64,000 nt of DNA, from IMG/VR virus record IMGVR_UViG_3300047510_002627, positions 1 through 64,000 of that record. One strand, given 5' to 3'. Shown here one piece after another: positions 1 through 64,000 of the stretch. The stretch comes from a virus. The stretch's first letter is position 1, and each line of letters opens with the position of its first letter. A program made the position numbers and the translations under genes. The notes beneath the pieces are model-generated. The model made no database searches. It had not been told where the DNA came from and saw only the letters and a list, made by a program, of their open reading frames with translations.

Positions 1-7
1 ATTTGAT

Positions 8-48
8 TGTCCCCATATCATAAGACCTCTCAGGTTCTCATGGGGACA
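8..48. repeat. Inverted repeat at left edge
   Basis: TGTCCCCAT (8-16) is repeated in inverted form as ATGGGGACA (40-48), a perfect 9-bp stem around a 23-nt loop. No T-tract follows, so it is not a clear intrinsic terminator. It could close the transcript of a gene left of the window or act as an operator. Seen directly; role unknown. Confidence 0.4.
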
Positions 49-56
49 CCTCGGGA

Positions 57-114
57 CAGTTTCACAAGTGGCACACACCCCCTTGATCTCGACGAGATGT
101 GCGTGTATCTTATG
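57..114 (+). promoter_or_regulatory. Block-conserved leader, copy 1
   Basis: Four short blocks (CAGTTT at 57, GTGGCAC at 68, ACCCCCTTG at 77, ATCTTATG at 107) recur with identical spacing 1066 bp downstream (1123-1180). The fixed spacing with diverged sequence between blocks argues for a protein- or polymerase-binding regulatory element ahead of the first gene cluster. A palindrome ATCTCG-A-CGAGAT sits inside this copy at 86-98. Function is inferred. Confidence 0.5.
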
Positions 115-142
115 GGAGTCAAAGGGATCTCACTGTTCTCTC

Positions 143-271
143 ATGAGTAACTTTTTCTTCGGCATTGTGGTTGGTGTCATGCTTTCCACAGTTGGTTTCA
201 ATGGTATGGCACAGATGGGCAATCGTGCCATTGATGGTATCCAATCATTCTCATCTGCTGCATCCAAATGA
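143..271 (+). CDS. Small single-pass membrane protein (hypothetical)
   Basis: 42-residue protein. The reading frame is open from an upstream ATG at 68, but that extension runs through the conserved leader blocks, so the ATG at 143 is preferred. Residues 1-20 are hydrophobic (MSNFFFGIVVGVML...) and look like an N-terminal membrane anchor; the remainder is short, polar and Ser/Ala-rich at the end. Its stop overlaps the next start (ATGA at 268-271), so it is translationally coupled to the next two genes. No function can be named. Confidence 0.6.
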   Translation: MSNFFFGIVVGVMLSTVGFNGMAQMGNRAIDGIQSFSSAASK

Positions 272-462
272 CATTCTCAGAGATTTGCTCCATGATTGAT
301 GTCATGGAGCATGAGATTATTTCAACAAGAGAACAAATGCAAGAAGACATCATTGCATTTGCATCATCCATTGATGATGAAAAGATTTTCTTCACAGATG
401 AAGTCTTAGATGAAATCTGTGAAATCATTGTTTCCAACTTCAACAAGTTTCTCGACAAATGA
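268..462 (+). CDS. Hypothetical acidic protein, 64 aa
   Basis: Acidic, helix-rich 64-residue protein with no recognised domain. It overlaps its upstream neighbour (268-271) and its downstream neighbour (459-462) by ATGA, so the three genes from 143 to 692 form a tight translationally coupled unit. Its composition (many Asp, Glu, Ile; no Trp) resembles that of the next protein. I do not recognise a function; position in a cluster of tiny genes suggests an early host-takeover type accessory gene, which is inference only. Confidence 0.6.
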   Translation: MTFSEICSMIDVMEHEIISTREQMQEDIIAFASSIDDEKIFFTDEVLDEICEIIVSNFNKFLDK

Positions 463-692
463 ATCTCACAACTGAACAACTCGATGAAATCATCGAGAAT
501 TATTGCGATCGTGTTGTTGATGAAATGGACACGAAATCAATGGCACAAATGCTCTATGACATGCTCGTTGATTCTTTTCAATCATCCAGTCAACATGATA
601 TGGAGGATCTTATCTGTGCCATTTATGGTGAAGAATACTGGAAAGAATTGGTGGAAGGTGTGACACATGAAGAAGTGTCACAAGATACCTGA
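459..692 (+). CDS. Hypothetical acidic protein, 77 aa
   Basis: Acidic helical protein of 77 residues, third gene of the coupled trio. N-terminus MNLTTEQLDEIIENYCDRVV is typical of a small helical phage protein; no catalytic or metal-binding motif is visible apart from two isolated cysteines. The stop codon (690-692) lies inside the -35 element of the next promoter, so the following genes start a new transcription unit. Function unknown. Confidence 0.6.
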   Translation: MNLTTEQLDEIIENYCDRVVDEMDTKSMAQMLYDMLVDSFQSSSQHDMEDLICAIYGEEYWKELVEGVTHEEVSQDT

Positions 693-717
693 CATCTCAT
701 CAAATCTCGACTAGAAT
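689..717 (+). promoter_or_regulatory. Sigma70-type promoter (CTGACA-17-TAGAAT)
   Basis: CTGACA (689-694), a 17-nt spacer and TAGAAT (712-717). The end of the -10 box is 25 nt before the ATG at 742, the same distance as in the other cassette promoters of this window. It drives the 742 and 885 genes, which end at the terminator at 1076. Confidence 0.65.
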
Positions 718-741
718 ACACACGTTCATTCATTCAATCAA

Positions 742-885
742 ATGACCAAACAAATCATGCTCTCCATGCTTCGCCAAGGTTCCAACGGTGAAGAGATTCT
801 TAAGATCCTCGACACCATCACTGAAACTGGCGAGACTGGTGCTATCATTGAAAGCGAACCAACTCTAGAATGGATTGAGTTCTAA
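742..885 (+). CDS. Hypothetical small helical protein, 47 aa
   Basis: 47-residue ORF beginning MTKQIMLSMLRQGSNGEEIL and ending LEWIEF. It is supported by a promoter with correct spacing upstream and by a TAATG stop/start overlap (883-887) with the next gene. The sequence looks like a short two-helix protein with an acidic tail; no known domain. Its pairing with the next gene under one promoter and one terminator suggests the two products are made in similar amounts. Function unknown. Confidence 0.65.
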   Translation: MTKQIMLSMLRQGSNGEEILKILDTITETGETGAIIESEPTLEWIEF

Positions 886-1073
886 TGGAAACAGCATTTG
901 TCTTTCCTAAATCTAAAAAGGCAAAGAACCGATTCGCAAATCTAATGGAATCTCTCGATGAGGTTATCATTGAACAAAACAAAGGTGATCGAGTATTTGT
1001 TACATCTATCAATGGCAAAAACCATTTTTGGGTAGACATTAACAACGACAAAGACTGGATCATCGAGTTTTGA
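885..1073 (+). CDS. Hypothetical protein, 62 aa
   Basis: 62-residue protein with a basic N-terminal third (KSKKAKNRF) and a beta-rich C-terminus rich in Trp, Phe and Asn (HFWVDINNDKDWIIEF). It starts on the last base of the previous stop codon (TAATG), so it is translationally coupled. It ends directly before an intrinsic terminator. The fold may be a small alpha-beta sandwich; no family could be assigned. Confidence 0.65.
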   Translation: METAFVFPKSKKAKNRFANLMESLDEVIIEQNKGDRVFVTSINGKNHFWVDINNDKDWIIEF

Positions 1074-1075
1074 TT

Positions 1076-1103
1076 GAGAGGGGTTAGCACCCCTCTTTTT
1101 TTT
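1076..1103 (+). terminator. Intrinsic terminator
   Basis: Stem GAGAGGGG / CCCCTCTT (last pair G.T) with loop TTAGCA, followed by eight T. It lies three bases behind the stop codon of the 885 gene. Confidence 0.85.
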
Positions 1104-1122
1104 GTGTCCAGTGGGCATGTGC

Positions 1123-1180
1123 CAGTTTGAGAGGTGGCACGAACCCCCTTGTGGTGCCCCAGGATCTGTGGGATCTTATG
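1123..1180 (+). promoter_or_regulatory. Block-conserved leader, copy 2
   Basis: Carries the same four blocks as 57-114 at exactly the same spacing: CAGTTT, GTGGCAC, ACCCCCTTG and ATCTTATG. The segment also contains the inverted repeat GTGCCA (1119-1124) / TGGCAC (1135-1140). It lies between the terminator at 1076 and the gene at 1225. Confidence 0.5.
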
Positions 1181-1224
1181 TGCATCGGAGGAACACACCC
1201 CACCACACGCCTCCGCAACACACA

Positions 1225-1656
1225 ATGAACACCACCACCATTGCCGCTCTTCAGATTCAACTGCAAGAGGTTCTGTCGGTTGTTTCTAACATTCAGACTC
1301 AGATCAAAACTCTTACTGAAGCAGAAGAGTTTGATGTCTTTATGCTCAATGAGATGACACCTTACTTCGGTGAAGTCACCTCCCGTGGTATCATCAAAAC
1401 GCTGCAACTTTGCCGCAATGATGATCACAACTACCTGCGATTCGCTGGTGTGTATCAGTGGAAGAGTGTGAAGGGTAACCTTGAGAAGCGTCAACTGCTC
1501 AAGTTAATCTCTGCAACCTATCGTGTCAAGTATTCCCGCAACAAACCCCTGGTGTATTCTCTCCGCAGTGAGATTAAGTATGCCAAGGCATGTCCTGAGT
1601 GTGGCAAACTTGCCTCTGCTTTCTATGATCGTCTGGTGAAAGAAGGCAAGATTTGA
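1225..1656 (+). CDS. Hypothetical protein with C-terminal CPEC motif, 143 aa
   Basis: The frame is open from 1102, but the upstream part covers the conserved leader, so ATG 1225 is chosen. Residues 1-40 form a probable coiled coil (leucine/isoleucine-rich, IAALQIQLQEVLSVVSNIQ). Residues 50-125 are basic and helical with TRGIIKTLQLC and several Tyr/Arg. Near the C-terminus a single CPEC motif (residues 123-126) lacks a second Cys pair, so a monomeric zinc finger is unlikely. It may be a small DNA- or protein-binding factor; no family is recognised. Confidence 0.6.
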   Translation: MNTTTIAALQIQLQEVLSVVSNIQTQIKTLTEAEEFDVFMLNEMTPYFGEVTSRGIIKTLQLCRNDDHNYLRFAGVYQWKSVKGNLEKRQLLKLISATYRVKYSRNKPLVYSLRSEIKYAKACPECGKLASAFYDRLVKEGKI

Positions 1657-1663
1657 TTATAAC

Positions 1664-1681
1664 GGGGGGCATCCGCCCCCC
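1664..1681 (+). terminator. GC-rich hairpin, probable terminator
   Basis: GGGGGGC / GCCCCCC stem of seven pairs with loop ATCC, directly behind the 1225 gene. Only two T follow, so termination may be weak or factor-assisted. Confidence 0.6.
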
Positions 1682-1698
1682 TTCCGCCTGATCTGTGC

Positions 1699-1704
1699 TA
1701 CAGT
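1699..1704 (+). promoter_or_regulatory. -10 box TACAGT (TGC-extended)
   Basis: TGCTACAGT gives an extended -10 element ending 24 nt before the ATG at 1728. No -35 is visible because the terminator hairpin occupies that position. The short leader has no Shine-Dalgarno sequence. Confidence 0.45.
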
Positions 1705-1727
1705 TCCAAAGCAACCGCAACCGACCG

Positions 1728-1868
1728 ATGGACCGCTTCCTCACCACCGCCCAGATCGACGAGCATCCCCTGATCGACATCTCCCCCCGGGTGATGTCCG
1801 ATGAGCAACTGGCAGCACTGCTGGAGGTTACCGTGGATGAACTGCTGGGTCTTGTGCCGACCAACTAG
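1728..1868 (+). CDS. Hypothetical acidic protein, 46 aa
   Basis: 46-residue ORF MDRFLTTAQIDEHPLIDIS..., ending LVPTN. Codons are strongly G/C-ending, like the next genes up to about 4.1 kb and unlike the tail operon. It is preceded by a -10 box at standard distance and followed by a hairpin, so it forms its own cassette. The C-terminal half (EQLAALLEVTVDELLGLV) looks like a short amphipathic helix pair. Function unknown; it is supported mainly by cassette structure. Confidence 0.5.
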   Translation: MDRFLTTAQIDEHPLIDISPRVMSDEQLAALLEVTVDELLGLVPTN

Positions 1869-1876
1869 GTGGCACA

Positions 1877-1902
1877 CGGGGATCGGAAACGGTCCCCGAT
1901 CC
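1877..1902 (+). terminator. GC-rich hairpin, probable terminator
   Basis: Two mutually exclusive stems are possible: CGGGGA (1877-1882) with TCCCCG (1893-1898), or GGATCGG (1880-1886) with CCGATCC (1896-1902). No T-tract follows. It occupies the place between gene and next leader that is a hairpin in every cassette here. Confidence 0.45.
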
Positions 1903-1910
1903 GCCTCTGG

Positions 1911-1950
1911 ATGCTGTAGGATTCTCTCAAGTTCACCACCCGAACCGATC
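1911..1950 (+). promoter_or_regulatory. Cassette leader, type A copy 1
   Basis: Contains GTAGGATTCTCTCAAG and GTTCACCACCCGAACCGAT, shared almost base for base with 2711-2750 and 3425-3463. TAGGAT (1917-1922) is a plausible -10 box 29 nt before the ATG at 1951. No Shine-Dalgarno sequence is seen. Confidence 0.6.
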
Positions 1951-2667
1951 ATGCTCAACCTTTCAATCGGCAACGCCAAACTGGGCAAGCAAACTCTCAT
2001 TTTCAACCTGCCCGCAGGTAAGACTTGCCCAGGTGCCCTATACTGCAAGTCCTTTGCAGTTGTTACACCCGAAGGTCGCAAGATTGCTGATGGTCCGCAG
2101 ACGCAATTCCGTTGCTTTGCTGCCAGCAGTGAGGTGCAGTACGATGCAGTATTCCTCTCCCGTGCTGATAATTTCCAGCAGATCGTGACTGCTTTGCAGG
2201 ATGGATCTGCTGCTGATCTTATCAACGACAGCATCCAACATCACCGCACAAAGAATACCAAACTGGTGCGTATTCATGAGAGCGGAGACTTTTTCTCAGG
2301 TGCCTATCTGGACGCCTGGATTGAAGTCGCCCATCGCAATCCTGATCTCAAGTTTTACTGCTACTCCAAGAGTCTGCAGTTGTTTGTAGACTTCAAGTTG
2401 CCCGCCAACTTCTACATGACCGCATCCTATGGTGGCAAGTGGGATGCACTTATCGACGCTGGTAAGTTTACCCGCTACGCTAAGGTTTTTATGTATGAAG
2501 AGGAAGCAATCGCAGCAGGTTTAGAGGTGGATCACGATGATTCCCACTGTTTCGGGGATCGCCCGTTCGCCCTGCTGGTACACGGGACGCAACCTAAGGG
2601 GAGCGACTGGGGAAAGGCGATCCGCGAGCGTCGCAAGCGTAAGCAGTTCGCTGGGTATGCCAGTTGA
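1951..2667 (+). CDS. GP88-like protein (gene product 88 family), 238 aa
   Basis: The frame opens at 1801, but that overlaps the 1728 gene and the shared leader, so ATG 1951 is the start. The N-terminus NAKLGKQTLIFNLPAGKTCP followed by GALYCKSFA matches what I recall of the GP88 family, first named in mycobacteriophages: an N-terminal sugar/nucleotide-like beta segment with a conserved Cys-Pro and a second Cys. Further visible features are RIHESGDFFS and YSKSL. The C-terminus is basic (IRERRKRKQFAGY). The biochemical role of the family is not established. It stands alone in a leader-gene-hairpin cassette in GC-rich DNA, which suggests acquisition from a source unlike the AT-rich tail operon. 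Confidence 0.65.
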   Translation: MLNLSIGNAKLGKQTLIFNLPAGKTCPGALYCKSFAVVTPEGRKIADGPQTQFRCFAASSEVQYDAVFLSRADNFQQIVTALQDGSAADLINDSIQHHRTKNTKLVRIHESGDFFSGAYLDAWIEVAHRNPDLKFYCYSKSLQLFVDFKLPANFYMTASYGGKWDALIDAGKFTRYAKVFMYEEEAIAAGLEVDHDDSHCFGDRPFALLVHGTQPKGSDWGKAIRERRKRKQFAGYAS

Positions 2668-2681
2668 GCAACCTGCACAAT

Positions 2682-2699
2682 GGGGGCGGGATCGCCCCC
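2682..2699 (+). terminator. GC-rich hairpin, probable terminator
   Basis: GGGGGCG / CGCCCCC stem of seven pairs, loop GGAT, followed by CTATT. Lies behind the GP88-like gene and before the next leader. Confidence 0.6.
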
Positions 2700-2710
2700 C
2701 TATTCCCCTC

Positions 2711-2750
2711 CTGATGCAGTAGGATTCTCTCAAGTTCACCACCCGAACCG
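2711..2750 (+). promoter_or_regulatory. Cassette leader, type A copy 2
   Basis: Nearly identical to 1911-1950 and 3425-3463. TAGGAT (2720-2725) ends 26 nt before the ATG at 2751. Confidence 0.6.
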
Positions 2751-3023
2751 ATGAACACCACCGCCCTCACCGCTGAGACCTGCTTCGACTGCCCCGCCTT
2801 CTGCGCCTGGTGGGATGCTGCCCACCAGTACCAACTGCAGGATTGGGATTCCTATTGCCTGGTGGGCACCCCCGATGAGGGGTGGGCACTGGATGCTCTC
2901 CTGGATCGCTACCAGGAAGGCATGACACCCCAGGCGGCAATCGATGAGATTGTGGACGGTTGGGAACCCTCCGATGATCAAATGCTGAGTGCCTTCGGGA
3001 CCAAGTGGCACGACGGTCTGTAA
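2751..3023 (+). CDS. Hypothetical acidic Trp-rich protein, 90 aa
   Basis: Acidic 90-residue protein with seven Trp and four Cys (CFDCPAFCAWW near the N-terminus, CLVG at about 37). The CxxC spacing could bind a metal or form a disulfide. The sequence has no match I recognise. It has its own leader, start and hairpin, with G/C-ending codons like its neighbours. Function unknown. Confidence 0.55.
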   Translation: MNTTALTAETCFDCPAFCAWWDAAHQYQLQDWDSYCLVGTPDEGWALDALLDRYQEGMTPQAAIDEIVDGWEPSDDQMLSAFGTKWHDGL

Positions 3024-3034
3024 ACAGATGTTAC

Positions 3035-3054
3035 GGGGCACCCACAGGTGCCCC
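3035..3054 (+). terminator. GC-rich hairpin, probable terminator
   Basis: Perfect 8-bp stem GGGGCACC / GGTGCCCC with tetraloop CACA, behind the 2751 gene. No T-tract. Confidence 0.6.
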
Positions 3055-3065
3055 ACCCGATCCGT

Positions 3066-3071
3066 TAAACT
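3066..3071 (+). promoter_or_regulatory. -10 box TAAACT
   Basis: TAAACT ends 26 nt before the ATG at 3097. The stretch after it (GATTCAGTC...CCCGAACCATG) resembles the leader at the right end of the window (63971-63993), and its last bases resemble the type A leaders. Confidence 0.5.
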
Positions 3072-3096
3072 GATTCAGTCAACCGACACCCGAACC

Positions 3097-3378
3097 ATGA
3101 TCGAACTGATCTCTAACGCTTACACCCGCCTGATCCGCGTGGGTGCCCGCAGCATCCTGATCCAGCGTGGTCCCCATACCTGCTCCGATCTCGCCCGTGC
3201 CATGGGGATCGACCCCGCTAAGCACAAGGGAACGCTTCACGCCATCCTGGTGGACCTGGAGCGAGCAGGTGCCCTCGCCGCCACCCGCAGCGATGCCACT
3301 GGCAAGCGGGATCTGTGGTTCCACGTCCCCGTCGCCATCCGCAAGCGGGACCGCCTGGCGGCAGCGATTCTGGGGTAA
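3097..3378 (+). CDS. Winged-helix-like DNA-binding protein, 93 aa
   Basis: ATG 3097 is preferred over the in-frame ATG at 2989, which lies in the previous gene. Residues about 22-60 read like a helix-turn-helix with recognition helix and wing: TCSDLARAMGIDPAKHKGTL followed by a long helix (HAILVDLERAGALAA) and a basic beta wing (TGKRDLWFHV). This pattern is that of small winged-helix repressors or MarR-type fragments. It could regulate the repeated leaders around it; that is inference from position. Moderate confidence in fold, low in role. Confidence 0.6.
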   Translation: MIELISNAYTRLIRVGARSILIQRGPHTCSDLARAMGIDPAKHKGTLHAILVDLERAGALAATRSDATGKRDLWFHVPVAIRKRDRLAAAILG

Positions 3379-3390
3379 ACCTTAAGATCC

Positions 3391-3412
3391 AGGGGATTCT
3401 GCGGAATCCCCT
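3391..3412 (+). terminator. GC-rich hairpin, probable terminator
   Basis: Perfect 9-bp stem AGGGGATTC / GAATCCCCT with loop TGCG, behind the winged-helix-like gene. No T-tract. Confidence 0.6.
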
Positions 3413-3424
3413 CCGATCCGCCCT

Positions 3425-3463
3425 CTGATGCAGTAGGATTCTCTCAGTTCACCACCTGAACCG
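3425..3463 (+). promoter_or_regulatory. Cassette leader, type A copy 3
   Basis: Same leader as at 1911 and 2711 with one A deleted and one C-to-T change. TAGGAT (3434-3439) ends 25 nt before the ATG at 3464. Confidence 0.6.
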
Positions 3464-4054
3464 ATGACCACCGCCACCCGCACCATCACCCTTGAGACCC
3501 GCGAGGGTGTGGAGACTTTCACCACCGATCTCACCCTGGATGCCGCTCTGGACATCCTGCGGGGTCTCCGTGGTAACTTCGCCCAGTCGCTGGCAGCATC
3601 CGCCCGCACCCGTCGCGGTCTGTCCCCGAAGCAGGAGGCATGGGCATTCAAGTTGGCACAGGATGCCATCGCTCCTGCTCCTGCAGAGCGTAAGGTCGCA
3701 GGCGACCTGCAACCTATCCTGGATCTGTTCCAGCGTCAGCGGGAGCGGGGTGCCAAGCGATTCTCCCTGCGTCTGAACGGTGCCACCCTGTCGCCCTCCC
3801 GCGACGGTCGCAACGTGTGGGTTAAGCAGGGCGATGCCTTCCTGGGCGGCATCCGCGAGGGCGGTCGCCCTGATCGCAGCATCCCCAGCGACGTGGTGAG
3901 CATCCTGCAGGGTGCTGCCAGCGATCCCCTGTCTGCTGCCGTCGCCTTCGGGCGTGAGACTGGGGAGTGCTCCTGCTGCGGGCGGGAACTGACCGATCCC
4001 CGCAGCATCGCCCTGGGGATCGGACCCATCTGCAAAGACAAGTGGGGTCTGTGA
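3464..4054 (+). CDS. DUF6011-like zinc protein, 196 aa
   Basis: The C-terminal 30 residues read GECSCCGRELTDPRSIALG then IGPICKDKWGL. This C-x2-CGR-x-L-x-D-P-x-S-x3-GxGP-x-C arrangement is what I know from DUF6011, a small putative zinc-binding module in phage and actinobacterial proteins. Residues 1-35 form a beta hairpin plus helix; the middle is basic and Arg-rich, compatible with nucleic acid or protein binding. It is a single-gene cassette between two hairpins. Codons are strongly GC-ending. Function unknown; the zinc module assignment is moderately sure. Confidence 0.65.
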   Translation: MTTATRTITLETREGVETFTTDLTLDAALDILRGLRGNFAQSLAASARTRRGLSPKQEAWAFKLAQDAIAPAPAERKVAGDLQPILDLFQRQRERGAKRFSLRLNGATLSPSRDGRNVWVKQGDAFLGGIREGGRPDRSIPSDVVSILQGAASDPLSAAVAFGRETGECSCCGRELTDPRSIALGIGPICKDKWGL

Positions 4055-4071
4055 CGGATTGTTAAGATTCA

Positions 4072-4094
4072 GGGGCATCCATCACGGGTGCCCC
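4072..4094 (+). terminator. GC-rich hairpin, probable terminator
   Basis: GGGGCATCC / GGGTGCCCC stem of nine pairs (one G.T) with loop ATCAC, behind the DUF6011-like gene. Confidence 0.6.
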
Positions 4095-4105
4095 ACCCCA
4101 GTCGC

Positions 4106-4111
4106 TACCAT
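4106..4111 (+). promoter_or_regulatory. -10 box TACCAT
   Basis: TACCAT ends 25 nt before the ATG at 4136, matching the spacing in the other cassettes. No -35 seen. Confidence 0.4.
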
Positions 4112-4135
4112 TAGCAAGCATCACGCAATCGCATC

Positions 4136-4456
4136 ATGACCGCCACCGCCACCGCCCACGCTTACAACATCGCCGCCAACGGTGCGATCTATCGGACCTT
4201 CGACATTAGCGAGTCGTCCGCTATTCATAATCTGCACGTTGAGCGTGGCAACATTATCACTGGAATGCCTGGATTCGTAGAGGTTATCTATCAGTCCAAC
4301 ACAGAGAAAGCATACGGTTTCGCTGCAGATCCTGAGTTTGTGATGGATCTGATTGAGATCATCTCTTGGACTGATTGTAAGGGTATCTCTCTCGGTCGTT
4401 TGATTCATCAGGCAAAGCAGAATGGCAACCTTGAATCTATCGAAGTTGCAGACTGA
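4136..4456 (+). CDS. Hypothetical protein, possibly KTSC-like, 106 aa
   Basis: 106-residue protein. Residues about 45-75 (FVEVIYQSNTEKAYGFA then DPEFVMDLIEI) resemble the beta-strand, aromatic and helix order of KTSC domains, but the match is weak. The first 15 codons are GC-rich and Ala/Thr-rich like the cassettes upstream. From about 4200 on the base composition drops towards that of typical genes in the window, so the gene may be a junction between two DNA sources. It is the last cassette of the GC-rich array. Confidence 0.55.
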   Translation: MTATATAHAYNIAANGAIYRTFDISESSAIHNLHVERGNIITGMPGFVEVIYQSNTEKAYGFAADPEFVMDLIEIISWTDCKGISLGRLIHQAKQNGNLESIEVAD

Positions 4457-4469
4457 GTAAGGTACACTT

Positions 4470-4490
4470 AGGGGGCACACATTGCCCCCT
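4470..4490 (+). terminator. GC-rich hairpin, probable terminator
   Basis: AGGGGGCA / TGCCCCCT stem of eight pairs, loop CACAT, followed by TCATT. Lies behind the 4136 gene and opens a 263-nt gene-free stretch (4457-4719). Confidence 0.65.
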
Positions 4491-4501
4491 TCATTACACC
4501 T

Positions 4502-4567
4502 ATCAGCAATTCTTATCGATCAGCAGTCCTTATCGGTGGTGTTCTTACCGATTAGCAGTTCTTATGG
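4502..4567 (+). repeat. Degenerate 17-bp tandem repeat, four copies
   Basis: Units ATCAGCAATTCTTATCG, ATCAGCAGTCCTTATCG, GTGGTGTTCTTACCG (15 nt) and ATTAGCAGTTCTTATGG stand head to tail in the gene-free stretch. The core TTCTTATCG/GG is best conserved. It may be a multi-site operator or a replication iteron; the sequence does not decide between them. No ORF crosses it convincingly. Confidence 0.7.
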
Positions 4568-4659
4568 TTGGGGGCGTCGCGGTGCCGTAAAGCGTAACGA
4601 AAAAAGTTGGGTCCTTCTAACCTACAAATCTTGTCCTTTGAGAGATATATAACGAACGC

Positions 4660-4665
4660 TATACT
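4660..4665 (+). promoter_or_regulatory. -10 box TATACT
   Basis: TATACT is a near-consensus -10 element, 55 nt before the chosen ATG at 4720. A TTG start at 4669 would fall before the expected transcription start, which is why the ATG is preferred. Confidence 0.45.
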
Positions 4666-4719
4666 ATTTTGAAAATAAAATACGTCGGACCTGAAAAAAT
4701 TTCCCGCAGTAAAAAATAT

Positions 4720-4911
4720 ATGAAAACCCCCTATTGGAACATATACCGTGCAATTATCGCAGGATGGTTCATAAGATACCCGAGGAATATGATACAATAC
4801 GTATTGATTCTCATATTATTCTTATGGATCGCCCCCGTATCTTGGAAGGTTCTTATATTACTTCTAATAGGTCTTATAATGATTGTGAGGTCTTATAAGA
4901 AAGGGAACTAA
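4720..4911 (+). CDS. Small membrane protein with two transmembrane segments, 63 aa
   Basis: 63-residue protein. After a short polar N-terminus (MKTPYWNIYRAIIAGW) there are two hydrophobic segments, IQYVLILILFLWIAPV (about residues 25-40) and VLILLLIGLIMIV (about 43-55), then a basic tail RSYKKGN. This predicts a two-pass inner-membrane protein with a cytoplasmic C-terminus. A TTG start at 4669 would add 17 residues. Holin-like size, but nothing else supports a lysis role and no endolysin is adjacent. Function unknown. Confidence 0.6.
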   Translation: MKTPYWNIYRAIIAGWFIRYPRNMIQYVLILILFLWIAPVSWKVLILLLIGLIMIVRSYKKGN

Positions 4912-4937
4912 ATATGGCAGAGTGACCCGCATTCTAT

Positions 4938-5138
4938 ATGAGTGAAACCAAGATTTACCACATATATCTGAAAGATCGGTGTGTATATCATTGCATACCA
5001 GAAGAAGAATTTAAGAGTCATTGGGATAATTTAAAATATCTCACAGATCTTATAGGGGGTAGTAAATATACGGTTTCCGACTTATCTTATGAGGAACTCA
5101 CATTAAGCAAGAGAACGGCACAGGAATCATCACACTGA
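4938..5138 (+). CDS. Conserved cyanophage-type hypothetical protein, 66 aa
   Basis: 66-residue protein starting MSETKIYHIYLKDRCVYHCI and ending KRTAQESSH. The pattern (KIYHIYLKDRCVYH, then a short helix, then a beta segment with SYEEL) is that of a small hypothetical protein common in T4-like cyanophages as I recall it. A CTAAATA element (4908-4914) lies 24 nt upstream of the ATG, and a perfect TATAAT at 4875-4880 lies within the upstream gene; either could drive it. Function unknown. Confidence 0.6.
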   Translation: MSETKIYHIYLKDRCVYHCIPEEEFKSHWDNLKYLTDLIGGSKYTVSDLSYEELTLSKRTAQESSH

Positions 5139-5139
5139 C

Positions 5140-5168
5140 TTGACCGTTATCACAAAATGTATTAAAAT
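5140..5168 (+). promoter_or_regulatory. Sigma70-type promoter (TTGACC-17-TAAAAT)
   Basis: TTGACC (5140-5145), 17-nt spacer, TAAAAT (5163-5168). The -10 box ends 25 nt before the glycosyltransferase start at 5193. Confidence 0.7.
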
Positions 5169-5192
5169 TGTATTTGAAGGTTTGAAAGAATT

Positions 5193-6104
5193 ATGGCAAA
5201 AGGATTTACAGTAAAAGCGAAGCCTCCCAAGGTAGGCGAAGGATCTTCTGCAGGTGGGGAAGATTGGGATTATGGGAAAATCAAAGAGAGAATGAGAGGG
5301 AAGGCGATAGTCTTCTGCCTTCCAGGCAGAGGATGTTCGTTTCAGTTTCTCAAATCTTTCGTACAACTCTGCTTCGATCTTGTGCAGAATGGCATGAACA
5401 TTCAGATCTCACAAGATTATAGTTCAATGGTAAATTTTGCAAGATGTAAGTGTTTGGGTGCGAATGTTCTCAGAGGACCTGATCAGATTCCTTGGGACGG
5501 CAGACTTCCTTATGACTATCAGTTGTGGATTGATAGTGACATCGTATTTGACAGCACCAAGTTCTGGCAACTTTGTGATCTTGCATTCCCAGAAGAAGCA
5601 GTGATGTACAAAGAGGTTGAGAACGAAGAAACTGGTGAACTTGAGACCAGAGCAATCTTTGTTGAAAAGCAAGATCTGAATGGTAATGTAATTTCTCGTA
5701 GTCTCAAAGCAGATCCCGAAAAAGATCGTCCCATTTCTGCTGGTTGGTATTGTACAGAAGATGGTCGTACCACCTCTGTTGCTCACTGGTTAGACGAAGA
5801 TGACTTCCGTAATAATGGTGGAGTCATGAATCATGAGATGGTTGAAGGTATTAGCAAGCGTCGCAAACCATTTACAGTTGACTACACTGGATTTGGTTGG
5901 GTTCTAATTAAGAACGGTGTCTTTGAGCATGAGGAAATGAAGTATCCTTGGTTTGCTCCTAAGATGCAGGTCTTTGAATCTGGTGCAGTACAGGATATGT
6001 GTGGAGAAGACGTATCATTCTGTCTTGATGCTAAAGCAGCAGGTATGGAAATTTGGTGCGATCCCCGAATCCGTGTGGGACATGAGAAGACGAGGGTGAT
6101 CTGA
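5193..6104 (+). CDS. GT-A fold glycosyltransferase (family 2-like), 303 aa
   Basis: Predicted nucleotide-sugar glycosyltransferase. Visible are the N-terminal beta strand AIVFCLPGRGCSFQF (about 38-52), the DxD-type metal site WIDSDIVF (112-119), an acidic GEDVSFCLDAKAAG (271-284) typical of the catalytic base region, and VGHEK (295-299) with a possible metal-binding His. The order DxD, then GED, then H is that of GT-A enzymes. A charged insertion (about 142-165) is rich in Glu. It has its own sigma70-like promoter, and two tiny genes follow in overlap. It may modify phage DNA, virion protein or host surface glycans; the acceptor cannot be told from sequence. Confidence 0.8.
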   Translation: MAKGFTVKAKPPKVGEGSSAGGEDWDYGKIKERMRGKAIVFCLPGRGCSFQFLKSFVQLCFDLVQNGMNIQISQDYSSMVNFARCKCLGANVLRGPDQIPWDGRLPYDYQLWIDSDIVFDSTKFWQLCDLAFPEEAVMYKEVENEETGELETRAIFVEKQDLNGNVISRSLKADPEKDRPISAGWYCTEDGRTTSVAHWLDEDDFRNNGGVMNHEMVEGISKRRKPFTVDYTGFGWVLIKNGVFEHEEMKYPWFAPKMQVFESGAVQDMCGEDVSFCLDAKAAGMEIWCDPRIRVGHEKTRVI

Positions 6105-6259
6105 TGAGCAAGTTCAACATTGTATATAACGGTGAGGTTATTCACAAAGGACTCACCTATGAGAAGTCCACCGAGGTACTTGACGAACTGGCAGAAAAGT
6201 TTTATAATAAGGGAGAGTTCAAACCTGAACTTCTTGAACTTGAGGAGGTAACTGATTAA
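6104..6259 (+). CDS. Hypothetical protein, 51 aa
   Basis: 51-residue acidic protein MSKFNIVYNGEVIHKGLTYE..., with a beta hairpin followed by a helix (STEVLDELAEKFYN) and an acidic tail. It begins on the last base of the glycosyltransferase stop codon (TGATG at 6102-6106) and ends in a TAATG overlap with the next gene, so the three are translationally coupled. Function unknown. Confidence 0.6.
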   Translation: MSKFNIVYNGEVIHKGLTYEKSTEVLDELAEKFYNKGEFKPELLELEEVTD

Positions 6260-6405
6260 TGGCTGCGCTAAAAAAATCACTATTGGGTACTGTATTTCTT
6301 GAATCTCGCCCAAAGAAAACTCGACAGGGAAGTGGGCAGCATACAAAGTATGCAGCATCAAGTAGAAACAAAGCTCGCAAACGTTATCGTGGGCAGGGTC
6401 GATAA
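6259..6405 (+). CDS. Very basic small protein, 48 aa (conserved cyanophage type)
   Basis: 48-residue, strongly basic protein: MAALKKSLLGTVFLE, then RPKKTRQGSGQHTKYAASSR and KARKRYRGQGR. The many Arg/Lys/Gly/Gln residues and the absence of acidic residues except one Glu suggest nucleic acid or phosphate binding. A protein of this shape is, to my recollection, widespread in T4-like cyanophages without known role. It is translationally coupled to the upstream gene and followed by an intrinsic terminator. Confidence 0.65.
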   Translation: MAALKKSLLGTVFLESRPKKTRQGSGQHTKYAASSRNKARKRYRGQGR

Positions 6406-6423
6406 ATAGAATACTACAAAGAT

Positions 6424-6449
6424 ACAGGGGGCAACCCCTGTTTTTTTTT
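6424..6449 (+). terminator. Intrinsic terminator
   Basis: Perfect 7-bp stem ACAGGGG / CCCCTGT with loop GCAA, followed by a run of T (nine from 6441). It closes the glycosyltransferase unit. Confidence 0.9.
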
Positions 6450-6454
6450 GTGTC

Positions 6455-6490
6455 TTATGAGGTTTTATGAGATCTTATGAGATCTTATGG
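6455..6490 (+). repeat. 10-bp tandem repeat (TTATGAGATC type)
   Basis: TTATGAGGTT, TTATGAGATC, TTATGAGATC and a partial TTATGG stand head to tail with exactly 10-bp period, about one helical turn, so all copies face the same side of the DNA. It sits between the terminator and the late promoter of the 6556 gene. An activator or repressor array is plausible; not proven. Confidence 0.75.
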
Positions 6491-6523
6491 AATAGCGGTT
6501 CGCGTTACTCTCTATAAACCGCA

Positions 6524-6531
6524 TCTAAATA
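6524..6531 (+). promoter_or_regulatory. Late promoter TCTAAATA
   Basis: T4-type late element ending 25 nt before the ATG at 6556. Confidence 0.65.
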
Positions 6532-6555
6532 CAAAAAACCCCTTAGTCTCAAAGT

Positions 6556-7206
6556 ATGTCTGAATTGATCTGCAATTTACCTTCTACAAAAGTGTGGGTA
6601 AGAAGGGAATATCTAAGAGATCACATGGATGGACATGGTGAATTTATTCAAGGAGTGTGGATTTCTGTAAAGTCTATACCTGGAAGAGCATTTTATTTTG
6701 AAACATACCTTCCAGAGTATGGTGCAATGTATGATAAATTGCCAATCAGTGCATTTTGTGCATCACCAACCACTCCTGAGGTTGATTTAAACCTTCCAAA
6801 TCTTCAATTTTGGAACTGCATGGACTATGGATTGCGTGTGATTCAGAAGCAATTCATTAGTTCTATGGATGTTGAGGCATTTACAAGAGACTTTGGGTTC
6901 ATTAAAGGTAAATATTTGTTTACAATTGACAATTTTCATCCAAATTCGGATATGATAGATACTAACGTAAGTGAATATCCAGAAGAACATAAGAGTCATA
7001 ACTGCATTTTACTTGAAAATGGTCAATTTTGCCTATACCCAAACAACAGATTGCGGTTTTATGACCTTTCAATGACTCCCGAAAACCCAAAAATGCCAGA
7101 TTTTAAAGTCTCTACTCAAATTTATCAAGTTGAGAACGGTACTGGATGGGGTAGATTGGGTGATACTGATGAATATTTTTGGAAAACTCCGAAAGAAAGA
7201 GAATAA
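6556..7206 (+). CDS. Conserved cyanophage protein of unknown function, 216 aa
   Basis: 216-residue protein with an N-terminus MSELICNLPSTKVWVRREYL and segments SVKSIPGRAFYFETYLPEYG, LFTIDNFHPNSDMID, and a C-terminus WGRLGDTDEYFWKT. I recall a strongly conserved protein of this kind next to gp25 in T4-like cyanophages, without assigned function. It has many aromatic and acidic residues and no signal peptide or membrane segment, so it is probably soluble and cytoplasmic or virion-associated. A late promoter 25 nt upstream suggests expression with structural genes. Confidence 0.7.
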   Translation: MSELICNLPSTKVWVRREYLRDHMDGHGEFIQGVWISVKSIPGRAFYFETYLPEYGAMYDKLPISAFCASPTTPEVDLNLPNLQFWNCMDYGLRVIQKQFISSMDVEAFTRDFGFIKGKYLFTIDNFHPNSDMIDTNVSEYPEEHKSHNCILLENGQFCLYPNNRLRFYDLSMTPENPKMPDFKVSTQIYQVENGTGWGRLGDTDEYFWKTPKERE

Positions 7207-7258
7207 ACGGGATAGAAACCCCGTAAAAAGTTCTGATTTCACAAAATCAGGAGAAAAA

Positions 7259-7543
7259 ATGGCAAATTCACCAGTAGATCGCAATGCGAACATCATGAAA
7301 AACGAATTTGGCACTAATAAGTTAGTAACAGACTACGGTTGGGAGGCAAAAATGGAAGCAAATCATGATTTTTTGGATAATTTAGCAAATCATCAGCATC
7401 AAATCCTTTTGAGAGAGCTAGATCATGAAAAAAATCGTAAAAATTTGGATAAATTCAAAAAAACTAACGATTTACATGAGAAAATTCGTAATGATGACGA
7501 CTATGATGATTGGGAATACGGAACAGAACCACTTTTTGGGTGA
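7259..7543 (+). CDS. Hypothetical charged protein, 94 aa
   Basis: Start chosen at 7259 because AGGAG (7249-7253) lies five bases upstream. An in-frame ATG at 7169, inside the previous gene, would add a basic 30-residue N-terminus (MNIFGKLRKKENKRD...) and cannot be excluded. The protein is helical, rich in Asn, His, Lys and Asp, with coiled-coil-like QHQILLRELDHEKNRK and an acidic C-terminus (RNDDDYDDWEYGTEPLFG). It probably acts with or assembles into the virion, as it lies directly before gp25. Function unknown. Confidence 0.6.
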   Translation: MANSPVDRNANIMKNEFGTNKLVTDYGWEAKMEANHDFLDNLANHQHQILLRELDHEKNRKNLDKFKKTNDLHEKIRNDDDYDDWEYGTEPLFG

Positions 7544-7558
7544 ATATCTGAAAAGTTG

Positions 7559-7566
7559 AATAAATA
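7559..7566 (+). promoter_or_regulatory. Late promoter AATAAATA
   Basis: Ends 25 nt before the gp25 start at 7591; probable main promoter for the long baseplate operon. Confidence 0.7.
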
Positions 7567-7590
7567 ACCTAAGAATATTAGTGCAAGTAA

Positions 7591-7992
7591 ATGCCGCTGC
7601 AACGAATAAGTAAAAGTTTCAAAGATATTAGTTTGACTTTTAAGGCAAGTCCAATTAATAATGATCTTTTAACACTTAAAAATTCAGCGGCTATTGCACG
7701 TTCTGTAAGAAATCTTGTTTCGACATATCCTGGCGAAAGATTCTTCAATTTTGACCTTGGAACTGACGTTCAAAGAGTGACCTTTGAGCAATTTGACCTT
7801 TTAACGGCAAATGAAATAAAAAGTCAAATTGAAACTACATTAGAAATTTATGAACCAAGAATAAAACTTATAAATGTTGACGTTTCCAATGATTATGAAA
7901 ATTTAGAGTTTAATGTGACACTAAAATATGAAATTATTGGAATACAGGAGCAACCACAAGTTGTAACATTTGCACTTCAGCCAAATCGATAA
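7591..7992 (+). CDS. gp25: Baseplate wedge subunit gp25
   Basis: T4 gp25 homologue (T4 protein 132 aa, here 133). gp25 is the small lysozyme-like-fold wedge protein that forms the core bundle of each baseplate wedge and links inner baseplate to sheath. Visible are the N-terminal SFKDISLTFKA, the conserved GERFFNFDLGTDV (residues 49-61) and the C-terminal beta segment YEIIGIQEQPQ. It is directly followed by gp6 without a gap, the order found in T4-like cyanophages. Assignment is based on family-typical motifs and position. Confidence 0.9.
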   Translation: MPLQRISKSFKDISLTFKASPINNDLLTLKNSAAIARSVRNLVSTYPGERFFNFDLGTDVQRVTFEQFDLLTANEIKSQIETTLEIYEPRIKLINVDVSNDYENLEFNVTLKYEIIGIQEQPQVVTFALQPNR

Positions 7993-9888
7993 ATGGCACT
8001 AGTAAATTTTTCAAATATAGACTTCGACCAAATAAAAACGTCGATCAAAGACTATTTAAGATCAAACTCAGACTTTACTGACTATGATTTTGAGGGGTCT
8101 GCACTGTCTACGGTTATTGAAATACTCGCATACAATACTTACTTAACCTCATACAATGCTAATATGATTAGCAATGAGGTTTTTATTGATAGTGCTACTT
8201 TGAGAGAAAATGTAGTTGCATTAGCAAGAAATATTGGTTATGTACCAAGGTCCAGGACCTGTGCAAGGGCAAATATAAGTTTCTCTGTGAATACTAGTTC
8301 ATTAGCACAAAGAGCGGTTACACTGTCTCTGAGAAGGGGATTATGTGCAACTGGAGGTGGTTTTCCATTCAATGTGCTCGATGATGTTTTAGTCCCTGTT
8401 ATTGATGATGTTGCAACATTTAATGGTATAGAAATTGTAGAAGGAACACTATTAACTCAAACATTTACTGTAAATAGTAAAGATCCAAATCAAAGATTTA
8501 TACTTGATAACGAAAATATTGATATATCCACAATTCTCGTTACAGTAAGGGATAACGAACAAAGAAATAACGTTCAGAAATATACATTGGCAGACAGTCT
8601 TTTTGATGTAAAATCCACATCAAAAATATATTTCATTCAGGAAATAACAGATCAAAGATATGAACTGATATTTGGAGATGGTGTATTCGGAAGAAAATTA
8701 GATAATAATAATATTATAGAGGTATCTTATTGCATATCAAGTGGAGAATCTACAAATGGTGTTTCTCAATTTGCATATAGTGGAAGAACTTTTACTAATA
8801 ATGATGAAATAATCACCAGTGGATTTTCGATTATAAAAACGGATGGTCCTTCAAGAAATGCTAAGGAAATTGAAAGTGTAAATTCAATCAGAAATTATGC
8901 TCCTAAAGTTTATGCATCTCAGTATAGAGCAGTAACTGCAACTGACTATGAAGTTCTTGTTCCTCAAATATATGCAGAAACGGAATCAATATCTGTTTTT
9001 GGTGGGGAAACTTTAGATCCTCCTCAGTATGGAAAAGTTTTTATAACAATTAAACCAATTAATGGGCAGTTTATTCCTGCGTTTGTCAAAAGAAATTTGG
9101 TAGAACAACTTCGCAAATACACTGTTGCTGGAATTGTTGTTGAAATATTAGATCTTAAATATCTTTATATTGAATATGAAACTAATGTTTATTATAATAC
9201 TTCTCAAGTTGGAAGTGCTACAAAATTAATTAAATCGGTAACTGATAATATTACAAATTATTCAAAATCTTCCGATTTAAATCAATATGGTGCTAGATTT
9301 AAATATAGTAAGTTCTTGAATGTAATTGATAAATCGAGTTCTTCGATTACTTCAAACGTAACAAACATAACTATTAGAAGAGATATTAGGGCAGCATTAA
9401 ATGAATTTGCTGGATATGAAATATGCTTTGGAAATCAATTTTTTATAGAATCTTTAGAGGGGTATAATATAAAAAGTTCTGGATTTAAAATAGCGGGTGT
9501 TGCAGATACTGTCTACATGACAGATATTCCTAATGCTGGATTGAAAGATGGTCTCATAATTTTATTCAAGCTAAATTCCGAAGGAAAAGTTGTTGTCGTA
9601 AGAAATAATGCTGGTAGAGTTGATTATGTAAAAGGTGAGGTCATATTATATCCAATAAATATTATTCAAACATCCAAAACGTTTTCAAGCGAAAATATTA
9701 TAGAGGTTGCTACAAGACCTAGATCAAATGATATTATTGGATTGCAAGATTTATATTTACAACTTGATGTTTCTTCGTCAGTAGTAAATGTAGTTCCAGA
9801 CACAATTAGTTCCGGATCTGATTTATCTGGAACTTTATTTAAACCTACTTCTAGTTACTCCGATAAGAACAAATTAGTAAGAAATTAA
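7993..9888 (+). CDS. gp6: Baseplate wedge subunit gp6
   Basis: T4 gp6 homologue, 631 aa (T4: 660). gp6 forms the ring dimer of the inner baseplate that binds gp7 and gp53. Seen here are the N-terminal FDQIKTSIKDYLRSN, DYDFEGSALSTVIEIL (about 34-49) and NEVFIDSATLRENVVALARN (about 65-84), all typical of the gp6/gpJ-type N-terminal domain. The C-terminal third is beta-rich. It follows gp25 without spacing and is followed by gp7, as expected for wedge assembly order. Translation start ATG at 7993 abuts the gp25 stop. Confidence 0.9.
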   Translation: MALVNFSNIDFDQIKTSIKDYLRSNSDFTDYDFEGSALSTVIEILAYNTYLTSYNANMISNEVFIDSATLRENVVALARNIGYVPRSRTCARANISFSVNTSSLAQRAVTLSLRRGLCATGGGFPFNVLDDVLVPVIDDVATFNGIEIVEGTLLTQTFTVNSKDPNQRFILDNENIDISTILVTVRDNEQRNNVQKYTLADSLFDVKSTSKIYFIQEITDQRYELIFGDGVFGRKLDNNNIIEVSYCISSGESTNGVSQFAYSGRTFTNNDEIITSGFSIIKTDGPSRNAKEIESVNSIRNYAPKVYASQYRAVTATDYEVLVPQIYAETESISVFGGETLDPPQYGKVFITIKPINGQFIPAFVKRNLVEQLRKYTVAGIVVEILDLKYLYIEYETNVYYNTSQVGSATKLIKSVTDNITNYSKSSDLNQYGARFKYSKFLNVIDKSSSSITSNVTNITIRRDIRAALNEFAGYEICFGNQFFIESLEGYNIKSSGFKIAGVADTVYMTDIPNAGLKDGLIILFKLNSEGKVVVVRNNAGRVDYVKGEVILYPINIIQTSKTFSSENIIEVATRPRSNDIIGLQDLYLQLDVSSSVVNVVPDTISSGSDLSGTLFKPTSSYSDKNKLVRN

Positions 9889-9889
9889 T

Positions 9890-12800
9890 ATGGAAAAAAA
9901 CAATGTAAAGATTAGCTCTATTCTGGAATATCAGGTTCCTGAATTTATAAGAGTTGAATATCCATTATTAATTGAGTTCTTAAGAGAGTACTATAGAAGC
10001 ACAGAAATTACTTTTGGTGCAAATGATATAGTTAGTAATATACAAAACTATATTAAAATTGAGAACCTTAACAATATTGTTGATACATTTTACTTGTTTA
10101 ATGAAAGTAAAGAAATATCAGAAATTGTAAAAAATTCAACTACAATATTAAACAATGAAAGTTTAATAAGAATAAAAACATCCACCCCTCATAATTTTAT
10201 TGATGGTGATACTGTAGATATTCAACCAGAGTCATCAATTATTGATTCGATTGAAATTGATAGATCACTTTCATTTAATGGAGTCAGATTTACTATTTCT
10301 GTAATCAATGAAAATGAATTTTATTGTATTGGTAGTGGAGAAGGAATATCAAACAAAAATTTTGTAGGTGGATCATTTGGCGTTGTTACCAAAAGCAACA
10401 TTGATTCAGATTCTGATGAAATAATAATATATTCAACAGTTGATAGTAAAAAGTCTCTTCCAATATCTTATGGATTAATTCAAATTGATGAAGAAGTTAT
10501 TCTGTTTAAAGATATTGAAGATTTAACCCCCATTACTGTCGATGGACAAGAATACACTTCTTATAAGTTATTAAATTGCACAAGAGGATTTTCTGGAGTT
10601 ACTTCAATTGATAGTGATGATCAACTAACTTTTTCATCTACAGTTGCAGAAGAGCATTTTAACAGAGCAGAAGTTAAAAATTTAAGTTCAATTTTCTTAA
10701 AGGAATTTTTAAAGAAAATTAAGTACTTATATTTGCCTGGATTTGAGGACAAAGAGTTAAATCCAGAGTTAAATCAAGAAATTTTTATAAAGCAATCAAA
10801 AGATTTTTACTCATCTAAAGGTACTAACACTTCTTTTGATATTTTATTTAATGCTTTATATGGAGAAAATGTAAAAGTCATAAAACCAAGGGATTATTTA
10901 ATTGAACCATCAGATGCAGACTTTAGAGTAGTTAAAGATTTAGTAGTTGAAGCATTAGAAGGAAATCCAGAAGAATTAAATAATAAAACACTTTTTCAGG
11001 ATGACTTCGGATTTATAAATCCTGCAAGAGGAACTGTTTCTTTAGTAGAAAGAATAGAAAGAGATGATAGAACTTACTATATTGTAAGTATTGATGATGG
11101 ATATGAAAGAGACATCAATTTTAGAGGAACATTATTCAGCGAATTTTCCATTCATCCAAAAACACAAACAATACAATTTTTGGAAAGGGGATCTACTCAT
11201 ATTGATGTAGATAGTACTATAGGGTTTCCAAATTCTGGAGAATTAGTTGTTAAAACAATAGACCCCGTAACAAAAACGGTTTTAACTTATGAAATTGAGT
11301 ATCAAACAAAAAGTAGCACACAATTTTTAAAGTGCAAAACTAAAGGATCTATCGTAGACAATATTAATTTTCCAATTTATACTAACAGTGAAGTATTTTC
11401 AAATGCATTTGCATATGGATTTTCAAATGATGAATCTTTGATAAGAGTTAGAATAACTGGCGTTTTATCTGAGTTTGAACAGCAGGAAAAAACATATCTG
11501 TATGAATCCGGAAACAGAATTAGAGTAAAATCTTTAGGTTTAGATTCAAGAAATAGAAGAGATAATGATTGGGTATTTAATATTCCAGTATCATATGCTA
11601 TAAAATTTGCATTCTTGAAAGACAGCTTTAACAATTTATATGAAGTTGAATTTTTTGATAATCATAATTTTCATCTTAGAGATAGTTTTTATTTTGAAGA
11701 AGATTCTGAATTATTTGCTACAGTAGTTGATGTCACAACTGAAAATAGATTAATTTTACAATTAAATATATCCTTAGGTGTGCCTGCCGCAGGAAATAGA
11801 ATACCTAGATTAGAAAATAAAACCATTACAAAAATACTTACTAAATGCTCGATTCAACAATACCCAGAATTAAACTTCTATAACGTAAGTGTCACAAATA
11901 CTTATGTTGATACTAAAGATAATTCTACATATGTTACAAGTGGATCTTTACCCGCATATTCCAATAACATTGACGTAAGAGATGGATCTTTAGTTGGAAA
12001 GTTTAATTTTGGTATCATTAGTCCAGATGGAATCATTAAGCAAAATAAATTATTCACAGATGGAGAGATTGATTATTCCTACATAACAGTATTTTTGGAT
12101 AGTGGAGTTGGTGATCAAGCCGTAAAACATGGATTTTATACTGGAGATTCTGTAATACTGAGAAGTCTCAATCCAAATGTATCCCCGTTACCAGACGGAA
12201 TATATTATGTTAGAGATTTTAGAACTGAAGGAGATGAATATGGAATCAAACTTTCAAGTAGTAGATCAAATATTTTAAATGAAAAATATACAACATTAAC
12301 CAAACCAGATGACATACTTGCAGAATTTGATACTGTAGGAGAATATTCATTACAATATTTTGATTTTTCGATTGTTGATTTTAATTCTGAAAATAATTTC
12401 CTACCTCAATTATTAGAGTCTCAAAATCTGATTAGGAAAATTTCCGATCCAGTGCTTGATAGTCAAAGAGTAAAAACTAAAGAAGGATCTAATGGTATTT
12501 TCCTGAACGGTGTAGAAGTATTAAATTACAAATCTACAGACAATGTTTTTTATGGACCTATTGAGAAGGTTATATCTACTGCTCCTGGTAGAGGATATGA
12601 CGTAATTCATCCTCCAGAAATTTCTGTGACTGATATCGGAGGAGCTAAATTATCGTACTCGTCATCAAATGGCACTGCGGTTTTATATAATGGATCACCA
12701 TTAAAGTTTGGAGTTTCTTCTAATTCAAATCCAGTAACTTATGATGGAGTTGGAGGAGAACCAATTATAATAAATGATAAGACTCTTATATTAGGAAATA

Positions 12801-15800
12801 AGCAATTATTCATCGGACAAACTGGCGGAACTATTGTCAGAATTAATAATTTAATATTAAGTGTTGGTGGAGAAGGAGGAACTCAACTTGATATTGGAGG
12901 AACTAATGGGTTTGAAGCTAGAATTGGAAATGAAAATATTACCCTAGGAAACATTGGATCAGGATGTGTTGTATATCCAAATGTAATTGGAAAGTTAGAA
13001 AGAATTGATTTAATATATCAAGGATTTAACTATGTTGGAACACCTAAGATTTTTATAAGTGGTGGAAATGGTAATGGTGCCATTGCTGAACCAGTTATGG
13101 AATCATTTGAATATATTGCTCAGTTTGCGGCAAATTCTTTAAATTTAAATTTTGCATCTGATACAATAGGATTTACTACTTATCATAATTTTGAAAATTT
13201 TGAAGAAGTTGTTTATATAAACCCAGAAAATCAATTAATACAAGGATTGCAATCTAGAAGTAGATACGTTGTTAACGTAATAGATTCTTTTAGAGTTAAA
13301 TTATTTAAATCAAAGGAAGATGCAGTTTCTGGAATTAATACAATATCCATAACATCAACAGCACTTGGCATACATGGATTAAAGTCTGTAAAAAATAAAT
13401 CAAAGATAGGAAAAATTAATGTTATTAATTCTGGGTCTGGATACCAAAGTAAGAAAGTATCCACATTAGACTTAAACGTAAATATAGTAACAAATGTTAT
13501 AACAGTTACCGGTCATGGGTATAACAGTGGCGAAAAAATAATTTATTATACAAATGATACTCCTATTGGTGGAATAAATCAAAATACTCCATATTATGTG
13601 ACAAAAATTGATGATAATAATTTTAAATTATCTGAAGTAAACACTGGATCAGATAAACCAAATGATTTTTTCTATACTATAGGAGAATATGTAGACTTAA
13701 CAAGTGCAGGGTCTGGAAGACACTTCTTTGATTATGAACCAATATCTGTAAGAATAGACGGATTTATAGGTGTTTCAACTTCTGGTGTTCAAAATTTAAA
13801 TGCTGTTGTCCAACCAATCTTCAGAGGATCAATAGAAAATATATTTGTTGAAACTAGTGGGGATAATTATGGAACTTCTGACATTTTAAACTATTCAAGA
13901 CAACCAGAAATAACAGTAAGTAAGGGAAAAAATGCCTCATTATTACCAATTTTAAATGATAATGGATCAATTAAGGAAGTTTTAATTTTAAATCCTGGAA
14001 AAGATTATATTTCCACTCCTGATATAATTGTTAGAGGTGATGGAAATGGAGCAGTATTAACTCCAATATTAAAAAATAATTCTATTGTTGAAGTTAAAGT
14101 AATTTACGGTGGATCGGGATATACTTCAAAAAATACTATAATTGATATAGTTGATACTGGCGAAGGATTACGTGTATTCTCTTCAATAAAATCTTGGAAT
14201 GTTAACTTATTGAAGAGATATAGGGATACTGGAAGAGAAAGTGCTGATGGAGGAATATTTTATTCTGGATTGAGTGATAACTATGGTCTTCAATATACTC
14301 ATGTTTATTTGGCAGACGAACTCAGAAAAATTATTTACAAATCTGATGCAAATAAACAAACAATCACAGATTTTGAAATAGACAGAAGTGTAATCAAAGA
14401 ACACTCTCCAATAGTTGGATGGGCCTATGATGGTAATCCAATTTATGGTCCATATGGATATTCTAATGGAGTATCTGGAACAGTTAGGGCAATGAGGTCT
14501 AATTACGTCTTGAAAACAGGTATAGAAAGAAGTAATGGTCCATCATTTACCAAATATCAAAATGGTTTTTTTGTGGAGGACTATGAATATAATTCCACCA
14601 ATGGAGGAGATCTTGATGAATCGAATGGTAGATTTTGCCGTACCCCAGAATATCCAAATGGTGTATACGCATATTTCTGTACTGTAGATACCAATATTCC
14701 ATTAATTGATGGAAAAGGTTTTGAACCACAATTCCCATATGTTATTGGAAATGTATTTAAATCAAAACCTATAGAATTTAATTTTGATAAAAAATCTAAT
14801 CAAAATGAAATAGATATCAATAAAACAAACTGGTATAGAAACACACATCCATATTGCTTAAAGGATAGAGTTAGTTGTGATTATAAGTATTTACTTTCTC
14901 CAAATAGAATTAAAGATCCAATAAGTGAAGTAAAATATTCTACATTTGGTCAAATTGAGTTTGTGGATGTTGTAGTCAGTGGTGACAATTATCAAGTAGG
15001 AGATAAAATTAAATTCCAAAATGGTGATGTTATTGGACAAGATGCAACTGCAGAAGTTTCATTTATTTTAGGAAAAGAAGTTAGAGATATATCAATAGAA
15101 AGATCATCTTTTGATGGTGTAGAATTCATAAAAAATGATAACGGCACAGAATTAATAGGATTTACAGAAGAACCACATGGATATAGTACTGGAGATATAG
15201 TTTCAATAACAACTCCAATTGAAAAAATAGTATTTAAGGATATATACTTCTTCAATAATAATTTATTTGTAACCAAAAATATTCCTGTTAGTTCGACTAC
15301 AGGAATAGTAACTTATTTTGAAGTCTCTGGGGATTTATCTTATCCAACAATTAGAGAAAATGATATATACACATTACCTTCAAATGAACAAGTAAAAATA
15401 TTAAACATAGATGAAAATAATAAAACTATAAGAGTTCTTAGAGAATATAACAATGTAGTTTCATCTGGAATAATAACTTCAGGATACAGATTAGTGGAGG
15501 ATTCTAGAAAATTTAATTGTAATCTGGGAATTCAAACATACTATGACTTTAAATCAAATTACGACTACTATTTTAATGCCAAAGAATCTGTAGGCCTTGG
15601 AACTCAATTTGGACCAGGAATAACAAGTACTGTATATCCTGCTTACTCCACCTCTGGGGTTATTTCTCCAAGAGTAATTCCAACTCAAACCATATATTTA
15701 CCAAAACATGGATTTGTTACTAATGAAACTTTAGATTATTCTCCAGAAACTAGTTCTTTCATACGAGCAACAGTTAATGGTGGAGTAACTACATTTGATT

Positions 15801-18800
15801 TACCAGATAGAGTTAACGTTGTAAAAATAACCGATGATTTAATTGGAATTTCTACAGTAAAAGTTGGAATTGGTACTGATGGAGACGTGGGAATTTACAG
15901 AAATCTGGAAAATCCTTTAGATACCACAAATCCACTATTATCGTTTACATTTGCAGATGGAGCAGATCACAGATTTAAAACATTAAGGGATAATATATTA
16001 ACTGCAAAAGTATCTCAAAACATTGTAACAGTATCAACTTCTTCAACACATGGATTAACTTCTAATGATTTAATTGATATAAAAGTAGAACCAGAAAGTG
16101 AAAAAAATATAGTTATAGAGTATAATGACGAATCTAGATTATTGGTTGTTAATCCAAAACCATTTCTAGATGATGACGTTGATGTGGATGCAAATACATT
16201 TAATATCATTAATCATGGATATAAAACAGGAGATAAAGTAATTTATAAATCGGAAACTCCCCTGACTGGATTATCTGATAATCAAATTTACTATGTTGTC
16301 GCTATTAATAGAAATGAGTTTGCATTAGCAAGTTCATTTTATGAATCAAATAAGGAATTCCCAAGATTTATTAATATTAGTAATCCAACGGATGGAACTT
16401 TTTATTCAATAAATCCACCAATTACTGCCGTAGTTGGTCAAACAATATTCTTTGATTTATCAAGTGAAACATTGTCTTTCACACAAGGAAGTTCAACTTT
16501 AAGAATACCTTCTTTTGAATTTGATCTTTTCTTTGATTCCAATTTTAATCATAAATTTATATCTTCTGGAAAATCATCTATATTTGACGTTAAAAAAGTT
16601 GGTAAAATTGGTGTTGATGCAGATGCTTATGTGTCTATAAAAATTACAGATAAAACACCTAAAAATTTATATTATAAATTGACTCCTTTGGATATAAATG
16701 GTAATCCTCAAGATAAATTGTTGTCCTTTATCGATACTGAACAAAATAGTAATAATATTTTAAGTATTGTTCCAAGTATTTACGATGGTCAGTATAAGAT
16801 ATTTGATCCAATTGATAGAGATGTTACACAACCTCCATTTTTATATTCTGAATTTAAATATCAAATACCAAGAGAACCAGAAAGTGAATCTTATAATCTG
16901 AATAATTCAAATATATCATATAAAACTACATCAACTGATGCGTTTGGACCAATAGATAAAGTATCGATTAAAAATAAAGGAAGATATTTTTACAGATTAC
17001 CTTCAAAGACATTAATAAGTACTAATATTGGTACTGGCGCTATTGTCAGTGCAAATAGTACTAGTATTGGAGAAATTAAAACTGTAAATATAAAAGATAT
17101 TGGATTTGATTATCCTTCAGATTTGAGTATTAGACCAATTGCAAATCTTCCAACAATTTACAAAGTTGAACCTCTATATTCATTTGAAAGAATTACAATA
17201 ATTTCAAACGGAGTCAATTATTTACAAGCTCCAAATATAGTAGTAATTGACAATAAAACATCTTCAGTAATTGATGATGTATTTTTACAATATCAACTTG
17301 GAGATAACTTTGTTTCTATAATAAGAAATACAAAAAATCTTTCAAATATTGTACCAAGACTTGTTCCAGTTAACAATACAAACGGAATACCATTATTATT
17401 AAATATTTCAAATCCAATAGTTTTAGATATTTCAAATAATGCAGACTTAAATGAAGTTATTGCTGCAACTGATAATGCAGAATTGACAGAAGAATCTGAA
17501 GAATCCAGTTTTAATCTTCCAGATAGTTTGCCATTTACTAATTTAGTAACCATTCAATTATTCTTAGGAACTGAATATAGTAGTATTTTTGATTTTCCAT
17601 TTGAACTTGGAGATCTTGTCTTTATTGAAGATGTGGTTACTATAGAAGAGACAAATGGGGGGACAAGTAAAGGATTTAACTCAGAAAATTATAATTATTC
17701 TTTATTCAGAGTAGTGAGAAGGGATCCAAATATTGGAGGATCATCTGCATCTATAACATTAGATTTTGCTGGATATATTCCAACAGAACAATTAATTGAG
17801 GCTCCTGGATCAGATGCATTTACTGTTGATAAAATTATTTCTCAATCTGCTAGAGTAGTACCAGTAAAGTATTTTCCACAGTATCAAGTTGTACTTCAAA
17901 AGAATGATTTTATTATAGATGAGGAATTGGTTACTCTTAATGGAGAATCGGTAGGTACTGTAGAGCAGTGGGATAATGCTAATGATTACATAAAAATTGC
18001 GGAGAGGATTATTTTTGGAGAAGGTGATCAAATCATTGGGCAGACATCAAAAACTAAAGCAAATCTTTTAAAGAAAATTGAATTTGATGCTGGATATACA
18101 ACTGGAAGCACTTCGGTAGTCAATAAGGGGTGGCAGTCGGATACTGGTAAATTAAATTCTGATTTACAAAGAACCAATGATAGTGATTTTTATCAATACT
18201 TCTCATATGCGTTAAGATCAAAGATCCCCATCGATAAATGGGATGATGTTGTTGGATCTTTAAATCACACAGCAGGATTTAAAAGATTTTCTCAATTGCA
18301 AGTTGAATCAGAACCTGGGTTATATAGTGGCATATCAACATCTCAAGATGCTGGTGTTTCTTTTGGAATTGGGGATATAATTTCAGAAGTTAGTTTGAAC
18401 TGTTATTATGATTTTGACTTAGTTAGAGAAACTACATTTGCAAATAATCCACTTAGATCTAATGAATTAATTTTTGGAAGTGCTATTCTTCAAGATTATA
18501 TTGAATCAGTTGGAAATAGAGTTTTAAATATTGATGACATTAGTAAAAATTTCAATGCTTTACCAAGAGAAACTTCATTCTCAGTTGTTGCTAGATCCGA
18601 TAGTACTGAAATAAGAACTAGAAAATTCTTTTTCTACACTCAAGATAGAAGATTTATTAATGATAAGCAGATGAATATTCTTCTTTCTACTCATGATAAT
18701 TTTACACCATATTTGAGTAACTATGGTAGATTAGAAACTAGATACGATCTTGCATATTTCGATTCAAGAATTCTTAGTGGTCAACAACAATTACTATTTT

Positions 18801-20800
18801 ATCCTAATTTTGATGAAACTAATAATTACTTAATTGATTTTATTGTTCTTGAAATGACTGATGATCCAGAAGATATTGAAAATATTAATTTTGGTGATGT
18901 GGCCAGAACTTATAATCAAGTCGGTGTATTGACAAGTGGTTCACCTGCTGGGGTTGGAAATACAGTAGTTGGTATTGCATCTACTTATTTTGCAACTAAA
19001 TTAATTGTTCAAACTGGAGCGGCATCTACAACTTACTACCAAGTAAACGAAATAACAATTCTTAAAGATGATTACGGAAAGGCAAAATTCATAGAGTACG
19101 GGGAAATTACTACTTCTGGATCACAAAATGAGTCTGTTGTTGGGGTAGTTTCTTATAGTGCAAATATTTTAAATGATGGATCAATTGATTTAATTGCAAT
19201 TCCATACGAAGATCTGACAGATGATTATAATGTTAAAACAATCACAGTTTCCATTGGTGGCACAGAACAAACTGATGTTGGAAGTCTTGGATATGAAACC
19301 GGATCAGTAAGATCATTTAAGGCATCTGGCATAGGAACAGAAATTCCTGCAGCAATACAAATTACTGCATATGATAGTCAATATAAGTGTGCATATATGA
19401 TTCCATATGTTACTGGAATTCAAACTGGATCTAAAATTCCATTTAGTTTTGGTAATAGAAGTCATGGAATTTCTGATTGGTACGCATTTGATGATGCAAC
19501 AATTACATATTCAACAATATACCCAGAAACTCAAATTATTGGTATTAACACTCTTGGATATAATCAGGCGATTGTTACAACAGGTTTAGATCCACAAAGG
19601 GGTACAGTTGGATTTAGTAGTGGACTTAGATATTATGCAACAAAACCAGTTAATTTTTTCTCAGAGACTGATAATTGGAAAACCGCTCCAGTTTCTTATG
19701 CTGGAACTACATTTGGTACATATGTAACGGACAGAGGAGATCCATCTGGAATATCTACATACTATGTTTATGCACCATTTGAAGATGCTGTAATTAACCA
19801 ATATGATAATGATGTCAATGGTATTCTTGGAATAGCATCAGATACGTTAACTCTTCCAAAATATACAGCAGGAATTTTGACTTCTGCAGTTGCCGATGGT
19901 TGGGTTTACTTTGAATCTACTAAACCAGTAATCATTACAACACAAGGACCTGGATCATTTGATTCTTCTGTATTAGCACCTTCCGTTACTGGGGTTGGTA
20001 CAACAAATTATAAGTATTATGCGTATTCTTCCGCAATCCCAAGTACTGAGTATCGTGCTACGGCTTATGGAACATTGGAACCAGATATAAGATTAGGAAT
20101 TACTACCGCAGGTGCTTTTAGCAATGAACCAATTATCGCATTACAAAGATCTGATGGTGATGGTTCTGACGATGTTCAGGGCATTCTTTCAGATTACTTA
20201 GCAGACACTTATTCTTGGGGAAATACATTATCTGATTATCAATTAGTTGCTCCTTTTGGAGACACTACCATTACAGTTTCTTATTGGGATGGAACTCAGT
20301 GGCAAATAGGAGAAACACATGTACTTATTGGTGGGGATCTGGAAAGTCCTCAGCAAGTATCTAGAGATGGTGATAATGGATTTGGTGTATGGGGAACTAA
20401 TGTAGGTGGATCAGCAGCAAATTTGGCAGCAGGTTTAGGTGACAGTGGTTCTGATCCAAATCTTTGGAAGTTTGAGGGGAATAATCCGTTTGCCTTGTTT
20501 ATCAATGATACTACTAATAGGGAAGAAACTATGCTTGGTTTCTCTAGTTCCACCACTAGTAGACCACTAAATAAAGAATATAGAGTTAGCGAAATACAAG
20601 TTATTAATGATCAAGTAAACTCTTATATAACTGAGTTTGGGACACTTGTAATACCAGCTCCATCTAATGCTTTTGGTGAGGCGGGAATCGGAACCTTTAG
20701 AACTAGACAAGTTGGTTCTAATACTATATTAGAATTCGTTCCAACACCTTTGACAGAAGTTGAAATACGTGGTTACCTAATAAGTATCGGTCGTTTCTAA
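9890..20800 (+). CDS. gp7: Giant gp7-type baseplate wedge protein with YHYH domain, 3636 aa
   Basis: Occupies the gp7 slot between gp6 and gp8. Residues about 304-334 (KDFYSSKGTNTSFDILFNAL, then YGENVKVIKPRDYL) closely follow the motif I recall from T4 gp7 (DFYSTKGIEASYKFLF...). T4 gp7 is 1032 aa, so about 2600 residues are extra. A YHYH-type domain lies at about 1504-1650: GWAYDGNPIYGPYGY and PQFPYVIG. Many short Gly-rich beta repeats of the form GxGYxxxPxI occur (e.g. codons near 12583, 13016, 13427, 13990, 14107, 17098, 17206). No transmembrane segment. It is probably the outer wedge scaffold, with surface-exposed additions that may contact host surface. The gp7 assignment rests on motif plus position; the remainder is inferred to be virion structural. 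Confidence 0.7.
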   Translation: MEKNNVKISSILEYQVPEFIRVEYPLLIEFLREYYRSTEITFGANDIVSNIQNYIKIENLNNIVDTFYLFNESKEISEIVKNSTTILNNESLIRIKTSTPHNFIDGDTVDIQPESSIIDSIEIDRSLSFNGVRFTISVINENEFYCIGSGEGISNKNFVGGSFGVVTKSNIDSDSDEIIIYSTVDSKKSLPISYGLIQIDEEVILFKDIEDLTPITVDGQEYTSYKLLNCTRGFSGVTSIDSDDQLTFSSTVAEEHFNRAEVKNLSSIFLKEFLKKIKYLYLPGFEDKELNPELNQEIFIKQSKDFYSSKGTNTSFDILFNALYGENVKVIKPRDYLIEPSDADFRVVKDLVVEALEGNPEELNNKTLFQDDFGFINPARGTVSLVERIERDDRTYYIVSIDDGYERDINFRGTLFSEFSIHPKTQTIQFLERGSTHIDVDSTIGFPNSGELVVKTIDPVTKTVLTYEIEYQTKSSTQFLKCKTKGSIVDNINFPIYTNSEVFSNAFAYGFSNDESLIRVRITGVLSEFEQQEKTYLYESGNRIRVKSLGLDSRNRRDNDWVFNIPVSYAIKFAFLKDSFNNLYEVEFFDNHNFHLRDSFYFEEDSELFATVVDVTTENRLILQLNISLGVPAAGNRIPRLENKTITKILTKCSIQQYPELNFYNVSVTNTYVDTKDNSTYVTSGSLPAYSNNIDVRDGSLVGKFNFGIISPDGIIKQNKLFTDGEIDYSYITVFLDSGVGDQAVKHGFYTGDSVILRSLNPNVSPLPDGIYYVRDFRTEGDEYGIKLSSSRSNILNEKYTTLTKPDDILAEFDTVGEYSLQYFDFSIVDFNSENNFLPQLLESQNLIRKISDPVLDSQRVKTKEGSNGIFLNGVEVLNYKSTDNVFYGPIEKVISTAPGRGYDVIHPPEISVTDIGGAKLSYSSSNGTAVLYNGSPLKFGVSSNSNPVTYDGVGGEPIIINDKTLILGNKQLFIGQTGGTIVRINNLILSVGGEGGTQLDIGGTNGFEARIGNENITLGNIGSGCVVYPNVIGKLERIDLIYQGFNYVGTPKIFISGGNGNGAIAEPVMESFEYIAQFAANSLNLNFASDTIGFTTYHNFENFEEVVYINPENQLIQGLQSRSRYVVNVIDSFRVKLFKSKEDAVSGINTISITSTALGIHGLKSVKNKSKIGKINVINSGSGYQSKKVSTLDLNVNIVTNVITVTGHGYNSGEKIIYYTNDTPIGGINQNTPYYVTKIDDNNFKLSEVNTGSDKPNDFFYTIGEYVDLTSAGSGRHFFDYEPISVRIDGFIGVSTSGVQNLNAVVQPIFRGSIENIFVETSGDNYGTSDILNYSRQPEITVSKGKNASLLPILNDNGSIKEVLILNPGKDYISTPDIIVRGDGNGAVLTPILKNNSIVEVKVIYGGSGYTSKNTIIDIVDTGEGLRVFSSIKSWNVNLLKRYRDTGRESADGGIFYSGLSDNYGLQYTHVYLADELRKIIYKSDANKQTITDFEIDRSVIKEHSPIVGWAYDGNPIYGPYGYSNGVSGTVRAMRSNYVLKTGIERSNGPSFTKYQNGFFVEDYEYNSTNGGDLDESNGRFCRTPEYPNGVYAYFCTVDTNIPLIDGKGFEPQFPYVIGNVFKSKPIEFNFDKKSNQNEIDINKTNWYRNTHPYCLKDRVSCDYKYLLSPNRIKDPISEVKYSTFGQIEFVDVVVSGDNYQVGDKIKFQNGDVIGQDATAEVSFILGKEVRDISIERSSFDGVEFIKNDNGTELIGFTEEPHGYSTGDIVSITTPIEKIVFKDIYFFNNNLFVTKNIPVSSTTGIVTYFEVSGDLSYPTIRENDIYTLPSNEQVKILNIDENNKTIRVLREYNNVVSSGIITSGYRLVEDSRKFNCNLGIQTYYDFKSNYDYYFNAKESVGLGTQFGPGITSTVYPAYSTSGVISPRVIPTQTIYLPKHGFVTNETLDYSPETSSFIRATVNGGVTTFDLPDRVNVVKITDDLIGISTVKVGIGTDGDVGIYRNLENPLDTTNPLLSFTFADGADHRFKTLRDNILTAKVSQNIVTVSTSSTHGLTSNDLIDIKVEPESEKNIVIEYNDESRLLVVNPKPFLDDDVDVDANTFNIINHGYKTGDKVIYKSETPLTGLSDNQIYYVVAINRNEFALASSFYESNKEFPRFINISNPTDGTFYSINPPITAVVGQTIFFDLSSETLSFTQGSSTLRIPSFEFDLFFDSNFNHKFISSGKSSIFDVKKVGKIGVDADAYVSIKITDKTPKNLYYKLTPLDINGNPQDKLLSFIDTEQNSNNILSIVPSIYDGQYKIFDPIDRDVTQPPFLYSEFKYQIPREPESESYNLNNSNISYKTTSTDAFGPIDKVSIKNKGRYFYRLPSKTLISTNIGTGAIVSANSTSIGEIKTVNIKDIGFDYPSDLSIRPIANLPTIYKVEPLYSFERITIISNGVNYLQAPNIVVIDNKTSSVIDDVFLQYQLGDNFVSIIRNTKNLSNIVPRLVPVNNTNGIPLLLNISNPIVLDISNNADLNEVIAATDNAELTEESEESSFNLPDSLPFTNLVTIQLFLGTEYSSIFDFPFELGDLVFIEDVVTIEETNGGTSKGFNSENYNYSLFRVVRRDPNIGGSSASITLDFAGYIPTEQLIEAPGSDAFTVDKIISQSARVVPVKYFPQYQVVLQKNDFIIDEELVTLNGESVGTVEQWDNANDYIKIAERIIFGEGDQIIGQTSKTKANLLKKIEFDAGYTTGSTSVVNKGWQSDTGKLNSDLQRTNDSDFYQYFSYALRSKIPIDKWDDVVGSLNHTAGFKRFSQLQVESEPGLYSGISTSQDAGVSFGIGDIISEVSLNCYYDFDLVRETTFANNPLRSNELIFGSAILQDYIESVGNRVLNIDDISKNFNALPRETSFSVVARSDSTEIRTRKFFFYTQDRRFINDKQMNILLSTHDNFTPYLSNYGRLETRYDLAYFDSRILSGQQQLLFYPNFDETNNYLIDFIVLEMTDDPEDIENINFGDVARTYNQVGVLTSGSPAGVGNTVVGIASTYFATKLIVQTGAASTTYYQVNEITILKDDYGKAKFIEYGEITTSGSQNESVVGVVSYSANILNDGSIDLIAIPYEDLTDDYNVKTITVSIGGTEQTDVGSLGYETGSVRSFKASGIGTEIPAAIQITAYDSQYKCAYMIPYVTGIQTGSKIPFSFGNRSHGISDWYAFDDATITYSTIYPETQIIGINTLGYNQAIVTTGLDPQRGTVGFSSGLRYYATKPVNFFSETDNWKTAPVSYAGTTFGTYVTDRGDPSGISTYYVYAPFEDAVINQYDNDVNGILGIASDTLTLPKYTAGILTSAVADGWVYFESTKPVIITTQGPGSFDSSVLAPSVTGVGTTNYKYYAYSSAIPSTEYRATAYGTLEPDIRLGITTAGAFSNEPIIALQRSDGDGSDDVQGILSDYLADTYSWGNTLSDYQLVAPFGDTTITVSYWDGTQWQIGETHVLIGGDLESPQQVSRDGDNGFGVWGTNVGGSAANLAAGLGDSGSDPNLWKFEGNNPFALFINDTTNREETMLGFSSSTTSRPLNKEYRVSEIQVINDQVNSYITEFGTLVIPAPSNAFGEAGIGTFRTRQVGSNTILEFVPTPLTEVEIRGYLISIGRF

Positions 20801-20819
20801 AAAGTAACATAAGGATAAA

Positions 20820-23800
20820 ATGACAATTATCAATGCCGGAACTGGTTTTTATATAGGAAGATTATTTGATGTTCAACTTAGTGCCGAACTGAGGCATAAA
20901 GGTGATCCCATATTTGAAAAACTTTTTGATGGATCTAGCCAGGTTAGTGTTGATTTAAGAAATAATAGATTTTTTGTCCCAAATCATTTTTTTAAAACTG
21001 GGGAAAAACTAGAATATTTTTTCCCCAATTATGAAAATGCGACCGAAGGAGAATCAAACGCTGTTGGAATTGCTACAACTAGTATAGTAAATGTTGGAAT
21101 TACTACCAGACTTCCAAGAAACGTATATGCAGTTGTATTAAACGATCAGTATATACAAGTATCAGAAACCAAGTCAGATGCTTTAAGAAGAATTCCAAAA
21201 GTTCTTGATATTGTTTCAGTTGGAATTGGAGCATCTCATAAATTTGTTGGGGAAAAACAAAACACAAGATCATTAATAACAATTGATAATGTAATACAAA
21301 CCCCATCAATAGATACCGAAATAAGAACAACTTTAAGGGAAGAATTATCTGGGGCCAGCGATTTTGTAGAGGTTGTAGGTATTACTTCATTTTTTACTGG
21401 AGATTTGATTAGAATTGATAATGAAATAATGAGAATAGAACTCATTGGTTCTGGCATAGGAAATACCAATAGTTTCATTGTAAGAAGACCAATTTTAGGA
21501 ACTGGATTGGCAAATCATGCTCAAGGAGCAGATGTAGTAAAGCAATCCGGAGCGTATCAAATTGTAGATAATATAATTTATTTTCCAGTACCTCCATTTG
21601 ATAAAGCACCAACGACTGATCTCACTAGAACTGATCCAGAAGAAAGAGATTATGTTGGACTTGAAACATTCTCAACTTTTAATGGAAGAGTATTTTTAAG
21701 ATCTGGATTTGAAGATACAAATATAGGTCCATATGATAAAAATTTCTTATTAGATGATATTTCAAATCAATTTTTAGGAATATCAACTCAAGCAGTATTA
21801 AAAAATCAAGGAAATAATGTAACTGGATTTTCAACTGGAAACGCTCTTATTTTAATCAATAACGTATTCCAAACTCCAGATTTTATTGATTATGGACTTG
21901 GTGAAAGTGCCGGAGTTACTACAATTAGATTTACGGGAGAAAAAAGTCCCAACCCAGAGGATGTTAATACAGCTTCCATACCTAGAGGTGGTATAATAGT
22001 TTCAGTTGGATCAAATGAAGGATATGGATATCAACCATTAGTTGCCGCCGGTGGAACAGCAACTGTATCAGCTGCTGGAACAATATCAAATATATCAATA
22101 GGATACAGTGGATCTGGATATAGATCTCCTAAGGAATTAATATTAACAACAAGAATAAATTACCCAACAAACAATCCATCTGCAGTATTTTTCCTGGAAG
22201 ATAATGATGGATTATTTGAAAAACTTAGATATTTTAAATCACCAGGATCTAATGCAAAAGTAGTTTTATCTGTAGAAAACAGTGTTGGTATAAACCAAGA
22301 AACTTTAGGTGAATATACAGAAATAACTTCTGTAGGAAGTACTTCTGTTACTATTAATAATGGATCTGGTCTTGATGCATGGGAAGAAGTTAGTGAATTT
22401 AGTAGTTATGAATTTTTTGCTGATACTACAGCGACTCAACCATCCGGAATTTCTACTAATGTAATTACTGTTTTTGATACTCTTGGAATTAGTACAGCTC
22501 CAGGAAATCCAAATTATTATTTAACTATAACAAATGCAGCAAAAAATATACTAATTACAAAAGTAAATGAAATTAATAATCAATTTACTTTAAATGAATT
22601 GACAACGAACTCTTTTGTAGATAATTCTGTGGTCACTGTCAATACATTCAGGCAAGGAATAACTTCTACATCAATTGGAAATAATGTTGTAATAAAGATT
22701 ACAGATCCGAATGTTGGATTTGCTAACATCTATGTCGATACTTTAAAAGCATATACTGCAACTATTGCAGATTATGATCCAAAAACCGGACTAACAACTA
22801 TAACAGCACCTGGATTAAATGTTTTACAGGGTGATTTTCTTGATCTAAGAAACTTTAAATATGTGTGCGAGAGTGGTGGTTCTGTTAGTGGGGAAGGTGA
22901 ATCAACAAATAGAAGATTTTCTATTAATCGTATTATTATAGATCAATCCATCAATAAAGAGTATAGTGTTATTGATGCAACATATAATCCAGTAAGTGGA
23001 ATATCAACTTTAAATATTGGTATTCATACATTTGGAACTATCGGATCAAATCGTTTTTACATAGAACCAGAATCACTTGGATTTAGTTGCAGTTTGGATG
23101 GAAATGCAACAACTTCATACTATCCTGGCCCAAATGATTTAAACTATAAAAAAAATTATGAAATTATAGACACAACAGCAACAACTGTAACTGTAAATGT
23201 TGGTAACGCAGGCAATAACACATCTGCACATACATTTGAAAGAGTTAATAATTCATCTTTGGGATCTTTATCTCAAGTAACTAATGCAACTTATAACGCA
23301 TCTACTGGAATATCTACTATATCATTTACTAATCCTCATGGGTTAAGTGCAGGAATTGCATATTCAGTAACTAATGCTACTTACAACCCAACTACTGGAG
23401 TTGCAGTAATTTCTGTTCCAGATACAACTGGATTACAAAATGGAAGTAAAATTCTAATACAATCAGAATCTCTTGGATTTACTTGTACTTTGGATGGCAA
23501 TACAAGTGTCACATATTATCCAAGATTAACAGATCCTGCAAATGACAATTTACTCACAGTGTCAAATGTAACTGGAAATTCATTCCAAGTTAATGTTGGA
23601 ACCTCAGTCGATACTTCAGCACATACTTTTGTTGGCGTAAATACTGAAACTCCCAAACCAATTAAATTTGTAAGCGGAGATTATGTATTTTTGGAAGAAG
23701 AAGGATTGACATTTACATGTACTTTAGATGGAAATACAACACCATCTTCATATCCAAGATCAACAGATTACGCATACAATAAACTTATAGAAGTTTTAGA

Positions 23801-26800
23801 TGTCCCAAGTGCTAACCAAATCACCGTATACGTTGGGTATGGTCAACCAGGACAGGTCTATAGTCATACGTTCGTAAGTGCTACCGAAAATGCAGTAAAA
23901 TTCTCTACAGGTCAATCTAGATACACCTCAGGCATAGCAACTGTCACTAATGTGGGTAATCTTGCTACAGAATTGACACCAAATTCGTTAGTGTTAATTA
24001 GAAATACTGGCACTGAGATAGATAATCGTATTTTTACAGTGTTGAATACACCAGTAACTATTGGTTCTACTACAAATGCATTTTCTATAGATTTAAATGA
24101 AAAGGATACACCGGCACCAGTTTCTACGTTAATATATCCAGGGGCGGATTTTGTTCTTGCAACAGTTACATTCCCTTCAGGAAGATTTGGTTTTGAATTT
24201 GAAGTTTTAGAAAAACTTGATGATGATACTTTTATATTAAATACTGGAAAAACAATACGTCCTCACACTTATCTTGGGGGAGGAGAAGTTAGAAATGTAA
24301 CTCAAGGGGTTAAACCCATATTCATTGGATTCTCCACTATAAGTAATGGACATCTTGAGGATCCAATAATAACAAATACAGGAATTGGGTTTAGTCAATA
24401 TAATTTATTTAAATCTTTAAATGCCAGAAGTGATGTCTTGGTAGGATCTAATATCGTACAAATTTCAGACACTGCGGGAATAAACACATTTACAGATTTT
24501 GTTAGATTCCCAACCAGAGACAAGAATAAATTATTTGATATTGTTGGTATTGGTTCATTCCGAGTTTTAATTAGTGAACCCATAGCAGTAAGTAATATAC
24601 CACAAAATACAATTGTAGAAATTTTACGATTTGATAGTTTTAGTTTAAATGTTGATGATCCATTATCCTACAATAATTTACCTTTGATTTACAGTAATGA
24701 ATCTCCTTCGGGAATTGGATCTTATGCTGTTGGAAATTTAATAATTGGCAATGATGGAAAAATAGAACAATTTGAATTAACAAGTTCGGGATATTCTTAC
24801 GGACAAACTGAAATACTGACTGTAGAAGTCGGAGGCGTAACAGGAATACCAACTTTTGCAAATTTCCAAGTAACTGGTATAACTTCATCTGTAGGAGTAT
24901 TTACGGGATCATTAACATCCTTAAATGATAGATTTGGAGCAAGTTTATCAGTAAATTCAGACGGAAGTAGAATTCTTATTGGAGGATCGCAGGATAATAT
25001 CGTTGGATCTGCAACAAGTTCTGGATTAGTTTATGCATTTGATAGAGTTGGAAGTGCTTTTAATCAAGTTGGAATTATTACTGGATTATATTCTTCTGAC
25101 AATGGCGATAACTTTGGACATTCTATTGCCATAAGTGGAGATGGATCTAGAATTGTAATCGGTGCTCCAAATGATGAAGTTCCAAATGCAGGAGGACAGG
25201 TTTATTTGTATGATAGACAAGATGTTCCTTCAATTGGATTTACTACAGTTGGAATTTTAACGTCACCGTATGCAGATGGATTAGTACCCACAGGAGAATC
25301 TTTTGGATATTCGGTGGATATGAGTAGAGATGGTAACGTTATAGTAGTCGGTGCCTTTAGAGAAGAAGATGCTTTACCAGAAAATAGTGGATTAGCATTT
25401 GTTTATGAAAGAGATGATGGACCACCAATTTCATTTGATCTCATCAGTGTTTTATCCGGTTCATTGAGTGTAAGCACTAGCGATAATTTTGGAAATTCAG
25501 TTTCTATAAGTCCAGATGGTTCTTATATAGCAATCGGTGCATTTAGAGACGAAGATGCACCAGATCCTAATGCTAATTTTGGACTTACTTACATATTTGA
25601 AAAGTCTGGAGCCAGTGTAAATCAAGTTGGGATACTTACATCTCCCAAATTAACATCAATTAAATCTGCAAATGATAGATTTGGATATAATGTTGATATT
25701 AGTGAAAATGGAACTATAGTTGCTGTAGCAGCAATTGATGATCAATCCGTTGTGGGAGGAAATAGAACAGGATTAGTTTATATATTTGAAAGAATTAATG
25801 GTAATAATTTTTATTTGATACAAGTTTTGAAAGGAGAATATTCAAATGAAACCGGAGATAGTTTTGGAAGTTCACTTTCCTTAAGTGATGATGGTAAAGT
25901 TATTGCAATAGGTGCTGCTCTTGATGAATTTCCCGGTAGTGGATCATCTTCTGGTGTTACTTACTTATATGAAAGAAGAACATTTAATTACTTTGGTAAT
26001 GATTATGTAAGCGTTGGCATTCAAACAGGTACTTTTGCAAATGATATAGATGACAATTATGGATATGCGGTTGCTTTATCCGGAAGTGGAAATAGGTTAA
26101 TAGTTGGTTCTCAAAATGATGCTTTCAATCAAGTTGGAATTGGAACATCTGGTGCTGTTTACTCTTATGATATAACTATTGGAAATACATTTGAAGAGTT
26201 TCAAATTTTAGTAGATAGAACATTTACAGATAGTTTTGCAGGATTAACTTTTGGAGATTTGGTGGTATTTGATGATATTAGTAGGTTATTTAACAGTTCT
26301 AGAGTAGAATTTCCAATATTGCTAGGCGGGATTAGAACCACATTGAGATCAAGACCCGGTTCTTCATTAGAATTAGAATATAATTTATTAGTTTTTATTA
26401 ACGACATATATCAAGTTCCAAACGAGTCTTACATATTCAATGGTGGAAGTATATTAACATTCTTAGAACCTCCAAAGGAAGGTGACAAATGTGTAATTGT
26501 ATTTTACTTTGGAACAACAGAAGTTGATACCAAACTTGTTGATATCTTAGAAACAATTAAAATAGGTGATAATGTAACTGTCAATAGCAGTGATTTTAGT
26601 TTACAGCAAAATCCAAGAACAGTAGTTGATATAACTGCTACAGATATATTAAATACTAATACTTATGTTTCCCCTGGAGTTACTGATGATGAAAACTTAC
26701 AAAGACCCATTAGATGGTGTAAGCAATTAGTAGATAAAGTTATTGATGGTAATGTTGTTGGAAAATCTAGAAAACCATATGAACCTGAAATTTATCCACA

Positions 26801-29114
26801 AGCTACATTAATTAGATCAGTTGGAATTGGATCGACACAAAATGATATTTTCTTAGACAATGTAAAAACTTTCTTTGATAGTGATGATGAATATGAAAAC
26901 ATTGGTGTAAATAAGCGTCCTCAAAATGATGTAATAATCATAGAAGATAGAGTTGCAATAGGTGCGAGTGCTTCTGTAACTATAGGGAATGATCTAAGAA
27001 TATCTTCAATAAGTATCGATTATCCAGGATTTAATTATATTACAACTCCAGATGTTTCAATTTCAGCACCAAACTTCACTGGCATAGGGACAACATCAAA
27101 TGAAAGAGCACAAGCATCTGCAGTACTTGAAGATGGGAAAATTAGCAACATAACACTAGATAATGTTGGTTATGGATATACAACAACAGGAAATCCAATA
27201 AAAGTATTCATAAGTGACCCAATTCCAAAGGTTGAAAGAATTGATGACGTTCTTTATGAAGGGGACTTTGGTGTTATTACCGGAATAGGTACTACATCTA
27301 TTGCATCTGATCCAATATCTCAAGTTGGATTTACAACTGGAATTTACTCTATTGATAGTTTTGATCTTTTTGGAAATGCAGTAGCAGTTAATCAAAATGG
27401 TACAAGTTTCATTGTTGGTGCTAGAAGTGATGAATTTATTGGATCTGCTGGAACTGGACTTGCATATGTATTTGATTATAATCCAAATACAGAAGTAATA
27501 ACTGGCATTGCAACTTTAAGTCCATCTACAACACCGGGAGATACTACTGACCTATATGGGTTTGATGTTGCAATGAGTGGTGATGGTAGTATAGTAGCGG
27601 TTACTGCTCCATCTGATGAACTTAGTGTAAATAATTCTGGATTATTATATGTCTATGAAAGATCAGGAAATGCATTTAATGAATTAAACGTATTTGAAGC
27701 TAAAATTGGAGTGGGATTTACAATAACAAATCCAAATATAGGTGTTTTATCCGATTCTATTGACATAAGTGTAGATGGGCAAATAATTGCTGCTGGAGCG
27801 GCATCTGATGATGAAGGTTATGTTTACATATATGAAAGAGAGCAAGTTGGTGTTGGAACTTACATACAGACTCAAAGATTTACAGGATCTCAATCAGTAA
27901 TTGGGGCATCTGCATTTGGATATTCAGTTGCTTTAAATTATAATGGATCTGTGTTATGCGTTTCTGCATATGGAGAAGATAGAGTATATGTATTCTCTAG
28001 AAATTTTGATGGAAGTTATTCTGAAAGTGCCACTATAGAAGAACCAGAAAATAGCAGTGGATTTGGATTCTCTGTTGACATATCGTCTGAAGGAAATACA
28101 ATAGGTGTTGTAGAAGGATTGACAGGAAGTTCTCAAAAGGCATATATTTATGATTTTAATGATGTAACTGCAAAATGGGATTTAAGTAATGTCTTAACTT
28201 TAAATAATACATCTAATGTAAATTCAATTAGTATATCAGATAATGGAAGAACCATTGTTTTTGGATCAGCAAAAGATGAACCAGTTAATTCAATAGATTC
28301 TGGAAGTGTTTATGTATATAAGAGAACTGGAAGAAGTGATAATTTGGTTGGTATTCTGACAGGATCTCAATCATTAACCTCTGGATCAAACTTCGGACAA
28401 TCTTCTGCCATTAGTGATGATGGTAAAGTTATTATTATCGGTGCTCCGGGCAGTGAAGTTTCTGGATCTGGATCTGAATCCGGAATTACATACGTATTTA
28501 AGAATCCAACTCCAAATGCGTTTGAAAATAATATTGTTTTTGAATTATACATTGAAAATGATTCATATTTGAGAAACTCTGAAATTGGTGTTCCAAAAGT
28601 AATATCTACTCTCCAGGAAGGATATTACTTTAGAGTAAATAATTCAAATATAGGAAATGTCGGATACGGAATAACTGCATTGAATATATACAATGGAAAA
28701 TCTCATTTCATCGGAACACATTTCTTAGATGGTGTATATCAAGTATCTAATGTTAGCGTTGCTAGAACAGAGGTTTATAGTTTGAATGTTGATCAAGTTG
28801 GAACTGCCAGAACTGATGTTTTAAGAGTAATTGTTCCAGTAGAAAGTTGGAATGGAATAGATATTCCAAGTGGTGGTGTAGCTGGAAACGTGAATGGCGA
28901 TCCCAATGTTGGTCTTGGGTACACATACAATGGATATTTTGGAGATTATTCTTGGGGGAGAATATCAAATTATAAGAGAGGGGTAAGAAAAACATTTGCT
29001 CTTCATAGTGATGGAGATTCTACATTAAGTTTAAATAATCCAGGAATAACAACAACTGCAAAATTAGTAAGAGTAAATCCACTAAAATCTGAAGGATATA
29101 CTCCTAATATATAA
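20820..29114 (+). CDS. Giant baseplate-region structural protein with two FG-GAP propellers, 2764 aa
   Basis: No T4 counterpart is recognised. Two blocks of seven FG-GAP-like repeats (about residues 1370-1790 and 2180-2570) have the core DxFGxSVxISxDGxxIxIGA, each block fitting a seven-bladed integrin-alpha-like beta propeller. Upstream, three copies of a beta module (about 751-1020) contain LDGNxxxxYPRxTD and SAHTF or SHTF. GxGY repeats occur near 22106, 24785, 27022 and 27165. AAGGAT at 20811-20816 is the ribosome site. It lies inside the wedge operon between gp7 and gp8, so it is probably a virion adhesin or fibre-like baseplate appendage. The function of propellers in glycan or protein binding is family knowledge; its use here is inference. 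Confidence 0.75.
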   Translation: MTIINAGTGFYIGRLFDVQLSAELRHKGDPIFEKLFDGSSQVSVDLRNNRFFVPNHFFKTGEKLEYFFPNYENATEGESNAVGIATTSIVNVGITTRLPRNVYAVVLNDQYIQVSETKSDALRRIPKVLDIVSVGIGASHKFVGEKQNTRSLITIDNVIQTPSIDTEIRTTLREELSGASDFVEVVGITSFFTGDLIRIDNEIMRIELIGSGIGNTNSFIVRRPILGTGLANHAQGADVVKQSGAYQIVDNIIYFPVPPFDKAPTTDLTRTDPEERDYVGLETFSTFNGRVFLRSGFEDTNIGPYDKNFLLDDISNQFLGISTQAVLKNQGNNVTGFSTGNALILINNVFQTPDFIDYGLGESAGVTTIRFTGEKSPNPEDVNTASIPRGGIIVSVGSNEGYGYQPLVAAGGTATVSAAGTISNISIGYSGSGYRSPKELILTTRINYPTNNPSAVFFLEDNDGLFEKLRYFKSPGSNAKVVLSVENSVGINQETLGEYTEITSVGSTSVTINNGSGLDAWEEVSEFSSYEFFADTTATQPSGISTNVITVFDTLGISTAPGNPNYYLTITNAAKNILITKVNEINNQFTLNELTTNSFVDNSVVTVNTFRQGITSTSIGNNVVIKITDPNVGFANIYVDTLKAYTATIADYDPKTGLTTITAPGLNVLQGDFLDLRNFKYVCESGGSVSGEGESTNRRFSINRIIIDQSINKEYSVIDATYNPVSGISTLNIGIHTFGTIGSNRFYIEPESLGFSCSLDGNATTSYYPGPNDLNYKKNYEIIDTTATTVTVNVGNAGNNTSAHTFERVNNSSLGSLSQVTNATYNASTGISTISFTNPHGLSAGIAYSVTNATYNPTTGVAVISVPDTTGLQNGSKILIQSESLGFTCTLDGNTSVTYYPRLTDPANDNLLTVSNVTGNSFQVNVGTSVDTSAHTFVGVNTETPKPIKFVSGDYVFLEEEGLTFTCTLDGNTTPSSYPRSTDYAYNKLIEVLDVPSANQITVYVGYGQPGQVYSHTFVSATENAVKFSTGQSRYTSGIATVTNVGNLATELTPNSLVLIRNTGTEIDNRIFTVLNTPVTIGSTTNAFSIDLNEKDTPAPVSTLIYPGADFVLATVTFPSGRFGFEFEVLEKLDDDTFILNTGKTIRPHTYLGGGEVRNVTQGVKPIFIGFSTISNGHLEDPIITNTGIGFSQYNLFKSLNARSDVLVGSNIVQISDTAGINTFTDFVRFPTRDKNKLFDIVGIGSFRVLISEPIAVSNIPQNTIVEILRFDSFSLNVDDPLSYNNLPLIYSNESPSGIGSYAVGNLIIGNDGKIEQFELTSSGYSYGQTEILTVEVGGVTGIPTFANFQVTGITSSVGVFTGSLTSLNDRFGASLSVNSDGSRILIGGSQDNIVGSATSSGLVYAFDRVGSAFNQVGIITGLYSSDNGDNFGHSIAISGDGSRIVIGAPNDEVPNAGGQVYLYDRQDVPSIGFTTVGILTSPYADGLVPTGESFGYSVDMSRDGNVIVVGAFREEDALPENSGLAFVYERDDGPPISFDLISVLSGSLSVSTSDNFGNSVSISPDGSYIAIGAFRDEDAPDPNANFGLTYIFEKSGASVNQVGILTSPKLTSIKSANDRFGYNVDISENGTIVAVAAIDDQSVVGGNRTGLVYIFERINGNNFYLIQVLKGEYSNETGDSFGSSLSLSDDGKVIAIGAALDEFPGSGSSSGVTYLYERRTFNYFGNDYVSVGIQTGTFANDIDDNYGYAVALSGSGNRLIVGSQNDAFNQVGIGTSGAVYSYDITIGNTFEEFQILVDRTFTDSFAGLTFGDLVVFDDISRLFNSSRVEFPILLGGIRTTLRSRPGSSLELEYNLLVFINDIYQVPNESYIFNGGSILTFLEPPKEGDKCVIVFYFGTTEVDTKLVDILETIKIGDNVTVNSSDFSLQQNPRTVVDITATDILNTNTYVSPGVTDDENLQRPIRWCKQLVDKVIDGNVVGKSRKPYEPEIYPQATLIRSVGIGSTQNDIFLDNVKTFFDSDDEYENIGVNKRPQNDVIIIEDRVAIGASASVTIGNDLRISSISIDYPGFNYITTPDVSISAPNFTGIGTTSNERAQASAVLEDGKISNITLDNVGYGYTTTGNPIKVFISDPIPKVERIDDVLYEGDFGVITGIGTTSIASDPISQVGFTTGIYSIDSFDLFGNAVAVNQNGTSFIVGARSDEFIGSAGTGLAYVFDYNPNTEVITGIATLSPSTTPGDTTDLYGFDVAMSGDGSIVAVTAPSDELSVNNSGLLYVYERSGNAFNELNVFEAKIGVGFTITNPNIGVLSDSIDISVDGQIIAAGAASDDEGYVYIYEREQVGVGTYIQTQRFTGSQSVIGASAFGYSVALNYNGSVLCVSAYGEDRVYVFSRNFDGSYSESATIEEPENSSGFGFSVDISSEGNTIGVVEGLTGSSQKAYIYDFNDVTAKWDLSNVLTLNNTSNVNSISISDNGRTIVFGSAKDEPVNSIDSGSVYVYKRTGRSDNLVGILTGSQSLTSGSNFGQSSAISDDGKVIIIGAPGSEVSGSGSESGITYVFKNPTPNAFENNIVFELYIENDSYLRNSEIGVPKVISTLQEGYYFRVNNSNIGNVGYGITALNIYNGKSHFIGTHFLDGVYQVSNVSVARTEVYSLNVDQVGTARTDVLRVIVPVESWNGIDIPSGGVAGNVNGDPNVGLGYTYNGYFGDYSWGRISNYKRGVRKTFALHSDGDSTLSLNNPGITTTAKLVRVNPLKSEGYTPNI
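23074..23880 (+). repeat. Three-copy beta module (LDGN...YPR...HTF)
   Basis: Within the 2764-aa protein: copies start near 23074 (FSCSLDGNATTSYYPGPND), 23464 (FTCTLDGNTSVTYYPRLTD) and 23706 (FTCTLDGNTTPSSYPRSTD). Each is about 55 residues and ends in an NVG or YVG strand and HTF. I associate this module with large cyanophage structural proteins. Confidence 0.75.
24925..26190 (+). repeat. FG-GAP propeller 1, seven repeats
   Basis: Seven repeats, about 180-195 nt each, with cores DRFGASLSV, DNFGHSIAI, ESFGYSVDM, DNFGNSVSI, DRFGYNVDI, DSFGSSLSL and DNYGYAVAL, starting near 24925, 25108, 25297, 25483, 25675, 25858 and 26052. Each is followed by a DG or NG turn and an IxIGA/VVG strand, then a YxY/YxF strand. 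Confidence 0.85.
27355..28510 (+). repeat. FG-GAP propeller 2, seven repeats
   Basis: Seven further repeats with cores DLFGNAVAV, DLYGFDVAM, SDSIDIS (degenerate), SAFGYSVAL, SGFGFSVDI, NVNSISIS (degenerate) and SNFGQSSAI, starting near 27363, 27549, 27748, 27909, 28060, 28213 and 28386. Repeats 3 and 6 have lost FG but keep the strand pattern. Confidence 0.8.
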
Positions 29115-29131
29115 TTAATATTTGTAGGCTC

Positions 29132-29139
29132 AATAAATA
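29132..29139 (+). promoter_or_regulatory. Late promoter AATAAATA
   Basis: Ends 19 nt before the gp8 start at 29158. Confidence 0.65.
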
Positions 29140-29157
29140 CATATAAAAAGCAAAAAA

Positions 29158-30756
29158 ATGGCTGCAATCATTACTGATCAATTAAGAATTCTGAATGCAA
29201 ATAATTTTTTGGAGAAGGTAACTGATCCATCTAATTCTTATTATGCATTTGTAGGATTACCAAATCCATTTGATTACAGTTCCACTTGGGATGAAAACCC
29301 CCCGTCCCCAAAAGATAGTTTTCAGCAAGAAAATATTATCTGGGATAATATGATTGCTATGAAAAAAATTCGTAATGAAGATGTTAGAAATGTTATAAGG
29401 AGAATAGATTGGGTATCTGGAATTATTTTTGATAGGTATAGAAATAATGTTGACAGAGATAACGTTTCCAATCAAACATCATCAACGAGTTTATATTCAT
29501 CTAATTACTATGTTGTGAATAGTGATTATAGAGTTTATATTTGTTTAGAAAATGGAGAAGATCCAGAAAATCCAAAAGGAAAACCTTCTCTGGATGAACC
29601 AAGATTTACTGATTTAGAGCCAAGATCAGCTGGTAATAGTGGAGATGGATATATTTGGAAATATCTTTACACAATTTCAGCAGGAGATATTATAAAATTT
29701 GATTCCACCCAGTACGTACCAGTTCCAAGAAATTGGAGTGATAACGTAGACGTGGCAACCGTTAGAGAAAATGCTGTGGAAGGTGGGCAGTTAAAAACGG
29801 TAGTCATAAAAGACCGAGGTATTGATGTAGGGCAACCAAATACAGTTTATAGTAATGTGCCTATAAGTGGTGATGGAAGTGGGGCAAAAGTTACTATTGT
29901 GACTAATAATGATAGCAAAGTTGAAAGCGTTACTGTTTCTAATGGCGGATCTGGATATACATTTGGAACTGTTGACATTGATGCTATTTCTTTAAATTAT
30001 ACAAGTATACCAAAATTTGAAGTTGTCATTCCTCCAAAAGGAGGACATGGTGCTGATATTTATCGTGAATTGGGTGCAACAAGTATTTTAATTTATTCCA
30101 GAATTGAAAATGATGATCAAGATCCCGATTTTATTGTTGGTAATGAAATATCTCAAATTGGAATAGTAGCAAACCCTTTAGCATTTAATTCAAATGAAAT
30201 TTTAACCAAAGATAAAGCAAGTGCTCTTGGTGCTATAAAATTAGATCCAAATGCAAAGAATGATGCGGTCTACAATGCAGATACATACATAACTCAAACT
30301 GTAGGTGCAGGTAAAACCGCTGTTGCTAGAGTTGTGTCTTATGATAGAAACACTGGAATTTTAAAATATTGGAAAGATAGAACTCAAACTGGTTTTAATT
30401 TTAATGGAAATTCTGCTGATCCAATTTTTTCTTACATAAATTATGAGTTTACTTCATTGCCAGAAGAAGGTGGAAATACAAACATTAGGAATTATACTTC
30501 AGTAAGTGCTATTAATGCTAATGACACTTCTGGATCTGTAGTTGGAATAGATACAAATTTTGGTACTACATTAGAACCAGGTATAACTACGTCAATAAAT
30601 AGTAGAACATATTACTTAGGGCAACCATTTGTCAGCGGGTTATCAAATCCAGAAGTTAAAGCATATTCTGGGGATTTGATTTACATTGATAATAGACCAC
30701 CAATTACCAGGTCTAAAAACCAAAAAGAAGATATTAAAGTTATCATTCAGTTCTAA
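29158..30756 (+). CDS. gp8: Baseplate wedge subunit gp8
   Basis: T4 gp8 homologue. gp8 is the wedge protein that dimerises on gp7 and holds the gp10/gp53 contacts. Visible are the N-terminal YYAFVGLPNPF, the MIAMKKIRNEDVRNVIRRIDW segment (about 66-86; equivalent to the T4 PRRDW region), YRVYICLENG and DGYIWKYLYTISAGD (about 163-177), matching GDGYVWEYLF of T4 gp8 as I recall it. At 532 aa it is longer than T4 gp8 (334). A C-terminal extension carries one GxGY repeat (SNGGSGYTFGTVDI). It has its own late promoter, so it can be made apart from the giant genes upstream. Confidence 0.85.
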   Translation: MAAIITDQLRILNANNFLEKVTDPSNSYYAFVGLPNPFDYSSTWDENPPSPKDSFQQENIIWDNMIAMKKIRNEDVRNVIRRIDWVSGIIFDRYRNNVDRDNVSNQTSSTSLYSSNYYVVNSDYRVYICLENGEDPENPKGKPSLDEPRFTDLEPRSAGNSGDGYIWKYLYTISAGDIIKFDSTQYVPVPRNWSDNVDVATVRENAVEGGQLKTVVIKDRGIDVGQPNTVYSNVPISGDGSGAKVTIVTNNDSKVESVTVSNGGSGYTFGTVDIDAISLNYTSIPKFEVVIPPKGGHGADIYRELGATSILIYSRIENDDQDPDFIVGNEISQIGIVANPLAFNSNEILTKDKASALGAIKLDPNAKNDAVYNADTYITQTVGAGKTAVARVVSYDRNTGILKYWKDRTQTGFNFNGNSADPIFSYINYEFTSLPEEGGNTNIRNYTSVSAINANDTSGSVVGIDTNFGTTLEPGITTSINSRTYYLGQPFVSGLSNPEVKAYSGDLIYIDNRPPITRSKNQKEDIKVIIQF

Positions 30757-30768
30757 TCATAAAAAGTC

Positions 30769-33700
30769 ATGCCACAGGAAACTAATTTCAACGTATCTCC
30801 ATACTTTGATGATTTTGATAAGGATAAAGATTATTATAGAGTACTTTTCAAGCCAGGATATCCTGTTCAGGCAAGAGAATTAACAACTTCGCAATCTATA
30901 CTACAAAATCAGGTAGAACAATTTGCAAATAAATTCTTTAAGGAAGGTGAAATTGTAATACCTGGATCGTTGATATACAATAATCCAATTTATTCTGTAG
31001 AAATTGAGCAGAGTTATAATGGACTTCCAGTATCATTATATTTTCAGCAATTAAAAGGAAAAGTACTTAAGGGGTTGAATAGTGGTGTAACCGCTGAAGT
31101 TTTTGCATTAATTGATAACGTAGAATCTGAAAGAAATAACTTTACTTTATATGTAAAATACTTAGAAAGTGGTGGTGAAGATTTAACGATTAAAAGATTT
31201 TTAGACGGAGAAACTTTAGTATCGACCACTGCAATTTCTTACGGAGAAAGCAATAAATTCGTAATACAAGCAAATCAAGGAATTTGTAATACAATATCTT
31301 TAAATTCCACTGATGAAGGATCTGCTATTTCAATTACGGAAGGAGTATGTTACACAAGAGGAATCTTTGTTAATGTTTCTCCTCAAATATTAGTATTATC
31401 TCAGTATGATACAGTACCAAATTATAAAGTTGGATTTGATATTGTAGAAAGGATTGTAACATCAGATGAGGATCAAAGTTTATATGATAATGCTAGAAAT
31501 TTCTCAAACTTTACTGCTCCTGGTGCAGATAGATTAAAGATAGAATTATTCTTAGCAAAGAAAGATTTAAATTCCATAGAAAATGATAGTTTTGTGGAAT
31601 TAATGAGAGTAGTTGATGGTATTCCATTATTCTCAGATAGTGACAACGATCAAGTAAAAAATATAATAACTGCCAAAACAGAAGCTTCTAGAGCAATATC
31701 AGAAACAAGCGGAGACTTTTTTATAAAATCATTTAGTGTCAATGTAAAAGATAGTTTAAATGATTACTTTTTAAATGATGGCGTATTTTTTGAAACTCAA
31801 AGTACAGTTTCTGGAAATACACCATCCGAAGATAAGATTGTTTATCAAATTGGACCAGGAAAGGCATACGTTGATGGATTTGCAGTAGAAACCACGGCAT
31901 CTAGATTACTAGATGCAGACAAACCAAGAGCTTCCAATGATTGCACAAAAGAAATAATACCATTCAATGCTGGTGCATTATATGTCTTAAATAATACCAT
32001 TGGTTCAGCATCAATAGGATTATCAACTAATGCTACTGTTAGTTTGATGAGCGACAGACTTGGAGAAAACAAGTATGTTGCAGCTGGAACAACTATTGGA
32101 TTGGCAAGAGTTTATGATTTTATACCAGAAAGTGAATATCAAAATGATTTAAGTAGAATGCATCTCAGATTATTTGATGCACAAACTTTTGTAGACTTAA
32201 AATTTGCTAAACCAGTTGTAGTAGAAAGGCCTGCATTTGTAGAGGGTAAAAAATCTGGAGCAACTGGACATGTATATAACACTTTTTCAGAAGTAACTAA
32301 TATACAAACAATACAATTCAATGGTGGAGCAGTAGGAATTTCTACAATACTGCTGCAATATAATAAACTGGGAGATCCTGTAGTTGGAGTTGCAACTATT
32401 GGTTTAGGAGGTCTTGGATCTGCTTCTGCAAATAATTTAAGTAATGGGGATTTTATCTTTATAACTGGAACTGGATATCCACAGATAGATTTTCCAACTG
32501 GAGGAAAATTCCAAATTTCTCAAGCAGGTATAACAACTTATGGAGAATTTGAGATTACATTACAATCACAACCAAATGTAGAAGGTGCGGTAGAAGATGA
32601 ATTTGGTGGATATACGATTGAAAATTTTGGAACAATAACTAAAGTATCTACAGCGGCTACTGTCAATTCAACATCTCATGGACTTACTAGTGGTCAGCAA
32701 ATTGTAATTAGAGGTACTAATAATAATGATTTTAATAGATCATTTATTGTGGATCAAGTATTTAATGCTAGTAGTTTTAGTTTATTAGATTCTGATGGAA
32801 CTACATTAACAGCGGATGATAATTTCAATGGAATCATATCTGCCATTGGAGGTGAGCATTTAACCGTATTAGATGAAATTAAATTATACGAAGTTAAAGG
32901 GCAATTTTCTTCAGGAGAGCAGGTCATATTAAACGGTGAAATTGATAATAGATTAGTAAAGGAAGTAGTAGAATATAGTTTATCAGATGTTAAGTCAGTA
33001 TTTTCTGAAAAAATAGGAATATCGACTTTTAATGGCGATGTCATATTAGACAAGAAATCTTTCTTAGCCCCCGCTGGGACATTGTTCAATATAACTCCAG
33101 ATTATAACTCTGGAGGAATAAGTACAATATCTGCAACAGTTGCTACAAATATAACTACAGGGTTAAAAGTTGGAGATATTATAACTTACACAACCAGTAC
33201 AGTAGGACCTAGATATCCAGAAAATCCAGATGGATCTTTTGATCCAATTTATAATAAAGTTGTAAGTATAAATTCAAATGGAAAATCATTTGAAGTTGTT
33301 GGTATTACTTCCGTTCCTGGATTTATCAATGGTAGTGCATATTTAGATGGAAGTTCTCCAGAACTTAGTGAAACTTCCACAAATATTGCAAAAGTATCAA
33401 GTTCTGTTTATACTTCTTTAGATAGTGAAACTCTTTTAACTAAGTTTAATAATTCTGTACTTTCTCAAGTTGATTTTGATAACAACGTTATTCTTCAAAG
33501 AAGATTGTTTAGAGAAGCTAGTGTTATCAACAAGCAAATTACAATTGAAATTGATCCAACAGAGGAAGATATAACTTTTGCATCATTTGATGAAGATAGG
33601 TATGTTATTACATATACCAATGGCAATAAAGAAACTATAAGATTTGATAGATTTAAAATCGAAAACGCTGGGAAAAGAGCTGTTTTCACTGACCTCCAAA

Positions 33701-36700
33701 AAGGTCCAGTAAGTGGAAATGGAATTGCTGATGTAATTGCCACAGTTAGAAATACAAAACCAAATTCCAAAACAAAAACATTCAATGCTGCATCAGTTAT
33801 TACAATAAATGGATCTTCTCTTAGATCATCTGGAACTGGAGAAGGTACTTTGGATGATGGTCTTACATATAGAAGACCATATGGAACTAGAGTTCAGGAT
33901 AGAATTATTTCATTAAATACCCCAGATGTTGTTAGGGTTATAGGAATTTTTGAATCTTCAACGACATCAGAACCAACTTTACCTAATATTCAATTAATAA
34001 ATTCATCGAATACAAATTATGTTGTAGGTGAATTTATTGTAGGTGAAACTTCTAAAGCAGTAGCAGTGTTGGTAAATAAAATAAATTCTGATATTTTAGA
34101 ATTTGTATACGTAAATTCTAGAACATTTGAAAAAGGAGAATCTGTTACAGGGAAGGAAACTGGAACTAAAGGATTAATTAATTCTATAGTTAAAGGTGAT
34201 AAAAACATTACTCAAAATTATATTTTTGATGATGGGCAAAGATCTGCTTATTATGATTATTCTAGAATCATAAGAGCAAAAAATGTAGAGCCCCCAACAA
34301 AGCAATTAAAAATTGTATTCCAAAACTATACAGTAAAATCTACAGATGATGGTGAGTTTTATACTGTTAATAGTTATTCTAATAAAAATTATAAGTTCGA
34401 TGTCCCATCTTTTAATGGGATACGACTTACAGATTATGTTGATATAAGACCCAGATTAAATCAATATGATACAAACAATACCACAAAATCTCCATTTGAA
34501 TATGGACAAAGAGATTTTAGTGGTCAAGGACAAGCTTCAAGATATGTTTTAGCACCAGAAGAAAATCTTGAAGTTTGTTATAAGTATTACGTCGGAAGAA
34601 TCGATAAACTGATTTTAAAGCCAAATGGAGAATTTTCTGTAATTCAAGGAGAACCATCATTAAATCCGAAAGAACCATTAACTCCAGATAATTGTTTGGT
34701 TATTGGAACAATCAACCTTCCTCCATATGTTTTTAATGTAAAATCTATTGAAGTCAATATAGAAAATCATAAAAATTATACGATGCAAGATATTGCATCT
34801 CTTGAACAAAGAATTACTAGACTTGAAGAATTTACTATTCTTAATGCGGCAGAAAGTAAAACTGAAAATCTTAAATTAATCGATGCAGAAACTGGAATCG
34901 AAAGATTGAAGTGTGGATTCTTTGTTGATACATTTACTAATACAAATTTACATGATCAAGATGATCCAAATTATAAAATTGCAATAGATGATGAAAACAA
35001 TATAATGAGACCAACTCATTATACAACTTTCATTGATATGCAACTTGGATCTGAAGTAATTTCTGGTGTTGCAGAAACATTCGATCAAACTAAAGATCAT
35101 GATTTTGTAACTGATCTTGGATCAAACAATATTAGAAAAACAGGAGATTTGATTAGTTTAAATTACTCAGATCTTGAATATTTTAATCAGCCATATGCAA
35201 CAAGAACCGAAAGTGTAACTCCATTTTTGGTAAAATATTGGACTGGTAGTATAGAATTACGTCCATCTTCTGATAGTTGGATTGAAGAAAGGGAAGAAGT
35301 TAATCAATCATTTGCAACAAATACAGAAGTACTTCCAAGACTTCCTGATATTAACATTGTTAGAGTCAACAACGTAACTACAAATCAAACCGTTTTTCGT
35401 AATAACGTTGTAACACAAAGAGGAATATTTAGAGGAAGATGGATCACAGCAAGAGGTTCTTGGTGGAGAAGAGGTCTCTGGAGAAGAAACACAAGAGGTA
35501 ATGGCAGAAGAGCAGAGTGGTGGCGTCAGTTCCAAAGAAACTCTACATGGTTATCTTCCTCAGTTCGCACAGTAAATGGAAGGCAAGTTGTAAGATTTAG
35601 AGCAATTAGGCAAAGACTTACTTCTGCAGACATCAATTGGCTGAGAAGTATTCTTCCTCCAGACATTGCAAATAATTATATTACTCAAGTTCAAAGTGCT
35701 GGAAATAACCGAGCAATTTTCTTAGAGTTTTCTCCTGGATTTGCCAGAGATGAAATAAGTACTACAAGAACTGTTTCAACATCTGTACAAACAACTTCAA
35801 ATACAGTAACAACAACAATACCTCCAGAAATTAATGTAACTACAACTGTTGAAGAAAGCGAATCCAATTTCACTGAACCAACTAGATTCTTAAGATCAAG
35901 AAATATTGAATTTGATGTTAAAGGATTACGTCCAAGAACTAGATTCTATCCATTCTTTGAGGGTATTGATGTAAAAGATTATATTGTCCCAAAACTCCTT
36001 GAAATTGAAATGATTCAAGGGAAATTCCAAGTGGGAGAATTGGTAGAAAGTGATCCATCATTTACTTCTAAGAAAATTAGATTTAGACTTTGCAAACCAA
36101 ACCATAAAACTGGTCCATTTGCAACACCGGAAGAAACATTCATTTCAATACCATATAGACAATCTGCTCCTCCAGAAGCATATACAGAGTCTTCCGATTA
36201 TTTAAATGTTGATACTAGAGCACTTCAATTAAATTCAGAAACTGATTATTATGGAGAAGTTGCTGTAAATATGAGAGTAATTGGAAAAACATCAGGTGCC
36301 GTAGCAAGAATTACTAATGTAAGATTAGTATCGGATAATGGAGGAAGATTAATTGGATCATTATATATTCCAGATCCAAAAGTAGCTGGAAATCCAAAAT
36401 GGAACAATGGAGAAAATACATTTACTGTAATTGATACTCCATCATTGTCTGAAGTTGCATCTGGGGATGATAATACTACCAGTGAAAGTTCTGCAGAAGA
36501 AGAATTTACTTCTTCTTCAACAACTAATGTTACTGTAAGAAACATTCTTACTACTAGAAATATTAGAATTACTCCGGCTAGAAACATAAACACCACTACA
36601 GTTACTAATGTAAGAACCAATACTACAGCGGTGACTCAAACAAGAGTTCGCAGAAGAACTGGTGCAATTGTAAGAAGATGGGAAGTTAAAGATCCTTTAG

Positions 36701-39273
36701 CACAATCATTCTTCGTTAAGGATGAAACTGGAGTATTTTTAACTGCTGTTGATGTTTATTTTGAAACCAAAGATGAGTCTGGAGTGCCAGTAACTTTACA
36801 ACTTCGCACTATGGAAAATGGAATACCAACAACAACTGTATTTCCATTCTCTGAAGTTACTTTAACTCCAGATCAAATAAATCTTTCTACCGATGGCAGC
36901 ATTCCAACTAGATTTACTTTTGCATCACCAGTATATCTTTCTGGTCCTCAAGGAAAACCTGTTAGAGGAGCACCAATTGCAAGTGAGGCCACAGCAGAAT
37001 ATGCAGTAGTATTACTTTCAAATAGTTCAAATTATAGAGTTTTCATTAGTAGACTTGGTGAAAATGACATACTTACAAATGTCAAAGTAGGAGCTCAACC
37101 AACGTTGGGAAGTCTGTTTAAGTCACAAAATGGTTCGACTTGGACTCCAACTCAACTTGAAGATTTGAAGTATAAATTGTATAGAGCAGAATTTGTTGAT
37201 AGCGGTATTGTAAAGTATTATAATCCCGTATTAGCATTAAAAAATGAAAAGGTTACTGTTTTAGGTCCAAATCAATTAACTACTTTAGATAGAAGATCTA
37301 TCATTAAACTGGATGATTATGCACCTATTAGATCAGATCTTCAATTGGGATCTACAATATATCAAACTAACAATGGGCAAGGCAAATTAGTTGCTATAGG
37401 TGGAAGTATAGTAACTGGTACTGGTGTTACTATATCAAATGTAGGTTTTGGTTACACTAATGGAACATTTACAAATAATGGAAATGGATATGAGTTAATC
37501 ACTATTTCTGGATTTGGTAACGGGGCTAAAGCAAATGTTACCGTTTCTGGTGGAGTAATATCTAATGTTTCCATTATAGATGGGGGATTTGGATATGTAG
37601 AAGGTGATACTTTAAGTATTCCATCAATTGGACAAGACGTTGGATTTGGTGGGCAGGTTACTGTTGATAATGTTAAATTTAAAAATACATTAGTTGTTGA
37701 AAATATTGTAAAAGGATTTGAACCTGGAGATAGTGCTTCATTCCAAACCAATAGAAGAGTATTTTTTATTGATTCAAGTACTGGAATAGGAACTTATGTT
37801 GGAATAAATTCAACATCAACGGTTGTTCCCGATCCAGGACCAAGAGCTGAAACTATAATTAATAACCCAAGGTATGATGGATTGCATATGAAGATTGATG
37901 CAGTTAATCATGGAATGCATTCGGTTCAAAATTATGTGAGAATTTCTAATGTAAGACCAGAAGATGATGAAGTAAATAGTACTTTAAGTACAGAAATGTC
38001 CTCAACTGAAACTAGTGTTATTAATTTAACTAGTACTGCTGGATTTGAAACATTTGAAGGAATTCCAGTCAATGGGGACAATCCTGGTTATATTATTATT
38101 GGAAATGAAGTTGTTGGATATACAACTTATTCTGCTACAAGTCTTGGTGCAGGAACACCAACTATAACTAGAGCAGTTGTTGGAGAACCTCAACCATATG
38201 ATGTTGGAACACCTGTTTACAAATATGAATTAAATGGAATTTCATTAAGAAGGATAAACAAAGTTCACACTTTGTCAGGACTTGATGAAAATATTTTCCC
38301 ATTAGAATTTAATTCTTTCCATATACCAATAGAAACTACAGATACCGACTTTGAAGGAAATGCTATCGGTAAAAATAGATCTGGAACAGGAGATCTTGTT
38401 TTTAGAAGTACAGATTCATTGGGAGATTCTGGATCAATAGTATCAACTAATGTAACTTTTGATATACTAACTCCCAATTTTGCAACGATAGTTCCTTCGG
38501 AAACATCTATCAAAGCAAAAGTTAGAACAATTTCTGGAACAAGTATAGATGGTAATGAATCTTCTTTTGTCGATCAGGGATACGTAGAAATGTCATTGGA
38601 TCAACCAGTAATGTTCAATAATCCAAGATTGATCGCGTCTAGAGTTAATGAAACTCGTTATTTAACTGATCTCCCAGGAAATAGAAGTTTAACAATGGAG
38701 TTTGAACTGAAAACTGAAGATAGTAGAGTTTCTCCAATAATAGATGATATCACAACTGGAGCAATTTTAACATCAAACTTGGTTAATGCTCCTGCTGGAA
38801 TAGGCGATGATTCAAGTTTTGCGGATGTTGAATACATTAGGGGTGGAGATGACAAACATGAAGCTGTTTATATTTCAAAACCAATTTTGTTAAAACTCCC
38901 AGCAAACTCAATAAAATTATTCTTAAAGTCTGCAAGAACTGAAAACAATGACATAAGAGTTCTCTATAAACTCTATAGAGAAGATAGTGCAGATGGCGAT
39001 CCCAATTTTGAGCCTTTCCCTGGATATAAAAATTATAGAACGGATTCTAATGGAATTAAGAGAGTAGTTGATGCTTCCAAAAATGACGGATCATCTGATA
39101 GTAGAGTAAGTGTGAATTCAAATGTGAATTTCTCTGAATATGAATATACAATTGATAATTTACCAGAATTTACTGGATTTGCAATTAAAATTATATTTGC
39201 TTCAAAAAATCAATCAGAACCACCTCTCGTAAAAGAACTTAGAGCAATAGCAACATTGAAACCGGGATTATAA
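30769..39273 (+). CDS. Giant DUF4815 baseplate/tail structural protein, 2834 aa
   Basis: The N-terminus (DFDKDKDYYRVLFKPGYPVQ then ARELTTSQSILQNQVEQFAN, about residues 13-52) is the hallmark of DUF4815, found in large T4-like cyanophage virion proteins; position suggests a gp10-like or short-fibre-like role. An unusual patch at about 1550-1590 is packed with Arg and Trp (RGRWITARGSWWRRGLWRR...). Just after it is a Thr/Val/Asn-rich linker (about 1655-1700) and another at about 1905-1955. GxGY repeats lie near 37440 and 37580. A conserved late domain begins VKDPLAQSFFVKDETG (about 1975). It starts 13 nt behind gp8. Structural nature is confident; exact T4 equivalent is not. Confidence 0.75.
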   Translation: MPQETNFNVSPYFDDFDKDKDYYRVLFKPGYPVQARELTTSQSILQNQVEQFANKFFKEGEIVIPGSLIYNNPIYSVEIEQSYNGLPVSLYFQQLKGKVLKGLNSGVTAEVFALIDNVESERNNFTLYVKYLESGGEDLTIKRFLDGETLVSTTAISYGESNKFVIQANQGICNTISLNSTDEGSAISITEGVCYTRGIFVNVSPQILVLSQYDTVPNYKVGFDIVERIVTSDEDQSLYDNARNFSNFTAPGADRLKIELFLAKKDLNSIENDSFVELMRVVDGIPLFSDSDNDQVKNIITAKTEASRAISETSGDFFIKSFSVNVKDSLNDYFLNDGVFFETQSTVSGNTPSEDKIVYQIGPGKAYVDGFAVETTASRLLDADKPRASNDCTKEIIPFNAGALYVLNNTIGSASIGLSTNATVSLMSDRLGENKYVAAGTTIGLARVYDFIPESEYQNDLSRMHLRLFDAQTFVDLKFAKPVVVERPAFVEGKKSGATGHVYNTFSEVTNIQTIQFNGGAVGISTILLQYNKLGDPVVGVATIGLGGLGSASANNLSNGDFIFITGTGYPQIDFPTGGKFQISQAGITTYGEFEITLQSQPNVEGAVEDEFGGYTIENFGTITKVSTAATVNSTSHGLTSGQQIVIRGTNNNDFNRSFIVDQVFNASSFSLLDSDGTTLTADDNFNGIISAIGGEHLTVLDEIKLYEVKGQFSSGEQVILNGEIDNRLVKEVVEYSLSDVKSVFSEKIGISTFNGDVILDKKSFLAPAGTLFNITPDYNSGGISTISATVATNITTGLKVGDIITYTTSTVGPRYPENPDGSFDPIYNKVVSINSNGKSFEVVGITSVPGFINGSAYLDGSSPELSETSTNIAKVSSSVYTSLDSETLLTKFNNSVLSQVDFDNNVILQRRLFREASVINKQITIEIDPTEEDITFASFDEDRYVITYTNGNKETIRFDRFKIENAGKRAVFTDLQKGPVSGNGIADVIATVRNTKPNSKTKTFNAASVITINGSSLRSSGTGEGTLDDGLTYRRPYGTRVQDRIISLNTPDVVRVIGIFESSTTSEPTLPNIQLINSSNTNYVVGEFIVGETSKAVAVLVNKINSDILEFVYVNSRTFEKGESVTGKETGTKGLINSIVKGDKNITQNYIFDDGQRSAYYDYSRIIRAKNVEPPTKQLKIVFQNYTVKSTDDGEFYTVNSYSNKNYKFDVPSFNGIRLTDYVDIRPRLNQYDTNNTTKSPFEYGQRDFSGQGQASRYVLAPEENLEVCYKYYVGRIDKLILKPNGEFSVIQGEPSLNPKEPLTPDNCLVIGTINLPPYVFNVKSIEVNIENHKNYTMQDIASLEQRITRLEEFTILNAAESKTENLKLIDAETGIERLKCGFFVDTFTNTNLHDQDDPNYKIAIDDENNIMRPTHYTTFIDMQLGSEVISGVAETFDQTKDHDFVTDLGSNNIRKTGDLISLNYSDLEYFNQPYATRTESVTPFLVKYWTGSIELRPSSDSWIEEREEVNQSFATNTEVLPRLPDINIVRVNNVTTNQTVFRNNVVTQRGIFRGRWITARGSWWRRGLWRRNTRGNGRRAEWWRQFQRNSTWLSSSVRTVNGRQVVRFRAIRQRLTSADINWLRSILPPDIANNYITQVQSAGNNRAIFLEFSPGFARDEISTTRTVSTSVQTTSNTVTTTIPPEINVTTTVEESESNFTEPTRFLRSRNIEFDVKGLRPRTRFYPFFEGIDVKDYIVPKLLEIEMIQGKFQVGELVESDPSFTSKKIRFRLCKPNHKTGPFATPEETFISIPYRQSAPPEAYTESSDYLNVDTRALQLNSETDYYGEVAVNMRVIGKTSGAVARITNVRLVSDNGGRLIGSLYIPDPKVAGNPKWNNGENTFTVIDTPSLSEVASGDDNTTSESSAEEEFTSSSTTNVTVRNILTTRNIRITPARNINTTTVTNVRTNTTAVTQTRVRRRTGAIVRRWEVKDPLAQSFFVKDETGVFLTAVDVYFETKDESGVPVTLQLRTMENGIPTTTVFPFSEVTLTPDQINLSTDGSIPTRFTFASPVYLSGPQGKPVRGAPIASEATAEYAVVLLSNSSNYRVFISRLGENDILTNVKVGAQPTLGSLFKSQNGSTWTPTQLEDLKYKLYRAEFVDSGIVKYYNPVLALKNEKVTVLGPNQLTTLDRRSIIKLDDYAPIRSDLQLGSTIYQTNNGQGKLVAIGGSIVTGTGVTISNVGFGYTNGTFTNNGNGYELITISGFGNGAKANVTVSGGVISNVSIIDGGFGYVEGDTLSIPSIGQDVGFGGQVTVDNVKFKNTLVVENIVKGFEPGDSASFQTNRRVFFIDSSTGIGTYVGINSTSTVVPDPGPRAETIINNPRYDGLHMKIDAVNHGMHSVQNYVRISNVRPEDDEVNSTLSTEMSSTETSVINLTSTAGFETFEGIPVNGDNPGYIIIGNEVVGYTTYSATSLGAGTPTITRAVVGEPQPYDVGTPVYKYELNGISLRRINKVHTLSGLDENIFPLEFNSFHIPIETTDTDFEGNAIGKNRSGTGDLVFRSTDSLGDSGSIVSTNVTFDILTPNFATIVPSETSIKAKVRTISGTSIDGNESSFVDQGYVEMSLDQPVMFNNPRLIASRVNETRYLTDLPGNRSLTMEFELKTEDSRVSPIIDDITTGAILTSNLVNAPAGIGDDSSFADVEYIRGGDDKHEAVYISKPILLKLPANSIKLFLKSARTENNDIRVLYKLYREDSADGDPNFEPFPGYKNYRTDSNGIKRVVDASKNDGSSDSRVSVNSNVNFSEYEYTIDNLPEFTGFAIKIIFASKNQSEPPLVKELRAIATLKPGL

Positions 39274-39275
39274 TT

Positions 39276-39524
39276 ATGGAAGATGATTACTTCACTGACA
39301 ATGAACTATATTCAAAAGTCGATGGTAATGAAAGTTTAGTTAGAGATAAAGAAACGGGGGCAATTATTTACACAAACGAATCCGAGTATAATGCTTACAT
39401 TCAAAGTTATAAGAAAAGATATAGTGAATTGAAAAAAATTGATATCATAGAAAATGAGATGAATGAGATTAAAAATGATATTGGTGAGATCAAAAATTTA
39501 CTGAAATCATTATTATCAAAATAA
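39276..39524 (+). CDS. Small coiled-coil protein, 82 aa
   Basis: 82-residue acidic protein, start 3 nt behind the giant gene. Residues 1-45 are charged and Tyr/Asn-rich; residues 48-82 form a probable coiled coil with Ile/Leu heptads (IDIIENEMNEIKNDIGEIKN then LLKSLLSK). Small proteins of this shape occur at this place in cyanophages as I recall. It could chaperone or oligomerise with the DUF4815 protein, by analogy with small fibre-assembly proteins; inference only. Confidence 0.6.
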   Translation: MEDDYFTDNELYSKVDGNESLVRDKETGAIIYTNESEYNAYIQSYKKRYSELKKIDIIENEMNEIKNDIGEIKNLLKSLLSK

Positions 39525-39527
39525 ATA
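39520..39527 (+). promoter_or_regulatory. Late promoter AATAAATA
   Basis: Overlaps the stop codon of the 39276 gene; ends 24 nt before gp13. Confidence 0.7.
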
Positions 39528-39550
39528 CTAATATAAAGATATAGAAAAAA

Positions 39551-40369
39551 ATGGCACAACCATCTACAAGACAAGAATTTATAGATTATTGTTTGAGGAA
39601 ACTTGGTGCCCCCGTTTTAGAAATTAACGTTGCTGAAGAGCAAGTTGAAGATCTTGTGGATGATGCCTTGCAACTTTTTAATGAGCGATGCTATGACGGT
39701 TCTTACTCTACATTTTTAAAATACCAAATAACACAAGAAGATGTTGATAGAGGAAGAGCACTTCCACCTTCTGGAACTGGTATAACAACAACTTCTGAAG
39801 GAATTTATGATTATCATGAAAATTCAAATTATATTCCTCTACCACCTCATGTTATAGGAGTTAGAAGAATTTTTAAATTTGAAGGAACTAATACTATATC
39901 GGCAGGAATGTTTAGTATAAAATATCAATTATTTTTAAACGATGTTTATACTTGGGGATCTTTGGATCTTCTTACATATGCTATGACAAAAACATATCTT
40001 GAAGATATTACTTGGTTGTTAACTACTGAAAAACAAATAAGATTTAATAAGAGGCAAGGAAGACTTTATTTGGATATTGATTATAATCAATTGAAAGTTG
40101 GAAATTATTTAATCATTGATTGTGATAGATTAATGAATCCAGCAGAATATTCTTTAGTTTGGAATGATAATTTTTTAAAACAATATGCAACCTCATTAAT
40201 TAAACGGCAGTGGGGTCAAAATTTAATTAAATTCCAAGGAGTGAAACTCCCAGGAGGATTGGAATTTAATGGAAGAACTTTATATGAAGATGCTCAACGT
40301 GAAATAGATAACTTAATGGAAAAAATGTCTTCCACATACGAACTTCCACCATTAGACATGATAGGATAA
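39551..40369 (+). CDS. gp13: Neck protein gp13
   Basis: T4 gp13-type neck/head completion protein (272 aa; T4 309). The N-terminal STRQEFIDYCLRKLGAPVLE then INVAEEQVEDLVDDALQLFN (residues 5-44) is the conserved core. gp13 with gp14 seals the portal after packaging and forms the platform for tail docking. Neighbours gp14 and gp15 follow without gaps. Late promoter 24 nt upstream. Confidence 0.9.
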   Translation: MAQPSTRQEFIDYCLRKLGAPVLEINVAEEQVEDLVDDALQLFNERCYDGSYSTFLKYQITQEDVDRGRALPPSGTGITTTSEGIYDYHENSNYIPLPPHVIGVRRIFKFEGTNTISAGMFSIKYQLFLNDVYTWGSLDLLTYAMTKTYLEDITWLLTTEKQIRFNKRQGRLYLDIDYNQLKVGNYLIIDCDRLMNPAEYSLVWNDNFLKQYATSLIKRQWGQNLIKFQGVKLPGGLEFNGRTLYEDAQREIDNLMEKMSSTYELPPLDMIG

Positions 40370-40370
40370 T

Positions 40371-41840
40371 ATGTTAAATCCATTTTTTCTCAACGGCAGC
40401 AAATCAGAACAAGGTCTTATTCAAGATCTAGTCAACGAACAGTTGAGGATGTATGGTGTTGATATATATTATCTTCCAAGACTTTTTATTAAAGAGCAGA
40501 CAATAACAAGAGAAGTTCTTGAATCTCAATTTGAAAATGCATATCCTTTAGAAGCTTATGTGAGTGATTTTGAAGGATACGGTGGGCAAGGAACTATATT
40601 ATCAAAATTTGGTCTACAAGATATGGATGACCTTAGTTTGGTCATTTCAAAAGAAAGATTTGAAACTTATATAACTCCACTCATAAAAAAAATACCAAAT
40701 ATTAAGGTATCTGATAGACCAAAAGAGGGAGATTTAATTTGGTTCCCATTAGGTGATAGATTATTTGAAATAAAATTTGTAGAGCACGAAAAACCATTTT
40801 ATCCGCTGAAAGGGAATTATACTTATGAATTGAGATGTGAACTTTACAGACCTCAAACTGGAGAAGTTCTTGATACTGGATATGAATATGTTGATGATAA
40901 CTTAATTGATGAATCATATATTCAAACACTTCAAATGGTTGGTGCTGGAGTTACTGCCCAAGCAATTACATCATTCTGTGCGTTCGGCGGCATTAGACTT
41001 ATTGAAGTGACTAATATGGGTCACCGATATGTTTCAGATCCAGATGTTAATATTTCTCAGGCTCCTTCTGGTGGCATTACCGCAATAGCTACTGCGATAC
41101 TTCAAAAAAATCTTCCAGATTTTTGTGAACCAAATAAAGATCTATCAAAAGTAGTTGCAGTTAATTTAATACATCCAGGATGTGGATACAGAGCAACAAG
41201 TTCTACAAATTTCCTCGGAACTAAAGATACTGGACCGTTAGTATCAATTGCTGGTGGAGGAGGTGAAGGAGCAACTGGAATTGCATCTCTATCAAATGGT
41301 GTCGTTGGAATTATAACCATTACAAATCCAGGATCTGGATATGTAATAAGACCTTCTATAACCTTTGTTGGAGGAAATCCTGCAGTTTCTGCAGCTGCAA
41401 CAGTAAGACTTACTCCTATTGGTGGAATTGCTGCCATTTATATTACAGATGCTGGAAAAGGATATACATCTGCACCAACTATTGTAATTGGTAACCCAGT
41501 AAATGCTGGAATAGGAACATATAAATTCAATGAACCAGTAGTGGGAAGTGTAAGCGGAACAACTGGAAGAGTCAAAAGATGGAATGTTAAATCGTATATA
41601 CTTGAAGTTGGTTCTTTAAATGGAAACTTTATAGATGGCGATGTAATTATTGGGCAGGAGTCTGGAGCAAGATACCCAGTAAGAATAATAAATACTGATA
41701 ACTTGGCCGATCCAAATTCATTCACTGAGTTGTCTACTCCTGAGAATGCAGCAGACAAACAGGGTACTAATAAAGACATTGAAATTGAAGCTTCAAATAT
41801 ATTAGATCAATCAGAAGATAACCTATTTGGTATACCATAA
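40371..41840 (+). CDS. gp14: Neck protein gp14 with C-terminal GxGY-repeat extension
   Basis: Residues 1-200 are gp14-like: LVNEQLRMYGVDIYYLPRLF, QFENAYPLEAYVSDFEGYGG and RPKEGDLIWFPLGDRLFEIK, as in T4 gp14 (256 aa). The extra 280 residues hold four GxGY repeats (near 41015, 41173, 41327 and 41450) and a C-terminal module with FIDGDVIIGQESGARYPV. gp14 joins gp13 in the neck and is the attachment collar for whiskers in T4. The extension would project from the neck, a place where decoration is possible. Its ATG at 40371 follows the gp13 stop by one base; it overlaps gp15 by one base. Confidence 0.88.
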   Translation: MLNPFFLNGSKSEQGLIQDLVNEQLRMYGVDIYYLPRLFIKEQTITREVLESQFENAYPLEAYVSDFEGYGGQGTILSKFGLQDMDDLSLVISKERFETYITPLIKKIPNIKVSDRPKEGDLIWFPLGDRLFEIKFVEHEKPFYPLKGNYTYELRCELYRPQTGEVLDTGYEYVDDNLIDESYIQTLQMVGAGVTAQAITSFCAFGGIRLIEVTNMGHRYVSDPDVNISQAPSGGITAIATAILQKNLPDFCEPNKDLSKVVAVNLIHPGCGYRATSSTNFLGTKDTGPLVSIAGGGGEGATGIASLSNGVVGIITITNPGSGYVIRPSITFVGGNPAVSAAATVRLTPIGGIAAIYITDAGKGYTSAPTIVIGNPVNAGIGTYKFNEPVVGSVSGTTGRVKRWNVKSYILEVGSLNGNFIDGDVIIGQESGARYPVRIINTDNLADPNSFTELSTPENAADKQGTNKDIEIEASNILDQSEDNLFGIP

Positions 41841-42862
41841 TGTTTGAATATTTCTATCACGAAAATATTAGAAACGTTATATTAGCGTTTGCAACGCTAT
41901 TTAATAATATTTACGTTAGAGAAACTGACGCATCTGGCAATGTGACAAAAAATAACAAGGTTCCAATTAGATATGGACCTCGTTCAAAATTTTTAGCAAG
42001 AATTGATGAGGCACCAAAAGATTTGAATAATCCTGTTCAAATCACATTGCCAATGATGTCTTTTACTTATAATGGTTTAACTTATGATCCAGATAGAAAA
42101 ATCACAACTACTGAATATTTTACTGTTCAAGATCCAGAAAATCCTCAAGGGTGTTTAAAATCTTACATGCCAGTTCCATATAATATGTCTTTGGAACTTA
42201 GTATTATGACAAAATTGGAGCAAGATTCTTGGCAAATAGTAGAGCAAATTTTACCTTATTTTCAACCAGCATACACATTAACAATAAAATATACTGGGAT
42301 AAAAGAATTAAAAGATGTTCCAATTCAAATTGAATCTATAGAAATACAAGATGATTATGAAGGTAATTTTGAATCTAGAAGATCTTTAATATATACAATC
42401 AGATTTACAGCAAAAGTATACTTATTTGGACCTCAACAAAAAGTTACTGATAGTATTATTAGAAAGTCTACTATTGGTTTTGTTGTTGGGTCATCGGCGC
42501 ACCCACCAAATAGTGATGCAATATTCAGAGATATTACAGTGTCTTCAACTCCAGTCGCTGTAATTCCTTATTCCAAAACATTGGCCGGAAATTTGACAAG
42601 AGATTTTGTATTGAACGACACTGTTCTTTTCTTAGATACTGTTCAAAATATAACAACAGACATGATAATTGGAATAGGAAAAGAAATATTAAAAGTTACA
42701 TATATAAATCAAACTACAAAGGCAGTAACTGTTTTAAGAGCAAACTATGATTCAAAACAAGAACTACATGTTTCTGGATCAGAAGTGTATAAAGTAATAG
42801 ATGCAGATAATGATTTAATTGAACCTGGTGATCCATTTGAAGCTAATCAAATCATATTTTAA
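41840..42862 (+). CDS. gp15: Tail sheath stabilizer gp15
   Basis: T4 gp15 homologue. Visible are MFEYFYHENIRNVILAFATL and LFNNIYVRE at the N-terminus, VPIRYGPRSKFLARI (about 43-57), and LSIMTKLEQDSWQIVEQILP followed by YFQPAY (about 119-144), the T4-conserved IVEQILPYFQP. gp15 caps the tail sheath and mates it to the neck. At 340 aa it exceeds T4 gp15 (272) by a C-terminal beta domain (from about 225). It overlaps the gp14 stop. Confidence 0.92.
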   Translation: MFEYFYHENIRNVILAFATLFNNIYVRETDASGNVTKNNKVPIRYGPRSKFLARIDEAPKDLNNPVQITLPMMSFTYNGLTYDPDRKITTTEYFTVQDPENPQGCLKSYMPVPYNMSLELSIMTKLEQDSWQIVEQILPYFQPAYTLTIKYTGIKELKDVPIQIESIEIQDDYEGNFESRRSLIYTIRFTAKVYLFGPQQKVTDSIIRKSTIGFVVGSSAHPPNSDAIFRDITVSSTPVAVIPYSKTLAGNLTRDFVLNDTVLFLDTVQNITTDMIIGIGKEILKVTYINQTTKAVTVLRANYDSKQELHVSGSEVYKVIDADNDLIEPGDPFEANQIIF

Positions 42863-42867
42863 TTTTT

Positions 42868-43296
42868 ATGAATAACAACGAACTAAACAAAACATTCAAC
42901 ATAGAAAGTAGTGAAATATCTACCGAGGTGGAAGAACTTAAACCTATTGAAATAGATGATGATTTTGATATTAAAAAGGATATAAGAAAGGATTACAAAT
43001 ATAGTAGAGGAAATATATACTCAATTATAGAAAAAGGTCAAGAAGCTATAAATGGTGCTTTAGAAATGGCACAAGAAACGGAGTCTCCAAGAGCATATGA
43101 GGTAACAGGACAACTTATTAAAAACGTTGCAGATGCCACAGAAAAATTATTGGAACTTCAAAAGAAATTAAAAGATATAGAAGAAATTAAAGATAAAAAA
43201 GGTCCATCAAATGTTACAAATGCTTTGTTTATTGGATCTACTGCTGAATTGACAAAATTCATAAAGCAACAGAAAAGTCAAGGAGATGATAAATAA
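42868..43296 (+). CDS. gp16: Small terminase subunit gp16
   Basis: T4 gp16 homologue, 142 aa. After an acidic disordered N-terminus, residues about 48-105 carry YSRGNIYSIIEKGQEAINGA, ESPRAYEVTGQLIKNVADAT and EKLLELQKKLKD, the conserved helical coiled-coil core. gp16 forms rings that recognise concatemeric DNA and regulate the gp17 motor. It is separated from gp17 by one inserted gene (43320-44714), unlike in T4 where 16 and 17 adjoin. Confidence 0.88.
   Translation: MNNNELNKTFNIESSEISTEVEELKPIEIDDDFDIKKDIRKDYKYSRGNIYSIIEKGQEAINGALEMAQETESPRAYEVTGQLIKNVADATEKLLELQKKLKDIEEIKDKKGPSNVTNALFIGSTAELTKFIKQQKSQGDDK
43288..43295 (+). promoter_or_regulatory. Possible late promoter GATAAATA
   Basis: Lies over the stop codon of gp16 and ends 25 nt before the start at 43320, the common distance here. 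Confidence 0.5.
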
Positions 43297-43319
43297 AATA
43301 TATAGATTTTTTAATAGCA

Positions 43320-44714
43320 ATGTTAAACGAAGATCATAAAGCAATTGCCTCAGGCAAAAGAAAAGACGACGAAGGTTATATGGCCACAGTCGAGTTTGAC
43401 CAAATAGAAAGATCTATTGAAAAACTTCGTAAAGTTATAAAATCAAAAGACCAACAACTTCCTGCTTGGGTTCAATCGAAAATAACAAGAGCAGCAGATT
43501 TTATTGATACCGCAGCAGAATACCTTCAAAGTGATGAAGGATTGGAAGAAGGAAAAGATCCAAGTTTTGCAGTTAAAAAGTCATCTGGAGCTGGTGCATT
43601 AACTCCAGATGCTGCAAAACAACTTGGTCCAAAAGCAATTGAATTGCAAAAAAAGAAAGCGGCATCAGTAGGTTTGCCAAAGATAAAAAAAGAAGAAGTA
43701 TCTTTGGTAGAAAAGATCCTTGGTGAAGAGACATGTGGAAAAGGAATGTATTGGTGCAACACTGATAAGGTTTGCAAACCTTTACCAAAAGGATTTGATG
43801 TTCCTGGTCAATCAAAAAAACCAACCGAAGTTGGTATTGGTAAAAACGTTGATGGGTCAAAAACATGTGCCCATACGAAAAAAGGCGAATCTTGTCCGGT
43901 TCATGGAAAAAAAGAATGCCCAATGAGCGAAGAAAAAGATCCAAAGGGACCAGTTAAAGCGTACAAATCCCCAGAAGAAATTGCTAAAAAGCATGGTGTT
44001 TCTTTGGAACTTATTAAGAAGCAACTTGAAATGGGGATCAAAGTTGAAGGGGAGCATACTTCTAATAAAACTTCAGCAAAAATTACCGCACTTCAACATT
44101 TAGATGAAGTACCAGATTATTACTCAAAATTAAAAAAAGTTGAATCTAAAAAAAGTGTTTCTGAAGCAACAAGAATACAAGCAAAAACTGGAAATATTGT
44201 TGCAATTACAGTTTCATGGAGGGGAAAATATTATTATATTCAAATGTTCTTCCCACAATTGAGACTTCCATCAAGAAAAGAAATATCCCTGGAAGTTCAA
44301 AAAATATATCCAGATTCAAGAGTTATTTCTTATAAAATATCAGATTTGAAACCAGGAGAACCATTTCTTCAAATTTCCAACACACCTTCAAAAAATTACT
44401 TATTAAATAATAAAACAGTTGGAGAAGGGGTTGAAATATCAGAAGCAAAAAAGTCTGAGATGCCTTGTAATAAACCAAAAGCACAAGCACATGGTTCTGG
44501 TGAACAAGGCAAATCTCATGTAGTAAAAGCATGTGAAAATGGAAAAGAAAAACTCATAAGATTTGGTCAACTTGGAGTAAAAGGATCTCCCAAGAAAAAA
44601 GGAGAATCCGAAGAATATGCAAATCGTCGTGAAAGATTTAAGTCAAGACATGCAAAAAATATTGCAAAGGGAAAGATGAGTGCTGCATATTGGGCAAATA
44701 GAGTTAAATGGTAG
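43320..44714 (+). CDS. DUF5661 and Cys-rich probable virion protein between terminase genes, 464 aa
   Basis: Mosaic protein. Residues 22-72 (VEFDQIERSIEKLRKVIKSK, then LPAWVQSKITRAADFIDTAA) are a helical module seen in virion-associated phage proteins. Six Cys stand at 139, 146, 152, 183, 192 and 200 with His nearby (CGKGMYWCNTDKVC, CAHTKKGESCPVHGKKEC), suggesting zinc. Residues about 217-275 match DUF5661 (MGIKVEGEHTSNKTSAKITA, LQHLDEVPDYYSKLKKVE). The C-terminus (LIRFGQLGVKG ... RFKSRHAKNIAKGK ... YWANRVKW) resembles the capsid-associated FRARH-type tail of other phage proteins. Placement between gp16 and gp17 suggests packaging or an internal head protein. Function not established. Confidence 0.7.
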   Translation: MLNEDHKAIASGKRKDDEGYMATVEFDQIERSIEKLRKVIKSKDQQLPAWVQSKITRAADFIDTAAEYLQSDEGLEEGKDPSFAVKKSSGAGALTPDAAKQLGPKAIELQKKKAASVGLPKIKKEEVSLVEKILGEETCGKGMYWCNTDKVCKPLPKGFDVPGQSKKPTEVGIGKNVDGSKTCAHTKKGESCPVHGKKECPMSEEKDPKGPVKAYKSPEEIAKKHGVSLELIKKQLEMGIKVEGEHTSNKTSAKITALQHLDEVPDYYSKLKKVESKKSVSEATRIQAKTGNIVAITVSWRGKYYYIQMFFPQLRLPSRKEISLEVQKIYPDSRVISYKISDLKPGEPFLQISNTPSKNYLLNNKTVGEGVEISEAKKSEMPCNKPKAQAHGSGEQGKSHVVKACENGKEKLIRFGQLGVKGSPKKKGESEEYANRRERFKSRHAKNIAKGKMSAAYWANRVKW

Positions 44715-44721
44715 GTAATTT

Positions 44722-46371
44722 ATGAGTGATGAACATTATCTCGGTAATCCGCTTTTAAAAAAAGCGAATACTGCTATTGAATTTACAGCAGAACAAATTG
44801 AAGAAATTGGAAAATGCTATGATGATCCCCTTTATTTTGCAGAGCATTATGTGCAAATTGTAACAATTGACAAGGGATTACAACCATTTAAAATGTATCC
44901 CTTCCAAAAAAACATGATTAAACGGTTTCATGATAACCGTTTTAATATATGCAAACTACCTCGTCAGTCTGGAAAATCTACTACAGTCTGTGCATTTTTA
45001 TTGCATTATGCAATTTTTAATGACAATGTGAATATTGCGATTCTTGCAAACAAAGCAAATACCGCAAGAGATCTTCTTCAAAGATTGCAAACAGGATATG
45101 AGAATCTTCCGAAATGGTTGCAGCAGGGAGTTCTATCTTGGAATAAAGGTTCTTTAGAATTAGAAAATAAATCAAGGATTTTTGCTGCTTCGACATCAGC
45201 ATCATCAGTAAGAGGAAGTACTTTTAATATCATCTTTTTGGACGAATTTGCATTCGTACCAAATACAGTTGCAGATAATTTTTTCAGTTCAGTATATCCT
45301 ACTATTACTTCTGGACAATCATCAAAAGTTATAATTGTTTCTACTCCATTTGGAATGAACCATTTTTATAAACTTTGGGATGATGCACAAAAAAAGAAAA
45401 ATAGTTATGTTCCTACAGAAGTTCATTGGACTGATGTTCCAGGAAGAGATGAAAAATTTAAAGCAACTACAATTGCAAATACCTCGGAATCACAATGGAG
45501 ACAAGAATTTGAATGTCAGTTTCTTGGATCTACTGATACCTTAATATCTGGAGCAAAATTAAATAATCTTACTTTTGATACTCCACTTCAATCCCATAAT
45601 GGATTTGATGTTTACGAGTTTCCTCAAAAAGATCATAATTATGTAATAACTGTTGACGTTGCTAGAGGGGTAGAAAAAGACTACTCTGCATTTACAGTAA
45701 TAGATATATCTCAGTTTCCTCATAGGTTGGTTGCAAAATATAGGAATAATCAAATAAGACCCATCGTTTTTCCCCAAACTATACGAGAAATTGCAAAAAG
45801 TTATAATAGAGCATATGTTTTATGTGAGGTTAATGATGTTGGAGATCAAGTTGCTGCTGGACTTTTTTATGATCTAGAATATGAAAATGTTCTTATGTCT
45901 TCTATGAGAGGAAGAGCAGGACAAGTTCTCGGGCAAGGATTTTCTGGGAAAAAAGTTCAATTGGGAGTTAAAATGTCAAAGGCAACCAAAAAAGTTGGTT
46001 GCTTAAATTTAAAGGCTCTTATAGAAGAAGACAAATTATTAATTTCGGATTTTGACACTATTTCAGAATTAACAACTTTTATACAAAAACATGGATCATT
46101 TGAAGCAGAAGAAGGAAGAAATGATGATTTAGTCATGTGTCTTGTGATATATTCTTGGTTGATTCAACAAGATTATTTTAAAGAATTGACAGATCAAGAT
46201 ATTAGAAAAAGATTATATGATGAGCAAAAAAATCAAATTGAACAGGACATGGCACCATTTGGATTTGTTAGTGATGGTATAACAGATGATACTTCCTTTG
46301 TTGATCAAAGTGGTGATCGGTGGCACGTCGATGAGTATGGAGATATGGCGTATATGTGGGATTATATTTAA
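44722..46371 (+). CDS. gp17: Large terminase subunit gp17
   Basis: T4 gp17 homologue, 549 aa. ATPase: Walker A RQSGKST (81-87), Walker B IIFLDEFAF (170-178), and a coupling motif STPFGMNHFYKLW (207-219). RNase H-type nuclease: VDVARGVEKDYSAF (311-324) with catalytic Asp 312 and probable Asp 320, and a late acidic residue near GRNDDLVMCLVIYSW. It powers DNA packaging through the gp20 portal and cuts the concatemer. It starts seven bases behind the 43320 gene. No intein or intron interrupts it, although this gene is a common insertion site. Confidence 0.95.
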   Translation: MSDEHYLGNPLLKKANTAIEFTAEQIEEIGKCYDDPLYFAEHYVQIVTIDKGLQPFKMYPFQKNMIKRFHDNRFNICKLPRQSGKSTTVCAFLLHYAIFNDNVNIAILANKANTARDLLQRLQTGYENLPKWLQQGVLSWNKGSLELENKSRIFAASTSASSVRGSTFNIIFLDEFAFVPNTVADNFFSSVYPTITSGQSSKVIIVSTPFGMNHFYKLWDDAQKKKNSYVPTEVHWTDVPGRDEKFKATTIANTSESQWRQEFECQFLGSTDTLISGAKLNNLTFDTPLQSHNGFDVYEFPQKDHNYVITVDVARGVEKDYSAFTVIDISQFPHRLVAKYRNNQIRPIVFPQTIREIAKSYNRAYVLCEVNDVGDQVAAGLFYDLEYENVLMSSMRGRAGQVLGQGFSGKKVQLGVKMSKATKKVGCLNLKALIEEDKLLISDFDTISELTTFIQKHGSFEAEEGRNDDLVMCLVIYSWLIQQDYFKELTDQDIRKRLYDEQKNQIEQDMAPFGFVSDGITDDTSFVDQSGDRWHVDEYGDMAYMWDYI

Positions 46372-46391
46372 TTCCTGAAAAAACTGATTTT

Positions 46392-46399
46392 AATAAATA
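46392..46399 (+). promoter_or_regulatory. Late promoter AATAAATA
   Basis: Ends 34 nt before gp18; a strong ribosome site AGGAG (46422-46426) follows, fitting high output of sheath protein. Confidence 0.7.
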
Positions 46400-46432
46400 T
46401 TTCTTAGATAAACTGAGTCTTAGGAGAAAAAC

Positions 46433-49141
46433 ATGGCGACTCCTCAATTATCTCCTGGTGTATTAATCAGGGAAGTTGATTTAACGGTAGGAAGGATCGA
46501 CAACATTATTGACAATATTGGAGCAATTGCTGGGCCCTTTGTAAAAGGTCCAGTAGAAGATCCAATTACAATTGAAACGGAAGACGAATTACTCAAGGTT
46601 TTTGGTCCACCAGTATCATCTGATAATCAGTATGAATATTGGTTGACAGCATCATCATTCCTCTCTTATGGGGGAATTCTTAAAGTTGTAAGAACCGATT
46701 CAGACGTAATTGTAAACTCAAGCACAAGAACCCAATTTGTTGGAGAAGTTGCTTCAATCACATCTGGAGATGATATTACTGTTGGTGCTGCTATTACAGT
46801 AGTATCCGGAAGAGCAGATGATGCAAGAACTTATGTTTCACAAACATTCGTTCTTGGAGAAATTGGAGCTGGAAACACAACTGGATACGGATATACAACA
46901 TCATCCGCAGGTTCAGGACTGATTATTTCTGTTGGTCTTGGAACCACAGGATCTGTAGAAGCACTTTCAATCATCAACAATGGTGAAGGATACAGTGCTG
47001 GAGATTCACTTTTCATCAATGATATCATTTTTGGAAACCCAGCTGGTGACACTCCTGTTCAATTAAAAATAAGTGCTGGCGCTGTTGCTACAGAGCAAGT
47101 TGAAAATATTATTGCTGATGAAGAGTTAAAGATTAAAAATGATGCTGACTATGAAGGTCAGCAAGAAGATGTAGGAGTTGCTTACCTGTATGCTGGTAAA
47201 AACCCAGGAACATGGTCAAATGGACTTGCAGTCGCATTTATTGATGACCTTGGAGATCAAATTTTAGATCTTACAGATTCTGGAGCAACTGTCAGCAATA
47301 TTCAAGTTGGATATGGAGTTACAGTTACTCTCGATCAAGTAAGAAGACCAGTAAGACGAACTGGAAGAAATGATGAAGGTGGTGGATTCTTCACCGAAGA
47401 TGGATTCCTGAAAGGAATTGTAACAGGTGTTTCAACAGATACCAGCGAAGTAGTTGTAAGAGTTGTTTCAAAAGTTGCTCTTGATGGATCAGAAACTCCT
47501 GTTGAGTACAAGAATAGATCAAGACACTCTTCATTCAAACCAAATACTCAAATTGCATTTGTAGATGAGAATGGATCAGTTATTGAAACTGCAAATATTC
47601 TTCAGGGAAGCAAAGTAAAAGACTGGTATAATGAGCAATTTATTAGTCTTGAAACTGGAAACATTCTTTGGAAAGCAATTGCACAAAAGCCATCTACTAA
47701 TCAGTGGGTAGCAGAAAGAAAGGGAAGAAATGATGCCCTTCACCTTGCAGTATTTGATGATCTTGGAACAGTAACTGGCATCAAGGGAAATCTTCTTGAA
47801 AAGTTTGTTTCTCTTTCAAAGGCAAAGGATGCAATTTCTGCGATTAATCCTCCACAAAGAGTTTATTGGAAGGATTATGTTGCACAAAATTCAGCATATA
47901 TCTTTGTTGGCGATAACCCATCAGATATTTCAAATCAAGAAAGAACTTATTCTTCTGGATTTGACCTTGGAACATCTGTTGCTGGATTTGGAAATCTGAC
48001 TCCAGTATCTCAGGCAGACGGTCTTTGGAATGTGTCAGGAAAAGAGAGAGTATTCTCTGTTCTTGGTTCAAAACTCTATAGACTTTCGGGTGGTAAGGAT
48101 TACACCCCAGTTCTGTCAACAACAACTGCTGCAGCAGCATCACCTACTGCCGCATTGACCATTGCACAGACTCAGAATGCCTCCACTGTAACGTTGACTG
48201 AAACAGTTACAATCGGTTCATTCAAAGCATCTCTTGGAGATCTGTTAAATGCATATGATTACTTCGCAGACGAAGATGAAATTGCACTTGATTATCTCTT
48301 GATGGGACCAGGACTTGAGAACAAGGAAGAATCCCAAGCAAAAGCTCAAAACTTGATTGCAATTGCTAACGAAAGAAGAGATTGTATTGCATGTATTTCT
48401 CCACACAGAGGAGATGTTGTTCCCGATGGATTCTCCTTCAAGAGCACTGATGATATGACTGATGATGTAGTTGAGTTCTTCTCAACTCTTGCATCTTCAT
48501 CCTATGCAGTGTTTGATAGTGGATATAAGTACATGTATGATAGATTTAATGATGCCTTCAGATATATCCCATGTAATGGAGACATTGCTGGTCTGATGGT
48601 AAGAACATCTATTGACAGATATCCATGGTTCTCCCCTGCTGGACAACAAAGAGGTATCATTAACAATGCAGTTAAACTTGCATATAATCCAACTAAAGCA
48701 CAAAGAGATAGACTCTATGTTGCAAGAGTAAATCCAGTTATTACTCAATCTGGACTTGGAACACTGCTCTTCGGAGATAAGACCGCTCTTGGATATGCTT
48801 CTGCATTCGATAGAATTAACGTTCGTAGATTGTTCCTCTATGTTGAGCAATCACTCAAGTCACTTGCTGATGCACAACTCTTTGAATTGAATGACGAAAT
48901 TACAAGATCCAACTTCGTTTCAGTCGTAGAGCCATTCCTTGCAGATATTCAAGCAAAGAGAGGTCTTTATGGATATCTGGTTGTTTGTGATGAGACAAAT
49001 AATACACCAGATATTATTGATAATAATGAGTTTAGAGCAGACATTTATCTGCAACCAACTAAATCCATCAATTACGTAACATTAACATTTGTTGCGACTA
49101 GAACGGGAATTAGTTTCGGTGAAATTACCGGTACAGTTTGA
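46433..49141 (+). CDS. gp18: Tail sheath protein gp18
   Basis: T4 gp18 homologue, 902 aa (T4 659). N-terminal SPGVLIREVDLTVGRIDNII, GPFVKGPVEDPITIETEDEL and the C-terminal FVATRTGISFGEITG identify it. It polymerises around the gp19 tube and contracts. A domain at about residues 140-205 holds a GxGY repeat (IINNGEGYSAGDSLFIND) not present in T4 sheath as I know it, and so likely lies on the outer face. Strong AGGAG ribosome site; codons here are less AT-biased than in the baseplate operon. Confidence 0.95.
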   Translation: MATPQLSPGVLIREVDLTVGRIDNIIDNIGAIAGPFVKGPVEDPITIETEDELLKVFGPPVSSDNQYEYWLTASSFLSYGGILKVVRTDSDVIVNSSTRTQFVGEVASITSGDDITVGAAITVVSGRADDARTYVSQTFVLGEIGAGNTTGYGYTTSSAGSGLIISVGLGTTGSVEALSIINNGEGYSAGDSLFINDIIFGNPAGDTPVQLKISAGAVATEQVENIIADEELKIKNDADYEGQQEDVGVAYLYAGKNPGTWSNGLAVAFIDDLGDQILDLTDSGATVSNIQVGYGVTVTLDQVRRPVRRTGRNDEGGGFFTEDGFLKGIVTGVSTDTSEVVVRVVSKVALDGSETPVEYKNRSRHSSFKPNTQIAFVDENGSVIETANILQGSKVKDWYNEQFISLETGNILWKAIAQKPSTNQWVAERKGRNDALHLAVFDDLGTVTGIKGNLLEKFVSLSKAKDAISAINPPQRVYWKDYVAQNSAYIFVGDNPSDISNQERTYSSGFDLGTSVAGFGNLTPVSQADGLWNVSGKERVFSVLGSKLYRLSGGKDYTPVLSTTTAAAASPTAALTIAQTQNASTVTLTETVTIGSFKASLGDLLNAYDYFADEDEIALDYLLMGPGLENKEESQAKAQNLIAIANERRDCIACISPHRGDVVPDGFSFKSTDDMTDDVVEFFSTLASSSYAVFDSGYKYMYDRFNDAFRYIPCNGDIAGLMVRTSIDRYPWFSPAGQQRGIINNAVKLAYNPTKAQRDRLYVARVNPVITQSGLGTLLFGDKTALGYASAFDRINVRRLFLYVEQSLKSLADAQLFELNDEITRSNFVSVVEPFLADIQAKRGLYGYLVVCDETNNTPDIIDNNEFRADIYLQPTKSINYVTLTFVATRTGISFGEITGTV

Positions 49142-49176
49142 TTTTCGTAATTAATTTCAAATAAGGAGGAACAAAA

Positions 49177-49896
49177 ATGGCATTTGGAAGTTACGCAACA
49201 AGCAATTCTCCCGCCCTTAAAAACTTAACCGAGTTTAAAACTAAGTTACGTGGTGGGGGTGCAAGACCAAATCTTTTTGAGGTCAACATTGAATCATTCC
49301 CAGATGTAATAAAGGCCTACTGGACAAAAGAAGATAGAGAAGATTTCTCTTTCTTATGCAAGGCAGCTGCTTTGCCAGCGTCTAATGTTGCAGCAATTGA
49401 TGTTCCTTTCAGAGGACGTATTTTTAAAGTTGCTGGTGATCGTACATTCGACACTTGGACAGTTACTGTCATCAATGATGAGGACTTCAACCTCAGACAT
49501 GCCTTTGAAATGTGGATGAACCACATTTCCAAGTTGGATAATGCTTCTGGAGCTGTTAATCCACAGTCTTACATGACTGATGCAATTGTTTATCAGTTTG
49601 GTAGATCAAACAAGAGAAATGGTAGACAAGTTCAGGATGAAGCTGGAAAACTGGGTTCATCCGCACCACCAAACACGGGATCTTTCAAACCACCAGTTTT
49701 GAGAGCATATAAAATGCATGACATTTTCCCAACAAATGTGTCTCAAATTGATCTTTCATATGATACAGGCGACACAATTGAAGAATTCACTGTAGAATTC
49801 CAAATTAACTGGTTTGAAATTGAAGATACGGCTAATGGATCAAGTGGAAATGATTCTGAAGTTGGAGGTCAGGCTCCTAACCTGAGAGTAACCTAA
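49177..49896 (+). CDS. gp19: Tail tube protein gp19
   Basis: T4 gp19 homologue, 239 aa (T4 163). The conserved core is ARPNLFEVNIESFPD, FSFLCKAAALPASNVAAIDV and FDTWTVTVINDEDFNLRHAF, then EMWMNHISKL. It builds the DNA-conducting tube inside the sheath. AAGGAGG (49161-49167) is a very strong ribosome site. A C-terminal extension of about 40 residues after EFTVEFQINWFEIE is Gly/Ser-rich. It lies 35 nt behind gp18. Confidence 0.93.
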   Translation: MAFGSYATSNSPALKNLTEFKTKLRGGGARPNLFEVNIESFPDVIKAYWTKEDREDFSFLCKAAALPASNVAAIDVPFRGRIFKVAGDRTFDTWTVTVINDEDFNLRHAFEMWMNHISKLDNASGAVNPQSYMTDAIVYQFGRSNKRNGRQVQDEAGKLGSSAPPNTGSFKPPVLRAYKMHDIFPTNVSQIDLSYDTGDTIEEFTVEFQINWFEIEDTANGSSGNDSEVGGQAPNLRVT

Positions 49897-49904
49897 TAGA
49901 GTTG

Positions 49905-49912
49905 TCTAAATA
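49905..49912 (+). promoter_or_regulatory. Late promoter TCTAAATA
   Basis: Ends 28 nt before the gp20 start. Confidence 0.65.
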
Positions 49913-49939
49913 ATAGGAAATACCGCTTAACTTTTAATA

Positions 49940-51649
49940 ATGGCTAAATTGTTCGGATTTTCTATTGAAGACGACGATAAGTTACCAAAGTCCGCATTAT
50001 CCCCCGTCCCCATCAACAATGAGGACGGGGTTGACCACTATTTAACTAGTGGTTTTTTTGGTTCTTATGTTGACATTGAAGGTGTTTACAGAAATGAATT
50101 TGAGTTAATAAAAAGATATAGAGAGATGGCACTGCATCCAGAAGTGGACAGTGCCATTGAAGATATTGTGAACGAGGCTATTGTATCAGATACAAATGAT
50201 ACTCCCGTTCAAGTAGAACTTTCAAACCTTAATGCTAGTGATGGTATTAAGAAAAAAATTAGAGAGGAGTTTAAACATATTTTAAACTTATTAGATTTTG
50301 ATAAAAAATGCCATGAAATTTATAGAAATTGGTATATTGATGGAAGAATTTTTTATCATAAAGTAATCGATTTAAAAAGACCAGAAGATGGAATTCAGGA
50401 GTTAAGGTATATTGACTCCATGAAAATGCGTTATGTTAGACAAGAAAAGCAAAAGAAGCAAAGTAATGCAAGAACATCACAAATAGTGATGTCTTCTGGA
50501 TCGGAACAAAATCCAATGGATTTTACTTTTCCAGAAATTGAAGAGTATTTTCTCTACACTCCAAAATCTTCATATCCAGTTGGCAATACAAATCCTGGAC
50601 AACAAGGTGGAGCAAAAGGTGGGGGAATTAAAATTGCAAGAGATGCAGTTGCATATTGCACTTCAGGATTAGTAGATAGAAATAAAGGAACTACTCTTTC
50701 TTATTTGAATAAGGCAATTAAGTCTCTCAATCAACTTCGTATGATTGAAGATTCTCTAGTTATTTACAGACTTTCAAGAGCACCAGAACGTAGGATTTTT
50801 TACATTGACGTTGGTAATCTTCCAAAGATGAAGGCAGAGCAATACCTTCGTGATGTAATGATGCGTTATCGTAATAAACTGGTTTACGACTCCAATACTG
50901 GAGAAATTCGTGATGACAAAAAGTTTATGGCAATGCTTGAGGATTATTGGTTACCACGTAGAGAAGGTGGTAGAGGAACTGAAATTTCCACACTTCCAGG
51001 TGGACAAAACCTAGGAGAAATTACAGATATTAATTATTTTCAAAAGAAATTATATCGTTCACTTAATGTTCCCCCATCAAGAATGGATGGAGAAGGTGGT
51101 TTTAATCTTGGTCGTTCTTCTGAGATCTTAAGAGATGAACTTAAATTTACTAAGTTTGTTGGTCGCTTAAGAAAGAGATTTGCCAATTTATTTAACGACT
51201 TATTAAGAACTCAATTAATTCTTAAAAATATTATTACTCCAGAAGATTGGGAAATGATGTCTGAACACATTCAGTATGATTTCTTATATGATAATCACTT
51301 CTCAGAACTTAAAGATGCAGAGTTGATGACTGAAAGATTAAATCTTGCGGCAACTGCGGAACCTTATATCGGTAAATATTTCTCACAAGAATATGTAAGA
51401 ACTCAAATTCTTAAGCAAACTGACGGTGAAATTAAAGAAGAAGATGAAAAGATTAAAAAAGAAATTTCCAAAGGTATTATCCAAGATCCAAATGCAATGG
51501 TCGATCCAGAAACTGGATTACCTATGGATCCATCTGTAGTTCCTGGTGCAGATAATATAAATGGAGCATCGGGAAAGGTTCCATTGGATGGAAAAACACC
51601 AGAAGTTAATGGTAAAGTCGCAGAACCACCATCAATAAGAATGAAATAA
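49940..51649 (+). CDS. gp20: Portal protein gp20
   Basis: T4 gp20 homologue, 569 aa (T4 524). Typical segments are EVDSAIEDIVNEAIVSD (about 67-83), IDGRIFYHKVIDLKRPEDGI, YLFYTPKS-like YFLYTPKS, RMIEDSLVIYRLSRAPERRI, FYIDVGNLPK, MRYRNKLVYDSNTGEIRDDK and SLNVPPSRM. It forms the dodecameric portal that nucleates prohead assembly and binds gp17. The C-terminus is an acidic, Pro/Gly-rich tail. The gene is a standard cyanophage marker. Confidence 0.95.
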   Translation: MAKLFGFSIEDDDKLPKSALSPVPINNEDGVDHYLTSGFFGSYVDIEGVYRNEFELIKRYREMALHPEVDSAIEDIVNEAIVSDTNDTPVQVELSNLNASDGIKKKIREEFKHILNLLDFDKKCHEIYRNWYIDGRIFYHKVIDLKRPEDGIQELRYIDSMKMRYVRQEKQKKQSNARTSQIVMSSGSEQNPMDFTFPEIEEYFLYTPKSSYPVGNTNPGQQGGAKGGGIKIARDAVAYCTSGLVDRNKGTTLSYLNKAIKSLNQLRMIEDSLVIYRLSRAPERRIFYIDVGNLPKMKAEQYLRDVMMRYRNKLVYDSNTGEIRDDKKFMAMLEDYWLPRREGGRGTEISTLPGGQNLGEITDINYFQKKLYRSLNVPPSRMDGEGGFNLGRSSEILRDELKFTKFVGRLRKRFANLFNDLLRTQLILKNIITPEDWEMMSEHIQYDFLYDNHFSELKDAELMTERLNLAATAEPYIGKYFSQEYVRTQILKQTDGEIKEEDEKIKKEISKGIIQDPNAMVDPETGLPMDPSVVPGADNINGASGKVPLDGKTPEVNGKVAEPPSIRMK

Positions 51650-51666
51650 TTTAATATTTTTATATT

Positions 51667-52392
51667 ATGGGAAAAGAAATTAAAGATAATTTAGATCCGG
51701 TTGAAGATTTTTTCTTTGGAATATCAAACGTAAAAGACTATCACAATGCTACTCATACCGCATTGGGGCATATGATTTATAGTCATTTTGAATGGGTCAA
51801 TGGAAAATTTTTTGAGGCCTTAATTGACTTTTTAAAAAAAGCAAAAATTGAATCCATGATTGATGTTGGTGGTTGTAATGGACATGTATCAAAATTATTA
51901 TTAGAGTTTATTGATACTTTGGAGCAAACAATTATTATTGAACCTGTTCCAAAAAACTATCATTTTATTAATTTTAGATTTTGTGATGAACCAAGGATAC
52001 AAGTATGTACAGATGCAATTTATTACGGAAAAGATTCATTATTATTAACTTCTGAAGATGGAAATTTGGGTGGATTTCATACTTCTAATCATGGATATGA
52101 AGTACCGACTACAACCTTAGAAAAATTTCCTGTACCAGATTTTTTAAAATTGGATGTTGAAGGAGCAGAATATAACATTATTGAAAATTCAACCATGTTA
52201 AAAAAAGTTCCTTTTATAAACATAGAATTTCATGACAGTGAAAATAACTCTTGTAATGACTGGGAAGATTATGTAACTAAACACTTTCCAGAGCATAAAA
52301 TTCATTTAAATGGCAAGAATTTTTTAAGATTTGATAATCTTTCGTATCATGAACAAGTTCTTTTAGTTCCTAAAAGATATAAAATCTCATAA
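51667..52392 (+). CDS. FkbM-type SAM-dependent methyltransferase, 241 aa
   Basis: Rossmann methyltransferase signature: motif I MIDVGGCNGHVSK (64-76), an acidic strand end IIIEPVPKN (89-97), and PDFLKLDVEGAEYNIIEN (157-174) with the LDVEGAE motif diagnostic of the FkbM family (O-methyltransferases of sugars and other small acceptors). EVPTTTLEKF (145-154) matches the usual TLD-like stretch before it. N-terminal 60 residues are phage-specific. The gene sits between portal gp20 and gp67, an interval not otherwise interrupted in T4. It starts 17 nt behind gp20 and would be cotranscribed with head genes. Substrate unknown; a glycan or capsid modification is possible. Confidence 0.8.
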   Translation: MGKEIKDNLDPVEDFFFGISNVKDYHNATHTALGHMIYSHFEWVNGKFFEALIDFLKKAKIESMIDVGGCNGHVSKLLLEFIDTLEQTIIIEPVPKNYHFINFRFCDEPRIQVCTDAIYYGKDSLLLTSEDGNLGGFHTSNHGYEVPTTTLEKFPVPDFLKLDVEGAEYNIIENSTMLKKVPFINIEFHDSENNSCNDWEDYVTKHFPEHKIHLNGKNFLRFDNLSYHEQVLLVPKRYKIS

Positions 52393-52395
52393 ATA
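52388..52395 (+). promoter_or_regulatory. Late promoter CATAAATA
   Basis: Overlaps the end of the methyltransferase gene and ends 25 nt before the ATG at 52420. Confidence 0.65.
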
Positions 52396-52419
52396 ACACG
52401 AAAACACAGAAAAACAATT

Positions 52420-52581
52420 ATGGAAAACATTGTTGATTTAATTACTTATGACGAGTCTCCATCGGAGATTAGTGACGCAATTAAAGATTCTTTATTTGCA
52501 AGAGCAGCAGAAAAAATTGAAAATATAAAACCAGATATTGCAGCATCTTTATTCGTATCGCCAGAGTATGAAGAAGAATAG
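52420..52581 (+). CDS. gp67: Prohead core protein, gp67-like, 53 aa
   Basis: 53-residue ORF too short for many gene finders. MENIVDLITYDE..., then IKDSLFARAAEKIENIKPDI and AASLF, with acidic end PEYEEE. The helix pattern matches T4 gp67 (short helical part and acidic tail), though the acidic tail is far shorter than in T4 (80 aa). Position between gp20 and gp21, and a late promoter 25 nt upstream, support a core role. A helper in prohead scaffold formation is inferred. Confidence 0.65.
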   Translation: MENIVDLITYDESPSEISDAIKDSLFARAAEKIENIKPDIAASLFVSPEYEEE

Positions 52582-52583
52582 TT

Positions 52584-52607
52584 TATAAATATACCGTTCT
52601 ATAAATA
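52584..52607 (+). promoter_or_regulatory. Tandem late promoters TATAAATA x2
   Basis: Two perfect T4-consensus late boxes, TATAAATA at 52584-52591 and 52600-52607, 16 bp apart. They lie 44 and 28 nt before the ATG at 52635. Confidence 0.8.
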
Positions 52608-52634
52608 ATATTATAAAAATCGTTAATTATAATC

Positions 52635-52895
52635 ATGATCATTAAGCCCAAAGGTGTTGCTGTAAATATTGTTGGATCTGCTAGTTCTGTTCCAGATCTC
52701 AGTTCCATTGGAGCAACATTAGTGTCTCTTGTTAATACACAAGCATCAGCAGTTAGTGTTGCACTGAGTCCAGATGGGACAGATGTTTATATTGCAGCGG
52801 GCGAGAGGGTTTTACTCCAAAAAGCACCAGCAACCACTATTACTGTTGCCTCTGGTGATCCAGTATATGCAACTAACGTAGGATTCACAAATTAA
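52635..52895 (+). CDS. Small beta-rich probable virion protein, 86 aa
   Basis: 86-residue protein made of short beta segments: IIKPKGVAVNIVGSASSVPD, LVSLVNTQASAVSVALSP, VYIAAGERVLLQKAPATTIT. No acidic runs, so it does not resemble T4 gp68, which might be expected here. The beta-sandwich pattern resembles small capsid or tail accessory proteins of marine myoviruses as I recall. It is driven by two perfect late promoters, so it may be abundant. It starts before gp21 with 4 nt between. Function unknown. Confidence 0.6.
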   Translation: MIIKPKGVAVNIVGSASSVPDLSSIGATLVSLVNTQASAVSVALSPDGTDVYIAAGERVLLQKAPATTITVASGDPVYATNVGFTN

Positions 52896-52899
52896 TCTC

Positions 52900-53544
52900 A
52901 TGAAACTAATCAAAGAAGAAATAGAATCAGTAAATTTTATTACTGAGGAAAAAAATGGAAAGAAAACCCTTCATATCGAAGGAACTTTTCTCCAAGGAAA
53001 TATAAAAAACCGTAACGGTCGTATGTATCCCATGGAGACTCTTCAAAGAGAAGTTAAGAGATATAATGCAGAATATGTTGAAAAAGGACGTGCTCTTGGA
53101 GAACTCGGACATCCTGATGGACCTACTGTGAATCTCGATAGAGTTTCACATATGATTACATCCTTAAAGGAAGATGGGACAAACTTTGTCGGAAAGGCAA
53201 AAATCCTTGATACTCCTATGGGTAAAATTGCATCTTCTTTAATTGGGGAAGGTGTAAAACTTGGAGTTTCTTCAAGAGGAGTTGGTTCTCTTGTAGAGAA
53301 AAATGGAGTCAAAGTTGTTAATGATGACTTCATGTTAGCAACTGCAGCAGACATCGTTGCCGACCCATCAGCACCAGATGCTTTTGTAAATGGCATCATG
53401 GAAGGTGTTGAGTGGGTTTGGAATAGTGGTGTTTCTGAGCAAAAAGTAGAGAGTTTACAAAAAAGAATTGACAAACTTGCAAGAGAACGTGCTTTAAATG
53501 AGCAAGCACTCAGTCTTTTCAATGAGTTTCTCAATTCTTTGTAA
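52900..53544 (+). CDS. gp21: Prohead protease gp21
   Basis: T4 gp21 homologue, 214 aa (T4 212). Assemblin-fold serine protease that matures the prohead. Visible are GRMYPMETLQREVKRY (40-55), the His motif GELGHPDGPTVNL with His 71, and LGVSSRGVGSLV (121-132) with the catalytic Ser at 124 or 125. The cleavage specificity of the T4 enzyme is after (L/I)-x-E; such sites occur in gp22 and gp23 here. It lies directly upstream of the scaffold gene gp22. Confidence 0.93.
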   Translation: MKLIKEEIESVNFITEEKNGKKTLHIEGTFLQGNIKNRNGRMYPMETLQREVKRYNAEYVEKGRALGELGHPDGPTVNLDRVSHMITSLKEDGTNFVGKAKILDTPMGKIASSLIGEGVKLGVSSRGVGSLVEKNGVKVVNDDFMLATAADIVADPSAPDAFVNGIMEGVEWVWNSGVSEQKVESLQKRIDKLARERALNEQALSLFNEFLNSL

Positions 53545-53555
53545 TTAAATAATTT

Positions 53556-53567
53556 TATAAATAAATA
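53556..53567 (+). promoter_or_regulatory. Late promoter TATAAATAAATA (two overlapping boxes)
   Basis: TATAAATA (53556-53563) overlaps AATAAATA (53560-53567), 39 and 35 nt before gp22. It is also the nearest clear late promoter for gp23. Confidence 0.75.
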
Positions 53568-53601
53568 TAGTTTAACTTATACGAGTTTACGGAGAGTTCA
53601 A

Positions 53602-54864
53602 ATGTCCCGTGGTAGAAATTTACAGGAAATGGAAGCAGGCACTACACAATCCAAAACTGCTGTCAATACTGGAGCAAAAGGTGCAGAACCTATGAAGAAG
53701 TTGACTACTGGAATTCCAGATGGTCAATCAACAAGCTGGCAAGATCTTGGTGGACCAACACCAGATAATTATACTAATGACGAAAATGGACCAGCAAAAC
53801 TTGGAGATGCATCTACCCCATTAAAGCAAGTTAGAGATGTAGTCAACAAAGGTTCAAAGGCAGCAGAAGGAATGAAGAAAGCTCCTGCTTATGCAACAAC
53901 AGGAGGTTCTTCAGTTTCTCGCAGTGCTGGAGAAGGAATGAAGAAAATGGCAAATCCAGTTAAAGAAGAAGAAGAACTGGATGATGAAATGGTCGAAGAA
54001 TTCCTTGAGGATGAAGAGGTAATCTCTGAGGCTGAAAAGGAAGAAGAAGACGAAAAGGATGAGGACGAAAAGGAAGAGGGCAAGAAAAAGTCCAAGAAGG
54101 AAGATGATGAAGATGATGAAGATGAAATGAAGAAGGAAGAGTTTGACATCGAAGAAGATGTTCATGCTCTTCTTGATGGTGAGGAACTCTCCGAAGAATT
54201 CCAAGAAAAAGCACGTACAATCTTTGAAGCAGCACTTCGTTCAAAGGTAACTGAAATCCGTGAGTCTCTTGAAGCACAATACGAAGAGAGACTTGTAGAA
54301 GAAGTTGCTGAAATCAAGTCTGTTCTTGAAGAGCGTGTTGATTCATATCTTGAGTACGTTGCTCAAGAATGGTTAGAGGAAAATGCACTTGCAGTTGAGC
54401 AAGGCATTAGAACAGAAATGACCGAATCCTTCATTACTGGTATGAAGGGTCTTTTTGAAGCACATTATGTAGAAATCCCTGAAGAGAAATATGATGTCCT
54501 TGAGAGTATGGTAGACAAACTTGATGAAATGGAGACAAAACTCAACGAGCAAATTGAGAAGAATGTTTCCCTTAACAAGCGCCTCGCAGAGTCGGTTGCT
54601 GACGGAATCTTTGATAATGTTGCTGAGGGACTTGCCCTGAGCCAGAAAGAAAAGCTCGCTTCACTTGCTGAAAGTGTTGAGTTTGAAAGTGAAGAACAAT
54701 ATCGTGAAAAGTTGGAGATGCTGAAAGAATCTTATTTCACAGCACAGAAAGCTCCAAAGGCAACAACAGAGACTCTCTCAGAAGGAGTAGATTCTACTCC
54801 AGAAATGGTTTCTCCAGGAATGGAGGCTTATATGAGAGCACTGAACTCAGTTGCAAAAAACTGA
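53602..54864 (+). CDS. gp22: Prohead core scaffold protein gp22
   Basis: T4 gp22 homologue, 420 aa (T4 269). Features are the expected long helical, very acidic core: a mixed Asp/Glu/Lys stretch at about 126-185 (EEEEDEKDEDEKEEGKK-like), then predicted helices with LEAQYEERLVEEVAEIKSVL and ALSQKEKLASLAESVEFESE near residue 350. N-terminal 110 residues are Gly/Ala/Thr-rich with two AEGMKK repeats, not typical of T4 gp22. It forms the internal scaffold and is digested by gp21. Codons here are clearly more C/G-ending than in the tail operon. Confidence 0.9.
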   Translation: MSRGRNLQEMEAGTTQSKTAVNTGAKGAEPMKKLTTGIPDGQSTSWQDLGGPTPDNYTNDENGPAKLGDASTPLKQVRDVVNKGSKAAEGMKKAPAYATTGGSSVSRSAGEGMKKMANPVKEEEELDDEMVEEFLEDEEVISEAEKEEEDEKDEDEKEEGKKKSKKEDDEDDEDEMKKEEFDIEEDVHALLDGEELSEEFQEKARTIFEAALRSKVTEIRESLEAQYEERLVEEVAEIKSVLEERVDSYLEYVAQEWLEENALAVEQGIRTEMTESFITGMKGLFEAHYVEIPEEKYDVLESMVDKLDEMETKLNEQIEKNVSLNKRLAESVADGIFDNVAEGLALSQKEKLASLAESVEFESEEQYREKLEMLKESYFTAQKAPKATTETLSEGVDSTPEMVSPGMEAYMRALNSVAKN

Positions 54865-54914
54865 ATTTAATATTAACAACAAAACAAACGCACTTTAGTA
54901 AAAGGTAAAAAGCA

Positions 54915-56351
54915 ATGTTTCAATCAGAAGCACTGCAGAAGAAGTGGGCACCTCTTCTGGAGCACGAAGGTTGCGAAGCAATCAAAGACTCCCACAGAAA
55001 GGCTGTAACCGCTGTTCTGCTTGAGAACCAAGAAAGATTTTTAAGAGAGCAATCTGCTTTCAATGCAGGTGGACTCCTGACCGAGACCCCAACTGTCAAC
55101 ACTGGATCAGGTCCAGTTGTTAACGGTGTTGGTGGCCCTGGTTTCGGTGGATCCGCCGATGCTGCTGGTCCAGTAGCAGGTTTCGATCCCGTACTGATTT
55201 CACTGATCCGTCGTTCAATGCCAAACCTGGTCGCTTATGACCTCGCTGGTGTTCAACCAATGAACGGACCAACAGGACTCATCTTTGCGATGAGAGCACG
55301 TTATGAAGATCAGAACGGAACAGAAGCACTGTTCAATGAGCCAAACACTGCATACTCTGGTCAAGATGACGGATTCGATAACGATCTTGGCGATTACACC
55401 AGAAACGCAGGAAATGGAGCTGCTGTAGGTCTCGGTACTACAGGACCACAAACAGGAGATAATCCTGGTCTTCTGAATCCAAATGGATCAGAAACTGGAT
55501 ATAACGTTGGTCAGGGTATGAATACCGCTGATGCTGAGAATCTCGGCAACGGTACTGGTAACCAGTTCAACGAAATGGCTTTCTCAATCGAGAAAGTTCT
55601 TGTTGAGGCCAAGTCAAGAGCACTGAAGGCAGAATACAGCCTTGAACTTGCTCAAGACCTGAAGGCAATCCACGGTCTGAATGCAGAAGCTGAGTTGGCA
55701 AACATTCTGTCAACTGAGATTCTTGCTGAAATCAACCGTGAAGTCATCAGAACCATCTACAAGGTTGCTGAGCAGGGTGCAACTCTGAACACCGCAACCG
55801 CAGGTGTATTTGACCTTGACGTTGACTCCAACGGTCGTTGGTCAGTTGAGAAGTTCAAAGGTCTGCTGTTCCAAATCGAGCGTGATGCAAACCAGATTGC
55901 ACAGAGAACTCGTAGAGGAAAGGGCAATGTAATCATGTGCTCTGCTGACGTTGCTTCAGCACTCACCATGGCAGGAGTACTTGACTACACCCCAGCACTC
56001 AACGCAAACCTGAATGTTGATGACACTGGTAACACCTTCGCTGGTGTTCTGATGGGCAAATTCCGCGTATATATTGACCCATATTCTGCTAATAACGCTG
56101 CTTCACAGTACTACGTTATTGGTTATAAGGGTTCTTCACCTTATGACGCAGGACTTTTCTATTGCCCATATGTTCCTCTCCAAATGGTACGTGCCGTTGG
56201 TGAGAACACCTTCCAACCAAAAATCGGATTTAAGACCCGCTACGGCATGGTCGCTAATCCATTCGCAGAAGGAACTGCCCAGGGTCTCGGAAGACTGCAA
56301 ACAGGTACAAACCGTTACTACAGAAGAGTACGTGTTAACAACCTCATGTGA
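54915..56351 (+). CDS. gp23: Major capsid protein gp23
   Basis: T4 gp23 homologue, 478 aa (T4 521), HK97 fold. N-terminal propeptide MFQSEALQKKWAPLLEHEGC. A gp21 cleavage site of (L/I)-x-E type lies at LLTE (54-57), giving mature protein from about residue 58. Core segments: LISLIRRSMPNLVAYDLAGV, QPMNGPTGLIFAMRARYEDQ, SRALKAEYSLELAQDLKAIH and KIGFKTRYGMVANPF. Codon use is the most C/G-ending of the structural genes, as expected for the most abundant virion protein. No late box lies immediately upstream; it is probably read through from gp22. Confidence 0.97.
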   Translation: MFQSEALQKKWAPLLEHEGCEAIKDSHRKAVTAVLLENQERFLREQSAFNAGGLLTETPTVNTGSGPVVNGVGGPGFGGSADAAGPVAGFDPVLISLIRRSMPNLVAYDLAGVQPMNGPTGLIFAMRARYEDQNGTEALFNEPNTAYSGQDDGFDNDLGDYTRNAGNGAAVGLGTTGPQTGDNPGLLNPNGSETGYNVGQGMNTADAENLGNGTGNQFNEMAFSIEKVLVEAKSRALKAEYSLELAQDLKAIHGLNAEAELANILSTEILAEINREVIRTIYKVAEQGATLNTATAGVFDLDVDSNGRWSVEKFKGLLFQIERDANQIAQRTRRGKGNVIMCSADVASALTMAGVLDYTPALNANLNVDDTGNTFAGVLMGKFRVYIDPYSANNAASQYYVIGYKGSSPYDAGLFYCPYVPLQMVRAVGENTFQPKIGFKTRYGMVANPFAEGTAQGLGRLQTGTNRYYRRVRVNNLM

Positions 56352-56377
56352 TCCATTAGGTTCACTAGGTTTTCTTG

Positions 56378-56401
56378 GGGGGTCTTCGGACCCCCTTTTT
56401 T
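56378..56401 (+). terminator. Intrinsic terminator behind gp23
   Basis: GGGGGTC / GACCCCC stem with UUCG loop and six T. The loop and T-tract are canonical. It ends the head operon. Confidence 0.95.
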
Positions 56402-56403
56402 AT

Positions 56404-56411
56404 TCTAAATA
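56404..56411 (+). promoter_or_regulatory. Late promoter TCTAAATA
   Basis: Directly behind the gp23 terminator, 14 nt before the ATG at 56425; a short spacing, so the leader would be very short. Confidence 0.55.
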
Positions 56412-56424
56412 GTTAAAAAATACC

Positions 56425-57012
56425 ATGGAAGATAAACCAAAAGGTAGAAGAGGTCAAATAGAAAATAGAAACTATCTTTCAAGTACTGGATTTAAATTTG
56501 TTTTGAGTCGTGCTCCAAAGACAGCCTTCTTTTGCAATAAAGCAAATATACCTGGAATCACTCTAGGAGTTGCAAATCAATCAAATTATCTTACAAATCC
56601 AATTCCTCATCCTGGGGATAATATGATATTTGAAGATTTTCAAATGGATTTTATAGTGGATGAAGATCTGACAAACTTCATGGAAATTCAATTTTGGATG
56701 AGAGGATTGGGATTTCCTGAGAGTTTAGAAGAAATATATGATTGGCAAAATGACCCAGATAGTTATCTTTATGGCGGTTTAGATGCAAATATGAATTTGT
56801 ATTCTGATGGAACTTTATTCATATTGAATAGTAATTTCAGGTTGAATCATCAAATAAGATTTAGAAAAATGTTCCCATATAGATTATCGGAACTTTCTTT
56901 TGATGCAACAAATACAGATGAAGAGTACTTTACTGCTAGTGTGAGTTTTAAATATATGATGTATAATATAGCAGATGAAAAAGGATACATTAAACCAAAA
57001 CGATATAGTTAA
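56425..57012 (+). CDS. Tail-tube-fold protein (cyanophage gp3-type; gp54-like)
   Basis: 195 residues. FKFVLSRAPKTAFFCNKANI then PGITLG, MIFEDFQMDFIVDEDLTNFM then EIQFWMRGLGFP, and ELSFDATNTDEEYFTASVSF align by eye with the same order in gp19 of this window (CKAAALPASN, TVTVINDEDFN, WM) and with T4 gp54. It therefore has the tail tube fold and should cap or initiate the tube. In cyanophages the gene in this place is often annotated gp3 (tail completion); the fold fits a tube initiator such as gp48/gp54 just as well. Exact equivalence is unresolved. Confidence 0.7.
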   Translation: MEDKPKGRRGQIENRNYLSSTGFKFVLSRAPKTAFFCNKANIPGITLGVANQSNYLTNPIPHPGDNMIFEDFQMDFIVDEDLTNFMEIQFWMRGLGFPESLEEIYDWQNDPDSYLYGGLDANMNLYSDGTLFILNSNFRLNHQIRFRKMFPYRLSELSFDATNTDEEYFTASVSFKYMMYNIADEKGYIKPKRYS

Positions 57013-57014
57013 TT

Positions 57015-57452
57015 ATGGCAATTGATTTAGATCTTATACAGTCAATGTGGGAAAAAGATTCAAAAATAGATATAGATAATCTTCATACAGAATCTTTAAA
57101 TATTCCCGTATTGCATTCAAAATATTTTGATTTATATAATAAAATAACAATTCTCAGAACAAACGCAGAAAATAAGAAAAAAACAGTAAGAAAAAATCGT
57201 CATGAGTATTATACTGGAAAAGCGGATCCTGATGAGTATGTGGAAAATCCATTCCCTAAAAAAATCCGTGATAAAGAAACTTTACGACAATATTTGGATG
57301 CCGATGAATCACTTTCTCAGATCTCACTTAAAGTAGAATATTATGACATTATGCTTCGATATTTGGAAGATATAATTAAAACAATCCATAATCGCACTTA
57401 TCAAATTAAAAATGCAATTGAATATCAAAAATTCATGAGTGGGTTGGGATAA
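57015..57452 (+). CDS. uvsY: Recombination mediator UvsY
   Basis: 145 residues (T4 137). The pattern MWEKDSKIDIDNLHTESLNI, NKITILRTNAENKKKTVRKN, RHEYYTGKADPDEY, LRQYLDADESL and VEYYDIMLRYLEDIIKTI follows T4 UvsY (WLNKHSSIKKEML, DYYSGRGDGDEF, VLSADKDVL, SLQYWGILLDFCSGAL) as I recall it. UvsY loads the UvsX recombinase on gp32-coated single-stranded DNA. It lies 2 nt behind the tube-fold gene and before uvsW, the same neighbour as in T4. Confidence 0.85.
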   Translation: MAIDLDLIQSMWEKDSKIDIDNLHTESLNIPVLHSKYFDLYNKITILRTNAENKKKTVRKNRHEYYTGKADPDEYVENPFPKKIRDKETLRQYLDADESLSQISLKVEYYDIMLRYLEDIIKTIHNRTYQIKNAIEYQKFMSGLG

Positions 57453-57456
57453 CAAA

Positions 57457-57464
57457 TCTAAATA
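57457..57464 (+). promoter_or_regulatory. Late promoter TCTAAATA
   Basis: Ends 22 nt before the uvsW start. Confidence 0.6.
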
Positions 57465-57485
57465 CATTAGTTATAGCAATACTTT

Positions 57486-58952
57486 ATGACTAATGTGACA
57501 ATCACAAAAAAGAATGAGGTTTACATTAAGTTGGAATGTGAACCTCATGTTTTATATGACTTAGAACCTCATTTCACATTTGATGTTGATGGGGCAAAGT
57601 TTATGCCGCATATGAGAAATAAGTATTGGGATGGGAAAATAAGGTTACTTAGTACTCATACTGGAGAAGTTTATGCTGGACTTCTTGATAAAGTAATTGC
57701 TAAGTTAAAAAAATATGATTACGATTATACGTTTAAAGAAAACAAATATTATGGTCTTCCATTTGAAGTAAACGATGAGATATGCCCAGAAGGGGTTGCA
57801 GACTACATGAAAAGTATTTGTAGTCACATTCCCTATGACTATCAAATTAACGGTGTTTATGAGTGTCTGAGGTACAATAGAAAACTTATACTGAGTCCAA
57901 CTGCATCTGGTAAGTCTTTAATGATTTATTCGATCATAAGATATTATGTTGCAAAGGGGAAAAGGATTCTTATTGTTTTTCCAACTACATCACTTGTCCG
58001 TCAAATGTTTAATGACTTTAAGGATTATGGTTGGAATGCTGATGAATATTGCCATTTGATTTATTCGGGTAAAGAGAAAAATACGGACATGCCCGTTACT
58101 CTTTCCACATGGCAATCTTTATATACTTTACCAAAAAGTTTCTTTGAAAATTATGACTGTGTAATTGTAGATGAGGCGCATACTGCCAAGTCCAAATCAT
58201 TAATAGACATTATGAAAAAATGTCATAATGCAAAGTATCGTTTTGGATTTACTGGAACTCTTTCTGGAAGTAATACCCATGAGTGGGTTGTTTGTGGTTT
58301 ATTTGGACCGCAGTATAAAACTATTGGAACATCTGAGATGATTGAGAAGGGAAGAGCATCTCAACTTGATATTAACTGCTTACTATTAAAACATAAACCT
58401 CAAAAATTTGATACGTATGAGGATGAAATACAATTTTTAATTACTAATGACAAGAGAAATAAATTTATACGAAATCTTGCTCTTAGTTTAAAAGGAAATA
58501 CTCTTGTTTTATTTTCAAGAGTAGAAACTCACGGACAGATACTATTTGATTTAATAAATAATCGTAAGGAAGAAAGTCGAAAGGTTTTCTTCGTTCATGG
58601 TGGAGTAGATGCAGAAGAACGAGAAGCAATAAGGCAAATTACTGAACAAGAAGATAATGCGATTATTGTTGCTTCTTATGGAGTGTTTAGCACTGGAATT
58701 TCTATAAAAAGACTTCACAATATAATTTTTGCATCACCTAGTAAATCAAGAATAAGAAATCTTCAAAGTATTGGAAGAGTTTTAAGAAAGGGTAAAGACA
58801 AAGATAAAGCAACCCTTTATGACATTGCAGATGATACTACATACAATTCAAAGAAAAACTATACATTAAATCATTTTATAGAAAGAATTAAAATTTATGT
58901 CGAAGAAGATTTTAACTATGAAATAATACCAATCAATATAGGAGGAACCTAA
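57486..58952 (+). CDS. uvsW: DNA/RNA helicase UvsW
   Basis: T4 UvsW homologue, 488 aa (T4 503), superfamily 2. N-terminal domain with PHMRNKYWDGKIRLLS (41-56). Motif I SPTASGKS (137-144), motif II DEAH (229-232), motif III FTGTLSG, motif V GVFSTGISIKRLH and motif VI QSIGRVLRKGK. UvsW unwinds R-loops and branched DNA, shifting T4 from origin to recombination replication. A late-type promoter 22 nt upstream fits its late expression in T4. Confidence 0.95.
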   Translation: MTNVTITKKNEVYIKLECEPHVLYDLEPHFTFDVDGAKFMPHMRNKYWDGKIRLLSTHTGEVYAGLLDKVIAKLKKYDYDYTFKENKYYGLPFEVNDEICPEGVADYMKSICSHIPYDYQINGVYECLRYNRKLILSPTASGKSLMIYSIIRYYVAKGKRILIVFPTTSLVRQMFNDFKDYGWNADEYCHLIYSGKEKNTDMPVTLSTWQSLYTLPKSFFENYDCVIVDEAHTAKSKSLIDIMKKCHNAKYRFGFTGTLSGSNTHEWVVCGLFGPQYKTIGTSEMIEKGRASQLDINCLLLKHKPQKFDTYEDEIQFLITNDKRNKFIRNLALSLKGNTLVLFSRVETHGQILFDLINNRKEESRKVFFVHGGVDAEEREAIRQITEQEDNAIIVASYGVFSTGISIKRLHNIIFASPSKSRIRNLQSIGRVLRKGKDKDKATLYDIADDTTYNSKKNYTLNHFIERIKIYVEEDFNYEIIPINIGGT

Positions 58953-58953
58953 T

Positions 58954-59373
58954 ATGATGGAAGATGATTTTTATGCATCAATAAAATTAATCAGTGGTGA
59001 AGAAGTATTCGCAAGAGTAATGCCTTGCATAGAAAATGAAAATATTAATTTACTTTTAAATAATCCTGTAACATTCTCTGAAATTAAAAACAGAAATGGA
59101 ATGTGTGGATATAAAATAGAACCATGGTTAAAAACTTCAAGAGAAGATTTAATTATGGTAAATATGGAAAGAGTAATTACTATTTGCGAAAGTACTGATA
59201 CTGAAATGATACAATTGCATCAATCATTTGTAGATAAGTATCAAAGTATAAAACACAAAAAACTCAGTAAAGGTAATGTGACTAGAAAGATGGGTTACAT
59301 TGCTAATATAAAGGAAGCAAAAAATCTCCTTGAAAAGATCTATAAAAAATCCCCAGATAAACCAAGTATTTAA
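58954..59373 (+). CDS. Hypothetical protein with Lsm/Sm-like N-terminal part, 139 aa
   Basis: 139 residues. Residues 6-80 form five predicted beta strands: YASIKLISGEEVFARVMPCI, NINLLLNNPVTFSEI, CGYKIEPWL, DLIMVNMERVITI, an order seen in Sm-like barrels. The C-terminal part is basic and helical (SIKHKKLSKGNVTRKMGYIA, KEAKNLLEKIYKKS). This gene is, to my recollection, a constant neighbour of uvsW in cyanophages. It may bind RNA, which would suit a partner of UvsW, but this is a guess from fold. It is in the same operon with 1 nt between. Confidence 0.6.
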   Translation: MMEDDFYASIKLISGEEVFARVMPCIENENINLLLNNPVTFSEIKNRNGMCGYKIEPWLKTSREDLIMVNMERVITICESTDTEMIQLHQSFVDKYQSIKHKKLSKGNVTRKMGYIANIKEAKNLLEKIYKKSPDKPSI

Positions 59374-59438
59374 AGATATTAAATTATCTCAAAGGCGACA
59401 AACCTAGTCTACTTGCTTTTTGCCCATTTGTCAAGTAC

Positions 59439-59467
59439 TTGCAATATTGATGTTAAAATGTTATGAT
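59439..59467 (+). promoter_or_regulatory. Sigma70-type promoter of gp55 (TTGCAA-17-TATGAT)
   Basis: TTGCAA (59439-59444), a 17-nt spacer and TATGAT (59462-59467), ending 27 nt before the ATG at 59494. No late box is present, consistent with gp55 being made before late transcription. Confidence 0.75.
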
Positions 59468-59493
59468 GTCTACATAGTAAATTAGTAATTTTT

Positions 59494-59991
59494 ATGGCAT
59501 ACGGCAGTATCATGACTAAGAGGAAGAGGTCAGTTCATTACGTTAATAACAAAGATTTTTTGGAAGCTCTGATCAAATATAGAGAAGAAGTTGATTTAGC
59601 GGAGCAAAGAGGTGATCCAAAACCAAGAATAAACAATTATCTTGGAGAATGTTTCTTAAAGATTGCTACTCATCTATCTTTCAAACCTAATTTTGTAAAT
59701 TATATTTTTAAAGATGATATGATTTCTGATGGGATTGAGAATTGTATTCAATATATTCATAATTTTAATCCAGAAAAATCAAAGAATCCATTTGCATATT
59801 TTACTCAAATTATTCACTACGCATTTTTGAGAAGAATTCAAAGAGAAAAGCGTCAACTAGAAATTAAAAATAAAATTCTTGAACGAACTGGATATGATGA
59901 AGTGTTTCATGATGATTCCAGTATTGACGGAATGAACTATAGCGACTATAATTCTATTAAGGACTCTGTTCACTCAAAACTTCGTAATTGA
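59494..59991 (+). CDS. gp55: Late transcription sigma factor gp55
   Basis: 165 residues (T4 185). The sigma region 2-like helix SKNPFAYFTQIIHYAFLRRI then QREKRQ (96-121) matches gp55 of T4-like phages. It redirects host RNA polymerase to TATAAATA-type boxes found all over this window. ATG 59494 is chosen over the internal ATG at 59512 because the sigma70-like -10 box ends 27 nt before it, the same distance as in other early cassettes here. The gene abuts gp47 (stop 59991, next ATG 59992). Confidence 0.92.
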   Translation: MAYGSIMTKRKRSVHYVNNKDFLEALIKYREEVDLAEQRGDPKPRINNYLGECFLKIATHLSFKPNFVNYIFKDDMISDGIENCIQYIHNFNPEKSKNPFAYFTQIIHYAFLRRIQREKRQLEIKNKILERTGYDEVFHDDSSIDGMNYSDYNSIKDSVHSKLRN

Positions 59992-61029
59992 ATGAAAGTA
60001 GCAATTATTACTGATCAACACTTTGGAGCAAGGAAAAACTCTAAAATGTTTCATGAGCATTTTCTAAAATTTTATGAAAATGTTTTTTTCCCAACACTAG
60101 AATCCGAAGGTATTGCCACTGTCATAGACATGGGTGATACCTTTGATAGTCGTAAAGGAATTGATTTTTCTGCTCTTGCTTGGGCAAAAAATCATTACTA
60201 TGATAAACTCCAAGAAATGGGGGTAAAGGTTCATACAATTGTTGGAAATCATACTGCTTATTATAAGAATACAAATGAAATTAATGCAGTAGATTTGCTT
60301 CTAAGAGAATATTCAAATATAACAGTATACAGTAACCCAACAGAAATTAAGATTGGAAATCTTGATGTTTTGTTATTGCCATGGATAAATGAAGAAAATG
60401 AAAAAGAAACTTACTCACTTATTGAAACTACATCTTGCATTTGTGCGATGGGGCACCTTGAGTTCTCGGGATTTAGAGTTAATTCGCAAATCGTCATGGA
60501 GCATGGTCTTTCAAGCAAATTATTTAAAAAGTTCAAACGTGTCTACTCGGGACACTATCACACTAGATCGAATGATGGAAAAATTTTCTACTTAGGAAAT
60601 CCATATGAAATTTATTGGACTGATGTTTACGATAAGAGAGGATTCACAATCTTTGATACAGAAACTCTTAAACATCAATCCATAGATAATCCTTATAATA
60701 TTTTTGAAATTGTTTATTATGGAGAAGATACAACTCCAATTGAAAATAACGATTACGAAAATAAAATTGTAAAAGTTATTGTAAAGCAAAAAGATAATCA
60801 ACTTAAGTTTGAAAAATTTTTAGATAATTTGTATTCTCAAAATCCGGCAGAAGTTAAAATTGTTGAAAATTTTGAAATCAATATTAAAGACTTTGAAGAA
60901 GATATTGAATCTGAAGATACGGTCTCTATCTTAGATAGATATATTCAGGATTCTGAAATTGATATGGATAAATCTAAAATTAGATCTATTATCAGGGAAA
61001 TCTACAAGGAGTCGTGCGAGATGATTTAA
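59992..61029 (+). CDS. gp47: Recombination endonuclease subunit gp47 (Mre11-like)
   Basis: T4 gp47 homologue, 345 aa (T4 339). Metallophosphoesterase motifs: ITDQHFG (6-12), IDMGDTFDSR (45-54), VGNHTAYY (84-91), CAMGHLEFSGF and VYSGHYHTR. These give the Mn-binding Asp/His set. It forms the Mre11/Rad50-like complex with gp46 that resects ends for recombination-dependent replication. C-terminal helical part ends IIREIYKESCEMI. Translationally adjacent to gp55 and to the small gene at 61031. Confidence 0.95.
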   Translation: MKVAIITDQHFGARKNSKMFHEHFLKFYENVFFPTLESEGIATVIDMGDTFDSRKGIDFSALAWAKNHYYDKLQEMGVKVHTIVGNHTAYYKNTNEINAVDLLLREYSNITVYSNPTEIKIGNLDVLLLPWINEENEKETYSLIETTSCICAMGHLEFSGFRVNSQIVMEHGLSSKLFKKFKRVYSGHYHTRSNDGKIFYLGNPYEIYWTDVYDKRGFTIFDTETLKHQSIDNPYNIFEIVYYGEDTTPIENNDYENKIVKVIVKQKDNQLKFEKFLDNLYSQNPAEVKIVENFEINIKDFEEDIESEDTVSILDRYIQDSEIDMDKSKIRSIIREIYKESCEMI

Positions 61030-61030
61030 C

Positions 61031-61309
61031 ATGTATATAATAACATTGGATGGTAGAGAAGAAGAAGGCGCTTATTCAGTCACAAATGAACATGGAGAAC
61101 AAGTTCTTTACATTTTTGAAGAAGAAGATGATGCAATTCGATTTGCCATGATGTTAGAAGATGATAGAAACTATCCTCCCATGCACGTTATTGAAGTTGA
61201 TGATGACGCAATACTGACTGCATGTAGAGAACATGATTATGAGTATAATATATTTTCACAACATGATTTTGTAATTCCTCCTGACGAAGAAGAAAATGAT
61301 TTTATTTGA
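61031..61309 (+). CDS. DUF3110-like small protein, 92 aa
   Basis: 92 residues; YIITLDGREEEGAYSVTNEH, QVLYIFEEEDDAIRFAMMLE and HVIEVDDDAILTACREHDYE resemble DUF3110, a small alpha-beta family of cyanobacteria and their phages. Strongly acidic. It starts 1 nt behind gp47 and its 3' end overlaps gp46 by 14 nt (61296-61309), so it is cotranslated with the Mre11/Rad50-like pair. A structural or regulatory partner of gp46/gp47 is possible. Role unknown. Confidence 0.7.
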   Translation: MYIITLDGREEEGAYSVTNEHGEQVLYIFEEEDDAIRFAMMLEDDRNYPPMHVIEVDDDAILTACREHDYEYNIFSQHDFVIPPDEEENDFI

Positions 61310-63008
61310 AACAATTCGATGGAAAAACTTTTTAAGCACTGGAGATCAGTTTATTGAAGTTAATTTTTTAAAAGATCAAACAACATTAATTGTTGGTCAA
61401 AATGGTGCAGGAAAAAGTACTATTTTGGATGCTCTCACATTTGTTTTATTTGGTAAATCTTTTCGTGGAATTAACAAACCACAATTGATCAATTCTACAA
61501 ATGAAAAAGAGTGTGTTGTTGAAATTGAATTCAAAATTGGATCTGTAAATTGGAAAGTTAAAAGGGGAATAAAACCTTCAATATTTGTTATTGAAAGAAA
61601 TGGCAAAGAGTTGGATCAGCAACATTCATCCGCAGAACAGCAAAAGTGGTTTGAACAAACTGTTCTTAAAATGAATTATAAATCATTCACTCAAGTGGTA
61701 ATTATTGGAAGCAGTAATTTTGTTCCATTTATGCAGTTAACTTCTGTTAATCGTAGAGAAGTTATTGAAGATCTTCTTGACATTAAAATCTTTTCTTCAA
61801 TGAATTCATTGATTAAAGATAAAATAAAATTGACTAAAGATGAAATTAGAACTTTAGAACTCAAAAGAGATTCTTTGAGAGACAAAGTTGAAATGCAGGA
61901 AGATTTTATTAAAAAAATTAAAAATGAAGGAAATAATAAAGTTAAAGAATTAGAACAAGAAATTGAAGAGATCATATCTCAAGAAAAAGTGTCAATATCT
62001 TATAATAATAAGTATGAAGAAGAAATTATCTATCTTCAAAATAAGATGGAAGAACTTTCGTATTCTAAAGACACTTTAAAAAAACTTACAAATATTAAAG
62101 GTAAGTTGTCACAAAAAGTAGTAACGATTACTGAAGAGCATGAGTTTTTCCGTAATAATTCGGTATGCCCTACCTGCACACAAAATATAGAAGAATCTTT
62201 TAGATTAAATAGAATTAGTGATGCCATAAACAAGGCAAAAGAACTGCAATCTGGTTATGAAGAACTTGAGCAGACTATTCGTGATGAAGAAATTAAAGAA
62301 GATCATTTCCTTCAAATTTCAAAAGAAGTCACTAACTTAACACATGAAATTTCTCAAAATAATCTTAGGATCACTGGATTCCAACGGAGAATCAGAGATA
62401 ATGAAAAAGAAATTCAAAGAATTACCAATGACCTGGAAAATGAAAATTCTGAATATGAAAAGTTAGAGGATTTTAAGAAAAGACTTAATACTATTTTTGA
62501 AGAATTGTCCGAGAAAAAGGAAACAAATTCATACTATGAATATTGTTATAGTCTTTTAAAGGATTCGGGAGTAAAAACTCAAATCATCAAAAAATATCTA
62601 CCATTCATTAACCAACAGGTGAATAGATATCTTCAGATGATGGATTTTTATATCAATTTTTCTCTTGATGAAGAGTTTAACGAAACGATTCAATCACCGA
62701 TTCACGAAGATTTTACCTATGGGTCTTTTAGTGAAGGTGAACGACAAAGAATTGACTTAGCACTTTTGTTCACTTGGAGAGAAGTTGCTAAATTTAAAAA
62801 TTCTACAAATACTAATCTATTAATTATGGATGAGGTATTTGATAGTTCTCTTGATGGTAATGGAACTGAAGAATTTATTAAAATTCTTCGTTATGTTGTT
62901 CAAGATGCAAACACTTTTGTCATATCTCATAAAGTTGGTATGGAAGATAGGTTTGAAAGTGTGCTAAAATTTGAAAAGTATAAAGGATTTAGTAGAGTTG
63001 TAAAATGA
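61296..63008 (+). CDS. gp46: Recombination endonuclease subunit gp46 (Rad50-like)
   Basis: T4 gp46 homologue, 570 aa (T4 560). Walker A GQNGAGKST (34-42); Q-loop region IIGSSNFVPFMQL (136-148); two coiled-coil arms (about 165-285 and 300-430) joined by a zinc hook CPTC (291-294); ABC signature GSFSEGERQRIDLALLFTW (about 474-492); Walker B NLLIMDEVFDSSLDG; and a late His in VISHKVGM. It powers gp47 nuclease in end resection. It overlaps the DUF3110-like gene by 14 nt and the next gene by 4 nt (ATGA). Confidence 0.95.
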   Translation: MILFETIRWKNFLSTGDQFIEVNFLKDQTTLIVGQNGAGKSTILDALTFVLFGKSFRGINKPQLINSTNEKECVVEIEFKIGSVNWKVKRGIKPSIFVIERNGKELDQQHSSAEQQKWFEQTVLKMNYKSFTQVVIIGSSNFVPFMQLTSVNRREVIEDLLDIKIFSSMNSLIKDKIKLTKDEIRTLELKRDSLRDKVEMQEDFIKKIKNEGNNKVKELEQEIEEIISQEKVSISYNNKYEEEIIYLQNKMEELSYSKDTLKKLTNIKGKLSQKVVTITEEHEFFRNNSVCPTCTQNIEESFRLNRISDAINKAKELQSGYEELEQTIRDEEIKEDHFLQISKEVTNLTHEISQNNLRITGFQRRIRDNEKEIQRITNDLENENSEYEKLEDFKKRLNTIFEELSEKKETNSYYEYCYSLLKDSGVKTQIIKKYLPFINQQVNRYLQMMDFYINFSLDEEFNETIQSPIHEDFTYGSFSEGERQRIDLALLFTWREVAKFKNSTNTNLLIMDEVFDSSLDGNGTEEFIKILRYVVQDANTFVISHKVGMEDRFESVLKFEKYKGFSRVVK

Positions 63009-63820
63009 GTAAACTAACTGAAATTGTAACTGTAGGAATTATTGGAAACGGATTTGTTGGAAATGCAGTATATCAAAACTTTAGGGATAAAGTAACCTGT
63101 AAAGTTTATGATGTTGATGCAAATAGATCACTTAATACATTGTCTGAAGTATTATCATGTGATTTTATTTTTGTTTGTCTTCCAACACCAATGAAATCTG
63201 GCGGGCAGTGCGACCTTTCTATTTTAGATAACTTTTTTGCTACTTGCTCCACAAATATAAATGGCATATTTATCATTAAATCCACAGTTCCAATTGGAAC
63301 TACTAAAAAGTATTCTCAAATGGGATTTAATGTTGTTCATAATCCAGAGTTTTTGACTGCAAGAAATGCAGTGGAGGACTTTAAAAACTCTGAGAGAAAT
63401 GTTATTGGTGGTGATCTTAAATTGGTAGAAAAGGTTGATACCTTATTTGTGAATACTTTTCATTACATTCCTTCTATCTACACAACATCCGATGAGAGTG
63501 AGGCAATTAAATACTTTGCAAATAGTTTCTTAGCATATAAGGTAGCATATTTCAATAAGATCTATGACTTGTGCCAAGCAACTGGAATGGATTATGATAC
63601 AGTATGCAATGGTGTCACCACAGACAGCAGAATCGGATCATCCCACACAAAAGTCCCTGGTATTGACAATGACAGAGGTTTTGGAGGAACATGCTTCCCG
63701 AAAGATCTGAATTCCCTGATAGTTCAGATGGAATCCCACGGAGTCAATGCCGATATGCTAAAATCTGTCTGGTCCTACAATCAAGAAATTCGCACGGTCA
63801 TCGACTGGCCGACTACCTAA
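63005..63820 (+). CDS. UDP-glucose/GDP-mannose dehydrogenase family protein, short, 271 aa
   Basis: NAD-binding Rossmann motif GIIGNGFVGNAV (11-22), FVCLPTPMKSGGQCDLS (56-72), KSTVPIGTT (92-100), HNPEFLTARNAVEDF (112-126), and the active-site loop FGGTCFPKD with Cys 230. Enzymes of the family oxidise UDP-glucose (or GDP-mannose) to the uronate. The usual length is about 390-450 aa with a C-terminal UDP-binding domain; that domain is missing here, ending shortly after the central helix. The gene overlaps gp46 by ATGA. Its last 230 bp are less AT-rich than the first part. The glycosyltransferase at 5193 might use the product, which is speculative. Confidence 0.85.
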   Translation: MSKLTEIVTVGIIGNGFVGNAVYQNFRDKVTCKVYDVDANRSLNTLSEVLSCDFIFVCLPTPMKSGGQCDLSILDNFFATCSTNINGIFIIKSTVPIGTTKKYSQMGFNVVHNPEFLTARNAVEDFKNSERNVIGGDLKLVEKVDTLFVNTFHYIPSIYTTSDESEAIKYFANSFLAYKVAYFNKIYDLCQATGMDYDTVCNGVTTDSRIGSSHTKVPGIDNDRGFGGTCFPKDLNSLIVQMESHGVNADMLKSVWSYNQEIRTVIDWPTT

Positions 63821-63821
63821 C

Positions 63822-64000
63822 ATGAAAGTCCCTAATTGGCAACATCATTCCAAGAAGGATCAAAAACGGAAACTGAAACCTCAGGCACTCCGACAAGCAA
63901 AAGCACGACTGAGACACTTTAAAAAGTGTCACATGACCTCCCCGAAACGGGAGGTTTTTTCGTGTATACTGATTTCAGTCGAACGAACCCACCATGTCTG
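63822..64000 (+). CDS. Possible small basic protein, open at window edge
   Basis: Begins ATG at 63822, one base behind the dehydrogenase stop, and stays open to the window end. The first 36 residues are extremely basic (HHSKKDQKRKLKPQALRQAK, then ARLRHFKKCH). However, a perfect hairpin (63913-63930) and an intrinsic terminator (63936-63960) lie inside the frame, and the start of another gene overlaps it. Either the true gene is short with an end I cannot see, or the frame is chance. Low confidence. Confidence 0.3.
   Translation, partial: MKVPNWQHHSKKDQKRKLKPQALRQAKARLRHFKKCHMTSPKREVFSCILISVERTHHV
63936..63960 (+). terminator. Intrinsic terminator
   Basis: ACCTCCC / GGGAGGT stem with loop CGAAAC and six T (63955-63960). 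It would end the recombination operon. A second hairpin GACACTT / AAGTGTC stands just upstream at 63913-63930. Confidence 0.85.
63965..63970 (+). promoter_or_regulatory. -10 box TATACT of right-edge gene
   Basis: TATACT ends 24 nt before the ATG at 63994; followed by GATTTCAGTCGAAC, similar to the leader at 3072-3085. No -35 is seen. Confidence 0.6.
63994..64000 (+). CDS. Start of a further gene, cut by the window
   Basis: ATG at 63994, of which only two codons (M, S) and one base are in the window. It is supported by the terminator, the -10 box and the standard 24-nt spacing just upstream. The cassette style of the left part of the window returns here. Confidence 0.45.

Follow-up and report, generated by a model that had tools for sequence, protein, structure and literature searches.

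The virus record IMGVR_UViG_3300047510_002627 comprises 120,751 bases, the first 64,000 of which form the window. Between 1728 and 4456, six single-gene units are arranged on the plus strand, with open reading frames starting at 1728, 1951, 2751, 3097, 3464, and 4136. Each unit features the same order, i.e., a GC-rich hairpin, a -10-like box, a short unstructured leader that spans about 25 nt and lacks a Shine-Dalgarno motif, the gene, and the hairpin of the following unit. The seven array hairpins have stems of 7–9 bp and minimum free energies of -15.3 to -18.9 kcal/mol (z -2.7 to -4.8 compared to dinucleotide shuffles), which confirms the first-pass annotation in placing each gene between a -10 box and a GC-rich hairpin. 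The baseplate genes gp25-gp6 follow 3–6 kb downstream of the array, which represents a GC island (59% GC vs. 35% in the genome) and whose promoters and terminators are predicted features.

The first unit starts with a 7-bp hairpin (1664..1681; -17.2 kcal/mol, z -2.97), followed by the box TACAGT (1699..1704), a leader which is degenerate compared to positions 3300–3340 of the closest relative L089, and a gene of 46 aa (1728..1868) with an ortholog at L089 3338. Behind a 9-bp hairpin (1877..1898; -18.0 kcal/mol, z -3.46), the first copy of a shared leader (1917..1950) includes the -10 box TAGGAT, a predicted start site at about 1929 and the 5'UTR AAGTTCACCACCCGAACCGATC, and precedes a member of the GP88 family (1951..2667; PF17338, Pfam E 1.5e-43). 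The third unit consists of a 7-bp hairpin (2682..2699), near-identical to the hairpin at about 4294 of L089, the second copy of the shared leader (2720..2750) and an open reading frame of 90 aa (2751..3023; family G, 9 contigs). An 8-bp hairpin (3035..3054; -17.8 kcal/mol, z -3.26) and the AGTCAA-class leader TAAACTGATTCAGTCAACCGACACCCGAACC (3066..3096) are found before the gene of a winged-helix protein of 93 aa (3097..3378; family B, 22 contigs). Next to a 9-bp hairpin (3391..3412; -16.1 kcal/mol, z -3.75), the third copy of the shared leader (3434..3463), with one deletion and one substitution, is followed by a gene encoding a C-terminal DUF6011 domain (3464..4054; PF19474, Pfam E 2.9e-16). 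The last unit combines a 9-bp hairpin (4072..4094; -18.9 kcal/mol, z -4.78), the box TACCAT (4106..4111) in a degenerate leader, whose L089 ortholog carries TACAATGATCGAGTCAAC, and a gene of 106 aa (4136..4456; phrog_4357, E 2e-8); an 8-bp hairpin (4470..4490; -15.3 kcal/mol, z -4.08) closes the array.

The array hairpins lack a U-tract and no plus-strand terminator was called in a scan; thus, they are not textbook terminators. A -35 hexamer was not found at the -10 boxes of the leaders and was seen only at some promoters with a second element, which lies some 30 nt upstream of the -10 box and forms the dyad TGTGnCA-N10-TGnCACA. Related units with this element continue upstream of the array. 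The dyad at 52..75 is followed by TATCTT 30 nt downstream, an AGTCAA leader and the gene 143–271, while a perfect copy, TGTGACA-N10-TGTCACA (659..682), lies inside the end of gene 459–692 with TAGAAT 29 nt downstream and gene 742 behind it. Copies with one mismatch occur upstream of gene 1225–1656 (1118..1141), at the end of the first array gene, which it overlaps (1853..1876, TGTGCCG-N10-TGGCACA, -10 box starting 40 nt downstream), and outside the array at 63910..63933, with TATACT 31 nt downstream and an AGTC-type leader; all five are on the plus strand. Reading the dyad as an RNA stem was rejected, since its mirror positions feature no covariation; it looks like a candidate operator of a regulator. 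A search of Rfam gave no match. Likewise, a tRNA search found none in the window, and an explanation of the array by a tRNA or attachment site was rejected.

The near-identity of leaders in front of unrelated genes, as claimed before, was reproduced. The leaders at 1917–1950 and 2720–2750 have 34 exact bases in common and the copy at 3434–3463 shares 22 bases with the second one, compared to about 9 bases in random window sets of the same genome. The 31-mer GATGCAGTAGGATTCTCTCAAGTTCACCACC has two matches in the 64-kb window at up to 3 mismatches and none in 100 shuffles, and GTAGGATTCTCTCA occurs exactly three times and nowhere else in the record. The leaders are C/A-rich, and both an AGTTCA and an AGTCAA class are present in the window. 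A GTTC..GAAC repeat inside the leader folds weakly (z -0.6 to -2.1) and is missing in many relatives, so its reading as an RNA hairpin was discarded.

An exact 25-mer scan of IMG/VR for the leader gave no match, while a gapped scan revealed 4 contigs with 3 or 4 different genes behind it. Searches with DUF6011 and the winged-helix family returned few loci because they reach only close relatives. The architecture TAnnnT, N4-7, AGTYMA, ATG, usually behind a hairpin, was searched in 74 non-redundant cyanophage contigs or loci (1.08 Mb), where 279 leaders with an open reading frame, chance matches included, were detected vs. 32 in reversed sequence. The -10 box and AGTYMA form the constant core. 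Downstream genes fall into 109 families by single linkage, again with chance matches included, 32 of them occurring in at least two contigs, and many families are found behind both leader classes. Of the 202 matches of multi-contig families, 87 have a hairpin of at least 7 bp in the preceding 50 nt, compared to 0 of 202 after shuffling. In most contigs with both, the leaders lie a few kb upstream of gp25, and the gene content is variable. The architecture was also found in the isolates S-SRM01 and S-PM2, the latter with 10–11 leader cassettes at 21.5–24.8 kb, including leader pairs before different genes which are identical over 39–44 nt, spacers included. Thus, contrary to both refuting outcomes named in the first-pass annotation, the leader occurs beyond this genome, and the genes behind it vary in identity and order among relatives: GP88 precedes the winged-helix gene in 10 contigs and other genes in 14, and the order of the two is reversed in L034 and L081. 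Still, gene order is not random, as runs such as C-D-A-B recur. In L089 and L090, which feature their own homogenised leader type, the gene at 2751 is exchanged for an unrelated one (L089 4374) directly behind the matching hairpin, and an extra gene is inserted at L089:3018. The leaders of the genes at 1728 and 4136 are degenerate relative to their L089 orthologs.

Leaders of different gene families resemble each other more within a genome than between genomes, with mean identities of 0.682 and 0.643, respectively, and 15.6% vs. 4.0% of pairs being at least 80% identical. Permutation of the genome labels gave a mean of 0.643 (sd 0.005) and a maximum of 0.660 in 1000 runs. The same comparison of coding sequence showed no within-genome effect (0.567 and 0.568), whereas the excess reaches into the hairpin region (6.5% vs. 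1.3% at 80% identity or more). It is positive in 29 of 37 genomes (Wilcoxon p 1.3e-5); the 8 without it, among them the genome described here, probably owe this to chance matches in the regex list. Leaders common to one virus and differing between viruses are expected if genes are swapped through them. Conserved genes, too, have had their leaders exchanged. In 23 of 28 cases, the replaced leader is closer to other cassettes of its own genome, while draws from other genomes gave a mean of 17 such cases (range 12–22). In a GP88 tree with 36 tips, the leader class changes 8 times compared to 12.2 after shuffling, so the label is somewhat clustered.

According to these observations, the array is best explained, with a probability of roughly two in three, as the cyanophage form of a shuffling platform for early genes resembling the promoter early stem-loops (PeSLs), a hyperplastic array of independently held small accessory genes. 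Each unit is probably transcribed alone at an early stage of infection by the sigma-70 RNA polymerase of the host, with the hairpins presumably insulating neighbouring units. Since each genome contains many copies of the hairpin/-10/leader blocks and different genomes share them, they may serve as homology patches. Recombination of a block here with one before another gene, of a co-infecting phage or of the same genome, would swap, add or delete a single gene and leave a working promoter and hairpin behind, and repeated exchange would also homogenise the leaders inside each genome. That recombination causes the pattern and that the promoters are early is inferred. The swapping platform proposed in the first-pass annotation is therefore supported by the many families and orders, the genome-wise homogenised leaders and the cassette swap at a common hairpin in L089, while the regulatory role for which it named the winged-helix protein as a candidate is not supported.

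This role is extremely unlikely. The protein has a predicted MarR-like winged helix (AlphaFold pLDDT 81.6; best PDB matches to the MarR family and Zalpha, E about 2e-3) and its gene is found inside the array in 22 contigs, but a profile of the family found no match in the complete genomes of S-PM2, which has the leaders, and S-CRM01, although both contain dyads, those of S-CRM01 being promoter dyads. Moreover, the gene has no special position and a leader of the same kind as the other genes. As the family is absent from these two phages, the gene appears to be one cargo among many and not a required regulator. Capture of the leaders as standard promoter and 5'UTR along with genes from a GC-rich Synechococcus or Cyanobium host would fit the GC peak which the array forms in this phage, S-PM2, and S-SRM01. 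However, AGNATTCTCTCAGTTCACNNC gave only 3 matches in 84,980 prokaryotic species genomes, none of them cyanobacterial, and the proteins encoded by the cargo either match phage families without assigned function or lack matches altogether, with no defence systems or named families in PADLOC or NCBIfam. A host origin was thus rejected for this leader, and host capture is considered very unlikely overall.

It also seems unlikely that the leader is solely the cis-element of a regulon, i.e., a promoter, initially transcribed sequence or translation-enhancing 5'UTR that became alike in each genome by co-evolution with a genome-specific regulator and has no special role in recombination. Conservation of the motif and its constant core across divergent phages, the promoter-linked dyad, and the presence of the leader in front of an ATPase-like gene beyond the array (66276 in this record, 149914 in S-SRM01) are in favor of such a function. 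In contrast, the likeness within genomes extends to hairpins and flanks that should vary freely, the identity of S-PM2 leader pairs includes their spacers, two leader classes coexist in one genome, and replaced leaders approach those of their own genome. A single regulon may nonetheless hold alongside the swapping platform, and part of the homogenisation could be due to a regulator specific to each genome.

Lambdoid morons are single genes that have their own promoter and hairpin and deviate in base composition from the genome around them, whereas the cyanophage units occur many in tandem with one common leader. PeSLs of T4-type phages were reportedly described by Arbiol et al. in 2010 and Comeau et al. 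in 2014. As cited in PMC4503421 and PMC3950731, they combine a promoter with a stem-loop, recur between small genes that are unrelated to each other in hyperplastic parts of T4-like genomes, and have been suggested to bring about shuffling via homologous recombination. The array agrees in its composite intergenic units, its near-identical copies before unrelated genes, its hyperplastic region of a T4-like phage and, in one closely related pair only, gene indels and swaps bounded by the motifs. Different from that description, the blocks are tied to cyanophage hosts, carry the hairpin in the -35 region and no -35 hexamer, unlike an early sigma-70 promoter with -35 and -10, are near-identical over the 25–35 nt that link the -10 box with the start codon and lack a Shine-Dalgarno sequence, are of genome-specific type and have a dyad upstream. 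PeSL-mediated shuffling was judged unlikely for the S-PM2 ORFanage (5–17 kb) in PMC4503421, and the S-PM2 array falls outside that region. Repeated intergenic promoter motifs are likewise known from archaeal viruses: according to passages of PMC3950731 and PMC8707807, most ORFs in one arm of halovirus HGTV-1 are preceded by PeSL-like motifs that contain an inverted repeat, and the intergenic repeats of HF2 were shown to be promoters. These are TATA-type promoters, likened here by description, and genome-specific homogenisation is not described for them in those passages. Unrelated genes of Cluster K mycobacteriophages carry repeated SAS/ESAS motifs directly in front of their start codons, some of them preceded by inverted repeats (PMC3203893). 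The 13-bp SAS, GGGATAGGAGCCC, has a Shine-Dalgarno core 3–7 nt from the start codon and a proposed translational role (PMC3203893), while the cyanophage repeat starts at the -10 box and contains no AGGAG. Table 2 of PMC10976474 lists CCTATACTGATCTCAGTTC for S-PM2d250 as a putative Pho box. This is the same -10/leader string, with a single match in the S-PM2 genome, at 22067 inside a cassette leader.

Cyanophage genomes are rich in small genes of unknown origin. The cassettes would offer a concrete, testable route for their entry and exit in the long-studied isolate S-PM2, and since the leader marks start codons, it predicts S-PM2 genes that were missed or put on the wrong strand. Tentatively, the Kyanoviridae possibly use a previously undescribed class of early promoters marked by a dyad of 24 bp, TGTG(a/c)CA-N10-TG(g/t)CACA, ending 29–31 nt upstream of the -10 box (centre about -54) and read by a host or phage regulator, together with promoter/hairpin/leader blocks whose homogenisation genome by genome would give each lineage its own recombination 'barcode'. 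The dyad could be a handle on an early regulator of cyanophages, and the barcode, if true, would limit which phages trade genes.

Judged from sequence, the source virus is a T4-like cyanophage, whose record totals 120,751 bases (the window being its first 64 kb) and features gp6 at 7993 (phrog_219, E 2.5e-189) and gp25 at 7591, the latter assigned by its place before gp6 and by matches in relatives. Synechococcus phage S-SRM01 is the nearest isolate across the region, and many other cyanomyoviruses have genes in common with the window. At 1664-4490, the hairpin-bounded single-gene cassettes claimed by the first-pass annotation were recovered: six ORFs, all in one direction, are flanked by seven hairpins of 7-9 bp, all folding strongly (z -2.7 to -4.8), and every ORF has a TAnnnT box and a ~25-nt leader upstream. 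GC content peaks in the array, at 59% vs 35% for the genome. Its cargo is unrelated, comprising GP88 (1951), a 90-aa protein (2751), a winged-helix protein (3097), a DUF6011 protein (3464) and two unknowns. The near-identity of leaders before unrelated genes likewise holds, since leaders 1 (1917-1950) and 2 (2720-2750) have 34 exact bases in common and leader 3 (3434-3463) is of the same type with one deletion and one substitution.

The exact 25-mer leader had no match in relatives; the proposed leader search, run with a slightly relaxed pattern, retrieved four contigs, in which three or four different genes follow the leader. Searches with GP88, DUF6011 and the winged-helix gene gathered 91 loci, and 5' of GP88 the architecture is repeated in relatives while the leader sequence drifts. 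A regular expression (TAnnnT, N4-7, AGTYMA, then within 34 nt an ATG that opens an ORF of 30 aa or more) gave 279 matches vs 32 on reversed sequence (74 non-redundant loci), so that 32 chance matches are expected in the list. Behind them stand 109 families (single-linkage clustering, chance matches counted in); 32 of these are present in at least two contigs, many contigs being metagenomic fragments of incomplete independence, and many of the 32 occur behind both leader classes, AGTTCA and AGTCAA. When leaders were aligned on the -10 box, no -35 hexamer was found; the -35 region is filled by the hairpin, seen as a G-run (-29..-25) and a C-run (-15..-12), and the 5'UTR is C/A-rich.

The idea of a platform for swapping cargo genes gained support from gene order, from one local replacement and from leader similarity. 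The gene that follows GP88 is the winged-helix gene in 10 contigs and a different one in 14; two contigs have the pair in reverse. Such variation contradicts a fixed series of genes. In the closest relative (L089/L090), with flanks 84% identical to the window, an unrelated gene replaces that at 2751, directly behind a matching hairpin, one extra cassette is inserted, and three leaders are of that genome's own type. Among leaders placed before unrelated genes, likeness is greater within than between genomes (identity 0.682 vs 0.643; 15.6% vs 4.0% at 80% identity or more), as supported by a label permutation test and by a per-genome test with excess similarity in 29/37 genomes (p 1.3e-5); coding sequence has no such excess (0.567 and 0.568). 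Counting only genes with coding sequence at least 85% identical, 23 of 28 replaced leaders were closer to another cassette of their own genome, compared to a mean of 17 (range 12-22) in 20 control draws from other genomes, and the GP88 tree requires eight changes of leader class. The hairpin region, too, is more alike within genomes than between them, and such likeness of the hairpin flanks is not easily put down to a co-evolving regulator alone. Together these patterns are what exchange between cassettes would predict.

The winged-helix gene, suggested as regulator of the array, is absent from the isolates S-PM2 and S-CRM01, though its predicted fold is MarR-like, and because of this absence it is regarded as cargo. 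A better regulatory candidate is the 24-bp dyad TGTGnCA-N10-TGnCACA, with 230 sites at no more than one mismatch vs 0 in reversed sequence, occurring in the window and genome-wide in S-SRM01, S-PM2 and S-CRM01. Once sites of S-PM2 and S-CRM01 are included, 179/248 have a TAnnnT box at a distance of 29-31 nt on at least one side (background 5.9% per side), the dyad ending at that distance upstream of -10 boxes. Its mirror positions showed no covariation, which favours a DNA site over an RNA stem; the dyad is probably the operator of a regulator. In the window it precedes genes 143 (52-75), 742 (659-682), 1225 (1118-1141) and 1951 (1853-1876, where the spacing of 40 nt is greater by roughly one helical turn) and a unit near 63.9 kb (63910-63933). 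S-CRM01 is without the leader of the cassettes and carries its own repeated leader, GTTATGCTAGCTAAGTGGTC, behind the dyad. Six of its dyad promoters (127441, 128835, 130593, 134497, 140603, 149101) lie near tRNA genes with the repeated initial sequence TTATGCTAGCTAAGTGGTC, which suggests that promoters of this class, with a further homogenised leader, also serve the tRNA cluster.

S-PM2, a long-studied marine isolate, contains 10-11 GC-rich leader cassettes at 21.5-24.8 kb, just upstream of gp25, and the leader pairs 21570/23012, 23503/23789 and 24347/24617 are identical over 39-44 nt with different genes behind. By blastn, its leader has single or multiple matches, some weak, in S-RSM4, S-RIM32, S-WAM2, S-T4, S-SM2 and other marine isolates. 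The motif CCTATACTGATCTCAGTTC, given as putative Pho box for S-PM2d250 (PMC10976474, Table 2), is the -10/leader motif, and the S-PM2 record contains it just once, at 22067, within a cassette leader. Within L112:21400-25100 (S-PM2, NC_006820), the cassette ORFs 21570, 21830, 22097, 23012, 23263, 23503 and 23789 have no plus-strand CDS in the record; two of these leader-marked ORFs are overlapped by p067 and p070, minus-strand annotations that are probably wrong. The neighbours 21570 and 21830 have sequence in common only in part, with EGAEMLRLIVRD in the middle, which suggests recombination inside genes too. S-SRM01 carries leaders at 86731, 87275, 89350 and 90334, and at 149914 before an ATPase gene. 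A further single-gene run at 91.8-93.1 kb (L001:10530-11800) features GGGGAG..CTCCCC hairpins between genes, preceded by TTACACTTAAG, and lacks the AGTYMA leader.

The definition of PeSLs includes a -35/-10 early promoter, and the cyanophage leaders have no -35 hexamer. The system is accordingly termed a PeSL-like variant, membership not being proven. PMC4503421 sought PeSLs in the ORFanage of S-PM2 (5-17 kb) and considered the mechanism unlikely in that stretch; the cassette array lies at 21.5-24.8 kb. In the way they work, the cyanophage cassettes are like T4-type phage PeSLs, which have been proposed to play the same part in recombination (cited in PMC4503421 and PMC3950731).

Follow-up and report, generated by a model that had tools for sequence, protein, structure and literature searches.

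Two closed seven-bladed propellers built of FG-GAP repeats are predicted within one open frame of the window (the whole stretch of 64,000 nucleotides of viral DNA analysed here), and alignments place both in loops of the baseplate wedge protein gp7, where they probably contact the host. The frame (20820–29114, + strand) encodes 2764 amino acids and holds both domains. Propeller 1 occupies residues 1346–1789 (about 444 aa; 24855–26186, + strand) and propeller 2 occupies residues 2161–2568 (about 408 aa; 27300–28523, + strand). Each has seven FG-GAP blades, marked by seven profile matches and an AlphaFold2 (AF2) model.

Repeat content and predicted fold

Fourteen FG-GAP repeats were identified in this frame, arranged in two blocks of seven. 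The Pfam family FG-GAP_2 (PF14312) matched the whole 2764-aa protein in 10 stretches (E 1.7e-44; 150.2 bits, cut-off 23). Over the whole 120,751-base virus record, the family was found at 10 places, 8 of them above the cut-off and all in the frame 20820–29114. An earlier repeat model made from the window's own repeats also gives 14 and is circular. A repeat HMM was built from 802 bacterial repeats, which were gathered in a first pass with a phage-derived model; the final model contains no window or phage rows. This HMM gave 14 matches at i-E < 0.01, seven at residues 1367–1792 and seven at residues 2179–2566. The count of seven per block, proposed in the earlier note from the letters, was thus borne out by a profile, and no other count appeared. 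With the same HMM, no match was observed in the other window ORFs of at least 90 aa, and 0 of 300 shuffled copies had any match. The repeat cores start at residues 1372, 1432, 1495, 1557, 1621, 1682 and 1747 in block 1, and at residues 2184, 2246, 2310, 2366, 2415, 2466 and 2525 in block 2. Repeats 3 (LSDSIDIS) and 6 (NVNSISIS) of block 2 lack the FG core, as had been noticed before, and the two lowest-scoring units with the bacterial-repeat HMM also belong to block 2 (repeat 5, 6.7 bits; repeat 3, 9.4 bits). DNA repeats in the propeller region merely reflect the protein repeats. The domains are wider than the ranges read earlier, and the two inserts are separated by a conserved domain that is not a propeller and spans about 370 residues.

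AF2 models were generated for residues 1270–2180 (23 sequences) and 1785–2764 (21 sequences), with mean pLDDT values of 63 and 61, respectively. Ten-residue blocks in the propeller parts mostly reached 60–96, with a few lower, and about half of the gp7 blocks outside the propellers were under 50. The inter-propeller domain, covered by both models, showed mixed to low confidence. Propeller 2 comprises 28 predicted strands and propeller 1 comprises 28 plus one extra leading strand. In both models the strand order reads D-(ABCD)x6-ABC, and blade 7 is completed by one strand from the N-terminal end, the labels being our own assignment made without coordinate inspection. In prediction, 28 strands each, a velcro order and 7+7 repeats are thus the features of seven-bladed beta-propellers.

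In Foldseek searches, the best PDB rows for both propellers were integrin alpha heads. Comparison with integrin alpha by VIA-align gave Z 34.9 (rmsd 3.2, 378 aligned, model residues 82–522) for propeller 1 and Z 36.8 (rmsd 3.6, 357 aligned, model residues 380–859) for propeller 2, for which most other rows end near 780–787. Identity to the best integrin alpha rows was 18% and 16%, respectively. The WD40 protein Ciao1 reached Z 34.3 and 34.5 against propellers 1 and 2, so the fold match identifies a seven-bladed propeller rather than an integrin in particular, and it is the FG-GAP family match that tells which kind of propeller is present. Among the sequence-profile relatives of propeller 1 with a solved structure (E up to 0.01), eight of nine rows were integrin alpha (E 0.0013–0.0089) and the ninth was a dynein-tail chain. 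The integrin alpha propeller carries calcium-binding loops of the DxDxDGxxD type between strands A and B. The calcium motif D.[DN].[DN]G..[DE] has no match in the 2764 residues, and with these loops absent the window propellers fall outside the integrin alpha propeller class. The 28-strand models and the integrin alpha heads found at these Z values support both blocks as closed seven-bladed propellers; the fold suspected earlier was obtained for both, and no other fold was predicted.

gp7 identity and insertion sites

Against PHROGs, ORF 20820–29114 matched phrog_2885, a baseplate wedge subunit (E 1.5e-213), and it also matches the annotated gp7 of S-SM2, P-SSM2, B23 and P-TIM68. It represents the C-terminal half of a split gp7, whose N-terminal part (9890–20800, + strand, 3636 aa) matches the same family with E 0. 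Upstream are gp25 (7591–7992, + strand, 133 aa; PF04965, E 1.2e-14) and gp6 (7993–9888, + strand, 631 aa; phrog_219, E 2.5e-189), and the next gene downstream is gp8 (29158–30756, + strand, 532 aa; phrog_438, E 8.7e-158), all baseplate wedge genes. The resulting order gp25-gp6-gp7-gp8 also appears in the annotation of S-SM2, P-SSM2 (from gp6 onward), ACG-2014f and B23, and in that of P-TIM68, where an additional gene separates gp7 from gp8. The gp7 of B23 is likewise split in two ORFs. Sequence kinship with annotated gp7 and this gene order, as in Kyanoviridae-type gp7, support the propeller-bearing protein as the putative gp7 baseplate wedge initiator of a Kyanoviridae-like, T4-like phage, a name reached via cyanophage annotation only. 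The "baseplate-region protein" of the earlier note is thereby sharpened to gp7.

Several other features were observed in these genes and elsewhere in the record. A YHYH domain (PF14240, E 1.3e-24) is located at residues 1503–1603 of the N-terminal gp7 half (9890–20800). Relatives of the tail sheath gp18 (46433–49141, 902 aa) align in two pieces, in spans of about 2.2 kb, covering 84–87% of the window gp18, which suggests an extra internal segment of roughly 120–170 residues. An FkbM-type methyltransferase gene (51667–52392) and a UDP-glucose/GDP-mannose dehydrogenase family gene (63005–63820) lie among T4-like structural and replication genes. No match to the photosynthetic reaction-centre family PF00124 occurred in the 120,751-base record, which is incomplete.

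The one-piece gp7 of L008 (3998 aa) was used as the reference for ordinary gp7 and compared with the window ORF by BLASTP. The N-terminal part of the split protein aligns to L008 residues 1–2821, and the propeller-bearing ORF is collinear over four segments (window 11–457 with L008 2920–3368, 1276–1351 with 3399–3478, 1790–2163 with 3472–3839, and 2562–2760 with 3833–3997). No counterpart of either propeller was found in L008 by BLASTP. At the propeller 1 junction, ordinary gp7 passes from ..TGIPTDPSV straight to TFENFQ.., whereas 444 residues stand between them in the window. At the propeller 2 junction, it passes approximately from ..GLGTTDS to QEQLIFDLF.., where the window has 408 residues. 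On these alignments, both propellers are clean domain insertions in gp7 loops. Between them lies a conserved gp7 domain (residues 1790–2160; 26187–27299, + strand), about 41% identical to one-piece gp7, and propeller 2 is followed by the gp7 C-terminal domain (residues 2569–2764; 28524–29111, + strand). Part of the inter-propeller domain also has an HMM match in the gp14 neck/head completion proteins of S-SM2 (L198, 25437–26882) and B23 (L201, 26069–27475); judged by this match, that part is a shared virion module.

A third lineage-specific insert, which is not a propeller, was observed at residues 458–1275 (about 818 residues; 22191–24644, + strand). It contains repeated SLGFxCTLDGN..YP modules and stands where ordinary gp7 (L008) has about 30 residues. 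It matches phrog_5342 (tail fiber) and phrog_701 (virion protein), and at 62% identity between the window and L001 it is about as variable as the propellers.

Distribution and origin of the gp7 propellers

The gp7 bearing propeller 1 is common to eight further contigs (L001–L006, L038 and L039), among which L003 and L006 are identical over the propeller-bearing gp7 protein. The split of gp7 is seen in L001–L006 and L039; the L038 contig begins within the ORF. In the tree of the inter-propeller domain, the eight different rows of this lineage form one clade (100/100). With the window included, propeller 1 is present in 9/9 members and propeller 2 in 6/9. In L002, L038 and L039 the C-terminal domain is present and the propeller 2 site is empty, so propeller 2 is not essential to the lineage. 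In the propeller 1 tree, L002 joins L003/L004 (99), which favours a loss of propeller 2 in L002 over a late gain, although the backbone tree does not fix the position of L002. None of the 18 ordinary gp7 loci (L007–L024) contained propellers.

A scan with the inter-propeller domain returned at least 600 stretches from at least 581 relatives, and the best 80 of at least 581 were kept. FG-GAP repeats in gp7 were found in 3 of these 80 best relatives (L204, L205 and L038), L204 and L205 lying on the contigs of L001 and L006. The distance across the propeller 1 site, measurable in 79 of the 80 loci, was 3–5 residues in 76 and 439–447 in 3. Some of the 80 (L215, L242, L265, L248) have short 3' parts, and in these the later sites are only partly covered. 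Since the 80 surveyed loci are those nearest to the window, the survey will tend to miss unrelated carriers. In the "phages" collection, 101 records matched the region around both propellers, mostly via the domain between them. Seven records of this collection matched propeller 1, none of them annotated as gp7, and none matched propeller 2. PHROGs searched with each propeller alone gave 0 families.

Scans with the propellers revealed two further gp7 lineages with propellers, L116/L117 and L102/L103. L116 (3181 aa, open at 5') carries seven blades between ..YNTKVGNGVIS and ..IGIGTTFLDNIYEI, and L103 (2974 aa, open at 5') carries seven blades further on, ahead of ..YGNFSWGRF. Aligned to the window's C-terminal domain, these propellers mark two more insertion points; four gp7 loops in all would then be used for propellers, as judged from one alignment of a divergent domain. 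As read from the sequences, both have the same register, with a D strand first and the C strand of blade 7 last. L116 and L103 group with the propeller-free P-SSM2 and ACG-2014f and lie outside the window clade (100/100). Propellers at further sites in two other gp7 lineages thus indicate repeated propeller uptake by the gp7 C-terminal region. In a quick propeller tree, the L116 propeller falls in a 17-row clade with the window's (99) and the L103 propeller falls elsewhere; if this tree is right, at least two separate propeller stocks were involved.

Mean blade identity within a propeller was 71% in L116 and 70% in L041, and 36% and 30% in window propellers 1 and 2, which would fit a recent amplification of one blade in L116 and L041 and an older age of the window's propellers. 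In the register comparison, propeller 1 of the window and of L003 gave 0.53 at offset 0 and 0.35–0.38 at the six others, and propellers 1 and 2 within the window gave 0.33 against 0.32–0.37. A late origin of either propeller by wholesale copying of the other in its differentiated form was rejected, as the two have no common register. The propeller 1 and propeller 2 groups are sisters in the quick propeller tree (SH-aLRT 89), so one propeller may have been copied while its blades were still alike. Candidate cellular donors comprised 80 kept genome loci from many phyla, 25–33% identical in the best segment; none is named as the donor, and the lineage's gp7 propellers group with virus rows in the tree.

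gp7 is usually regarded as a baseplate scaffold. We tentatively consider, at somewhat less than even odds, that its C-terminal region is a mounting plate on which T4-like phages planted seven-bladed propellers repeatedly, in four separate loops and from at least two unrelated stocks, each propeller having reached seven blades through copies of a single one. If this were true, the wedge protein itself, besides the fibres, would carry interchangeable host-recognition heads. The repeated insertion of integrin-like propellers at several gp7 loops points to an exposed platform, and the gp7 propellers offer exact domain borders and natural empty-site controls (L002).

Divergence, possible function and comparison with known systems

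Between the window and L001, identity was 64% and 56% in the propellers and 77% in the inter-propeller gp7 domain, with dN/dS values of 0.31 and 0.36 in the propellers and 0.145 in that domain. For L003/L004, dN/dS was 0.14 and 0.21 in the propellers and 0.07 in the inter-propeller domain, and the C-terminal domain (0.20) was as fast as propeller 2. For L038/L039, propeller 1 (0.03) was below the core (0.08). Relative to the adjoining gp7 domain, the propellers thus change at about double the rate in two of the three pairs and more slowly in L038/L039, all dN/dS values being rough, with synonymous sites near saturation. Loop identity on the upper face, which we take to correspond to that of integrins, was 0.50 vs 0.56 on the lower face in propeller 1 (p 0.145) and 0.36 vs 0.48 in propeller 2 (p 0.055), a non-significant trend in each.

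The leading reading, to which we assign a probability of roughly 55%, is that the propellers bind the host surface. Sequence and prediction show that whole seven-bladed FG-GAP propellers have been inserted into loops of the C-terminal gp7 region. In the models, one strand at the N-terminal end pairs with the last three strands, closing blade 7 in each propeller, so both propeller ends exit side by side and fit the receiving loop. Six gp7 copies, if as in T4, would give a rim of twelve propellers round the baseplate, and these probably bind a host-envelope component, either a glycan or a surface protein, and aid baseplate engagement with the cell. Passages on T4 in PMC3004832 describe gp7 as monomeric, with six copies located at the periphery of the baseplate, and its domain A as swinging out by about 45 degrees on triggering. 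A kin propeller was observed in L041, a phage protein that matches a tail-fibre family over its first 58 residues, and L052 has a propeller in a long ORF, three genes on from a gp6-like gene. Passages of PMC4901313 present propellers as phage host-recognition parts in the phi11 RBP and in phiKZ gp131C, the latter at the baseplate periphery and there called unconfirmed. The "receptor-binding device" of the earlier note is plausible, as it fits the gp7 periphery in T4, the tail-fibre kin propeller and the mostly faster propeller evolution. Counting against host binding are the conserved propeller 1 of L038/L039, the fast C-terminal domain in L003/L004, the non-significant loop test, the absence of the integrin calcium motif and the dispensability of propeller 2 in the lineage.

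The main rival to host-surface binding is the docking of other virion parts: the propellers would bind further proteins of the virion, such as the bases of tail fibres or adjacent wedges, and make the baseplate larger or stiffer with no host contact. Propellers are common protein-protein platforms, which speaks for docking, as do the retention of propeller 1 in all nine lineage contigs and its slow evolution in L038/L039. In T4, according to passages of PMC3004832, gp9, the protein that attaches the long tail fibres, is also held at its N-terminal domain by a domain of gp7. However, an optional propeller 2 and rates above that of the gp7 core in two of the three pairs would suit a changing partner more than an internal contact, and we regard docking as rather unlikely. 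Another possibility, which we consider quite improbable, is that recombination with fibre genes spread the insertions, which were tolerated because the two ends of each come together and which would have hardly any function or none. Clean insertion and absence, the optional propeller 2 and the degenerate blades 3 and 6 of block 2 are consistent with this, but purifying selection on the propellers (dN/dS 0.03–0.36), frames kept over deep divergence and the repeated acquisition of exactly seven blades argue against it. An enzymatic role in degrading envelope polysaccharide, named as an unconfirmed alternative for the baseplate propeller phiKZ gp131C in passages of PMC4901313, is highly improbable here, given that the top fold matches are integrin heads and WD40 proteins and that no Pfam enzyme family was found for the 2764-aa protein.

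Viral FG-GAP propellers as such are not new. Many are present by fold in BFVD, and one propeller scan gave 78 IMG/VR loci, among them both stand-alone proteins of seven repeats and arrays of 14 and 21. Single ORFs of L060, L062, L068 and L070 contain 14, 21, 27 and 34 FG-GAP repeats, largely grouped in sevens, and some contigs of this set have them in runs of neighbouring genes. Passages of a 2024 paper (PMC11467894) give the impression of viral FG-GAP domains as almost unknown, which the dozens of virus contigs with such domains temper. In the literature on FG-GAP domains, phage propellers and cyanophage or T4 baseplates, covered mostly at the level of titles, no mention of propellers inside gp7 was found. 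The word "propeller" is absent from the excerpted text of PMC10966104, where gp7 is a neck protein different from the baseplate gp7.

In comparison with known systems, the gp7 of Kyanoviridae (S-SM2, P-SSM2, B23, P-TIM68 and ACG-2014f) has a homologous backbone and shares the position between gp6 and gp8 with the window gp7. FG-GAP repeats are present in none of these five isolates' gp7, nor in that of the single-cell virus AG-345-F15, whereas the window gp7 has 14. The gp7 of P-TIM68 (L202) has a longer C-terminal region, with 348 residues after the core; by reading, a Gly-rich extra segment of about 100 residues lies in the loop region that carries the propeller of L116. The FG-GAP_2 (PF14312) proteins of bacteria and viruses, with many phage and giant-virus examples, contain the same repeat, often seven times, but often as stand-alone proteins or arrays, in contrast to the two inserts inside a conserved baseplate protein observed here. 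The integrin alpha head is of the seven-bladed FG-GAP type like the window propellers, which differ in lacking DxDxDGxxD calcium loops. Phage-baseplate propellers for which host recognition has been proposed or supported are phiKZ gp131C and the phi11 RBP, compared here by description only, from passages of PMC4901313: the phi11 propeller is five-bladed and part of a trimeric fibre, and gp131C has a seven-bladed C-terminal domain, whereas the window gp7 carries two inserted, predicted seven-bladed propellers.
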